Shown here one piece after another: positions 1-32,261 of a stretch of DNA of 32,261 nt. The notes beneath the pieces were generated by a model. That model had not been told where the DNA came from. It saw only the letters and a list, made by a program, of their open reading frames with translations, and made no database searches. Made by a program: the position numbers and the translations under genes. The DNA is from Terriglobales bacterium. GTDB taxonomy: Bacteria > Acidobacteriota > Terriglobia > Terriglobales > Acidobacteriaceae. Location of the stretch: contig JASHOU010000117.1 of NCBI GenBank assembly GCA_030038475.1, positions 1-32,261 of the forward strand, given 5' to 3'. Numbering within the stretch: position 1 is the stretch's first letter; each line of letters begins with the position of its first letter.

Positions 1-1
1 A

Positions 2-589
2 TCGCTGATTGCGGTGGAAATGCAGCTCGACGTGCTGCGCCGTCAATCGGGAGCACATGCGCCAGTGGTAAAGTCGGAATTGGGCCGCATCCAGCAACTG
101 TTGCGGGAGGAAGTGCTGAAGCTGCGGGAACTGATGCAGGCGATGAAGTCGTTCGAGGTGGATGCCGACCGGCTGCTGGGTTTCATTTCCGATACGGTGG
201 AACGCTTTCGCCGTGAAACCGGCATCGCCGCCGAGTTCGTCAGCGAACTGGAGCGCGTGGACCTGGCGCAGAAAGGTTGCCGTGAACTGGCGCGCATTGT
301 GCAGGAGAGCCTGGTGAACGTGCGCAAGCACAGCGGAGCGAATCATGTTCTGGTGCGGCTGGCGCAGCGTGCTGGTAGCCTGCAATTGACGGTCGAGGAC
401 GATGGCAAAGGATTTTCTTTTTCCGGTAAACTGTCGAGCGCGGAATTAGATATCACGGGCAAGGGGCCAGCGGTAATTCGCGAACGCGTCCGACTGCTGG
501 CGGGTGAACTCACGATAGAATCGACTCCAGGACATGGCGCACGGCTGGAGGTACGCATTCCGCCGGCGAGAAAGGCCACCCATGGATAG
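2..589 (+). CDS. Sensor histidine kinase, C-terminal part (NarL/DegS class), 5' truncated by window
   Basis: The frame is open to the left edge, so the true start and any sensor domain lie outside. What remains is the end of a HisKA_3-type dimerisation helix (about the first 55 residues, charged and Leu-rich) followed by a HATPase_c domain. The N box is visible as QESLVNVRKHSGAN, the G1 box as DDGKGF, and the last motif as RERVRLLAG followed by TPGHGARLEVRIP. The phosphoacceptor His, which in this class precedes the helix seen here, is not in the window. The enzyme would autophosphorylate and pass phosphate to the response regulator encoded immediately downstream, whose start codon overlaps this stop by 8 bp, indicating translational coupling. 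The residues between the G1 and last motif (ITGKGPAVI) are a slightly unusual G2 box. The input signal is unknown. Confidence 0.88.
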   Translation, partial: SLIAVEMQLDVLRRQSGAHAPVVKSELGRIQQLLREEVLKLRELMQAMKSFEVDADRLLGFISDTVERFRRETGIAAEFVSELERVDLAQKGCRELARIVQESLVNVRKHSGANHVLVRLAQRAGSLQLTVEDDGKGFSFSGKLSSAELDITGKGPAVIRERVRLLAGELTIESTPGHGARLEVRIPPARKATHG

Positions 590-1373
590 GCCTACTCAGG
601 TTCGACCGAACGAAGTTCGGTCCAGCGAAGCGAAAAGCAACGAAGTTCGGGCTCACGACGATAAGTCCGTCGACAAGCCTATGCCGGACAAACGAACTCA
701 TTCCATCCGCATTTTGATCGCCGACGATCATCCGATTTTCCGCGATGGACTGCGGCGTTTGCTGGAAGCAGAAGCCGACATGAAAGTGGTGGGCGAAGCC
801 TGCGACGGCTTCGAAGCAGTGAAACTGGCGAGCGAAATCAAGCCCGATATTCTGCTGCTCGATCTCGCAATGCCGCATCACACCGGCCTGGAGGCGCTGC
901 GCGACCTAAGCATGCGGGCCGGCGGCGCTGGACCGCTGCGTATCATCCTGCTGACGGCGGCGGCGGAAAAGAAGCAAGTCGTCGAAGCGCTGCAGTTGGG
1001 AGCGCGGGGCGTAGTACTGAAGGATTCTGCGACCCAACTTTTGCTCAAGAGCATTCACGCGGTCATGGGCGGCGAGTACTGGGTGGGACGGGAAAGCGTC
1101 TCGAATCTGGTGCAGTACCTGCGCAACCTCATGCAGAGCACGAGCGAGGAAGCGAAACAGAAAAAATTCGGATTGACACCGCGCGAGCTGGAGATTGTTT
1201 CGGCCGTCGTCGCCGGCTACGCGAACCGCGAAATCGCCGACTACTTCAAAATCAGCGAGGATACGGTTAAGCACCATCTCAGCAATATTTTTGACAAACT
1301 GGGCGTTTCCACCCGCCTGGAACTGGCATTGTTTGCAGTGAATCAGGGACTTCCGCTGAAAACCATTGTGTAA
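582..1373 (+). CDS. LuxR/NarL-family response regulator
   Basis: This is a 263-aa cytoplasmic DNA-binding regulator. After a roughly 35-residue charged, low-complexity N-terminal tail (repeated EVR and KS units) comes a receiver domain. It starts IRILIADDHPIFRDGL, with the acidic pair DD and the phosphoacceptor Asp in DILLLDLAMP; the conserved Thr/Ser region is IILLTA and the Lys is in VVLKDS. The C-terminal LuxR helix-turn-helix is LTPRELEIVSAVVAGYANREIA through SEDTVKHHLSNIFDKLGV. The ATG at 582 overlaps the upstream kinase stop and has a GAGAAAGG-like ribosome site about 6 nt upstream. A second in-frame ATG at 681 would remove the odd tail and give the usual receiver start, so the start is not certain. 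It is the cognate regulator of the kinase; targets cannot be read from sequence, although the Flp pilin gene is next. Confidence 0.93.
   Translation: MDRPTQVRPNEVRSSEAKSNEVRAHDDKSVDKPMPDKRTHSIRILIADDHPIFRDGLRRLLEAEADMKVVGEACDGFEAVKLASEIKPDILLLDLAMPHHTGLEALRDLSMRAGGAGPLRIILLTAAAEKKQVVEALQLGARGVVLKDSATQLLLKSIHAVMGGEYWVGRESVSNLVQYLRNLMQSTSEEAKQKKFGLTPRELEIVSAVVAGYANREIADYFKISEDTVKHHLSNIFDKLGVSTRLELALFAVNQGLPLKTIV
604..622 (+). other. 7-bp perfect hairpin in the 5' end of the response regulator gene
   Basis: GACCGAA (604-610) and TTCGGTC (616-622) are perfect reverse complements around a 5-nt loop CGAAG. The hairpin lies between the two candidate start codons at 582 and 681, in a stretch where the word AACGAAGTTCGG occurs twice. 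It could modulate translation or simply reflect the low-complexity tail. Seen directly; function is inference. Confidence 0.4.
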
Positions 1374-1568
1374 TTGGCGTTTAATCACAACGTTGGCTTT
1401 CCCGGCAGGGTTGAAAAAGCCCGATTTTGGGGCGTAGTGTCTGAGCAGCGGTTCTTGACCAGGTCAGCAAGATGGGCATGCTGTAGCGTCCCGGATTGAC
1501 ATTTCCGTTATGCCGCTAAGGTCTCTGGTTCCGACACTTTAGTGCCATCCGGCGTCACTACCGTGCTA

Positions 1569-1596
1569 TTGGGTGAAAACGTACATTTACGATAAT
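1569..1596 (+). promoter_or_regulatory. Candidate sigma70 promoter for the Flp pilin gene
   Basis: A -35-like TTGGGT (1569-1574) is separated by 16 nt from a -10-like GATAAT (1591-1596), within an AT-rich patch that continues to about 1606. It lies about 80 nt upstream of the pilin GTG. The -10 matches consensus in 5 of 6 positions but the -35 only in 3 of 6. The rest of the 302-bp gap 1374-1675 shows nothing else I recognise; no cyclic-di-GMP riboswitch consensus is evident. Confidence 0.35.
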
Positions 1597-1675
1597 TTAA
1601 TAATTACGTGACGGCGAACCATGTGTCCGGGGAGACGAGCATCTCTCGCACGTTGCGTCGATCGGGAGTAAAAAA

Positions 1676-1846
1676 GTGAGCAAAATAATCCGTCAGCTTT
1701 GGACAGAAGATCATGGTCAGGACGTCGCGGAGTATGCGGTGATGCTCGCGGTGATCCTGGTCATCGTGATTGGCACGGTGCGACTGATTGGCGGCAACGC
1801 CAACAACGTCTTTTCACAAGTCGGCAGCAGCCTGGGCACGCAATAG
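1676..1846 (+). CDS. Flp-type (class IVb) prepilin, 56 aa
   Basis: This short gene starts with GTG at 1676, preceded by a GGGAG ribosome site with 7-nt spacing. The product begins MSKIIRQLWTEDHG, followed by QDVAEY. The Gly14/Gln15 junction with Glu at +5 and Tyr at +6 is the classical Flp prepilin processing site (G/xxxxEY). A hydrophobic helix follows directly (AVMLAVILVIVIGTV), then a short tail. Such pilins are cleaved by TadV/CpaA-type prepilin peptidases and assembled by the Tad secretion machinery in the envelope. No tad/cpa genes are present in this window, so it is a detached pilin gene. It follows the response regulator by 300 bp and is closed by a hairpin at 1861-1884. Confidence 0.88.
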   Translation: MSKIIRQLWTEDHGQDVAEYAVMLAVILVIVIGTVRLIGGNANNVFSQVGSSLGTQ

Positions 1847-1860
1847 TCCGCTCAACCAAG

Positions 1861-1884
1861 GCCTGTTGCCGCCTGGCAACGGGC
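1861..1884 (+). terminator. Hairpin terminator after the pilin gene
   Basis: GCCTGTTGCC (1861-1870), a 4-nt loop GCCT, then GGCAACGGGC (1875-1884) form a 10-bp stem with one T-G pair. The trailing sequence ATATCTCGTTTGTTT is T-rich but not a clean U-run. It lies 14 nt after the pilin stop. Confidence 0.6.
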
Positions 1885-1936
1885 ATATCTCGTTTGTTTC
1901 CGCTGGATTTCTCCCACTACATATTGCTTTGGGAAA

Positions 1937-1951
1937 GCGGTTTTTGACCGC
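1937..1951 (-). terminator. Weak hairpin downstream of the M48 protease gene
   Basis: Read on the minus strand, GCGGT and ACCGC pair around a 5-nt A-rich loop and are followed by TTT. It lies about 50 nt past the protease stop in the convergent gap 1847-2002. Short stem, so low confidence. Confidence 0.25.
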
Positions 1952-2002
1952 CCATAACTCGCTGTGGACGGAAGACGCGAGATCAAAAAGCCCGCCGCTG
2001 TT

Positions 2003-3772
2003 CTACTGCATCGATGGGGCCGCAGCTTTTTCCGCTGTCGGAGTCGCTTTGTCGGGCGACGCGGGAGCCTCGCTGCCCAGCCGGGTGAGGAACGGGAAAA
2101 ATGGCGTGACCTCGAAGGGCATCTTTTCCGACGCGTTGGTGATGGCGACAGGTTTGGTCTTGATCAACATCAGTTGATTGTTCCAAGGATCAATCTTGAC
2201 CCTTCCGCCAAGCGGCAGGGCGGCGATCTGGTCGGCCTTTTTGGGGTCGAATTGCGGGGAACTGGTCATCAAAGCGGACATCCTAGTGGCATCGCCCATG
2301 AGCAGGCTTTCCCCGAGGTGAGGCCGGATCAGATTCTTCAACTGCGGAGCGCGTGCCTGCACCGCCTTCAGGAATAGTCCCGCATTGGCAAGCTTGTCCT
2401 TATAGGGCGAGTTGTTGAGCAGTTCGACAGCTTTCTTGTCGGCAGCTTCTTCTTCGGAGCGATCACGCGCGAAATCCATGCGTTCGAAGGTGTGCTCGTC
2501 GGGAAAGAACATGCGGTCATTGAAGGCCAGCTTGGTATCGAGATGATGGCCAAGCACGATGTGAGCCAGTTCATGCGTGAGAATCATGGCAAGCGAGGCT
2601 TCATCGGGCAGCACGTCAATCATGCCGCGACTCACTACGATGGTATGGCCGACGGTGAAGGACTCGAGCGGCGTGGTCATCAGGACGCGGCAGTGCACAT
2701 CGGGAATGTCGAGATTATTGGTGACCATCATATTATTCACGACGGTCTGCATTACCTTGTCGATTTCACCTTCGGGCGCGAGCAGCCCAATCTGCTGCAG
2801 GCGGTCGATCACGTTGACTTCCGCCTGGCGTTCCCACTCGCGTTGCGCCTCGATGGGCGTTGCATCCTGCGCCTTCTGACTCTGGTCCTGCACCGCCTGC
2901 GGCTGGTCGACCATGATTTCGGTGAACTCAGAGTTGCGGCGCATATCTTTTAAGTTGTAGCCCCAGAGCCGCGTTTGCGCCTTATAGTTGAGCGTCTGAC
3001 CCAGTTTGTATTTGAGATCGGATTCCTCAGAATATATCTCCGCCGGCAGCCACACCCCGGGCCGCAGATTTTCACGCCAGCTGTCGAAGTGCAGATAGTA
3101 ACTGGCTCGCGGATGGGGATAGTAAGTGCCGTTGAAGCGAACGATGCTGTAACCCTGATCTTCGACCCAGACGCGGCCGAGGAACCGGCCCTTGCCGGCA
3201 TCTTTTTTGGGAGCCACGTCGATCACGATGCAGCGCACTTCGCCCAAAAATTCGCGCCGAACGAAAGTGAAATCGTAATATCTGCGCTGAAAATCCTGAT
3301 CGAGAATCACCATCTGGGCAAAACCGAGCGGCAGGAACTTCATGGAATAAACGTTGCTCAGCTTGCTGATCATGCGTTTGCCGAGCCCGGCAGTGGTGGG
3401 TGTGCTGAAGGTGCGGTCGTCGGTGCCCTGGCTCATATCCAGGCGGCCAAGAAAATATACATCGCTTGCGGGAACGGGTGCGTCGAGATCTTTGTCTTGT
3501 TTCAGATTCTGTAGATAGGTTTCGACCAGCGGATGCAGTTGCTTCATCTGCGCCATGAAGAAATGTTCGCGCTCAATGGCGCGATCCACCACCTCATCGA
3601 AACTGCCGGCGACCGCCACAGCTTGTTGCGTAGCCGCGTCCCGACTGGAAAGCTGGGGCGTTTCGGGCGGAGTCTGAGGGGGCGAGGTCTGGGCAAAGGA
3701 AAAAACAACGCAACCGAAGAGTACGAGCGCAGGAAATACCAATGGGGGACGTGGCATTTTGTTTTGTCTCAT
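2003..3772 (-). CDS. Secreted/periplasmic M48-family zinc metalloprotease
   Basis: 589 aa from the ATG at 3772 (MRQNK...); an alternative ATG five codons later (MPRPPL) is equally possible because neither has a good ribosome site. The N-terminus is a signal peptide (LVFPALVLFGCVVFSFAQ) with likely cleavage after Ala in FAQT, so the enzyme is exported. Residues about 40-330 form an Acidobacteria-type N-terminal region rich in Tyr/Arg/Trp. The peptidase core carries HELAH at residues 400-404 (zinc ligands His400, His404; catalytic Glu401) and the third ligand Glu near 441 in EEEAAD. This is the gluzincin pattern of M48 (HtpX/Oma1/BepA group). Likely role: degradation or quality control of envelope proteins, as in BepA; substrate unknown. 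The gene follows a TonB-family gene on the same strand, with a repeat-filled spacer between them. Confidence 0.9.
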   Translation of the reverse strand: MRQNKMPRPPLVFPALVLFGCVVFSFAQTSPPQTPPETPQLSSRDAATQQAVAVAGSFDEVVDRAIEREHFFMAQMKQLHPLVETYLQNLKQDKDLDAPVPASDVYFLGRLDMSQGTDDRTFSTPTTAGLGKRMISKLSNVYSMKFLPLGFAQMVILDQDFQRRYYDFTFVRREFLGEVRCIVIDVAPKKDAGKGRFLGRVWVEDQGYSIVRFNGTYYPHPRASYYLHFDSWRENLRPGVWLPAEIYSEESDLKYKLGQTLNYKAQTRLWGYNLKDMRRNSEFTEIMVDQPQAVQDQSQKAQDATPIEAQREWERQAEVNVIDRLQQIGLLAPEGEIDKVMQTVVNNMMVTNNLDIPDVHCRVLMTTPLESFTVGHTIVVSRGMIDVLPDEASLAMILTHELAHIVLGHHLDTKLAFNDRMFFPDEHTFERMDFARDRSEEEAADKKAVELLNNSPYKDKLANAGLFLKAVQARAPQLKNLIRPHLGESLLMGDATRMSALMTSSPQFDPKKADQIAALPLGGRVKIDPWNNQLMLIKTKPVAITNASEKMPFEVTPFFPFLTRLGSEAPASPDKATPTAEKAAAPSMQ

Positions 3773-3825
3773 TCTAGCAGTTATCACGGAGCGCGAACTC
3801 GGCAACGTCAGGTTCCTTCCGTGGT

Positions 3826-3917
3826 TCCGCGCACCACGGTTCCACAAGCTATAGTTACAGCGCACCACGATTCTGCGCACCACGGTTCGGCACACCAAGA
3901 TTCCGAACACCAAGAAG
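3826..3917. repeat. Degenerate tandem repeat, about 15-bp unit (core gCGCACCACGGttc)
   Basis: About five imperfect copies of a unit reading GCGCACCACGGTTC lie between the TonB-family and M48 genes. The copies drift progressively to GGCACACCAAGATTC and GAACACCAAGAAGTC at the right end, and a 14-bp insertion containing CTATAG interrupts the first two. They fill most of the 193-bp spacer, i.e. the presumed leader of the M48 gene. No protein or known repeat family is recognised. Confidence 0.6.
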
Positions 3918-3965
3918 TCCGCCCCTCGGTTCTGGGTTCGTTGGCGCTTCAAAAGAAATCCAAAC

Positions 3966-5012
3966 CTACGAGGCCAAAAGAAATTCGATGTGCAACAGGG
4001 CCTCGAAATCTGCCGGGCGGCCGTCTTTCTGCGCGGGCTTGAATTGAATTTTCTGGGCCGCCTGAACCGCCGATTCGTCGAGACCATGGCCGAGACCGCG
4101 TACCACTTTCACCACACGAATCTGCCCGGACGCGGAAAATACAACGTCCAGCAGTACCTCGCCCTCAATCTTGAGCTTGCGACCCTCGTCGGTGTAAGCC
4201 GGACGCGGCTTGTAAGTAATTTCAACCGGTAAGCTGTTGACGACCGGTTCGACGGTCTTTGCCTTGGGTTGCGCGGCCACGATCGTCTCGTCTCCAAAGC
4301 CAGCCTGGCGAACCACCGCGCGTGAGTTGGAGACGCCGGAGCCGTCACCCGTTGCGACGCCGTTGCCAAAGCCTGCGCTCGCGACTACCCCGCGTGCCCC
4401 ACGCGCTCCGCCGGTGCCATTGCCATAGCCCGCGCCCTGGGGCATTTCGAGGGATCCCGCCTGCGCGATCGTAACCGGGCGGCCGTGAGTATCGCGGTTC
4501 GGTAAGCCATTGGGATCGCCGAATCCGCCGGTCTGAACTCTCGGCGGAGCGGCTGCCATCGTGGGCGTTGCCGAGCTGCCGTTGGAAAACACATTGGTCT
4601 TCACGGGTGGTCTTGGGATTTGAACTTTCACATCTGGCAAAAGGTCCTTCTTCGCCGCCAGTGTGACCTCGGGAGCTTTCTCTTCAACCGCGGGCTGTTT
4701 TTTCTTGACTAATTCTGGAGGAACGCGCATAGCTTGGGGCCGCGGCATTACCGGTTCGGTAATTTTGGGAGCCGGAACGGGAAAATGCCTGACCGGAGCC
4801 GGCGTCTGTGGCACTGGCGCTTGAAAGTTCACTAGGCCGATAAAGTGATAGTCGTGCACCGGCAAAACCAGAACTTCAGGATGCAGGATGGCTGTAATCA
4901 GGAAGAACGTTATTACCAGAGACTGCATGCCATAGCTGAGAACGAACCTTCCCCACCGGGTACGCGGCTCGGGAAGTAAGCCGAGGGTCAACTGCGAAGG
5001 CTGGGAACTCAT
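3966..5012 (-). CDS. TonB-family energy-transducer protein
   Basis: 348 aa. The cytoplasmic N-terminus (about 1-28) is followed by one membrane helix (SLVITFFLITAILHPEVLVL, about 31-50). A periplasmic Pro/Lys-rich spacer comes next (about 60-150), then a Gly-rich stretch with repeated AGFG motifs (about 150-245). The C-terminal TonB domain (about 255-348) has the family pattern RPAYTDEGRKLKIEGEVLLD, then LDESAVQAAQKIQFKPAQKDG. Such proteins pass proton-motive energy from ExbBD to outer-membrane receptors. No exbB/exbD or receptor is in the window, so the partner is unknown. The ATG at 5012 has a GTGAGGTAG ribosome site about 6 nt upstream. The Gly-rich AGFG repeats are longer than in typical TonB and are seen in Acidobacteria homologues as I recall. 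Confidence 0.9.
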   Translation of the reverse strand: MSSQPSQLTLGLLPEPRTRWGRFVLSYGMQSLVITFFLITAILHPEVLVLPVHDYHFIGLVNFQAPVPQTPAPVRHFPVPAPKITEPVMPRPQAMRVPPELVKKKQPAVEEKAPEVTLAAKKDLLPDVKVQIPRPPVKTNVFSNGSSATPTMAAAPPRVQTGGFGDPNGLPNRDTHGRPVTIAQAGSLEMPQGAGYGNGTGGARGARGVVASAGFGNGVATGDGSGVSNSRAVVRQAGFGDETIVAAQPKAKTVEPVVNSLPVEITYKPRPAYTDEGRKLKIEGEVLLDVVFSASGQIRVVKVVRGLGHGLDESAVQAAQKIQFKPAQKDGRPADFEALLHIEFLLAS

Positions 5013-5272
5013 GTTCTACCTCACGTAGCAAACTGCTTTGCGCCCGCCAAAGATAGGCGGGTTGCCACAATTAGAAACTCCAACGCCGCAATTTAGAAAC
5101 CGGAGGAAACGGGCCCGACAATGACACTTCACCCACCTGAAATGCACGCGGAAGGCCACTTGGGACGAAGGGTACGCCTTATTAAGATGCTGCTAAGAGG
5201 CCAGTTACATTCGGAAAACTCTATCGTATCAAACTCCGAGGCCAAACCTGCAAGGTTTTTCCTATTTAAGGA

Positions 5273-5307
5273 GGCAAAAACTGGAATGGGAACTTGAAGT
5301 TTTTGCC
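5273..5307 (+). other. Strong hairpin in the 599-bp gene-free divergent region
   Basis: GGCAAAAACT (5273-5282) and AGTTTTTGCC (5298-5307) are perfect 10-bp reverse complements around a 15-nt loop. An AAGGAGG (5268-5274) that looks like a ribosome site overlaps the left arm, but the ATG in the loop opens only a three-codon frame. The whole gap 5013-5611 between the divergent TonB-family and FecR genes contains no ORF with convincing coding character. A TTGACG at 5536 may be a -35 for the FecR gene but has no good -10. A long untranslated leader or a small RNA is possible. Confidence 0.45.
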
Positions 5308-5611
5308 CGGAACCCCGAACTTATCGGGTCGGACGTTTCGGTGTAAAGCGCTGCCCCGGACCCTAAAGCGTACGTCTAGTCGGATTCGGAAACGATCAAG
5401 CTTTCGTCCGCTGAACGCCCTTTCAAGGTCTTCCCAGAGGTTTTTGAAGATCCTCAGCCGGGAAACGGGAGAATCTTTGCTCACGACCTAATGCAAAGCG
5501 GAATTTTGGCATCAAAGTGCGAGCGTTTACAAAAGTTGACGATTCCCGTACCCTGTTTCGGGCCGGGCAAAAGCGCAATCAGAAGTTCAGCGATACAGAG
5601 TGGAGACAACG

Positions 5612-7693
5612 ATGAAAACGACCAGGACAAAGAAGCCCAGGACAAAGAAGGCTACAGAATTCGGCTGGTGGGCGGCGCTATTGTTGCTGCTAGCCGCGGT
5701 GATTCTCCCCATACAAGTCATCGCTCAGGACGATCAAGACGATCCCCCGACCCGCGTCGCCCGGCTGGGCTACATGGAGGGTTCGGTTTCGTTCCTTCCA
5801 GCTGGGGAGAATGATTGGGTCGGAGCCGTGCCCAATCGGCCCATGACAACGGGCGACAAACTGTGGGCCGATAAAGGCTCGCGCGTCGAGGTGCAACTCG
5901 GCTCGGCCGTCATTCGCCTCAATGAGAACACCGGGTTCTCATTCCTCAACCTGGACGATCAAACAGTGCAGATACAGCTTTCATCGGGTTCGATCAACGT
6001 TCGCGTACGCCAGCTCAATCCGAACGACGATTTCGAAGTGGACACTCCCAACTTGGCCTTCGTTGTTTCCCAGCCGGGCAGTTATCGGGTGGATGCCAGC
6101 GAAGACGGCACCTATACCGTGGTCGCCCTACGCGACGGCGGGGGTCAAGCCACGGGCAACGGTCAAACGTACACGCTACACGCGGGGCAGCAGGCCACTT
6201 TCAGCGGAACCGATTCGCTGAACGCCGATGTCGAAGATCTCGGCCAACCGGACGCGTTCGACAACTGGGCTTACGGCCGCGATCATCGCTGGGACGACTC
6301 GCGCTCGGCGCAGTACGTGTCGCGCGACGTGGTCGGCTTCGAGGATCTGGACGATTATGGCCAGTGGCAGGACGACCCGAGTTACGGCCACGTATGGTTT
6401 CCCGGCCAGGTAGCCGTCGGCTGGGCACCTTATCACGTCGGGCATTGGGATTGGATTGCGCCGTGGGGATACACCTGGGTCGATGATTCGCCCTGGGGTT
6501 ACGCGCCGTTCCACTACGGACGATGGGTGTTCGTGGGCGGACGATGGGGATGGATCGCAGGGCCCGTGAATGTTGTGCCCGTCTATGCGCCTGCGCTCGT
6601 GGTTTTCATCGGTGGAGGCCCCGGAGGCTGGGGCGGCAATGTGGGGTGGTTCCCGCTCGGACCGCGTGAGGTCTATATTCCTCCCTATCCCGTCGGCCGC
6701 AGTTACATGACGCAGATTAATGTCAGCAACACGGTCGTCAGCACCACCGTGGTCACGAACGTCTACAACACGACCATCGTCAACAAGACGACCAACATCA
6801 CGAATGTGACCTACGTGAACCGAGGCGTACAGGGCGCCGTGACGGTGATTCCGCAAGCCGCCTTTGCCGGCGCGCAACCAGTAGCGCACGCGGCCGTGGC
6901 CGTGAACGCGCAACAAATCGCCAGTGCTCCTATCGCTGCGCGCGTAGCCGTCGTGCCCACGCGCGCAGCCGTTCTCGGAGCCAAGGCTTCGACGGCAGGG
7001 CGTGTAGCGGCTCCGCCGGCAGCCGTAATGAATCGGCCCGTGATCGCCAAGAAAGCGCCACCCCCTCCGCCCGTTCCATTTGCCAAACAGCAACAGGCGC
7101 TCGCCGCTCATCCGGGACAACCGGTAGCTAAGAGCCAACTGCAAAGCTTGCGTCCAGCGGCCACTCAACCTATGGTCAAGGTAGCGCCTCCGGGCAAACC
7201 AGCCACGCCAACCACCGGACGTCCCAATCCCGCGGCCGCAAATCGCCCCGGACAACCGGCAGCGCAACCGAATCGACCGGCCCCACCGGCAGAGAATAAT
7301 CGGCCAGCTGCCCCTGCAGAGCAAAACCGGCCAGCGGCGCCGCAGAACCGGCCGCCAGCGGAACAGAATCGTCCCGCAGCGCCGGAAAATCGGCCGCCTG
7401 CGAATAATCGTCCAGCCGAACCTGCTCGGCCTCAAACGAATCCTCCTGCGGCCAGTCGTTCCGAAGCGAATCGGCCCGCGCCCCCGGCAAACAATCGGCC
7501 ACCCGCGCAAGAATCGCGTCCCGCGCCAGAACAACGACCCGCGCCGCAGGCAGAGCGTCCGGCTGCTCGTCCTGATGAGCGCACGCCTCCGCCGGCAGCC
7601 AACAAGCCCGCGCCAGCGGCCAAACAACCGGCCCAGAAGCCGCAACCCAAAAAGGACGAGAAAGAAAAACCAGAAAAGCCGCCGGGCGAGTGA
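5612..7693 (+). CDS. FecR-domain/DUF6600-type secreted protein with Pro/Ala/Asn/Arg-rich repeat tail
   Basis: 693 aa from the ATG at 5612, which has a GGAG ribosome site 6 nt upstream; a GTG four codons earlier is less likely. Basic N-terminus (TKKPRTKK) and a hydrophobic signal segment (WWAALLLLLAAVILPIQVIAQ). Residues about 50-200 form a FecR-like beta-rich domain (ARLGYMEGSVSFLP, then RVEVQLGSAVIRLNENT). Residues about 215-365 form a Trp/Tyr/Gly-rich domain with the DUF6600 pattern (YGHVWFPGQVAVGWAPYHVGHW, repeated WGYAPFHYGRWV, WGWIAGP). A Thr/Val/Asn linker follows. The last roughly 270 residues are low-complexity with repeated NRPA/NRPP units and a Lys-rich end. It is exported and probably surface- or peptidoglycan-associated; the molecular role is unknown. 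FecR domains elsewhere sense or bind in the periplasm. It is monocistronic, ending at a strong terminator. Confidence 0.87.
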   Translation: MKTTRTKKPRTKKATEFGWWAALLLLLAAVILPIQVIAQDDQDDPPTRVARLGYMEGSVSFLPAGENDWVGAVPNRPMTTGDKLWADKGSRVEVQLGSAVIRLNENTGFSFLNLDDQTVQIQLSSGSINVRVRQLNPNDDFEVDTPNLAFVVSQPGSYRVDASEDGTYTVVALRDGGGQATGNGQTYTLHAGQQATFSGTDSLNADVEDLGQPDAFDNWAYGRDHRWDDSRSAQYVSRDVVGFEDLDDYGQWQDDPSYGHVWFPGQVAVGWAPYHVGHWDWIAPWGYTWVDDSPWGYAPFHYGRWVFVGGRWGWIAGPVNVVPVYAPALVVFIGGGPGGWGGNVGWFPLGPREVYIPPYPVGRSYMTQINVSNTVVSTTVVTNVYNTTIVNKTTNITNVTYVNRGVQGAVTVIPQAAFAGAQPVAHAAVAVNAQQIASAPIAARVAVVPTRAAVLGAKASTAGRVAAPPAAVMNRPVIAKKAPPPPPVPFAKQQQALAAHPGQPVAKSQLQSLRPAATQPMVKVAPPGKPATPTTGRPNPAAANRPGQPAAQPNRPAPPAENNRPAAPAEQNRPAAPQNRPPAEQNRPAAPENRPPANNRPAEPARPQTNPPAASRSEANRPAPPANNRPPAQESRPAPEQRPAPQAERPAARPDERTPPPAANKPAPAAKQPAQKPQPKKDEKEKPEKPPGE

Positions 7694-7720
7694 GGGAGTT
7701 CGCAGGCAGCTCAAAAATGG

Positions 7721-7754
7721 AAAGGCATCCTGGCTTTTCGGGATGCCTTTTTTG
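7721..7754 (+). terminator. Rho-independent terminator of the FecR/DUF6600 gene
   Basis: AAAGGCATCC (7721-7730) and GGATGCCTTT (7741-7750) form a perfect 10-bp stem with a 10-nt loop, followed by TTTGTT. The U-run and position 28 nt past the stop make this a textbook intrinsic terminator. Confidence 0.93.
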
Positions 7755-7814
7755 TTGCAAGAATATGTTTCTGGAGCGGCTCGATCTGAACTCAAGCCAC
7801 CATCAACTTCTGAC

Positions 7815-7843
7815 TGGTCCAAAATTTTGACCATAGTTATGAT
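7815..7843 (+). promoter_or_regulatory. Operator-like palindrome and -10 box of the antitoxin gene
   Basis: TGGTC-C-AAAA / TTTT-GACCA (7815-7833) is a palindrome interrupted by one extra C. It sits immediately before a -10-like TATGAT (7838-7843), in the place of the -35/spacer. Phd/YefM antitoxins repress their own promoter through short palindromes, so this is a plausible autoregulatory site. The -35 (TGGTCC) is poor. Confidence 0.5.
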
Positions 7844-7875
7844 GAAATGACCACAGGAAACAGATAGGGACGCTT

Positions 7876-8130
7876 ATGCAGGAAATCGCCATTTTGGAAT
7901 TCAAAGCCAAATGCCTCGCCGTGCTGGAACGGGTTCGCGCCACCAAAAGACCGATTCGCATCACCCGCTTTGGCAAGCCGGTGGCTGAAGTCATACCCCC
8001 AACGGCGACAGAAGACCGTGCAGCCTGGATCGGATCGATGAAGGGCACGTTCGAAATAGTCGGCGACATCGTCTCTCCAGCCAATGACGAAGACGAGTGG
8101 GAGATCCAACGATGTCGAAGAAATTCATAG
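7876..8130 (+). CDS. Type II antitoxin, Phd/YefM family, apparently without its toxin
   Basis: 84 aa. The N-terminal Phd/YefM fold is clear: a short strand and helix (IAILEFKAKCLAVLERVRATK), then the beta-hairpin motif PIRITRFGKPVAEVIP. The C-terminal part, GSMKGTFEIVGDIVSPANDEDEWE, is the usual toxin-binding tail in VapC/PIN-paired members. Antitoxins of this type neutralise a PIN-domain ribonuclease and repress their own operon by binding a palindrome; a candidate is at 7815-7833. In complete systems the toxin gene starts just at the end of the antitoxin. Here that position is taken by a Sel1-repeat gene whose start overlaps this gene by 19 bp, and no PIN domain is found on either side. It is therefore an orphan antitoxin or remnant. 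The last residues (IQRCRRNS) run past the usual end. Confidence 0.83.
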   Translation: MQEIAILEFKAKCLAVLERVRATKRPIRITRFGKPVAEVIPPTATEDRAAWIGSMKGTFEIVGDIVSPANDEDEWEIQRCRRNS

Positions 8131-8912
8131 GTCAGCCTGTGATGCCAAAGGAGCTATCGGAAGGCGCCCTTGGCATCGATTCCCATTGCCCTTGGAACCT
8201 GACACGTCGGGAATGGAATTGGCCTCCTTATCGCTACCGTATTTCCCTGAAAAAATGGCGCAAATTGCTGGCACGCGCTAAACGCGGTGACTCCGAAGCG
8301 GGATGGCAGGTTGCGGATATGTATGGAGATGGCTGCAAGGATCGCAGCGGGAAGATCATTGTTAAACGCTCTCCAATTCAATCTGCCAGGTGGTTTCGGA
8401 GTGCGGCGGAGCAAGGTTGTGCACCCGCTCAAAACACGTTGGGGGTTCTACTGAGCGATGGCGAAGGTGTCGGCAAGAACGTTGGCGAGGCACTTTTGTG
8501 GTTGAAGAAAGCGTTTCATGCTAAGGAATCATGCGCGGCGCAGAACATCGCAATTACCTACCGGCAGATCGGCCAACTAAGAACCGCTGTGAAATGGTTC
8601 CAAAAATCAGTTGAGGCTGGCGATGGCGACGCTCTCGTTCAATTGGGAATTCACCTCTTCTGGGGAAAGGGAGCGCGCAAGGATTCCAAGGCAGCGGTCC
8701 GATGTTTTCGGGCCGCGACCAAATCTAACAATATTTCAGAGGTAGGAAGGGACGACGCATTTTTCCTCCTTGGACTGGCACATTACCAGGGCGCCGGAGT
8801 GAAAAAGTCAGTTTCGAAAGCCACGCAACTGCTGCGACGCGCGAATAAAGACAGCGATAATCCGTCCGCGAGCAGACTGTTGCGGAAATTGCAAATTAAG
8901 CAATTGGCCTAA
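8112..8912 (+). CDS. Sel1-repeat (tetratricopeptide-like) protein
   Basis: 266 aa from the ATG at 8112, with a GGGAG ribosome site 8 nt upstream inside the antitoxin gene. There is no signal peptide or membrane helix, so it is probably cytoplasmic. From about residue 54 the sequence consists of Sel1-like helical repeats of about 36 residues: ARWFRSAAEQGCAPAQNTLGVLLSDGEGV, ALLWLKKAF, AVKWFQKSVEAGDGDALVQLGIHLFWGKGA, and FFLLGLAHYQGAGV. Such repeats mediate protein-protein contacts; no partner is evident. The first roughly 50 residues, Trp/Arg-rich (SHCPWNLTRREWNWPPYRYR), match nothing I know. Coupled to the antitoxin by overlap. Its codon use looks less GC-biased than its neighbours, which could mean recent acquisition together with the antitoxin. 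Confidence 0.85.
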   Translation: MSKKFIGQPVMPKELSEGALGIDSHCPWNLTRREWNWPPYRYRISLKKWRKLLARAKRGDSEAGWQVADMYGDGCKDRSGKIIVKRSPIQSARWFRSAAEQGCAPAQNTLGVLLSDGEGVGKNVGEALLWLKKAFHAKESCAAQNIAITYRQIGQLRTAVKWFQKSVEAGDGDALVQLGIHLFWGKGARKDSKAAVRCFRAATKSNNISEVGRDDAFFLLGLAHYQGAGVKKSVSKATQLLRRANKDSDNPSASRLLRKLQIKQLA

Positions 8913-8974
8913 TCGAAAAACATGGCCTGTGACCGCTGACTGATTTGGACCAGACTTTTGCAGTTCGTTCAAAG

Positions 8975-11107
8975 CTACGCTCTCTGCACGCCGCCAAGCT
9001 CTTCCAGCGCTCGAGTGACTTGTGCCGACCACTCCGCTACTTCATCGTCGCGCAGCGTGCGTTCGCTGGATTGGAAATTTGCCCGCAGCAGAATCGAATA
9101 TTTTCCTGCGCCAACTTTTTCGCCGCGGAAAATTTCTACGGGAACAAAACTGCGCAGCTCGACAATGCCGAGCGCGGTGACGGTGTGGCGAATCTTCTCG
9201 AAGGCAACGCCATCGAACACAAAAGAAAAGTCGCGCTCAACGGCAGGGAAGCGCGGCAGCGCCTCATACCGCACCTGCCGCAAATCGTGCTGATAGAGCC
9301 GGTCAAGATAAATCTCGGCGATAAAAACATCCTGCTTCAGCTTGCGCTCGGCCGCCACATCGGGATGAATCTGCCCAAACTGCGCGACGGTTGCGCCATC
9401 CATGATTGCGCGCGCCGCGCGTCCGGGATGGTAATAATCTGCAACCTGCGCGTCGTAGCCAAGCTCCCAATGATCAAAGTGCGCGAGCAACTCCTCAATG
9501 TCGCCCTTCAGATCGAAAAACGAAATGGCACGCGACGCGGCCCCCGGAGCCAGTCCGCGAACCACGTCGGCGTCGATGTTACCGGTTGCGCCCATCGCAA
9601 TGCGTTTCAGCTCCCGCGGCATGTTGACTGATTTTTTTGCCGATTTCGTATCCGCGTCCGCATCTTCAAAGACGTTTCCCGCTTCAAACAGCCGCGCGTT
9701 GTCACTGCCACGATTGAGGTTGTAGGCCAGCATATTCAACATGCCCGGAACCAGCGACGTGCGCATCACCGAAGCCTCGTCGCTCAGCGGGTTCGCGAGT
9801 TCGATAGCGACGGCCGACGAAAAGCGTTGCGCTTCTTCTTTCGAAATAAACGTTAGCGAAACAGTTTCGTTGTAGCCGAGCGCCAGCAGCGAAGATCGCA
9901 TGCGCGCATCTTTCCGCGCATCGGGCAGATCGCGCACTTCACCGGGGTACGACGGAAGCGTATTGGCAAATTTGTCATAACCGTGCAGCCGCGCAAGTTC
10001 TTCAATGATGTCGATCTCGCGCTCAACGTCGAGGCGCCAGCTGGGTATGTGGATGAGATACGAACCTTCGCCACCCGGCAACATGGTGAAGCCGAGGCGC
10101 GTGAGAATACGGTTGATCTCCATCGAGGAGAGTTGTTCGCCGAGAATTCTGCGCACCTCGAGCAAATCCAGCTCCACAGGAGCGAGATCGAGCTTGCGCG
10201 CTACCACATCGATGACATCGCCGACGAGCGTGCCCCCGCCGGAAGCGAGGATCAACTCGGCTACGCGGTTGGTCGAGACGATAGTGGATTCGAAATCGGC
10301 GCCGCGCTCGAAACGGTGCGAGGCATCGGTATGCAACCCGTGGCGCTTCGACATCCGGCGCACCGTGACCGGATCCCACCACGCCGACTCGATCAGAATA
10401 TTCTTTGTGCGCTCGGTGATCATGGTGTCGAAGCCGCCCATGACGCCGGCGAGGCCGACCGGTTTGACGGCATCGGCCACGACAAGATCTTCGGGCGTGA
10501 GTTTGCGATCGACCCCGTCGAGGGTTTTCAGCTTTTCACCTTCGCGCGCTTTGCGGATTACGAGGCGTCGGCCTTCGAGCAGATTGAGATCGAAAACGTG
10601 CGTAGGCTTGCCCGACTCCCAGAGAACGTAGTTGGTGGCATCGACCGCATTGCTGATCGGCCGCTGATCGATCAGTTGCAAGCGCTGGGCGATTTTCGCG
10701 GGCGAAGGCTTGATAGCAGCGCCGCGAATTTCGCGGGCGGTGAAGCGCGGGCACAGATCGGGCTCTTGAATGTCGATGGTGACTTCGGACTTGCCTTGCG
10801 GTGTGGGCAGTTTCGGCTCAATCGGCCGGAGCGGCAAATCGTAGAGCGCGGAAGCTTCACGCGCCACGCCATAGTGATTCATGGCATCGGGACGGTTGGT
10901 GGTGATCTCAAAATCGAATACAATTTCATCCGGGTCGATATCGCGGCCGAGCGGAATCGTAAACTTCATGCCCTCGACGGCGAGCCCGGCCATGGTTAAT
11001 TCTTCGCGAATCTTGGAAGTGGCTTTAACGCGCTCTTCAAAAGGGACGCTCGGCCCCAAATCGGGCAGGTCGACAAAATCGCCTATCCATCCCAGGGAGA
11101 GCTTCAT
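8975..11107 (-). CDS. pheT: Phenylalanyl-tRNA synthetase beta subunit, short form without the OB-fold tRNA-binding domain
   Basis: 710 aa, against about 795 in E. coli. PheT pairs with PheS as an alpha2-beta2 enzyme charging tRNA-Phe in the cytoplasm. The N-terminus (MKLSLGWIGDFVDL, then ELTMAGLAVEGM) runs directly into the segment DEIVFDFEITTNRPDAMNHYGVARE. The EMAP/OB-fold tRNA-binding domain that normally lies between these parts is therefore missing. B3/B4 (editing region; CPRFTAREIRGAAIKPSP, then SNAVDATNYVLWESGKPTHVFD) and B5 are present, followed by the catalytic-like core. The C-terminal FDX-ACB anticodon-binding domain (RFPAVERDFSFVFDG, then FRGEKVGAGKYSILLRANFQ) is intact. The start ATG overlaps the pheS stop by 4 bp (ATGA). 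Last gene of the infC operon, convergent with the Sel1 gene. Confidence 0.97.
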   Translation of the reverse strand: MKLSLGWIGDFVDLPDLGPSVPFEERVKATSKIREELTMAGLAVEGMKFTIPLGRDIDPDEIVFDFEITTNRPDAMNHYGVAREASALYDLPLRPIEPKLPTPQGKSEVTIDIQEPDLCPRFTAREIRGAAIKPSPAKIAQRLQLIDQRPISNAVDATNYVLWESGKPTHVFDLNLLEGRRLVIRKAREGEKLKTLDGVDRKLTPEDLVVADAVKPVGLAGVMGGFDTMITERTKNILIESAWWDPVTVRRMSKRHGLHTDASHRFERGADFESTIVSTNRVAELILASGGGTLVGDVIDVVARKLDLAPVELDLLEVRRILGEQLSSMEINRILTRLGFTMLPGGEGSYLIHIPSWRLDVEREIDIIEELARLHGYDKFANTLPSYPGEVRDLPDARKDARMRSSLLALGYNETVSLTFISKEEAQRFSSAVAIELANPLSDEASVMRTSLVPGMLNMLAYNLNRGSDNARLFEAGNVFEDADADTKSAKKSVNMPRELKRIAMGATGNIDADVVRGLAPGAASRAISFFDLKGDIEELLAHFDHWELGYDAQVADYYHPGRAARAIMDGATVAQFGQIHPDVAAERKLKQDVFIAEIYLDRLYQHDLRQVRYEALPRFPAVERDFSFVFDGVAFEKIRHTVTALGIVELRSFVPVEIFRGEKVGAGKYSILLRANFQSSERTLRDDEVAEWSAQVTRALEELGGVQRA

Positions 11108-12261
11108 CCAAGTTGCTCCAAAAACCTCACGTCACCGTTGAAAAACAGCTGAATATCGTCCACGCCATACTTCAGAATCGCAATGCGCTCGACGCCCATG
11201 CCAAACGCGAATCCTGAAACCTTGGTGGCATCGTAATCGACGAAGCCATAGACATTGGGATCGACCATGCCGCAGCCCAGCAGCTCAATCCATCCGCTGG
11301 CTTTGCAGTTGCGGCAAGGAGCGCCATCGCGCGCGCCTTTGCCATCGCAGAAAATGCAACTGATCTGCGCGTCGGCGCTGGGCTCGGTGAACGGGAAAAA
11401 CGACGGATAGAAACGCGTCTTCACACTCGATCCGAACATGGCTTTCATCGCGTGGTCGAGCGTGCCCTTCAGATCGCAGAAGGTGATGTTGGTATCGACC
11501 GCGAGGCCTTCGATCTGGTGAAAAATGGGCGAGTGCGTCGCGTCGAGCGCGTCATTGCGGTGAACCTTGCCTGGGCACACAACGCGCACCGGCGGCTTCA
11601 TCTTCTGCATGGTGCGAATCTGCACCGGCGAAGTATGGGTGCGCAGCAGCAGCCGATCGCGCAGCGGCTTCGATTCCTGGCCGGCGATGAAGAGCGTATC
11701 CTGCGTGTCGCGCGCGGGATGATTGGGCGGAAAATTCAGCGCCTCGAAGTTATAGAAGTCGGTCTCAATCTCCGGCCCTTCCTCGACTGAGTAGCCGAGA
11801 TTGCGGAAGACTCCGATCATCTCGTGCATCGTGCGAATGACGGGATGCTCGGCGCCGAGCGAGCGGCGGATGCCGGGCAGGGTGATATCAACAGATGGCC
11901 CAAGCGCCATGCTTTTCCACTCCGCCAGCGTATCTATTCGTTTCGACGCAACCTTCTCGGCAGCTCGAAGTTCCAATTCCATCTTTTGAGTTTGCAGAAT
12001 ATTCTCGACTTGATCCTTAAGCTCGTTGAACCTCTTTCCGACCTCCGCCCGCGCTTCTGGAGGGGCCTGCTTCAACCAGAGATCACGTATTTGCGTCAGG
12101 ATTCCGTTTTTGCGTGCCAGCCAGCGATCACGATGAACCTTAAACTGAGTCTGATCGGAGACAGCCACTGCTTCCTCTCTTAGCGCATCGCGAACGTCGG
12201 TGATCGCCTCGTCGAGAGCACGTGTCGAGAAGTCGGTTAGTTTGGAGACAGAATAAGGCAT
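11104..12261 (-). CDS. pheS: Phenylalanyl-tRNA synthetase alpha subunit with zinc-ribbon-like insert
   Basis: 385 aa from the ATG at 12261. The in-frame ATG at 12294 lies inside a palindromic repeat element and would add an unrelated tail, so the inner start is preferred. N-terminal coiled coil (about 15-110) for tRNA binding, then the class II synthetase core. Motif 2 is visible around VVCPGKVHRNDALDATHSPIFHQIEG, motif 3 at GFAFGMGVERIAIL. Between them is a Cys4 insert (Cys302, Cys305, Cys316, Cys319: CIFC...CRNC) followed by GWIELLGCGMV. This zinc-ribbon-like module is shared by many non-proteobacterial PheS proteins and is absent from E. coli PheS. Translationally coupled to pheT. Confidence 0.97.
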   Translation of the reverse strand: MPYSVSKLTDFSTRALDEAITDVRDALREEAVAVSDQTQFKVHRDRWLARKNGILTQIRDLWLKQAPPEARAEVGKRFNELKDQVENILQTQKMELELRAAEKVASKRIDTLAEWKSMALGPSVDITLPGIRRSLGAEHPVIRTMHEMIGVFRNLGYSVEEGPEIETDFYNFEALNFPPNHPARDTQDTLFIAGQESKPLRDRLLLRTHTSPVQIRTMQKMKPPVRVVCPGKVHRNDALDATHSPIFHQIEGLAVDTNITFCDLKGTLDHAMKAMFGSSVKTRFYPSFFPFTEPSADAQISCIFCDGKGARDGAPCRNCKASGWIELLGCGMVDPNVYGFVDYDATKVSGFAFGMGVERIAILKYGVDDIQLFFNGDVRFLEQLG

Positions 12262-12287
12262 CTTCGTCTGCAATCCTAATGGAGTAG

Positions 12288-12372
12288 TTGTCATCCCGAG
12301 CGAAGCGAGGGATCAGCAGTTCGGCAGTGATGATAACTGCTGATCCCTCGCAAAAGCAGCTCGGGATGACAA
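12288..12372. repeat. 85-bp palindromic repeat element (REP/MITE-like) between rplT and pheS
   Basis: The left arm 12288-12321 begins TTGTCATCCCGAGCGAAG and ends CGAGGGATCAGCAGTT. The right arm 12335-12372 is its reverse complement apart from a few changes near the middle (CTGCTTTTG in place of CGAAG). The loop is 13 nt. The sequence resembles the tcatccCgagcgaagcgag repeats I recall as dispersed in Acidobacteria and other phyla (recollection, not a search). It would form a long hairpin in the polycistronic mRNA, immediately upstream of pheS, and may set the ratio of ribosomal-protein to synthetase expression or protect mRNA ends. Confidence 0.85.
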
Positions 12373-12397
12373 GGTTTGAAACTAACGGCTGATGACT

Positions 12398-12414
12398 GAC
12401 GGCTGAAAGCCGTC
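12398..12414 (-). other. Short hairpin directly after rplT
   Basis: GACGGCT and AGCCGTC form a 7-bp stem around GAA, starting 2 nt past the rplT stop. It lies in a run of related words (ACGGCTGATGACTGACGGCTGA). No U-run follows, so more likely an mRNA processing or pausing element than a terminator. Confidence 0.45.
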
Positions 12415-12415
12415 G

Positions 12416-12778
12416 CTACGCTGCTGCGTGCGCCCTCTTGGCCTGCTCGGCCAGGCTGCCAAATCCTGCCGGATCGTTGACAGCCAAGTCAGCAAGGATC
12501 TTGCGATCGAGCTCCACACCCGCCTTTTTCAATCCGCTGATGAACTGGTTGTAATTCAGCCCATGCAGGCGCGCTGCCGCGCCAATGCGCACGATCCACA
12601 GCGAACGGTATTGGCGCTTTTTCTGTTTGCGTCCGGAGTAGGCGAACTTCAGCCCGCGCTCTACGGCTTCTTTCGCCGAGCGGTAGAGTTTGGATTTAGT
12701 CAGGAAATAACCGCTTGCGCGTTCGAGTATCTTTTTGCGCTTGGCGCGGCGTTTGGTTCCGCGTTTTACACGAGGCAT
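12416..12778 (-). CDS. rplT: 50S ribosomal protein L20
   Basis: 120 aa, [20 protein letters not shown]. The basic N-terminal helix binds 23S rRNA, and the C-terminal globular part ([36 protein letters not shown]) is fully conserved. An ATG two codons earlier (12784) lies only 1-2 nt from the AGGAG ribosome site, while the ATG at 12778 has 7-nt spacing and gives the family-standard MPRV start, so 12778 is chosen. L20 is an early assembly protein and in E. coli and Bacillus represses the infC-rpmI-rplT mRNA; no such operator can be confirmed here. Ends in a short Ala-rich tail (RAHAAA). Confidence 0.97.
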
Positions 12779-13003
12779 TGCCATTCTCCTTTTTGTGTGG
12801 CGCAGGCGCGGCCCGCGCTGAATTAGCGGCTGGAGGTAGGACGTACCTCTTCACGCGCTTGACAGCTAGGAGCTTCGAGCCGCGAGCTTCGAGCAAACCC
12901 AAATCTCTCAACGCGCAAACCCCAATTGCTGCTCCCTAGCTATTTGGATTTCTTACCGACCACGATTTACTAATCACTGGCCACTGACCACTAGCCACTG
13001 CTT
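12779..13003. repeat. Spacer rplT-rpmI with short degenerate repeats and a small hairpin
   Basis: The 225-bp spacer is long for this operon. It holds a 6-bp hairpin (GAGGTA 12833-12838 / TACCTC 12844-12849), a repeated word GAGCTTCGAGC/GCGAGCTTCGAGC (about 12869-12896), and near rpmI a run of CACTGGCCACTGACCACTAGCCACTG (given here as units CACTG-GCCACTG-ACCACTAG-CCACTG, about 12976-13001). No gene is visible. Confidence 0.5.
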
Positions 13004-13198
13004 CTAGTACGGAATCATCCTCTTCACCTTGTGCAGATCGGCGTCGCTTACCAGCGCCTCCGCTCCGAGGTGCTTTTTGCGTTTCTTCTTCTTCGACGTC
13101 AGGATGTGGCGCAAAAACGCTTTGTGCCGTTTCACCTTTCCTGTCGCCGTTTTTTTGAAGCGCTTTGAAGCGCCTTTGTGCGTTTTTAGTTTAGGCAT
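13004..13198 (-). CDS. rpmI: 50S ribosomal protein L35
   Basis: 64 aa, extremely basic, with the canonical start [21 protein letters not shown] and end HKVKRMIPY. It is a structural protein of the large subunit. Second gene of the operon. No clear ribosome-binding site precedes the ATG: the sequence upstream on the minus strand is part of a CAGGTCTCAG-type repeat array (13203-13345), leaving only GAGACC 8-13 nt upstream. Translation may depend on coupling or on mRNA structure formed by those repeats. Confidence 0.97.
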
Positions 13199-13202
13199 AA
13201 AA

Positions 13203-13345
13203 GTCAGGTCTCAGTTTTCAGGTCTCAGGTATCAGTCCTGGACGTGGGAATTCAATTCAAGGTGTTCAATAATCGACAGCTCGCGGCCCGATCCGGTGTT
13301 CGTTCTCCCGAGTTTTTCCTGAGACCTGACACCTAAGACCTGATA
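13203..13345. repeat. CAGGTCTCAG-type repeats forming an inverted pair between infC and rpmI
   Basis: TCAGGTCTCAGG (13218-13229) is the perfect reverse complement of CCTGAGACCTGA (13318-13329), and both arms are flanked by decayed copies (TCAGGTCTCAG at 13204, ACCTAAGACCTGATAG at 13331). The array fills both ends of the 154-bp infC-rpmI spacer and could close it into a large stem-loop in the mRNA, next to the rpmI start. Confidence 0.6.
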
Positions 13346-13352
13346 GCTGCTT

Positions 13353-13982
13353 CTACGCTGTCTGCGCGCCGCCCTGCGCCGGCGGCACCACAGGTTTCGG
13401 CGGCGCCTGCACCGGCGCGGTCTTTGCTGCCGCCTTGTCTTTGGACTGCCCTCCGGCGTGCGCTCCGCCTTCTTTCTTCGGCGCAAGAATCAGATGCAGT
13501 GTGTTGCCCTCCTGCCGCGGCCGGAACTCCACAATCCCTTTCTGTTCCACGTCCTTCATCAGGCGTTCCAGAATCTGGCGTCCCAGGCTTTGCCGCGTCA
13601 TCTCGCGTCCGCGGAAAAAAATCGTCGCCTTCACTTTGTCGCCTTCTTCCAGAAAGCGCAGCACGTGGTTCTTTTTGGTTTCGTAGTCGTGATCGTCCAC
13701 GTTGATACGAAACTTCACTTCTTTTACGGTAATGATCTTTTGCTTCTTCTTCGCTTCGCGCTCGCGTTTTTCCTGCTGGTACAGGAACTTCCCGTAATCC
13801 ATGATGCGGCACACCGGAGGTTGCGCAGTCGGGGAAATTTCCACCAGGTCCAGGTTTCTTTCGCGGGCCAGCTTGAGCGCTTCGTACGGTGGCATGACGC
13901 CGATCTGCTCACCTTCGTCTGCAATCACGCGGACTTCGCGTGCCCGAATGCGCTCGTTGATGCGGATAAAACGTTTGTCGAT
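13353..13982 (-). CDS. infC: Translation initiation factor IF-3, probable ATC start codon
   Basis: 209 aa. The conserved IF3 N-terminus (FIRINERIRAREVRVIADEGEQIGVMP) extends upstream of the first ordinary start (GTG at 13928). In that frame there is no ATG/GTG/TTG before the stop near 14036. The best start is ATC at 13982-13980, with a GGAGG ribosome site (13988-13992) 5 nt away, giving (M)DKRFIRINER. IF3 rejects non-AUG initiation, and infC genes are known to use AUU/AUC/AUA for autoregulation (AUU in E. coli). The N domain is followed by a Lys-rich linker (about 75-95) and the C domain (EVKFRINVDDHDYETKKNH). The last roughly 40 residues are a Lys/Ala/Pro/Gly-rich tail not present in E. coli IF3. 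First gene of infC-rpmI-rplT-pheS-pheT. Confidence 0.95.
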   Translation of the reverse strand: MDKRFIRINERIRAREVRVIADEGEQIGVMPPYEALKLARERNLDLVEISPTAQPPVCRIMDYGKFLYQQEKREREAKKKQKIITVKEVKFRINVDDHDYETKKNHVLRFLEEGDKVKATIFFRGREMTRQSLGRQILERLMKDVEQKGIVEFRPRQEGNTLHLILAPKKEGGAHAGGQSKDKAAAKTAPVQAPPKPVVPPAQGGAQTA

Positions 13983-14038
13983 ATCGTCCTCCGTCTGCTT
14001 CTCTGATAGCCCGATCAGACTGGAAAAATTATTTTAGA

Positions 14039-14047
14039 AGTATAACA
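14039..14047 (-). promoter_or_regulatory. Extended -10 promoter of the infC operon
   Basis: On the minus strand TGTTATACT (14047 to 14039) is an extended -10 (TGn-TATACT, 5 of 6 matches). The predicted transcription start near 14032 gives a leader of about 50 nt before the ATC start of infC. No good -35 is present, which is common with extended -10 promoters. The identical 9-mer recurs upstream of the phaE-like gene. Confidence 0.55.
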
Positions 14048-14189
14048 TGCGGCAGGAGCTAGTTCTTTCCGGCTTGACCACCCGCCCAATCCCCGCTAGC
14101 ATGGCTCGGTCCAGCGTCTTGTGGTTCTTTCCCGCCTGCTTGGAACCACTGGTCGTCTTTTGCTTCTTTTTTCTTCCGGAGGTTCTCCG

Positions 14190-16421
14190 ATGCGCGGATA
14201 CGCTCCCATCTTCTTGCCGATATTGGCTGTTCTTTGCTCCGTTTTTACATTCGCGCAGCCTGGCTCTCCCCGTGCCGTAATCGCCAAGGCGATCGACGAG
14301 TTCCAACTGGTTACGCTGAGCGGCAACACTACGCCCGCGGCGCTCGATCCGGAAAACGATCGCGGTGCGGTGGCCGATAACTTCTTTTTCGATCACTTAC
14401 TGCTCACGCTCAAACGCGCGCCGGAAACCGAAGCGCAGCTCGTCAAACTGATTGACGAAATGCACGATCCGCAATCGCCTCAATTCCATCGCTGGCTGAC
14501 TCCGCAGCAGCTTGGCGAGCGTTTCGCCGCTGCGCCGCAGGACCGAGCAACTGTGGAGCGATGGCTTCAGTCGCACGGGTTTTCTATCAACCGCATTTAC
14601 AACAATGGATTGCTCGTCGATTTCTCCGGCACGGCGGGCGAAATCCGTGAAACCTTCCGCACGGAAATTCACAATCTGGTTTTGCCGAACGGCGAGCAAC
14701 ACATCGCCAATATGAGCGATCCTGAGATTCCCGCCGCGCTGGTGCCGGCCATCGAAGGCGTTGCCTCGCTGCACGACTTCCGACCGAAGCCACACATGTT
14801 TCGACTAGGTCCGGTTTCTTACAATTCCATAACGCACGAATGGCATCCTCGCTTCAACGTCAAATTTCAGGGAGGCACCTTCCACACCGTTAGCCCCTAC
14901 GACTTTGACATCATCTATAACGTGCTGCCGCTCTGGCAGCGTGGATATACTGGCCAGGGAGTAACGATTGCCACGGTTGAAGATTCCAACCTCGCCCACC
15001 CATCCGATTGGCACGCTTTTCGCGACACCTTCGGGCTGAAGAGTTTTAAGGACGCGACCTTCAAGCAGATTTATCCCAGCTGCTCGAACCCCGGCCAAAA
15101 CGGAGACGAAATCGAAGCCGCGCTTGACGTTGAGTGGGCGAGCGTGGCCGCACCTGACGCCAACATTGAACTTTCCGCCTGCGCAAATTCTCACGGCGTC
15201 TCCGGACTGGATCTCGCAATCCTGAATCTGCTCGATCTGGAACCGCCCGATATCATCTCCGACAGTTACGGCCTGTGCGAGACCATTACCGGCCAAACTG
15301 AAATCGCGCTCGAGAATCGCGAAGCGCAGATCGCTACGGCCCTGGGTACAACTTTTTTCATCGCGCAAGGCGACACGGGCGCCGACGAGTGCTCGCCCGA
15401 CGAGGGCTACCTGTCGCATCTCGGCCTCAACAGCGGCGACAACACGGCTTCGGCTTACGCGGTTGACGTCGGCGGCACCGATTTCATGGCGCAGTACAAC
15501 CAGGATGTTTATGGCGTTCCGGTCAGCGACTATTGGAGCGCGAAAAACAATCCCCAAACCAAGGCTTCCGCGCTGTCTTATATTCCCGAAATTCCCTGGA
15601 ACGATGGCTGCACCAGCGAGCTCATCTACACCGATCCCGTAGAAGCATCCGGCAGTTACTCGCAGTCATACGGCTCCTCAGGCTTCTGTAACTCGAAACT
15701 CGGCAGGAAGTATTTCAAATATTCTGTCGGCGGAAGTGGCGGGCCGAGCACCTGCTTCACGGGCAAGCCGGAAATTCGCGGCGTGGTTGGCGGAACCTGC
15801 CAGGGCAATCCCAAGCCTTCGTATCAAACCGGCGTTCCGGGCATTCCTAATGATGGCGAGCGCGATCAGCCCGATCTTTCGCTGTTTGCCGCAGATGGCG
15901 TCTGGGGCAGTTTTCTCGTCGAATGCATGTCAGATAAAAACGAAGGCGGCGCTCCCTGCACGGCGAAGAACGACGCGCTACTTGAAGGCGGAGGCGGCAC
16001 ATCGTTCTCTTCGCCCGCGATGGCCGGCATTCAAGCCCTCATCGATCAGAAGAATGGTCGTCAGGGAAATATTAATTACGTGCTCTATCCGCTGGCCGCA
16101 AACCAGTTCGCAACGCTCGGAGCCGCGGCCTGCAACGCCAGTCAAACCAGCGGCGGATTGCCCAACCCAGCTTGCGTCTTCAACGACGTTCAAGCGGGAG
16201 ACATGGATATTCCTTGCAACCAAAACCCGAAATACTTCTCGTACGACTGCTACGGTGACGGGACCGACATTATCGGCGAGCTTTCTACATCGTCCAGTTC
16301 GAGCGAGCCCGCGTACCCCGCGACCGTCGGCTACGACCTGGCGACTGGGCTCGGATCAGTGAATGCCACAAACCTGTTCGATGCCTGGCCAAGTAATGAT
16401 CGATCTAAGGGCGATCAGTAA
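14190..16421 (+). CDS. Secreted S53-family (sedolisin/kumamolisin-like) serine-carboxyl peptidase
   Basis: 743 aa from the ATG at 14190, with a GGAGG ribosome site 7 nt upstream. Signal peptide about 1-23 (YAPIFLPILAVLCSVFTFAQ). Residues about 40-190 are the activation prodomain (HRWLTPQQLGERF, then VERWLQSHGFSI). The catalytic domain has Glu309 and Asp313 (EAALD), the oxyanion Asp395 in AQGDTGAD, and nucleophile Ser605 in GGGGTSFSSPAMAGI. A C-terminal calcium-site pattern (NDVQAGDMDIPC, then YDLATGLGSVN) is also present. All catalytic residues of the family are retained. S53 enzymes are exported acid proteases, cleaved from their propeptide on acidification, and are common in acidophilic soil bacteria. 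Monocistronic; divergent from infC with about 140 bp between start sites. Confidence 0.95.
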   Translation: MRGYAPIFLPILAVLCSVFTFAQPGSPRAVIAKAIDEFQLVTLSGNTTPAALDPENDRGAVADNFFFDHLLLTLKRAPETEAQLVKLIDEMHDPQSPQFHRWLTPQQLGERFAAAPQDRATVERWLQSHGFSINRIYNNGLLVDFSGTAGEIRETFRTEIHNLVLPNGEQHIANMSDPEIPAALVPAIEGVASLHDFRPKPHMFRLGPVSYNSITHEWHPRFNVKFQGGTFHTVSPYDFDIIYNVLPLWQRGYTGQGVTIATVEDSNLAHPSDWHAFRDTFGLKSFKDATFKQIYPSCSNPGQNGDEIEAALDVEWASVAAPDANIELSACANSHGVSGLDLAILNLLDLEPPDIISDSYGLCETITGQTEIALENREAQIATALGTTFFIAQGDTGADECSPDEGYLSHLGLNSGDNTASAYAVDVGGTDFMAQYNQDVYGVPVSDYWSAKNNPQTKASALSYIPEIPWNDGCTSELIYTDPVEASGSYSQSYGSSGFCNSKLGRKYFKYSVGGSGGPSTCFTGKPEIRGVVGGTCQGNPKPSYQTGVPGIPNDGERDQPDLSLFAADGVWGSFLVECMSDKNEGGAPCTAKNDALLEGGGGTSFSSPAMAGIQALIDQKNGRQGNINYVLYPLAANQFATLGAAACNASQTSGGLPNPACVFNDVQAGDMDIPCNQNPKYFSYDCYGDGTDIIGELSTSSSSSEPAYPATVGYDLATGLGSVNATNLFDAWPSNDRSKGDQ

Positions 16422-16451
16422 GGTGAATGGGTTGTCATTTGGATGTTCTTA

Positions 16452-16474
16452 GGACGCTCTCGAGCGGAGCGTCC
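16452..16474. terminator. Hairpin between convergent S53 and AMIN genes
   Basis: GGACGCTC (16452-16459) and GAGCGTCC (16467-16474) form a perfect 8-bp stem with a 7-nt loop, 30 nt after the protease stop and 28 nt after the convergent gene's stop. No U-run on the plus strand; on the minus strand TAAGAAC follows. Likely a weak bidirectional terminator. Confidence 0.5.
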
Positions 16475-16502
16475 GTAAGTGGAGCCGGGTTAGCTGGGTT
16501 AG

Positions 16503-17477
16503 TTATTGGGATTCGCGGCGGGTAAGGATCACGCTCTCCAGCGCCTTCTCATTGCCTACAAAAATAAAGTTGTAGGGCGAGCCATTGAGCAACGTTGCCA
16601 GTACCTCGCGCGCCGGAGCGGGACCGAGATCGGCGACGACTTCTTCCTGCTCCGCGCCCGCCGGAATGGCAATCTCAGCTTGCGTCTGACGCTGCACCTC
16701 GAACAGGATTCGCGCGAGCGTGGCTTTATCGGCGTGAATACGCAGCATCCCGTTGACATAGGTCACAGCCAGAGGCGGTTGCAGCGGCGCTTCATTGGTC
16801 AAGATGGGGGTCGCGATGGGCGCGGCGGCAGGAACCGGGATAACCGTGGCGGGAGACACAGCACTGGGGATTTTGGCCGATGTGATCGACGCGGCGGAGG
16901 CGAGCGAAGCATTCTGAAGCTTAATGGCAGGCACAGACGTGAGGCTGGCCTTGGCTAGGCCGGGATTCGAAACAGTCGCATTTCGCGCGTCGGCGACGGC
17001 AGGGTGATTTTGCTCGTTTGAATCGATCGGACCGAGCTTCACCACAATCGCGTTACCGATGGTCGCGATCCGGTACGACTGCGGTTCGGCCAAATCGAGC
17101 ACGACACGGGTGATGGGAGGGTCGCGAAAAAACAGTCCGGTGCGAACGCGTTTCAGGGCGCCGCGATTGACCTGAAGTGCGCGCAGTTCCGCGGAAGGCA
17201 GCGCGCCGGGAAAGTCGACGACGATGCGGTCGGGATCGGCGATGGCTTCGGTGTCGGGTGCGACCGGCGCTCCGGAAGTTTGTATTTCCACTTCCAAGGC
17301 AGCCCCGGTTCCGCGGACGAGCACATGCTGAACGTAAGGACTGGACGAAACGGCTTGGGCGCGGGTAGTTGGCTGGTTCTGCCTCTGGACCTGATTTTGC
17401 GATGGCTGCGCCTGGGCCGGCGCGGAGGGCAATGCAGCCACAACCAGAAGAGCACCGAAATAGCAAATTCTTGACAT
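16503..17477 (-). CDS. Exported AMIN-domain protein with STN-like C-terminus
   Basis: 324 aa. Signal peptide (YFGALLVVAALPSAPAQAQ) then a Gln-rich linker. Residues about 48-152 match the AMIN domain: beta-rich, VRGTGAALEVEIQTSG, then DRIVVDFPGA and TRVVLDLAEPQSYRIATIGNAIVVKL. This domain targets AmiC and PilQ to the septum or peptidoglycan. An Ala/Pro/Ser/Thr-rich linker follows (about 160-235). Residues about 240-320 resemble the short secretin/TonB N-terminal (STN) fold: LRIHADKATLARILFEVQRQT, then PAREVLATLLNGSPYNFIFV. The secretin barrel of PilQ is absent, so this is a periplasmic accessory of a type IV pilus or cell-wall system rather than a secretin. No pil genes are adjacent. Confidence 0.78.
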   Translation of the reverse strand: MSRICYFGALLVVAALPSAPAQAQPSQNQVQRQNQPTTRAQAVSSSPYVQHVLVRGTGAALEVEIQTSGAPVAPDTEAIADPDRIVVDFPGALPSAELRALQVNRGALKRVRTGLFFRDPPITRVVLDLAEPQSYRIATIGNAIVVKLGPIDSNEQNHPAVADARNATVSNPGLAKASLTSVPAIKLQNASLASAASITSAKIPSAVSPATVIPVPAAAPIATPILTNEAPLQPPLAVTYVNGMLRIHADKATLARILFEVQRQTQAEIAIPAGAEQEEVVADLGPAPAREVLATLLNGSPYNFIFVGNEKALESVILTRRESQ

Positions 17478-17546
17478 TGGGCTCTGAGCAGAGTCTAGCA
17501 GTTGCCGGACCGCGAGGCCGCATCAGAAGTCGTAGTACTAATTGCT

Positions 17547-17608
17547 AAGTCAATACATCGGGCGTGGGAGCAGTGGGCAGGTTTCGGAACCTGCCCCACT
17601 ACTGACTT
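17547..17608. other. Long imperfect hairpin downstream of the CDGSH gene
   Basis: AGTGGGCAGGTT (17572-17583), loop TCGG, and AACCTGCCCCACT (17588-17600) form a 12-bp stem with one bulged C. Outer words AAGTCA (17547-17552) and TGACTT (17603-17608) extend the symmetry. A UUCG-like TCGG tetraloop suggests a stable RNA hairpin. It sits in the 221-bp gap between the AMIN and CDGSH genes (17478-17698) and may end the CDGSH transcript, although no U-run follows. Confidence 0.5.
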
Positions 17609-17698
17609 GGCGGAAATCTGAGAAAGTCCGAAGTTCGGAAGCGGAAATATAGGAGTTCGACGAAACGTACGGAACCATCCTTAAGGTGCGGTTGGCCT

Positions 17699-17971
17699 CT
17701 AAGGCGTAGTCGGCGTCTTGACGGCCGTATCGGCCACAGGGGTTTCGGTCGAGGATGGCACCTTGACCATATCGGGCGCCTCAAAATCAATCTTGTGCGT
17801 GCCGTCGCAGAAAGGCCGATTGGCAGAATCACCGCAGCGGCAGAGGGAAAACGCCGTCTTGCCCGTCAGATCGTACTTGTTGCCCTCGACATCGACCAGT
17901 TCGACGAGGTTGTCGGGGTCCTCTACGCGCAAAGGACCATTTGGGCGCACTGTAATTCTGACTTTCGGCAT
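17699..17971 (-). CDS. CDGSH iron-sulfur domain protein
   Basis: 90 aa from the ATG at 17971, which has a GGAGG ribosome site 4 nt upstream; an ATG ten codons earlier (18001) is less likely. The single CDGSH motif is complete: Cys44, Cys46, Cys55 and His59 in CRCGDSANRPFCDGTH, which ligate a [2Fe-2S] cluster. The N-terminal part (VRITVRPNGPLRVE, then NKYDLTGKTAFSL) is the usual prokaryotic single-motif form. The C-terminal roughly 25 residues are a Thr/Pro/Val tail. No signal peptide, so cytoplasmic; a redox or cluster-transfer role is known for the family but not specified here. Monocistronic as far as visible. Confidence 0.92.
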   Translation of the reverse strand: MPKVRITVRPNGPLRVEDPDNLVELVDVEGNKYDLTGKTAFSLCRCGDSANRPFCDGTHKIDFEAPDMVKVPSSTETPVADTAVKTPTTP

Positions 17972-18027
17972 CGAGCCTCCGGGAAAGTGAATCGTCTTCA
18001 ACTATTGTACAGAAGAAGAAGTTTCGA

Positions 18028-18118
18028 GTTCCCAGGTCCCCAGTTAATCAAGCTCGCACTGATTATGTCGGCTTTGATGTTTCTACTGAGAACTGGCAAC
18101 TGAGAACTAGGAACTGGT
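18028..18118. repeat. Short degenerate repeats (ACTGAGAACT-type) after the ydcF-like gene
   Basis: The run CTGAGAACTGG, CAACTGAGAACT, AGGAACTGG at about 18086-18117, and an inverted cousin CCCAGGTCCCCAGTT at about 18034-18048, occupy the 147-bp gap between the ydcF-like and CDGSH genes. Similar to the spacers in the infC operon. No gene visible. Confidence 0.45.
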
Positions 18119-18700
18119 TTACCGCCAGCGGTCCACAGCCTCATACACCAGGATCTTTGACCACTCGTTCAACGTTTCTTTGGCCCATTCGCGGTTCGTC
18201 CACCAGGCATCGCCGAAAACTCCGGGGCCCCGAGCCGCACCGACGCTGATCTGGTACTGCGGCAAGCGATGGCGAAAAATCATGCGCGCGCGGCGCGTGT
18301 GAAAGTCGGAGGTCACGATCAAAACCCGATGAGCGCCCAAGGGTTCGAGGCAACGGCTCACATCGGCGGCCTCTTCGAAAGTCGAGAAGCCAAGGATCGG
18401 ACAGACGGAGATGCGACTGGCTTCGGGAAGGCTGTTGATGTATCTCTGCGCGATCTCGGTCAGCCGCTGATCGTAGACCACAACTCGGGGTTCGGCATCG
18501 AAGAATGCGCGCGGCGCGAACCCCTGCCGCAGCAGCACGAGCGCGTGGGAGGGACGAACGTTGGTTTCACCCGCCACCACGACAATCACGTCAGCCTTTT
18601 CCGGTTCATCCACCACCAACAGATGTGCAGCTTGGGTGGCAAAAACAAAAATGAGAACAACGATCAAGGAAACAATGACGAATCGCCGGCGAAATCGCAT
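18119..18700 (-). CDS. YdcF/SanA-family (DUF218) membrane-anchored protein
   Basis: 193 aa. A single N-terminal membrane anchor (RRFVIVSLIVVLIFVFATQAA) places the rest in the periplasm. The DUF218 fold is recognisable from the first strand ADVIVVVAGE and a Rossmann-like alternation, plus the signature VLIVTSDFHTRRARMIFRHRL (Ser-Asp-x-His-x-x-R region). Family members (SanA, ElyC, YdcF) affect envelope integrity and peptidoglycan or lipid carrier metabolism; the reaction is not settled. The ATG at 18700 lacks a strong ribosome site. Divergent from the UDP-sugar dehydrogenase gene, with 161 bp between the two starts. Confidence 0.85.
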   Translation of the reverse strand: MRFRRRFVIVSLIVVLIFVFATQAAHLLVVDEPEKADVIVVVAGETNVRPSHALVLLRQGFAPRAFFDAEPRVVVYDQRLTEIAQRYINSLPEASRISVCPILGFSTFEEAADVSRCLEPLGAHRVLIVTSDFHTRRARMIFRHRLPQYQISVGAARGPGVFGDAWWTNREWAKETLNEWSKILVYEAVDRWR

Positions 18701-18821
18701 ATGATTCGCATACTACTAAGGAAAGGCTGGAGTCGTACGACTGAGTAATCAAGATCGCAACCGGCTGAAGGTACTTGGCTGCGAAAGCCTTGTGAATCGC
18801 ACGTTTGCTGCCGCGCCCGCA

Positions 18822-18849
18822 TTTGCGGCAGGAAGCCAGATGCTAGAAT
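18822..18849 (+). promoter_or_regulatory. Candidate promoter of the UDP-sugar dehydrogenase gene
   Basis: TAGAAT (18844-18849) is a 5 of 6 match to a -10 and TTTGCG (18822-18827) lies 16 nt upstream as a poor -35. The predicted start would leave a leader of only about 6 nt before the ATG, consistent with the lack of a clear ribosome site. Low confidence. Confidence 0.3.
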
Positions 18850-18861
18850 TATTGCTGCATT

Positions 18862-20220
18862 ATGACTACTCACGCCACCGCTTCCTCTTTATTTACCGAA
18901 TTGCAGGCCCGCATCGAGGCGCGCCAGGCTAAGGTTGGAATTATCGGCTTGGGCTATGTGGGATTGCCGCTGGCCTTGCTCTATAGCGAGCAGAGATTTC
19001 CCGTCACCGGTTTCGATATCGATCGGCGAAAGGTCGACACTCTGGCCAGCGGAGGAAGCTACATTTTTCGCATAACGCCGGCGGAAATCGGCGCGGCGAA
19101 AGCCAATGGCTTTCAAGCCACGACCGACTATTCGCAAATCACGGCCATGGACGCGATCATCATCTGCGTCCCCACGCCGCTCAACGAATATCACGAGCCC
19201 GATCTCAGTTACATTACCAACACGGCACATGCGGTTGCGCCCCATCTCCGCACCGGCCAGATTGTCATCCTTGAGAGCACGACCTACCCCGGAACGACCG
19301 AAGAGGTTCTGATTCCAATTCTGGAAAAAGAAAACAAGGAAGGATTGAAGGCTTCCCGCGGGGGCGCAGCCGGTGATAAGGATTTCTGGGTCGCGTTTTC
19401 GCCCGAGCGCGAAGATCCTGGCAACACGCAAGTGGCGCGTCAAGACATCCCCAAGGTGATCGGCGGACTCGACGCTCAGGCCAGCGCCATCGCCGCTGCG
19501 CTTTACGGTTCTATCTTTCGCCGCACCGTTCCAGTTTCCTCGCCAGCAGCGGCGGAGATGACGAAACTGCTCGAGAACATCTATCGCTGCGTCAACATCG
19601 CGCTCGTCAACGAACTGAAGATGCTCTGCCTGCGCATGAACCTCAACATCTGGGAGATTATCGACGCGGCCGCCACCAAGCCGTTCGGCTTCCACCCCTT
19701 TTATCCCGGGCCGGGCTTGGGCGGACACTGCATTCCGGTCGATCCTTTTTATCTTTCCTGGAAGGCGAAGGAATTCGATTTTCGCACCCGTTTCATTGAA
19801 CTGGCCGGCGAGATCAACGTCGCCATGCCCTACAACGTGATCGCTTCGACCATCTCCGCGCTCAACCGAAGGAAAAAGTCGATCAACGGATCGAAGGTTC
19901 TGGTTCTCGGCGTTGCCTATAAGAAAGACATCGACGATCTGCGCGAATCGCCCGCGTTAACGATTATCGAGCTGCTGCAAAAAGAGGGAGCTGAGGTCAG
20001 TTACAACGATCCTTATTTTCCCTTCGTCGGACGCGGGCGAAAGTATGATCTACAAATGAAGAGCGCATCGCTCGATAATCTCGGCCAATACGATTGCGTC
20101 CTCATCGTCACCGATCACTCCGACTACGATTACAAGAAGATTGTGAACGAAGCCAAGCTGGTGGTCGATTCGCGCAACGCTACGCGCGGCATCAAGAGTG
20201 ACAAGATAGTGCACTGCTAG
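18862..20220 (+). CDS. Nucleotide-sugar dehydrogenase (UDP-GlcNAc/UDP-ManNAc/UDP-Glc 6-dehydrogenase, WbpA/WecC-like)
   Basis: 452 aa, the usual length. N-terminal Rossmann domain with VGIIGLGYVGLP (NAD binding) and the acidic end of strand 2, TGFDIDRRKV. Central helix with the substrate-binding pattern KLLENIYRCVNIALVNELKMLC. Catalytic thiol Cys290 in GPGLGGHCIPVDP. C-terminal UDP-binding domain (VLVLGVAYKKDIDDLRESPAL). It oxidises the C6 hydroxyl of a UDP-sugar to the uronate in two NAD-dependent steps, for capsule, O-antigen or exopolysaccharide. The FHPFYPGPGLGGHC block is typical of the WbpA/WecC group acting on N-acetyl sugars rather than UDP-glucose, but the substrate cannot be fixed from sequence. 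No glycosyltransferase neighbours in the window. Confidence 0.95.
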   Translation: MTTHATASSLFTELQARIEARQAKVGIIGLGYVGLPLALLYSEQRFPVTGFDIDRRKVDTLASGGSYIFRITPAEIGAAKANGFQATTDYSQITAMDAIIICVPTPLNEYHEPDLSYITNTAHAVAPHLRTGQIVILESTTYPGTTEEVLIPILEKENKEGLKASRGGAAGDKDFWVAFSPEREDPGNTQVARQDIPKVIGGLDAQASAIAAALYGSIFRRTVPVSSPAAAEMTKLLENIYRCVNIALVNELKMLCLRMNLNIWEIIDAAATKPFGFHPFYPGPGLGGHCIPVDPFYLSWKAKEFDFRTRFIELAGEINVAMPYNVIASTISALNRRKKSINGSKVLVLGVAYKKDIDDLRESPALTIIELLQKEGAEVSYNDPYFPFVGRGRKYDLQMKSASLDNLGQYDCVLIVTDHSDYDYKKIVNEAKLVVDSRNATRGIKSDKIVHC

Positions 20221-20277
20221 GGTTCGCGCGTGGCCGCGCCCAGAGCAGTTTCGCAGAAAAACAGAATGGCATGAAAA

Positions 20278-20309
20278 GGGCGTCCCGTTGCCTTATCGCT
20301 GGGACGCCC
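20278..20309 (-). terminator. Intrinsic terminator between convergent genes, oriented minus
   Basis: GGGCGTCCC (20278-20286) and GGGACGCCC (20301-20309) form a perfect 9-bp GC stem with a 14-nt loop. Read on the minus strand the stem is followed by TTTTC, so it terminates the 20340-20960 gene. It may also slow plus-strand transcription of the dehydrogenase gene. Confidence 0.8.
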
Positions 20310-20339
20310 GTATCGATTACGCCGCAGTAAACCTAACTC

Positions 20340-20960
20340 TTAATCCTTGCTCGGTTTCTTCGGCGTCAAATCGCAGGCTTGCCGGACGCCATCGAGATTC
20401 AGTCCCGCAGGAGAAAACTCAGCGATCTGGCGGCCGCTGCGCGTGGGAAGCGCGATGTTGAAAATCTGCGCGCCGATCATGCCGCGAACCGTTCCCTTAT
20501 CCATAGAGAGGAAGTGACCGCGCATCCAGTTCCAACCCTTGAAGTAGTGCACGTCGTCGACTCGAACCTCGACTTCCAGCTGGGGCTGACCCCACCAGCC
20601 GGGGCGGTTCGGCGGAGGCAGCCGGACGCCGGGATTGAAATCGCCGAGCTTGAGCTTGCCGTTGCTGCAATAGAGATTGACGCGGGGTTTGTATTCGGAA
20701 TCTTCCTTGAAATAGTTGTTGGATTGAAGTTCAAAACGCACCTTGTGCGCACCGGTCATCTTATCGGTGGAGGTGAACTCGAGCCAGTTTCCGCCGACGT
20801 TGATGCCATCCGATTCGCCCTGATACGGGCTCATAGCGCCGGTTTGCGCGGAAGCGAAGGCCGCGGCAGCCAGCACAAAAATTGCCAGCAAAAATAGAAA
20901 AGACGCGGCTTTCGCCCTCCACGGCGAAGCCACTTGCTTAGACGAGTGCGATGCTTTCAA
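20340..20960 (-). CDS. Secreted protein of unknown function
   Basis: 206 aa from a TTG at 20960, preceded at 5 nt by GGAGG (20966-20970); an ATG at 20993 without a ribosome site would add 11 residues. The signal peptide is clear (AASFLFLLAIFVLAAAAFASAQ), so the protein is exported. The mature part is probably beta-rich: NWLEFTSTDKMTGAHKVRFELQSNN, then a short Cys-containing strand (VNLYCSNGKLKLGDFNPG), a Pro/Trp segment (NRPGWWGQPQLEVEVRVDD) and GRQIAEFSPAGLNLDGVRQACDL. Two Cys could form a disulfide. The D-M ... LYCSNGK layout is faintly like TagO/VasI-type proteins but too weak to name. A -10-like TACAAT at 21003-20998 may be its promoter. Next to, and co-directional with, the PHA genes but separated from them. 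Confidence 0.75.
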   Translation of the reverse strand: MKASHSSKQVASPWRAKAASFLFLLAIFVLAAAAFASAQTGAMSPYQGESDGINVGGNWLEFTSTDKMTGAHKVRFELQSNNYFKEDSEYKPRVNLYCSNGKLKLGDFNPGVRLPPPNRPGWWGQPQLEVEVRVDDVHYFKGWNWMRGHFLSMDKGTVRGMIGAQIFNIALPTRSGRQIAEFSPAGLNLDGVRQACDLTPKKPSKD

Positions 20961-21133
20961 GGTTTCCTCCGGACACTTCTCCAAACAATACACCTACATT
21001 GTATTGAACCCGAAAGCCTGCAAAAAGTTGTCTGAGGATGTTCCTGTAGATTGGTGTAAAGATTTGTCTGGTCTTAATGCGGGTGAGACGGTGCTGCTAC
21101 AGTTCGGGAGTGTTGAGATAAGAAGCGCAAACG

Positions 21134-22201
21134 CTACTTGGAGCGCGCTGCGAGCCAGCCATTGATATGCGGCCAAGTGAGCTTGTTGGCGCCGCTCCCG
21201 GCCATGATTCCGATGTGGCCGCCGGGAACGCTGAAAAGCTCTTTGTCCGGGCTGCTGACCTTCGACATAACCGCCTTCGACTGGCAGGGCGGAGTGATGT
21301 GATCGCCTTCGGCAATTACGGTGAGCAGGTTGGCGCGAATCCGGCTCAGATCGACGCGTTCCCCGCGGATGATCATCTCTCCGCGCATCAGGCGGTCGTT
21401 GCGGTAGAGATCGACGATGAGCTGGCGGAAAACGCCACCGGCGAGCGGAATGTTGTCCGTGACCCAGGTATTCATGGCTTGCCACGCCTCGATGACATGA
21501 GGGTTATCGAGGTTGTCCCAGAGCTTGAGATAGTTGACGACGTAATTCTCCACCGGCTTGAGCGCGCGGGCGCCGTAATCGATCATTTCGCCCGGCATGT
21601 TGCCAAATGCCGCCAAGACCTTGTCGACATCGAAATACCGCTCGTCTGTCCAGCGAGCGAAGGTGATGGCTTGTTTGTCGGAGAAGTCGAGCGGAGCGGT
21701 CAACAAAATCAGATTGCGCAAGCCGTCATCGGGCCGAAGCGCAGAATAAATCGTAGTGAGAATGGCGCCGATGCACCAACCCAACATGCTGAATTCTTCC
21801 ACGCCCGCAATTGACTTTAACTTGCGGATGGCGCGCGGCATATATTCGAGGGTATAGTCGTCGAACTTGAGATTCGTATCCTCAGGGCCGGGAGCTCCCC
21901 AATCGAGCAAGTAAAGATCATAGCCTTGCTTGACCATGAATTCGACAAAGCTGTGACCGGGTCGAAGATCGAGAATGTAAGGGCGGTTCATCAGCGCGAA
22001 CACGAGCAGCAGCGGAACTGGATGGCGTTTTTCTGCGGGAACGACGGGAATGTAGCGATAGACGCGCGCCTTGTTGAGCGCCCAGACCAGCTCTTTGGGA
22101 GTTTGCGCGATCACGGTTCGCGTCGTGACCGCTTTGTTGAACGCCGTTAACTTTTCTACCAAGTCCGTAACCGGGTCGGAGATCATTGCAGCCTCTGGCA
22201 T
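21134..22201 (-). CDS. phaC: Class III polyhydroxyalkanoate synthase, catalytic subunit PhaC
   Basis: 355 aa, the class III length. The enzyme polymerises (R)-3-hydroxyacyl-CoA into PHA on the granule surface. An alpha/beta hydrolase fold with the lipase-like box GWCIG places nucleophile Cys143; Asp300 (EGDHITPP) and His329 (GGHIGIMAG) complete the triad, almost the same numbering as in Allochromatium class III PhaC (149/302/331). Other family blocks are RPYILDLRPGHSFVEFMVKQG-like sequence near residue 73, YDLYLLDWGAPGPED, and WDNLDNPH. Class III synthases need PhaE; the phaE-like gene ends 2 nt before this ATG, so the two are translationally coupled. Preferred substrates are short-chain, but this cannot be read directly. 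Confidence 0.96.
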   Translation of the reverse strand: MPEAAMISDPVTDLVEKLTAFNKAVTTRTVIAQTPKELVWALNKARVYRYIPVVPAEKRHPVPLLLVFALMNRPYILDLRPGHSFVEFMVKQGYDLYLLDWGAPGPEDTNLKFDDYTLEYMPRAIRKLKSIAGVEEFSMLGWCIGAILTTIYSALRPDDGLRNLILLTAPLDFSDKQAITFARWTDERYFDVDKVLAAFGNMPGEMIDYGARALKPVENYVVNYLKLWDNLDNPHVIEAWQAMNTWVTDNIPLAGGVFRQLIVDLYRNDRLMRGEMIIRGERVDLSRIRANLLTVIAEGDHITPPCQSKAVMSKVSSPDKELFSVPGGHIGIMAGSGANKLTWPHINGWLAARSK

Positions 22202-22203
22202 GG

Positions 22204-22638
22204 CTACTTTACTCCTTTCACTTTCCGGCGGTTGCGGCGGACGCGTTCCGCGGGAGCGCGGTTTGCATTGCGGGAGGCGCTGGCGAGGTTGGTGAGTGCT
22301 TTTTCGATACGGTCGAGCGTGGCATCCATGTCATCAAGCAGCATTTCGATATTGGTGACGCGGTCGGCGAGGGCGATAAAATCAGCACGCGAGGGCATAC
22401 TCAACTGCTCCAGCACGCGCAACATCGCCTTCTCAACCGACTCGCGAAATGGAGATGAGGCCGAGAGATAGGTATCAAGCACGGTGCCTGTGCTTTTGGC
22501 GTAGGCGTCGGTGTTCACCGTCTCTACCATCGCCTTTGCCCAGGCATCGAGGTAGGTGTCGCGCACCTCGCGAAAAGCCTCCATAGGATCGGGGGGCCTA
22601 CCGTTAGGCGCTTGCTTTTCATCGTTATTTGTGGCCAT
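22204..22638 (-). CDS. phaE: PhaE-like (or PhaR-type) subunit of the class III/IV PHA synthase
   Basis: 144 aa from the ATG at 22638, with GGAGG 7 nt upstream; upstream codons in this frame are not supported. There is an N-terminal amphipathic stretch (PDPMEAFREVRDTYLDAWAKAMVE given here in part: MEAFREVRDTYLDAWAKA). The C-terminal helix pair has the pattern MPSRADFIALADRVTNIE, then LLDDMDATLDRIEKAL, as at the conserved end of PhaE (PF09712), followed by a very basic tail. PhaE proteins of class III are usually well over 300 aa, so this is a much shortened form, closer in size to class IV PhaR. Position immediately upstream of phaC and the coupling support the assignment. It would activate PhaC and help anchor the complex to the granule. 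Symbol is tentative. Confidence 0.75.
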   Translation of the reverse strand: MATNNDEKQAPNGRPPDPMEAFREVRDTYLDAWAKAMVETVNTDAYAKSTGTVLDTYLSASSPFRESVEKAMLRVLEQLSMPSRADFIALADRVTNIEMLLDDMDATLDRIEKALTNLASASRNANRAPAERVRRNRRKVKGVK

Positions 22639-22695
22639 TTGCAACCCTCCCTGGAAGGCCGCAGGCGGAGACAGCCAAGGAGCTGAGCTCCCCGG

Positions 22696-22747
22696 AAAAA
22701 CACACACAGCCGGCGGCCTGGCTGTCCAGCTCAATCGCAGTATAACA
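22696..22747 (-). promoter_or_regulatory. Extended -10 promoter and leader hairpin upstream of the phaE-like gene
   Basis: On the minus strand TGTTATACT (22747-22739) follows the phasin stop by only a few bases and can act as an extended -10 promoter for phaE-phaC. Downstream in the leader ACAGCC and GGCTGT (22725-22706) form a 6-bp stem followed by GTGTG and TTTTT (22700-22696), an attenuator-like arrangement. Both are inference from sequence; the stem is short. Confidence 0.4.
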
Positions 22748-22753
22748 ACCGGC

Positions 22754-23332
22754 TTATGCGGCAACGATAGTCTTGAAGGGCGTCGAGACGATGTCGAGAA
22801 GCGTTTTTTGCGTCTCAATCAAAGCATCGATGCCAGTCTGGAACACTTCCGCGCCAGGGGTGTTGGCAATCTTGAACTGTTTTTTCGCGGTTTCGCAAGC
22901 CTTCTTGTGCTGCTCGCCATAAGAATCGAGCGCCTTTTTTTGCGCTGCAACACACTGTTCGATGGATTGCTTGAACAGGCCGGTTACACTCTCCGCTACT
23001 TTGAAGGCTGAGCCGCTGCGCTCCTGGGCGAGGCCGGCAACCACATGGCTCTGCTCGACGGCGAGGTCAATGGCGCCCTTTTGCGTCTCGACAAAGCGCT
23101 CAAAAGTCTGGCCGACAAGGTCGAGCGGAAACAATCCGGAAGCTTCCGGGATATGAGTAAAGGCCTTCTTGCAGGCGGCGATGAATTCGGCGTTCTGCTC
23201 GGCTGCGAGATCCAGCGACTTCTTCTGCAGTTCCGCCAGGCGCTCTACGTTTTTCGTGTATGTGGGGATGAAGGCTTCGACGACTTCGTTCTTCTTAGCC
23301 GATCCGTTGGCTGATTTCTTGGGGGTACTCAT
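22754..23332 (-). CDS. Phasin-family granule-associated protein
   Basis: 192 aa, mostly helical, with regularly spaced Gln/Lys/Ala heptads: ERLAELQKKSLDLAAEQNAEF, FVETQKGAIDLAVEQSHVVAGL, CVAAQKKALDSYGEQHKKACE, and GIDALIETQKTLLDIV. These repeated aromatic-acidic amphipathic helices and the ETQK / EQ motifs are the phasin hallmark. No signal peptide; cytoplasmic. Phasins coat PHA granules and control their size and number. The ATG at 23332 has AAGGAG 5 nt upstream. It is the first gene before phaE-phaC and is driven by the near-consensus promoter at 23382-23409, overlapped by a PhaR-type palindrome. Confidence 0.88.
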   Translation of the reverse strand: MSTPKKSANGSAKKNEVVEAFIPTYTKNVERLAELQKKSLDLAAEQNAEFIAACKKAFTHIPEASGLFPLDLVGQTFERFVETQKGAIDLAVEQSHVVAGLAQERSGSAFKVAESVTGLFKQSIEQCVAAQKKALDSYGEQHKKACETAKKQFKIANTPGAEVFQTGIDALIETQKTLLDIVSTPFKTIVAA

Positions 23333-23359
23333 GTGCGCTCCTTATTCAGATAATGGAAT

Positions 23360-23409
23360 ATGCTGCAACGCAGCATGACTTATCATAACCCCTTTTCAAT
23401 GGATGTCAA
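23360..23409 (-). promoter_or_regulatory. Sigma70 promoter of the phasin operon with overlapping CTGC-N3-GCAG palindrome (PhaR-type operator)
   Basis: On the minus strand a perfect -35 TTGACA (23409-23404) is followed after 16 nt by TATGAT (23387-23382), predicting a transcription start near 23375. A perfect palindrome ATGCTGC-AAC-GCAGCAT occupies 23360-23376, exactly at the start point. Its core CTGC-N3-GCAG is the motif described for PhaR of Paracoccus denitrificans (established knowledge). Repression of phasin expression until PHA is present, as with PhaR, is the natural inference. No phaR gene is visible in the window. Confidence 0.75.
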
Positions 23410-23544
23410 GGGAAAAAGATGGGAAAAAACGGCAAAAATGGAAAAGACGAAGCAGATATCCGGGGGCGAGAGATCCGATTTTGTAGATAATGTGTGGCGG
23501 CGCAATTGAAGAGTACGGGTTCAGCGACGGCTGGCACACCGGGA

Positions 23545-23772
23545 TCAGGCGATCATGATCTTGTCGAAGGGGTCGTCAGCGGGCGCGGTAGCCCCGACCT
23601 CGCGAATGTCGTAACGCACTTCGGTCAACCCCTGTTGTCGCAGCACCTCTTGCAGCCTGACGACAAGGGTTTGCAACCTGACGCGATCATCCGCGCGATG
23701 GTGGATATCGCGGCATAGCCGCCGGATTCTTCGATTAATGCGGCGATCGATGGTCTTTATAATGGTCTTCAT
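23545..23772 (-). CDS. Small protein of unknown function (75 aa)
   Basis: A 75-aa frame starting at the ATG at 23772, with GAGGTG 6 nt upstream. The first half is very basic and probably helical (MKTIIKTIDRRINRRIRRLC, then RADDRVRLQTLVVRLQEVLRQQG). The second half is acidic with strand-like segments (TEVRYDIREVGA, then DDPFDKIMIA). No known family recognised. It is co-directional with the phasin operon but lies upstream of that operon's promoter, so it is a separate unit. The opposite strand also holds an open frame here, so coding status is probable, not certain. A role in PHA metabolism is only suggested by position. Confidence 0.5.
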   Translation of the reverse strand: MKTIIKTIDRRINRRIRRLCRDIHHRADDRVRLQTLVVRLQEVLRQQGLTEVRYDIREVGATAPADDPFDKIMIA

Positions 23773-23976
23773 GATCCACCTCATGTAACCCACCTGATCC
23801 CGTAGTCGCCTGAGGTCTGGATTCGAGGAGCCGACTAGGACCGAGGCTCCGAGCTGAACAGCATTAGCTTATCCCGGGGCAAGCTTCACTGGAAATTCAA
23901 AATGAAGATGCACGCAATCGAGAAAACTGTTTCGTCGCGACTGCGGCGAGTGACTAAACACACCAACATGGGTGAT

Positions 23977-23989
23977 GTTTGTCACAAAC
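23977..23989. promoter_or_regulatory. 13-bp perfect palindrome, possible operator
   Basis: GTTTGT-C-ACAAAC is a perfect palindrome about 90 nt upstream of the small gene at 24080. The 307-bp gap 23773-24079 shows no other recognisable element or convincing gene; no consensus promoter could be assigned. Confidence 0.35.
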
Positions 23990-24079
23990 GTTTTGCTGCT
24001 TATCGCACTAGACTAAGTGCTGGGTCGCCCCAGGTTCTGTAAGAATCAACCCTACGCGAATCAGGAAGGAAATTATCTT

Positions 24080-24274
24080 ATGGCTTACGGAAACGCATCG
24101 AATTGCAATTCGACTTCATCTCTGCCGAACCAAAATGCTGCCCGCCCGTCGGTTACGTCCTATGACTCGGGATACGAGCACAGCTTCGATCGCTATGTCG
24201 ATGTCAAACTGCTTTTGCAGGAGGCGGATCAAGAGGGAAGCGATATTCCTGCGACCTTAGCCGCGGCCTCCTGA
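24080..24274 (+). CDS. Small hypothetical protein (64 aa)
   Basis: A 64-aa frame from the ATG at 24080; AGGAAGGAAA upstream could serve as ribosome site but with rather long spacing. The composition is Asn/Ser-rich in the first half (NASNCNSTSSLPNQNAARPS). The second half, YEHSFDRYVDVKLLLQEADQEGSDIP, looks like an amphipathic helix. No family recognised. Ends 16 nt before a perfect hairpin (24291-24315). Coding status moderately supported. Confidence 0.45.
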   Translation: MAYGNASNCNSTSSLPNQNAARPSVTSYDSGYEHSFDRYVDVKLLLQEADQEGSDIPATLAAAS

Positions 24275-24290
24275 GCGCGTCAGCTCGCGA

Positions 24291-24315
24291 TTGAGGTTGT
24301 AAATTGCAACCTCAA
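24291..24315. terminator. Perfect hairpin between convergent small gene and reductase
   Basis: TTGAGGTTG (24291-24299) and CAACCTCAA (24307-24315) pair perfectly around a 7-nt AT-rich loop, in the 53-bp gap between two convergent genes. No U-run on either side; probably a bidirectional terminator. Confidence 0.55.
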
Positions 24316-24327
24316 GAAATCCAGACG

Positions 24328-25158
24328 CTAAAAGTGGAAGCCGCCGCCGCAGATGAGAACCTCGCCCGTCACGTAATCGGAGAGCGGCGAACAGAAGAAC
24401 AGGACCGCGTTTGCAGCCTCCGCCGGCGTGCCGAGGCGGCCCAGTGGGCAGGCGGTTTTCACCGATTCCAACATGGCCGCCTGGACGCCGATCTTAATTG
24501 CATGCCCGCGCATTTCGATGTTCGCTTGCTCGCCGGTGAGAACCTGTGTGAGGCGAGTTTCAATCAAGCCAAAGCCAACCGCATTGACATTGACGTTGTA
24601 GCGGCCCCACTCTTTGGCCAGGGTGCGAGTGAGTCCGAGCACGCCGGCCTTTCCAGATGAGTAGCCGGCTTGGCCGGGATTGCCGTCAGTGCCGGCAATC
24701 GAAGTAATGTTAACGACTTTGCGCATCACCTGCTTGCCGACGGCGATTTCGCGCTTGGCGGTTTCGCGGATGTAGGATGAGGCTGCGCGCAGAACACGGA
24801 AGGGAACGACGAGGTGAATTTCAAGCATGGCCTGGAACTGCTCGTCGGTGGTTTTTTGAATGACATTATCCCAGCTGAAGCCGGCATTGTTGACGATGAT
24901 ATCGAGCGAGCCAAAAGTGTCCAGAGTGGCCTGGACGAGCTTGTCGGGAAAGCCGGGTTGGGTGAGATCGCCGGCGAAAACTTCCACCCGCCGCCCGATG
25001 GATCCCAGCAAACATTTGGTTTCGCGCAGTGCCGCTTCGTCAAGATCGTTGACCATGACCGCGGCGCCACATTCGGCCAGTTTCTCGGCAATGGCCCGAC
25101 CGATGCCGCGGCCAGAACCGGTCACCAGAGCGGTTTTGCCATCCAGCGTAAAAGACAT
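24328..25158 (-). CDS. SDR-family 3-oxoacyl-CoA/ACP reductase (PhaB/FabG-like)
   Basis: 276 aa from the ATG at 25158 (MSFTLDGKTALVTG); codons further upstream run through the operator palindromes. Classical short-chain dehydrogenase: TGSGRGIG (13-20) for NAD(P), NNAG (90-93), catalytic Ser153, Tyr166 and Lys170 (NITSIAG, YSSGK). The C-terminus is the usual GEVLICGGGFHF. The segment between 180 and 250 is longer than in FabG, so the substrate pocket may differ. By context it probably reduces 3-ketoacyl-CoA to (R)-3-hydroxyacyl-CoA for PHA synthesis, or interconverts hydroxyacyl-CoAs during PHA use. It is divergent from the hydratase/acyltransferase gene, and the shared intergenic region carries PhaR-type palindromes. 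Confidence 0.9.
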   Translation of the reverse strand: MSFTLDGKTALVTGSGRGIGRAIAEKLAECGAAVMVNDLDEAALRETKCLLGSIGRRVEVFAGDLTQPGFPDKLVQATLDTFGSLDIIVNNAGFSWDNVIQKTTDEQFQAMLEIHLVVPFRVLRAASSYIRETAKREIAVGKQVMRKVVNITSIAGTDGNPGQAGYSSGKAGVLGLTRTLAKEWGRYNVNVNAVGFGLIETRLTQVLTGEQANIEMRGHAIKIGVQAAMLESVKTACPLGRLGTPAEAANAVLFFCSPLSDYVTGEVLICGGGFHF

Positions 25159-25176
25159 TGCGTTCACCCGTTTTCG

Positions 25177-25213
25177 ATTTCGCTGCAATGCAGCGAAATA
25201 TTGCTGCATTGCA
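25177..25213. promoter_or_regulatory. Double palindromic operator in the divergent reductase / hydratase-acyltransferase promoter region
   Basis: Two overlapping symmetries are seen. First, 25177-25199 is a perfect 23-bp palindrome (arms ATTTCGCTGCA and TGCAGCGAAAT around a single A) with the core CTGC-AAT-GCAG. Second, TGCAATGCAGC (25184-25194) and GCTGCATTGCA (25203-25213) are perfect 11-bp inverted repeats 8 nt apart. The CTGC-N3-GCAG core is the same as at the phasin promoter. This points to one regulator, PhaR-like, controlling all three transcription units. The exact -35/-10 boxes cannot be placed with confidence. Confidence 0.7.
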
Positions 25214-25298
25214 TTAAAACACAATCGGACCAGAAATAACAGTCCCCCAGGGTAATGCATTCCGGTAATCCCATCCCGGGAAACCGCAGGAGAGCTCG

Positions 25299-26705
25299 AT
25301 GAACCGCATCGAAAACCGCACCTTTGACGAATTGCAGATCGGCGAATCCGCCAGCCTCATCCGCACTCTTACCTACAAGGATATCGAACTCTTCGCCATC
25401 ATGTCGGGCGACGTGAATCCCGCCCATGTCGACGAGGAGTTCGCCAAAAGCGATATGTTTCATCACATCATCGCCCACGGCATGTGGGGAGGTGCGCTCA
25501 TTTCCACCGTCCTCGGAACCGAACTGCCCGGCCCTGGCGCCATCTATCTCGCTCAGTCGCTGCGCTTCCGCCACCCCGTAAGCGTCGGCGACACGCTCAC
25601 GGTTACGGTCAGGGTGACCGAGAAATCGGCGGAGAAACGCCGCGTCGTCCTCGATTGTCAGGCCAGCAACCAGACCGGCGACGTGGTTATCAGCGGCACC
25701 GCCGAGGTCATCGCTCCCAGCGAAAAAATCAGCCGCGAGCGCGTGGTCCTGCCGGAGGTAAGGCTGCTCGAGCGTGGCCGCCACTTTCGGCGGCTGATCG
25801 AGGCCACCAAAGGCCGGGCGCCTATGCGGACAGCGGTCGTGCATCCGGTGGACACTGCGTCGCTATTGGCAGCAATCGAAGCGGCTAATGTGGAGCTCAT
25901 CGTTCCCGTCTTCGTCGGCCCTGAAACCAAAATTCGCGCCGCCGCGCGGCAGGCGCAAATCGATCTTTCACCCTATGAAATCCGGAACACGGAACACAGT
26001 CGGGCCGCGGCTGAACTCGCCGTCGCCCTCGCGCGCGACTTAGAAGTGGATGCGGTGTTGCAGGGAAGCCTTCGTTCTGACGAACTCATGCTCATCGTCG
26101 ACACCGAATGCGGGCTGCGCACCGGCTGCCGTATGAGCCATGTCTCGGCGGTCGATGTTCCCAGTTTCCCGCGTCCGCTGTTCATCACCGATGCCGCCGT
26201 CAATATTCGCCCCACGCTCGAAGAGAAACGCGACATCGTTCAAAACGCCATCGAACTCGCCCATGCCCTCGGCATCGTCCGCCCAAAAGTCGCGCTCCTC
26301 TCGGCTCAGCAAGCCATTTCGGCAAAGCTGCCTTCGACTCTCGATGCTGCGGTGCTATGCAAAATGGCGGAGCGCGGCCAAATTCGGGGCGGCGACCTCG
26401 ATGGCCCGCTGCAGTTCGACGTCGCGCTCTCGCCCGAGGCCGCAAAGAGCAAAGGAGTGGTTTCGCCCGTCGCCGGCCATTCGGATATCTTTCTCGTTCC
26501 CGATCTCGAAGCCGGCAGCATCCTCGTCGAGGAACTCCGGCATCTGGCCGAAGCCCAGGTCGGGGGAGTTGTGGTCGGGGCCCGCGTTCCCGTCATCCTC
26601 GCTGGCCGCACCGATAACACCATTACACGGCTCGGCTCCTGCGCTCTGGCCCTGCTGCTGGTTCACCACAAGCACGTGCCGAAGAGCGTCCCTGCGGCGG
26701 TTTGA
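25299..26705 (+). CDS. Bifunctional MaoC-type (R)-hydratase / phosphate acetyl- or butyryltransferase
   Basis: 468 aa. Residues about 1-150 form a MaoC-like hot-dog domain with the (R)-specific enoyl-CoA hydratase signature (SGDVNPAHVDEEFA: Asp38, Asn40, His43) and IAHGMWGGALISTVLG. Residues about 160-468 form a PTA/PTB domain (LLAAIEAANVELIVPVFVGP, then DAVLQGSLRSDELM, GCRMSHVSAVDVP, and VGARVPVILAGRTDN). Such fusions are annotated as bifunctional enoyl-CoA hydratase/phosphate acetyltransferase and are linked to PHA in several bacteria. The first half would make (R)-3-hydroxyacyl-CoA from enoyl-CoA (PhaJ activity); the second exchanges CoA for phosphate on an acyl group, linking the acyl-CoA pool to acyl phosphate and ATP. 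The ATG at 25299 has AGGAG 6-7 nt upstream. Divergent from the reductase gene and sharing its operator. Confidence 0.93.
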   Translation: MNRIENRTFDELQIGESASLIRTLTYKDIELFAIMSGDVNPAHVDEEFAKSDMFHHIIAHGMWGGALISTVLGTELPGPGAIYLAQSLRFRHPVSVGDTLTVTVRVTEKSAEKRRVVLDCQASNQTGDVVISGTAEVIAPSEKISRERVVLPEVRLLERGRHFRRLIEATKGRAPMRTAVVHPVDTASLLAAIEAANVELIVPVFVGPETKIRAAARQAQIDLSPYEIRNTEHSRAAAELAVALARDLEVDAVLQGSLRSDELMLIVDTECGLRTGCRMSHVSAVDVPSFPRPLFITDAAVNIRPTLEEKRDIVQNAIELAHALGIVRPKVALLSAQQAISAKLPSTLDAAVLCKMAERGQIRGGDLDGPLQFDVALSPEAAKSKGVVSPVAGHSDIFLVPDLEAGSILVEELRHLAEAQVGGVVVGARVPVILAGRTDNTITRLGSCALALLLVHHKHVPKSVPAAV

Positions 26706-26717
26706 TCTGCTCATGGC

Positions 26718-29390
26718 CTACATGTGGTACCCGCCATTGACGTTCAGTTCCTGGCCGGTAATGTAGTCGGCCTCGGCCGCGAGGAAACCGGCTGCCTTCG
26801 CTACTTCTTCTGGCGCCGCGAACCGGCCCAGTGGAATTTTTGCCTTGATCTGAGCCGAGATTTCCTCGGGAATGGCATCGACCATCTCGGTTGAAGTAAA
26901 GCCGGGCGCGATCGCGTTGGCGGTAATGTTGAACTTCGCCATCTCCAGCGCGAGGGTTTTGGTGAAGGCGATGATGCCGCCTTTGCTGGCGGAGTAATTG
27001 GCCTGCCCAAACGCACCCATTTGTCCGACCACCGAACTGATGTTGATGATGCGCCCGAATCGCTGGTTGATCATGGCGGGCAAGGCGGCGCTGGTGCAAT
27101 AGAAAGTGCCGTTCAGGTTAACGTTGATCACTTCCGCCCAATCGTCTTCCGTCATTTTGCGCATCGTGCGGTCGCGCGTAATGCCGGCGTTATTGACGAG
27201 GATGTCGAGCCGCTGCCACTTATCCAGCACCTCTTTCACAATGCGCTGGGCCTCGCCTTTTTTCGAGACGTCCCCCTGAATGGTGATGCACTCGACACCG
27301 AGTGCGCGAATCTCTGCGGCAGCGCTCTCGGCATGGACCGAATCCGATCTGTAGTCGAGCGCCACATTGGCGCCGCGCCGCGCCAGTTCGAGGGCGATGG
27401 CGCGTCCAATGCCTCGTCCCGCGCCGGTGACCAGTGCGACTTTCCCTTGCAGCGAACTTGCTCCGTTGGTGCCATTTCCGTTGTTTTTCATAAGCGTATT
27501 ATTCTCCTGGGAGTTGCAAAGTACTACTGACGGGTCCACCCGCAGAACCGTGTAACCGCCCACAGCACCTGCGCCGAATCCGGGTGCGAACACACGCAGA
27601 GGCTGGTTGATTCTTCCGTTGCGTACGGCGTCGTGAATGGCGAGGAGGATACTCGCGGAGGAAGTGTTCCCGACGCGTTGAATGTTGAAATAGAGCTGGT
27701 CGGCCCCCACACCCGCGGCCTGCGCCAGATCGAGCACCATGTTCTTGTTGGCCTGGTGCGGGACGACCAGATCAATCGTATCCATGAGCGCGCCTGGGGC
27801 GCCATCGGGACGCGGCAGTGCTTTCAGCTCACCGATCATTTGCACCAAATAGCGTTTGGCCAAAGTCTTCACTTCCGGTCCATAGACGGTGATGTTGTTG
27901 TCAAACTCGGGATTCGGCCAGATGATGGAGTTCACCTCAGACCACGGGCCGCTCGCATAAGTCTGGAAGACTTCAATATCGGGCGCAGCGCCAGCGGGAG
28001 CGGGACCAACCACGACGGCGGCCGCGCCATCCCCAAAAATCATGCGGGAGGTGCGCACCGTGCCGATTTTGTCAGAGAACTTTTCCGCACACACGACTAT
28101 GATCGGCCGCTCGATTTCCTGCAGAAGACGCACGGCCTCGGCCAAACCGTAGGGCATGCCCGCGCAGGCGGCTACGATGTCGCAGGAGGAATGCGTCTGT
28201 TGCAGTCCCAATTCGCCCGATAGCCAGGTGGCGACGGAGGGAATGAGAGTGGTGCTGGTACAACTGCAGAACAACACCGCTCCGATTTCGGAGGGCTTGC
28301 GGCCGGACTTGGCTAATGCCGCGCGCACCGCCAGCAACGACATATCTTCCAGACTCAACTCACTGTAGGCGCGGCTTTCGATTCCCGTCTTGGCGGAAAC
28401 ATCTTCAACCGTCATGCGCGACCAGCAGTAGGCGTGATTGCTGATGAGGTCTAGATTAGTGCAGGGAATCTCGCCTTCATAAACGGCAATGGCTTCGATG
28501 CGTGGCATAACCTTAAAGCGATCGCGCACCACTACGGGAGGGTAGGGCTTCTCTGGTGCGCTCAAAGCCAAGGTCGGAGGCCGATGATGCTCTGGCCGAT
28601 GGTTGCCATGTCCGTTTTGCCGTATGCGCCGCAGAAACTGCAGCACGTCGGAGCTGCGGGGGTGGAAGACGACGACATAATCGTCGTCGCCGAGCTGGCC
28701 CACCTCGGCGGCGGTGCTCGTCTTTGGGTCCCACGGGTATTGATTGTGGAGAATCATCACTTGGCGCATGAGCGCTTCAAGTTCCGGGACGGTGTGGACG
28801 CAATCGATTACGTCGTCGTAGTCGTAGCCGGGATAATCGCGATCATAACTCAGCAGACGGTAGGTGAGATTTTTGGGATCGGCTAGGATCTCGTCAACGG
28901 TGGGTCTGAGCGCTCGAAACTCTCCACCAGAGCCTTGCTTGTTCCGAAGCACGTTCAGCAAAATGCGGAAGCTCTTGTCTTCCGTCTCCTCATCCCACAT
29001 CGGCGGCAGTTTGAGGTAGCCCGCTTCAATGGCCGCTGTCGGCCCGGCCGAGTCGCGCGGTTTGTACATCCCCAGAAAGATATCGTTGCGGTGCCGAGGC
29101 AAATCGCCCCAGCGCGTCGGCCGTTTCTCGTACATCGTTAGCACGTAGCGCTGCGCCCAGAACAGGTTGAGCGCGAGGTCGCGACAAATTTCGTAGCGGT
29201 TGCGATAATCCCCAGCTTGCACCCGCGCTACGATCTCGGCTTCGGTGGGCGCCTTCTCGCCGAAGTCACGCCGGATGACGGCGTTGAACTGGTTGATGTC
29301 CTTGAAGACCGAAAAATCCAATTCCGGAAAGAAATTGCAGGGAAACACCATCCGGCCGTAACGGTTTATGACGAACGGTTTGAGCAACAT
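26718..29390 (-). CDS. Fusion: unknown N-terminal domain + KAS III (FabH-like) + FabG 3-oxoacyl reductase
   Basis: 890 aa in one uninterrupted frame. Residues 1 to about 290 are an unrecognised domain (FPCNFFPELDFSVFKDINQF, then MYEKRPTRWGDLPRHR and VVVFHPRSSDVLQFLRRIRQ). Residues about 295-622 are a KAS III condensing enzyme with Cys409 (DIVAACAGMPYGL), His545 (VPHQANKN) and Asn575 (GNTSSAS), the complete FabH triad. A 12-residue linker (SVVLCNSQENNT) joins a complete FabG module starting at Met634: TGAGRGIG, NNAG, Ser786, Tyr799, Lys803. The linker looks like translated intergenic DNA; it still contains CAGGAG 12 nt before Met634, so separate FabG may also be made. The fused enzyme could condense an acyl-CoA with malonyl-CoA and reduce the ketone. 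Follows the BCCP gene by 30 bp. Confidence 0.85.
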   Translation of the reverse strand: MLLKPFVINRYGRMVFPCNFFPELDFSVFKDINQFNAVIRRDFGEKAPTEAEIVARVQAGDYRNRYEICRDLALNLFWAQRYVLTMYEKRPTRWGDLPRHRNDIFLGMYKPRDSAGPTAAIEAGYLKLPPMWDEETEDKSFRILLNVLRNKQGSGGEFRALRPTVDEILADPKNLTYRLLSYDRDYPGYDYDDVIDCVHTVPELEALMRQVMILHNQYPWDPKTSTAAEVGQLGDDDYVVVFHPRSSDVLQFLRRIRQNGHGNHRPEHHRPPTLALSAPEKPYPPVVVRDRFKVMPRIEAIAVYEGEIPCTNLDLISNHAYCWSRMTVEDVSAKTGIESRAYSELSLEDMSLLAVRAALAKSGRKPSEIGAVLFCSCTSTTLIPSVATWLSGELGLQQTHSSCDIVAACAGMPYGLAEAVRLLQEIERPIIVVCAEKFSDKIGTVRTSRMIFGDGAAAVVVGPAPAGAAPDIEVFQTYASGPWSEVNSIIWPNPEFDNNITVYGPEVKTLAKRYLVQMIGELKALPRPDGAPGALMDTIDLVVPHQANKNMVLDLAQAAGVGADQLYFNIQRVGNTSSASILLAIHDAVRNGRINQPLRVFAPGFGAGAVGGYTVLRVDPSVVLCNSQENNTLMKNNGNGTNGASSLQGKVALVTGAGRGIGRAIALELARRGANVALDYRSDSVHAESAAAEIRALGVECITIQGDVSKKGEAQRIVKEVLDKWQRLDILVNNAGITRDRTMRKMTEDDWAEVINVNLNGTFYCTSAALPAMINQRFGRIINISSVVGQMGAFGQANYSASKGGIIAFTKTLALEMAKFNITANAIAPGFTSTEMVDAIPEEISAQIKAKIPLGRFAAPEEVAKAAGFLAAEADYITGQELNVNGGYHM

Positions 29391-29420
29391 AACTTCTTCC
29401 TTCCACTTCTGTGCTGACGG

Positions 29421-29795
29421 TTATTCGAATTCAACCAGAATCTGGTTGAGTTTGACTGCTTCTCCCGGCACTACCTTGACCGATTTCACCTTTCCCGCAA
29501 TCGGAGCCGTAACATTGGTTTCCATCTTCATAGCTTCAAGAACCACGAGCAAATCGTCAGGCTGCAGCTGTTTTCCCGGTTGCACGCAGACTCGCACTAC
29601 GATTCCGGCCACGGGACTGCGGCAAACCTTCGACTCGTCGGCGTCACCCGTTGTGGAAGAGCCGTGTCGAGGCGCGGTCGGGACAACGACAGACTGAATC
29701 CGCGGCGCGGGGCCCTCCTCGCCAGATTGGTCCTCGCCTTCGACATCGACCTCAACTTCATATGCCTTCCCGCCAATGACGATCTGAATCTTCAA
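29421..29795 (-). CDS. Biotin carboxyl carrier protein of an acyl-CoA carboxylase/decarboxylase
   Basis: 124 aa from a TTG at 29795, which has GGAGG 8 nt upstream and overlaps the upstream stop as TTGA. The beta-strand start KIQIVIGGKAYEVEVDVEGE is followed by a Ser/Gly/Pro linker (about 25-50) and a complete biotinyl domain. The biotinylated residue is Lys90 in EAMKME, and the protein ends QILVEFE. It carries CO2 on biotin between a biotin carboxylase (not in the window) and the carboxyltransferase encoded two genes upstream. The KVCRSPVAGIVVRVCVQPGK pattern is the type found in propionyl-/methylmalonyl-CoA enzymes. Middle of a minus-strand operon: carboxyltransferase, OadG-like protein, BCCP, KAS III-FabG. 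Confidence 0.93.
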   Translation of the reverse strand: MKIQIVIGGKAYEVEVDVEGEDQSGEEGPAPRIQSVVVPTAPRHGSSTTGDADESKVCRSPVAGIVVRVCVQPGKQLQPDDLLVVLEAMKMETNVTAPIAGKVKSVKVVPGEAVKLNQILVEFE

Positions 29796-30187
29796 GGCTC
29801 GCGCCTCCGCTGGGAGAAGTTGCGCGAAGCCTGAACCACAACCCGTCCGTGTTGCGCCCACGGATTGGCACTGCTGTTGGGTGTGCGCAAGGTCTTCACC
29901 GAGCGAATGCGAACCTTCTTGCCGAGCAAAGCGGCGATGGTTTCGCTGATCGTTGCCAAGGTTTCGGGTGTAATTTCCTCAGCTAAAGCAGGGTTGATCG
30001 CGGCAGGGGTCGGTGCATTGGCGCTCTGCTTGACAGCGCTCACCTCTGCGGAGAGTGCGTCGATTTGCTGCTGAAGCTCTAACTTGAGTTCGTCACATCG
30101 TTGCCCGATCATCCGTCGCGAGCCGATAAACACCGCGACAAAACTGGCAATCGCTAGAGCTGCAATCAAGATGTAGACGATTGTCAT
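29792..30187 (-). CDS. OadG-like single-pass membrane protein linked to the carboxyltransferase
   Basis: 131 aa. One N-terminal membrane helix (MTIVYILIAALAIASFVAVFIG) is followed by a cytoplasmic coiled-coil-like segment (LKLELQQQIDALSAEVSAVK). An Ala/Pro linker comes next, then a small domain (EEITPETLATISETIAALLGKKVRIRSVKTL) ending in NPWAQHGRVVVQASRNF. The plan and this ending match the OadG/methylmalonyl-CoA decarboxylase delta-type proteins that anchor biotin-dependent carboxyltransferases to the membrane. It lies 9 nt after the carboxyltransferase stop and overlaps the BCCP start by 4 bp, so the three genes are one unit. The ion-pumping beta subunit (OadB/MmdB) is not adjacent. Function by homology only. 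Confidence 0.8.
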   Translation of the reverse strand: MTIVYILIAALAIASFVAVFIGSRRMIGQRCDELKLELQQQIDALSAEVSAVKQSANAPTPAAINPALAEEITPETLATISETIAALLGKKVRIRSVKTLRTPNSSANPWAQHGRVVVQASRNFSQRRREP

Positions 30188-30196
30188 CGCAAGACC

Positions 30197-31795
30197 CTAA
30201 AGCGGAATCAATCCGTGTTTCTTCGGCGGACGAAGTTCCCGCTTGGAACTCGAAGCTGCGATGGCCTGAGCCAAATACTTCGCAGTTTCGGCGGGCTCGA
30301 TCACGTCGTCTACCAGGCGCCTTCCCGCCGCCACATAGGGATTCGCGAAGGTGTTTCGATAACGCTCGATCAGCTCTTTGCGCCGGTTCGACTTGTCTTC
30401 GGCCGCTTCGATCTCATGGCGGAAGACAATTTCCGCGGCGCCTTCGGCTCCCATCACGGCAATTTCGGCGGTGGGCCAGGCGACCACGCGGTCCGCGCCG
30501 AGGGCTTTCGAACACATGGCGATGTAAGCGCCGCCGTAGGCTTTGCGTAGCACGACGGTTATTTTTGGAACTGTCGCCGCCGAGTAAGCAAACAACATTT
30601 TCGCGCCGTGACGGATAATGCCTCCGTACTCCTGCTCGATGCCAGGCAGGAAGCCCGGCGTATCGACAAAAGTCACAAGCGGAGTATTGAAGGCATTGCA
30701 GAAGCGGACGAAGCGGGAGACCTTATCCGAGGCGTCAATATCCAGGACCCCGGCCAACACCTTCGGCTGATTGGCCACGATGCCCACTACGCGCCCCTGG
30801 ATACGGCCGAAGCCAATCACAACATTGGCAGCGAACCCGGGCTGGATTTCGAAAAAATCCTGCTGATCGAGCACACGCGCGATCACATCGCGCACGTCGT
30901 AGGCGACCTTTGGCTCTACGGGAACGGTGCGATTAAGCTCCAGATCGGTTTCGAGCGCGGCGCTGAACGGCAGCCGTGGAGCTTCTTCGAGGTTGTTGGA
31001 CGGCAGGAAACTCAGCAGCCTGCGGCACAGTGACAGTGCACCAGCGTCGTTTTCAGCGATCAGGTGTACCACGCCCGATCGATTCATTTGCGCGGCGGGA
31101 CCGCCCAATTCTTCTGATGTCACGACTTCGCCGGTGACCTGCTTGATGACGGAGGGCCCGGTGATGAACATGCGCCCGCACTTGGTTTGAATGATGAAAT
31201 CGGTCAACGCCGGACTGTAAGCCGCGCCGCCGGCGCAAGGGCCACAAATGATGGAAATCTGGGGAACTGTGCCGGAGAGCAGAGTATTGTTGTAAAACAC
31301 GCTGGCGTACCCGGCCAGGCTGTCGATTCCTTCTTGTACCCGTGCACCGCCGGAATCGTTGATGAAGACAAAGGGGCTGCCGGTTTTGAGCGATCCCTGC
31401 ATCATTTCTGTGATTTTGGCGCAGTGCACCTCGCCGGCGGCGCCGCCGGCAACGGTGAAGTCTTGGCTCGCCAGGTGGACCAACCGTCCACCGACGGTCG
31501 CGCAGCCCGTGACGACGCCATCGGCGGGCAGATCCTTTTCTGCCATATCAAAATAGGTGGAGCGATGTTTCGCGAAGAGGCCTATCTCCTGAAAACTCCC
31601 CGGGTCGACGAGATTTTCGACGCGTTCGCGCGCCGTAAGCTTGCCCTCCGCCTTATGCTTCTCGATTCGTTTCTTGCCGCCTCCCTGTTGGATCTGGGAG
31701 CGCTGGCGGCGAAGCAACGAGATCTTTTCCTCGATCGTGGTCTTCTGTTCCCTGACTAGATCCAACGCCGGGGTTGGAAGCGGATTTGCGGCCAT
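30197..31795 (-). CDS. Acyl-CoA carboxyltransferase (propionyl-CoA carboxylase beta / methylmalonyl-CoA decarboxylase alpha type)
   Basis: 532 aa, normal length for PccB/MmdA. The ATG at 31795 has AGGAGG 7 nt upstream. Two crotonase-fold halves: the N-terminal with GKLTARERVENLVDPGSF, then FINDSGGARVQEGIDSLAGY and the oxyanion/CoA region GPCAGGAAYSPALTDF; the C-terminal with VDTPGFLPGIEQEYGGIIRHGAK and KAYGGAYIAMCSKALGADR, ending GNIPL-like as HGLIPL. It transfers the carboxyl group between carboxybiotin and an acyl-CoA (propionyl- or acetyl-CoA), yielding methylmalonyl- or malonyl-CoA, or the reverse as a decarboxylase. Substrate choice depends on residues I cannot evaluate by eye. First gene of the operon with OadG-like protein, BCCP and KAS III-FabG. 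Confidence 0.95.
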   Translation of the reverse strand: MAANPLPTPALDLVREQKTTIEEKISLLRRQRSQIQQGGGKKRIEKHKAEGKLTARERVENLVDPGSFQEIGLFAKHRSTYFDMAEKDLPADGVVTGCATVGGRLVHLASQDFTVAGGAAGEVHCAKITEMMQGSLKTGSPFVFINDSGGARVQEGIDSLAGYASVFYNNTLLSGTVPQISIICGPCAGGAAYSPALTDFIIQTKCGRMFITGPSVIKQVTGEVVTSEELGGPAAQMNRSGVVHLIAENDAGALSLCRRLLSFLPSNNLEEAPRLPFSAALETDLELNRTVPVEPKVAYDVRDVIARVLDQQDFFEIQPGFAANVVIGFGRIQGRVVGIVANQPKVLAGVLDIDASDKVSRFVRFCNAFNTPLVTFVDTPGFLPGIEQEYGGIIRHGAKMLFAYSAATVPKITVVLRKAYGGAYIAMCSKALGADRVVAWPTAEIAVMGAEGAAEIVFRHEIEAAEDKSNRRKELIERYRNTFANPYVAAGRRLVDDVIEPAETAKYLAQAIAASSSKRELRPPKKHGLIPL

Positions 31796-32033
31796 TGCGA
31801 GGCCTCCTAAATGCTTAAAGTTTTCGGGGGTCTCATTGCGATGGCTAACGATACCGTGTCACGTCAGGGTCTCCACGCTGAGACGAATCCATTATTGGGG
31901 AAGCATGTCCACGGCTCTGTGACGCCGGATACGTACGCTTGTGACAGGACGCGATAGTCGAGATCGGCGTTGCTGGAGTGCGCAATTCAGTTAAATCAGT
32001 TTGTGTAAGATTAAGATAACGTAGCTGGCGCGG
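31796..32033. other. Intergenic region between carboxyltransferase and tRNA-Leu
   Basis: This 238-bp divergent spacer must hold promoters for the carboxyltransferase operon (minus) and the tRNA (plus). It contains no gene and no repeat I can see. The AT-rich stretch at about 31987-32019 just before the tRNA is the likely tRNA promoter, but no hexamer pair fits well enough to mark. Confidence 0.4.
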
Positions 32034-32122
32034 GCCCGGATGGCGAAACTGGCAGACGCACGGGACTTAAAATCCCGAGGGGCGAAAGCTCCGTGACGGT
32101 TCGATTCCGTCTCCGGGCACCA
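32034..32122 (+). tRNA. tRNA-Leu(UAA)
   Basis: A class II tRNA of 89 nt including encoded CCA. Acceptor stem GCCCGGA / TCCGGGC with discriminator A; D arm TGGCGAAACTGGCAGACGCA; anticodon arm CGGGA-CTTAAAA-TCCCG with anticodon TAA (reads UUA); long variable arm GGGGCGAAAGCTCC; T arm ACGGTTCGATTCCGT. Leucine identity is supported by the long variable arm, discriminator A and anticodon. Confidence 0.97.
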
Positions 32123-32201
32123 TTTCAGCCAATGTTTACGAGGGTCCCGTGCAATGTGGGGCTCGCAGGTCGAAGCGGTGTGCCACCCAAAAAACCTGAA
32201 A

Positions 32202-32261
32202 ATGGGGCATTTTATGGGGCAATGTTTGGCGCTCGAAGCGACACCGGGCCAATCCAGCGGG
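32202..32261 (+). other. Frame open to the window end, 80 bp downstream of tRNA-Leu
   Basis: From an ATG at 32202 the frame is open for 20 codons to the edge (starts MGHFMGQCLALEATPGQ). The word ATGGGGCA occurs twice here. There is no clear ribosome site and too little sequence to judge; it may not be coding. tRNA genes are frequent integration sites, so what follows would be worth seeing. Confidence 0.2.

Follow-up and report, generated by a model that had tools for sequence, protein, structure and literature searches.

Textbook PHB synthesis opens with a thiolase reaction that is reversible and runs uphill. NphT7 of Streptomyces CL190 is an acetoacetyl-CoA synthase, which was reported to lack the ACP-binding Arg and for which an AGGSR motif was proposed to serve CoA recognition (PMC5432608), and engineered NphT7-PhbB-PhbC pathways have been reported to give PHB in sugarcane (PMC10530661, PMC5432608). 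A KAS III feeding a PHA synthase has also been described for E. coli engineered with FabH and PhaC (Nomura 2004, as cited in PMC8231600). SACE_4237 of Saccharopolyspora erythraea, a homomeric multidomain acyl-CoA carboxylase, was reported to be essential and to serve fatty acid synthesis; in the main text of that paper, a term search found no mention of PHB, polyhydroxy, KASIII, ketoacyl, or operon (PMC6491548). In the open-licence literature we found no report of a natural KAS III-PHA operon, and such a route was met in engineering papers only. Here we describe a gene block in a 32,261-nt stretch of DNA from a Terriglobales bacterium (the window). The block probably encodes a natural PHA precursor route that is driven by malonyl-CoA and in which the beta-ketothiolase step has been replaced; its substrates, its use of CoA over ACP, and its direction are inferred.

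Gene content of the block

The first-pass annotation had listed pha genes, two reductases, a PhaJ/PTA fusion, a condensing enzyme, and a carboxyltransferase set, and all of these were present, at the coordinates given below; no thiolase was found in the block. PhaC (21134..22201, minus strand; 355 aa) resembled class III PHA synthases, with 328 bits to TIGR01836 and 27 bits to Pfam PhaC_N; the former score was below the curated cut-off of 365 bits but was still the highest among the PhaC models. The nucleophilic Cys of PhaC lay within GWCIG, with the GxCxG box at residue 141, and searches with PF07167 and TIGR01836 gave this protein as the sole match genome-wide. A PhaR/PhaE-like synthase subunit of 144 aa (22204..22638, minus strand) was read from the ATG at 22638, the listed ORF beginning earlier. 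Its single NCBIfam match was PhaR of Bacillus megaterium (TIGR02132, 38 bits against a cut-off of 148), and its homologue adjoins PhaC in relatives. Class III synthases combine a short, Cys-box PhaC with a PhaE partner; PhaC here is short and has the box, and its small partner gave a weak match to PhaR. A phasin-like protein (22754..23332, minus strand), for which there was no family match in Pfam or NCBIfam, was assigned by its position and conservation beside PhaC; its homologue adjoins PhaE/PhaC in loci with the condensing enzyme (KAS-type) and in most loci with a thiolase (thiolase-type), and was not seen in L147.

The two reductases were the FabG half of an 890-aa fusion and an SDR with unassigned substrate (24328..25260, minus strand; adh_short_C2, 174 bits; probable start at Met35, near position 25158), homologues of which were found too in the thiolase-type loci L129, L145, L149, and L150. 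PhaJ-Pta, a fusion of a MaoC-like enoyl-CoA hydratase with a phosphate acyltransferase (25299..26705, plus strand), scored 674 bits to NF006045 against a cut-off of 282. It was optional: outside the window it occurred in two of 16 acidobacterial loci, of which several were short; PhaJ as a second entry from enoyl-CoA, as had been proposed, is possible, but PhaJ-Pta is no conserved part of the block.

The carboxylase genes encoded a biotin carrier protein (29421..29861, minus strand; EAMKMET motif; Biotin_lipoyl, 52.8 bits) and an MmdA-like carboxyltransferase, proposed to be of the acetyl/propionyl-CoA type (30197..31795, minus strand; Carboxyl_trans, 615 bits; TIGR01117, 750 bits). Between them was a small protein (29792..30187, minus strand) with one N-terminal hydrophobic helix (hydropathy peak of 2.9 at residue 3). 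This protein had no family match in Pfam or NCBIfam and had homologues in L007, L008, L010, L013, L014, L015, L020, and L023; we take its position to resemble that of MmdD/OadG. No biotin carboxylase was seen in the block or within the 16 acidobacterial loci. Conservation of the block across relatives had been named as a check in the first pass. Much of the gene set was kept in relatives, and a chance cluster was therefore ruled out.

The condensing enzyme-reductase fusion

The 890-aa fusion (26718..29390, minus strand), a predicted acetoacetyl-CoA synthase/reductase, consisted of an N-terminal domain (residues 1–290), a KAS III part (about 292–622), and a FabG part (about 645–890) according to Pfam. 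The same fusion occurred in 16 of 16 acidobacterial loci, which ruled out an assembly artefact. The N-terminal domain of about 290 aa (28521..29390, minus strand) had no Pfam family and no fold match in PDB searches (best Foldseek E 0.3, best Z 4.3), which does not prove a new fold. This domain had been absent from the first-pass annotation.

In a structure model of residues 1–625, the KAS part had the FabH fold, with Z up to 38.0 against FabH structures. The catalytic triad was Cys409-His545-Asn575, and the Cys, His, and Asn were kept in all 40 aligned KAS rows. Arg249, which we take to be the number of the ACP-docking Arg of FabH, was found in none of the 40 rows and was present in E. coli FabH and in the genome's own FabH; Lys214 was found in two rows. 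Arg151, presumably a CoA contact in FabH, was retained in 40 of 40 rows, and Trp32 of E. coli FabH, which we likewise assume to contact CoA, in 0 of 40. At the gate position, E. coli FabH has Phe87 and the KAS rows have Ile, Met, or Leu; the AGGSR motif was absent from all 40 rows, and WPNPEFDN was present in all of them. The N-terminal domain may restore a site for CoA or malonyl-CoA where FabH has residues, Trp32 and Arg249 among them, that are lost here. The KAS part scored 127 bits and did not reach the cut-off of 292 for the FabH equivalog TIGR00747; a canonical FabH (383 bits to TIGR00747) was encoded elsewhere in the genome, which excluded the KAS as the genome's sole FabH. The top PDB match of the KAS by sequence was Vibrio FabH2, crystallised with octanoyl-CoA. 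A plasmid search with the KAS gave zero matches at E 1e-60.

The FabG half passed the FabG model TIGR01830 (302.9 against 297.75 bits) and was below the cut-off of the acetoacetyl-CoA reductase model TIGR01829 (276 against 302 bits); the FabG next to the L129 thiolase was below both the FabG and the acetoacetyl-CoA reductase cut-offs. In a FabG tree, 25 pha- or KAS-linked FabGs, chosen by us, were separate (98/95) from 18 generic FabGs, which came from 17 loci (L090–L106) and E. coli. The fusion FabGs and five thiolase-linked FabGs, taken from five of the six thiolase-type loci with the L145 FabG left out, clustered with those of L054 and L019 (100/97).

Alternation with thiolase and distribution of the KAS

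Window-type PhaC (E 1e-60 or better) was found in 11 of 399 genomes of the window's class. The neighbourhoods of these 11 contained KAS-FabG with carboxyltransferase in three cases, a BktB-like thiolase in six, neither in two (short contigs), and both in none. In the thiolase-type loci of the class (L129, L145–L147, L149, and L150), a thiolase and a FabG lay beside the phasin/PhaE/PhaC core, and the single thiolase classified among them passed NF006552 (642 against 565 bits). Relatives with window-type PhaC carry either the carboxyltransferase and KAS-FabG or a BktB-like thiolase and FabG, never both. When the class sample was pooled with loci from the KAS search, none of the 13 KAS-type loci had a thiolase nearby, against six of the eight remaining loci with window-type PhaC (Fisher P 5e-4); the rows compared are related, and the class sample alone gave P 0.06. 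Among the thiolase-type genomes, the genome-wide KAS search covered G304, which is within the 297-genome phylum sample. Within Acidobacteria alone, the alternation may reflect one single swap.

Five full-length thiolases were encoded in the genome, all outside the block, and a thiolase-free genome was thereby ruled out. The description of the route as thiolase-independent therefore applies to the block, where thiolase is absent, but not to the organism. The search for phaA and phaB outside the window, also suggested in the first pass, thus yielded thiolases, but none of the five attained the PhaA or BktB cut-offs, and no relative of the FabG or of the window SDR was found within the 3.1–3.8 kb fetched around each; as far as these searches reach, they gave no sign of a dedicated phaA-phaB operon. 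These thiolases could supply acetoacetyl-CoA.

No thiolase was found near the KAS in any of 80 loci. In the 42 actinobacterial loci, which have a separate KAS of about 620 aa, a single-chain acetyl-CoA carboxylase was nearby in 31, a separate FabG in 31, and PhaC in 19; six had no carboxylase, separate FabG, or PhaC above thresholds in the fetched stretch. The lone deltaproteobacterial locus had the single-chain carboxylase, FabG, and PhaC together. In all 17 rokubacterial and all three gammaproteobacterial loci, carboxylase, separate FabG, and PhaC were below thresholds within at most 9 kb per side, several contigs being short. These counts rest on bit thresholds, on stop-to-stop ORFs in fetched DNA reaching no more than 9 kb per side (in many cases less), and on taxon labels set by hand from record titles. 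All 26 KAS genomes checked, which were hand-picked from genomes with the KAS, had a PhaC match. Among 41 near genomes, the KAS occurred in three, the same three that had full-length PhaC. In the phylum sample, the KAS N-terminal domain occurred in 3 of 297 genomes, each of which belonged to the 26 genomes with a strong PhaC match (E 2e-37 or better, which omits 15 weak of 41 matches; P 6e-4).

Proposed route and comparison with known systems

In the proposed route, malonyl-CoA would be produced by the carboxyltransferase together with the biotin carrier and a biotin carboxylase that is presumably encoded elsewhere, and the KAS III part would convert acetyl-CoA and malonyl-CoA to acetoacetyl-CoA and CO2. 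The fused FabG, to which the fusion may pass acetoacetyl-CoA directly, would form (R)-3-hydroxybutyryl-CoA, which PhaC and its subunit would polymerise on phasin-coated granules. The condensation would be effectively irreversible because it is a decarboxylation funded by the ATP of carboxylation. The first-pass annotation had sketched this carboxylation-KAS III-FabG-PhaC route, which the thiolase swap, the recurrence beyond Acidobacteria, the co-occurrence of KAS with PhaC, and the loss of the ACP-docking Arg support; a thiolase-free organism was not supported.

It is unlikely that the carboxylase, KAS III, and FabG instead prime fatty-acid or lipid synthesis on ACP substrates, adjoining pha genes by way of common acetyl-CoA and (R)-3-hydroxyacyl units, with PHA monomers supplied by PhaJ or by thiolases elsewhere. 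Such priming would suit the FabH fold of the KAS, a FabG half that exceeds the FabG equivalog cut-off, the rokubacterial KAS genes without pha neighbours in the fetched stretches, and the reported service of the actinobacterial carboxylase type in fatty acid synthesis (PMC6491548). However, the genome has its separate canonical FabH (383 bits), the KAS has only 127 of the 292 bits required for FabH, the ACP-docking Arg is missing in 40 of 40 rows, and the KAS follows the presence of PhaC and alternates with the BktB-like thiolase. Class III PhaCs favour short monomers, which counts against another, slightly less probable reading: that the KAS makes longer or odd-chain 3-ketoacyl-CoA (from propionyl-CoA and malonyl-CoA, or from C4–C8 starters) for a copolymer, acetoacetyl-CoA coming from a thiolase elsewhere. 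That a BktB-like thiolase and FabG occupy the place of the module where it is absent is a weak counter to this reading, because BktB is known for C4–C6 products. The substitution of gate residue Phe87 by Ile, Met, or Leu, the best PDB sequence match to Vibrio FabH2 in its octanoyl-CoA crystal, the thiolases in the genome, and the reported carboxylation of propionyl-CoA, too, by a related carboxylase type (PMC6491548) speak for this copolymer reading.

We regard as very improbable a methylmalonyl-CoA or malonyl-CoA decarboxylase, made of the carboxyltransferase, small membrane protein, and carrier, that lies fortuitously beside the pha genes. MmdA is the nearest NCBIfam model to the carboxyltransferase, and the genes, with their small one-helix protein, are ordered like mmdA-D-C; but the 750 bits fall short of the MmdA cut-off of 999, and the pump subunit OAD_beta (PF03977) was found in none of six KAS genomes, including the window's, versus 2 of 14 controls. 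A decarboxylase pump was rejected on this absence.

The malonyl-CoA-driven route thus remains our preferred reading of the block. With somewhat less confidence, we also favour its wider form: an ATP-driven, malonyl-CoA-dependent PHA pathway in several phyla, with an undescribed KAS III family, an N-terminal domain of unassigned fold, and a displaced PHA thiolase. Evolution seems to have matched, inside pha operons, the engineers' replacement of thiolase by NphT7, with condensation and reduction joined in one chain and related KAS paired with carboxylases in other phyla. These are candidate enzymes for bioplastic work; the route suggests that such cells might store carbon when acetyl-CoA is scarce, and genome surveys demanding phaA would overlook these producers.

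Like NphT7 as reported, the KAS is homologous to FabH, has an intact Cys-His-Asn triad, and is missing the ACP-docking Arg; like the engineered NphT7 pathways, the block is predicted to turn malonyl-CoA into acetoacetyl-CoA that supplies a reductase and a PHA synthase. NphT7, however, is described from a mevalonate cluster and was brought to PHA by engineering, whereas the KAS here belongs to a natural pha operon that also carries carboxylase genes, and unlike NphT7 it has an extra domain of about 290 aa, a FabG fusion, and no AGGSR. The E. coli system of Nomura 2004 used an ordinary FabH, described as converting 3-hydroxyacyl-ACP to 3-hydroxyacyl-CoA (PMC8231600). SACE_4237, as described, equals in architecture the carboxylase adjoining the stand-alone actinobacterial KAS. 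The thiolase-FabG-PhaC loci (L129, L145–L147, L149, and L150) have the PhaE/R-like and PhaC core in common with the window, and in the five treed the same FabG clade, but carry a thiolase where the window has the carboxyltransferase, carrier, and KAS III.

Composition and conservation of the pha block

The window belongs to a genome of 216 contigs (4.46 Mb, 98.4% complete) that its nearest relatives place in Acidobacteriota. In its last 11 kb, the minus strand encoded a carboxyltransferase, a small membrane protein, a biotin carrier, an 890-aa fusion protein (26718–29390), an SDR, a phasin, a PhaR/PhaE-like subunit, and PhaC, and a plus-strand PhaJ-Pta gene lay between the SDR and the fusion. 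This gene content confirmed the thiolase-free pha block described in the first-pass annotation. A 64-codon frame starting with MAYGNASNCNS, a putative gene, was readable on the plus strand (24080–24274) in the 1 kb that separates phasin from SDR.

By Pfam analysis, the fusion consisted of a KAS III module and a FabG module preceded by residues 1–290 (28521–29390), for which no family matched. The AlphaFold model of the N-domain was fairly confident (pLDDT 84.6) and matched no PDB fold (best E, 0.3; best Z, 4.3 among 135 chains); this domain may shape a CoA site or bind a partner. The carboxyltransferase was MmdA-like, with a score under the MmdA cut-off. The pump subunit required by a decarboxylase of this type was not found in 6 of 6 KAS genomes, which makes a carboxylase likelier than a decarboxylase, and the biotin carboxylase partner would come from a gene outside the block. 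The small protein (29792–30187), located between carboxyltransferase and biotin carrier, matched no family and had homologues at L007, L008, L010, L014, L020, and L023; six of the seven frames examined had a hydrophobic stretch, and all seven had a C-terminal GRxxxQxSx[ND]. The protein may anchor the carboxylase.

Scanning genome contigs yielded 118 relatives, the best 80 of which were used for locus counts. Comparison across relatives, as the first-pass annotation had proposed, bore out conservation: all 16 acidobacterial loci among these 80 kept the fusion. On contigs that were often short, 12 of the 16 also had PhaC and 11 had the carboxyltransferase; at the nine loci of at least 15 kb, each partner was present in eight. 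One acidobacterial locus (L019) carried a separate FabG plus a KAS-FabG fusion (6964–7869 and 8983–11634), with no carboxyltransferase within 9 kb. In an acidobacterium of a different family (G269, L136), KAS was not fused, and FabG, PhaC, and a PhaJ-like gene lay nearby. The N-domain with KAS III formed a separate protein of ~620 aa in Actinobacteria, Rokubacteria, Gammaproteobacteria, and one MAG each of Deltaproteobacteria and Dormibacteraeota. The family was tight, as 39 other KAS rows were 52–84% identical to the window over ~625 residues.

Exchange with a thiolase and co-occurrence with PhaC

Among 399 genomes of the window's class, 11 carried the window-type PhaC, which was surrounded by KAS-FabG and carboxyltransferase in three (G000, G147, G630), by a BktB-like thiolase in six (G304, G717, G427, G550, G590, G650), and by neither in two with short contigs (G473, G626). 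FabG adjoined in five of the six thiolase-type loci, that of G717 being weaker (194 bits) and farther off. The G304 thiolase, the sole one classified, scored 642 against an NCBIfam cut-off of 565 for the BktB subfamily. Thiolase presence gave a Fisher P of 0.06 in the class sample alone, and of 5e-4 when KAS loci from the relatives scan were added (0/13 KAS-type vs 6/8 others), with related rows in both tests. Because the KAS label required 1–3 changes on the PhaC tree across the bootstrap range, a single swap event is possible.

The window's genome had five thiolases of its own, so that the "thiolase-independent" of the first-pass annotation held for the block but not for the organism, and the claim must be limited to a thiolase-free block. 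None of the five reached the PhaA equivalog cut-off, the best BktB subfamily score was 450 (cut-off 565), and no FabG or SDR relative was found in the 3.1–3.8 kb around each.

Full KAS-FabG was found in 3 of 41 near genomes (best E, 0), and full-length PhaC in exactly these three; in the remaining 38, the best E values were 1e-40 to 1e-69 and the matches listed were to the FabG half. A fourth near genome had only a weak 56-position PhaC match at a contig edge. In a sample of 297 phylum genomes, PhaC matches of any strength occurred in 41 and strong matches in 26; the N-domain occurred in 3, all of them within the 26 (P = 6e-4). Since the other 23 strong-PhaC genomes were without KAS, KAS is one among several supplies. 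In a hand-chosen set, 26 of 26 checked KAS genomes had a PhaC match, several of the full PhaC_N type.

Stand-alone KAS outside Acidobacteria

The stand-alone KAS of Geodermatophilus, Blastococcus, and Pseudonocardia adjoined a FabG and a single-chain carboxylase of ~1,850 aa, which consisted of biotin carboxylase, carrier, ACC central region, and carboxyltransferase (Pfam, L066 and L051). Many Geodermatophilaceae had a PhaC homologue nearby, and the sole one scanned (L045) contained a full PhaC_N domain. Among the best 80 of 118, ACC and a separate FabG were each present at 31 of the 42 actinobacterial loci, and PhaC was present at 19; within the fetched stretches, all three were below threshold in 6 of these 42, in 17 of 17 rokubacterial, and in 3 of 3 gammaproteobacterial loci, and no thiolase lay near KAS in any of the 80. 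The deltaproteobacterial order was FabG, PhaE-like, PhaC, KAS, ACC. In the five Rokubacteria examined (L112–L116), PhaC was located away from KAS, beside FabG, PhaE-like, and PhaJ-like genes, in stretches containing no thiolase. Since the carboxylase and PhaC types at the actinobacterial and deltaproteobacterial loci were unlike the acidobacterial ones, the functional association would hardly reflect inheritance of one operon.

Substrate clues and comparison with NphT7

The FabG half scored above the FabG cut-off and below the acetoacetyl-CoA reductase cut-off. The FabG tree split the 25 pha- or KAS-linked FabGs included from 18 generic ones (98/95) and placed the fusion with five thiolase-linked FabGs and the FabGs of L054 and L019 (100/97). 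The window's genome also encoded a canonical FabH. At L109 (C58 of the same genome), a 355-aa ORF (1498–2562, minus strand), KAS III-like at 68 bits, adjoined an ORF resembling an FAD monooxygenase; judged by eye, the two may form a type III polyketide synthase pair.

The first-pass annotation had proposed a route from carboxylase through KAS III and FabG to PhaC. Conservation, the swap, co-occurrence, and KAS residues together support this putative malonyl-CoA-driven PHA precursor pathway well at the genomic level. Catalytic Cys112, His244, and Asn274 (E. coli FabH numbering) and Arg151 were present in 40 of 40 KAS rows, Lys214 in two, and Trp32 in none, and position Phe87 was Ile in 26, Met in 12, and Leu in 2. 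Arg249, the ACP-docking residue, was kept in 0 of 40.

Engineered NphT7-PHB routes have already been described (PMC10530661), and we found no natural KAS III-based pha operon in the open-licence literature searched. A large PhaC survey reported 5 class III PhaCs from Acidobacteria and 15 from Rokubacteria, and its main text contains no word beginning with "malonyl" (PMC8312272). The thiolase reaction is given as ~+7 kcal/mol, compared with an estimated −0.9 for the malonyl-CoA reaction (PMC5432608). The same source reports that NphT7 lacks the arginine required for ACP binding and proposes that its AGGSR motif recognises CoA (PMC5432608). The window-type KAS resembled NphT7 in being without the ACP-binding arginine in all 40 rows, but differed in having WPNPEFDN in 40 of 40 rows and AGGSR in none.
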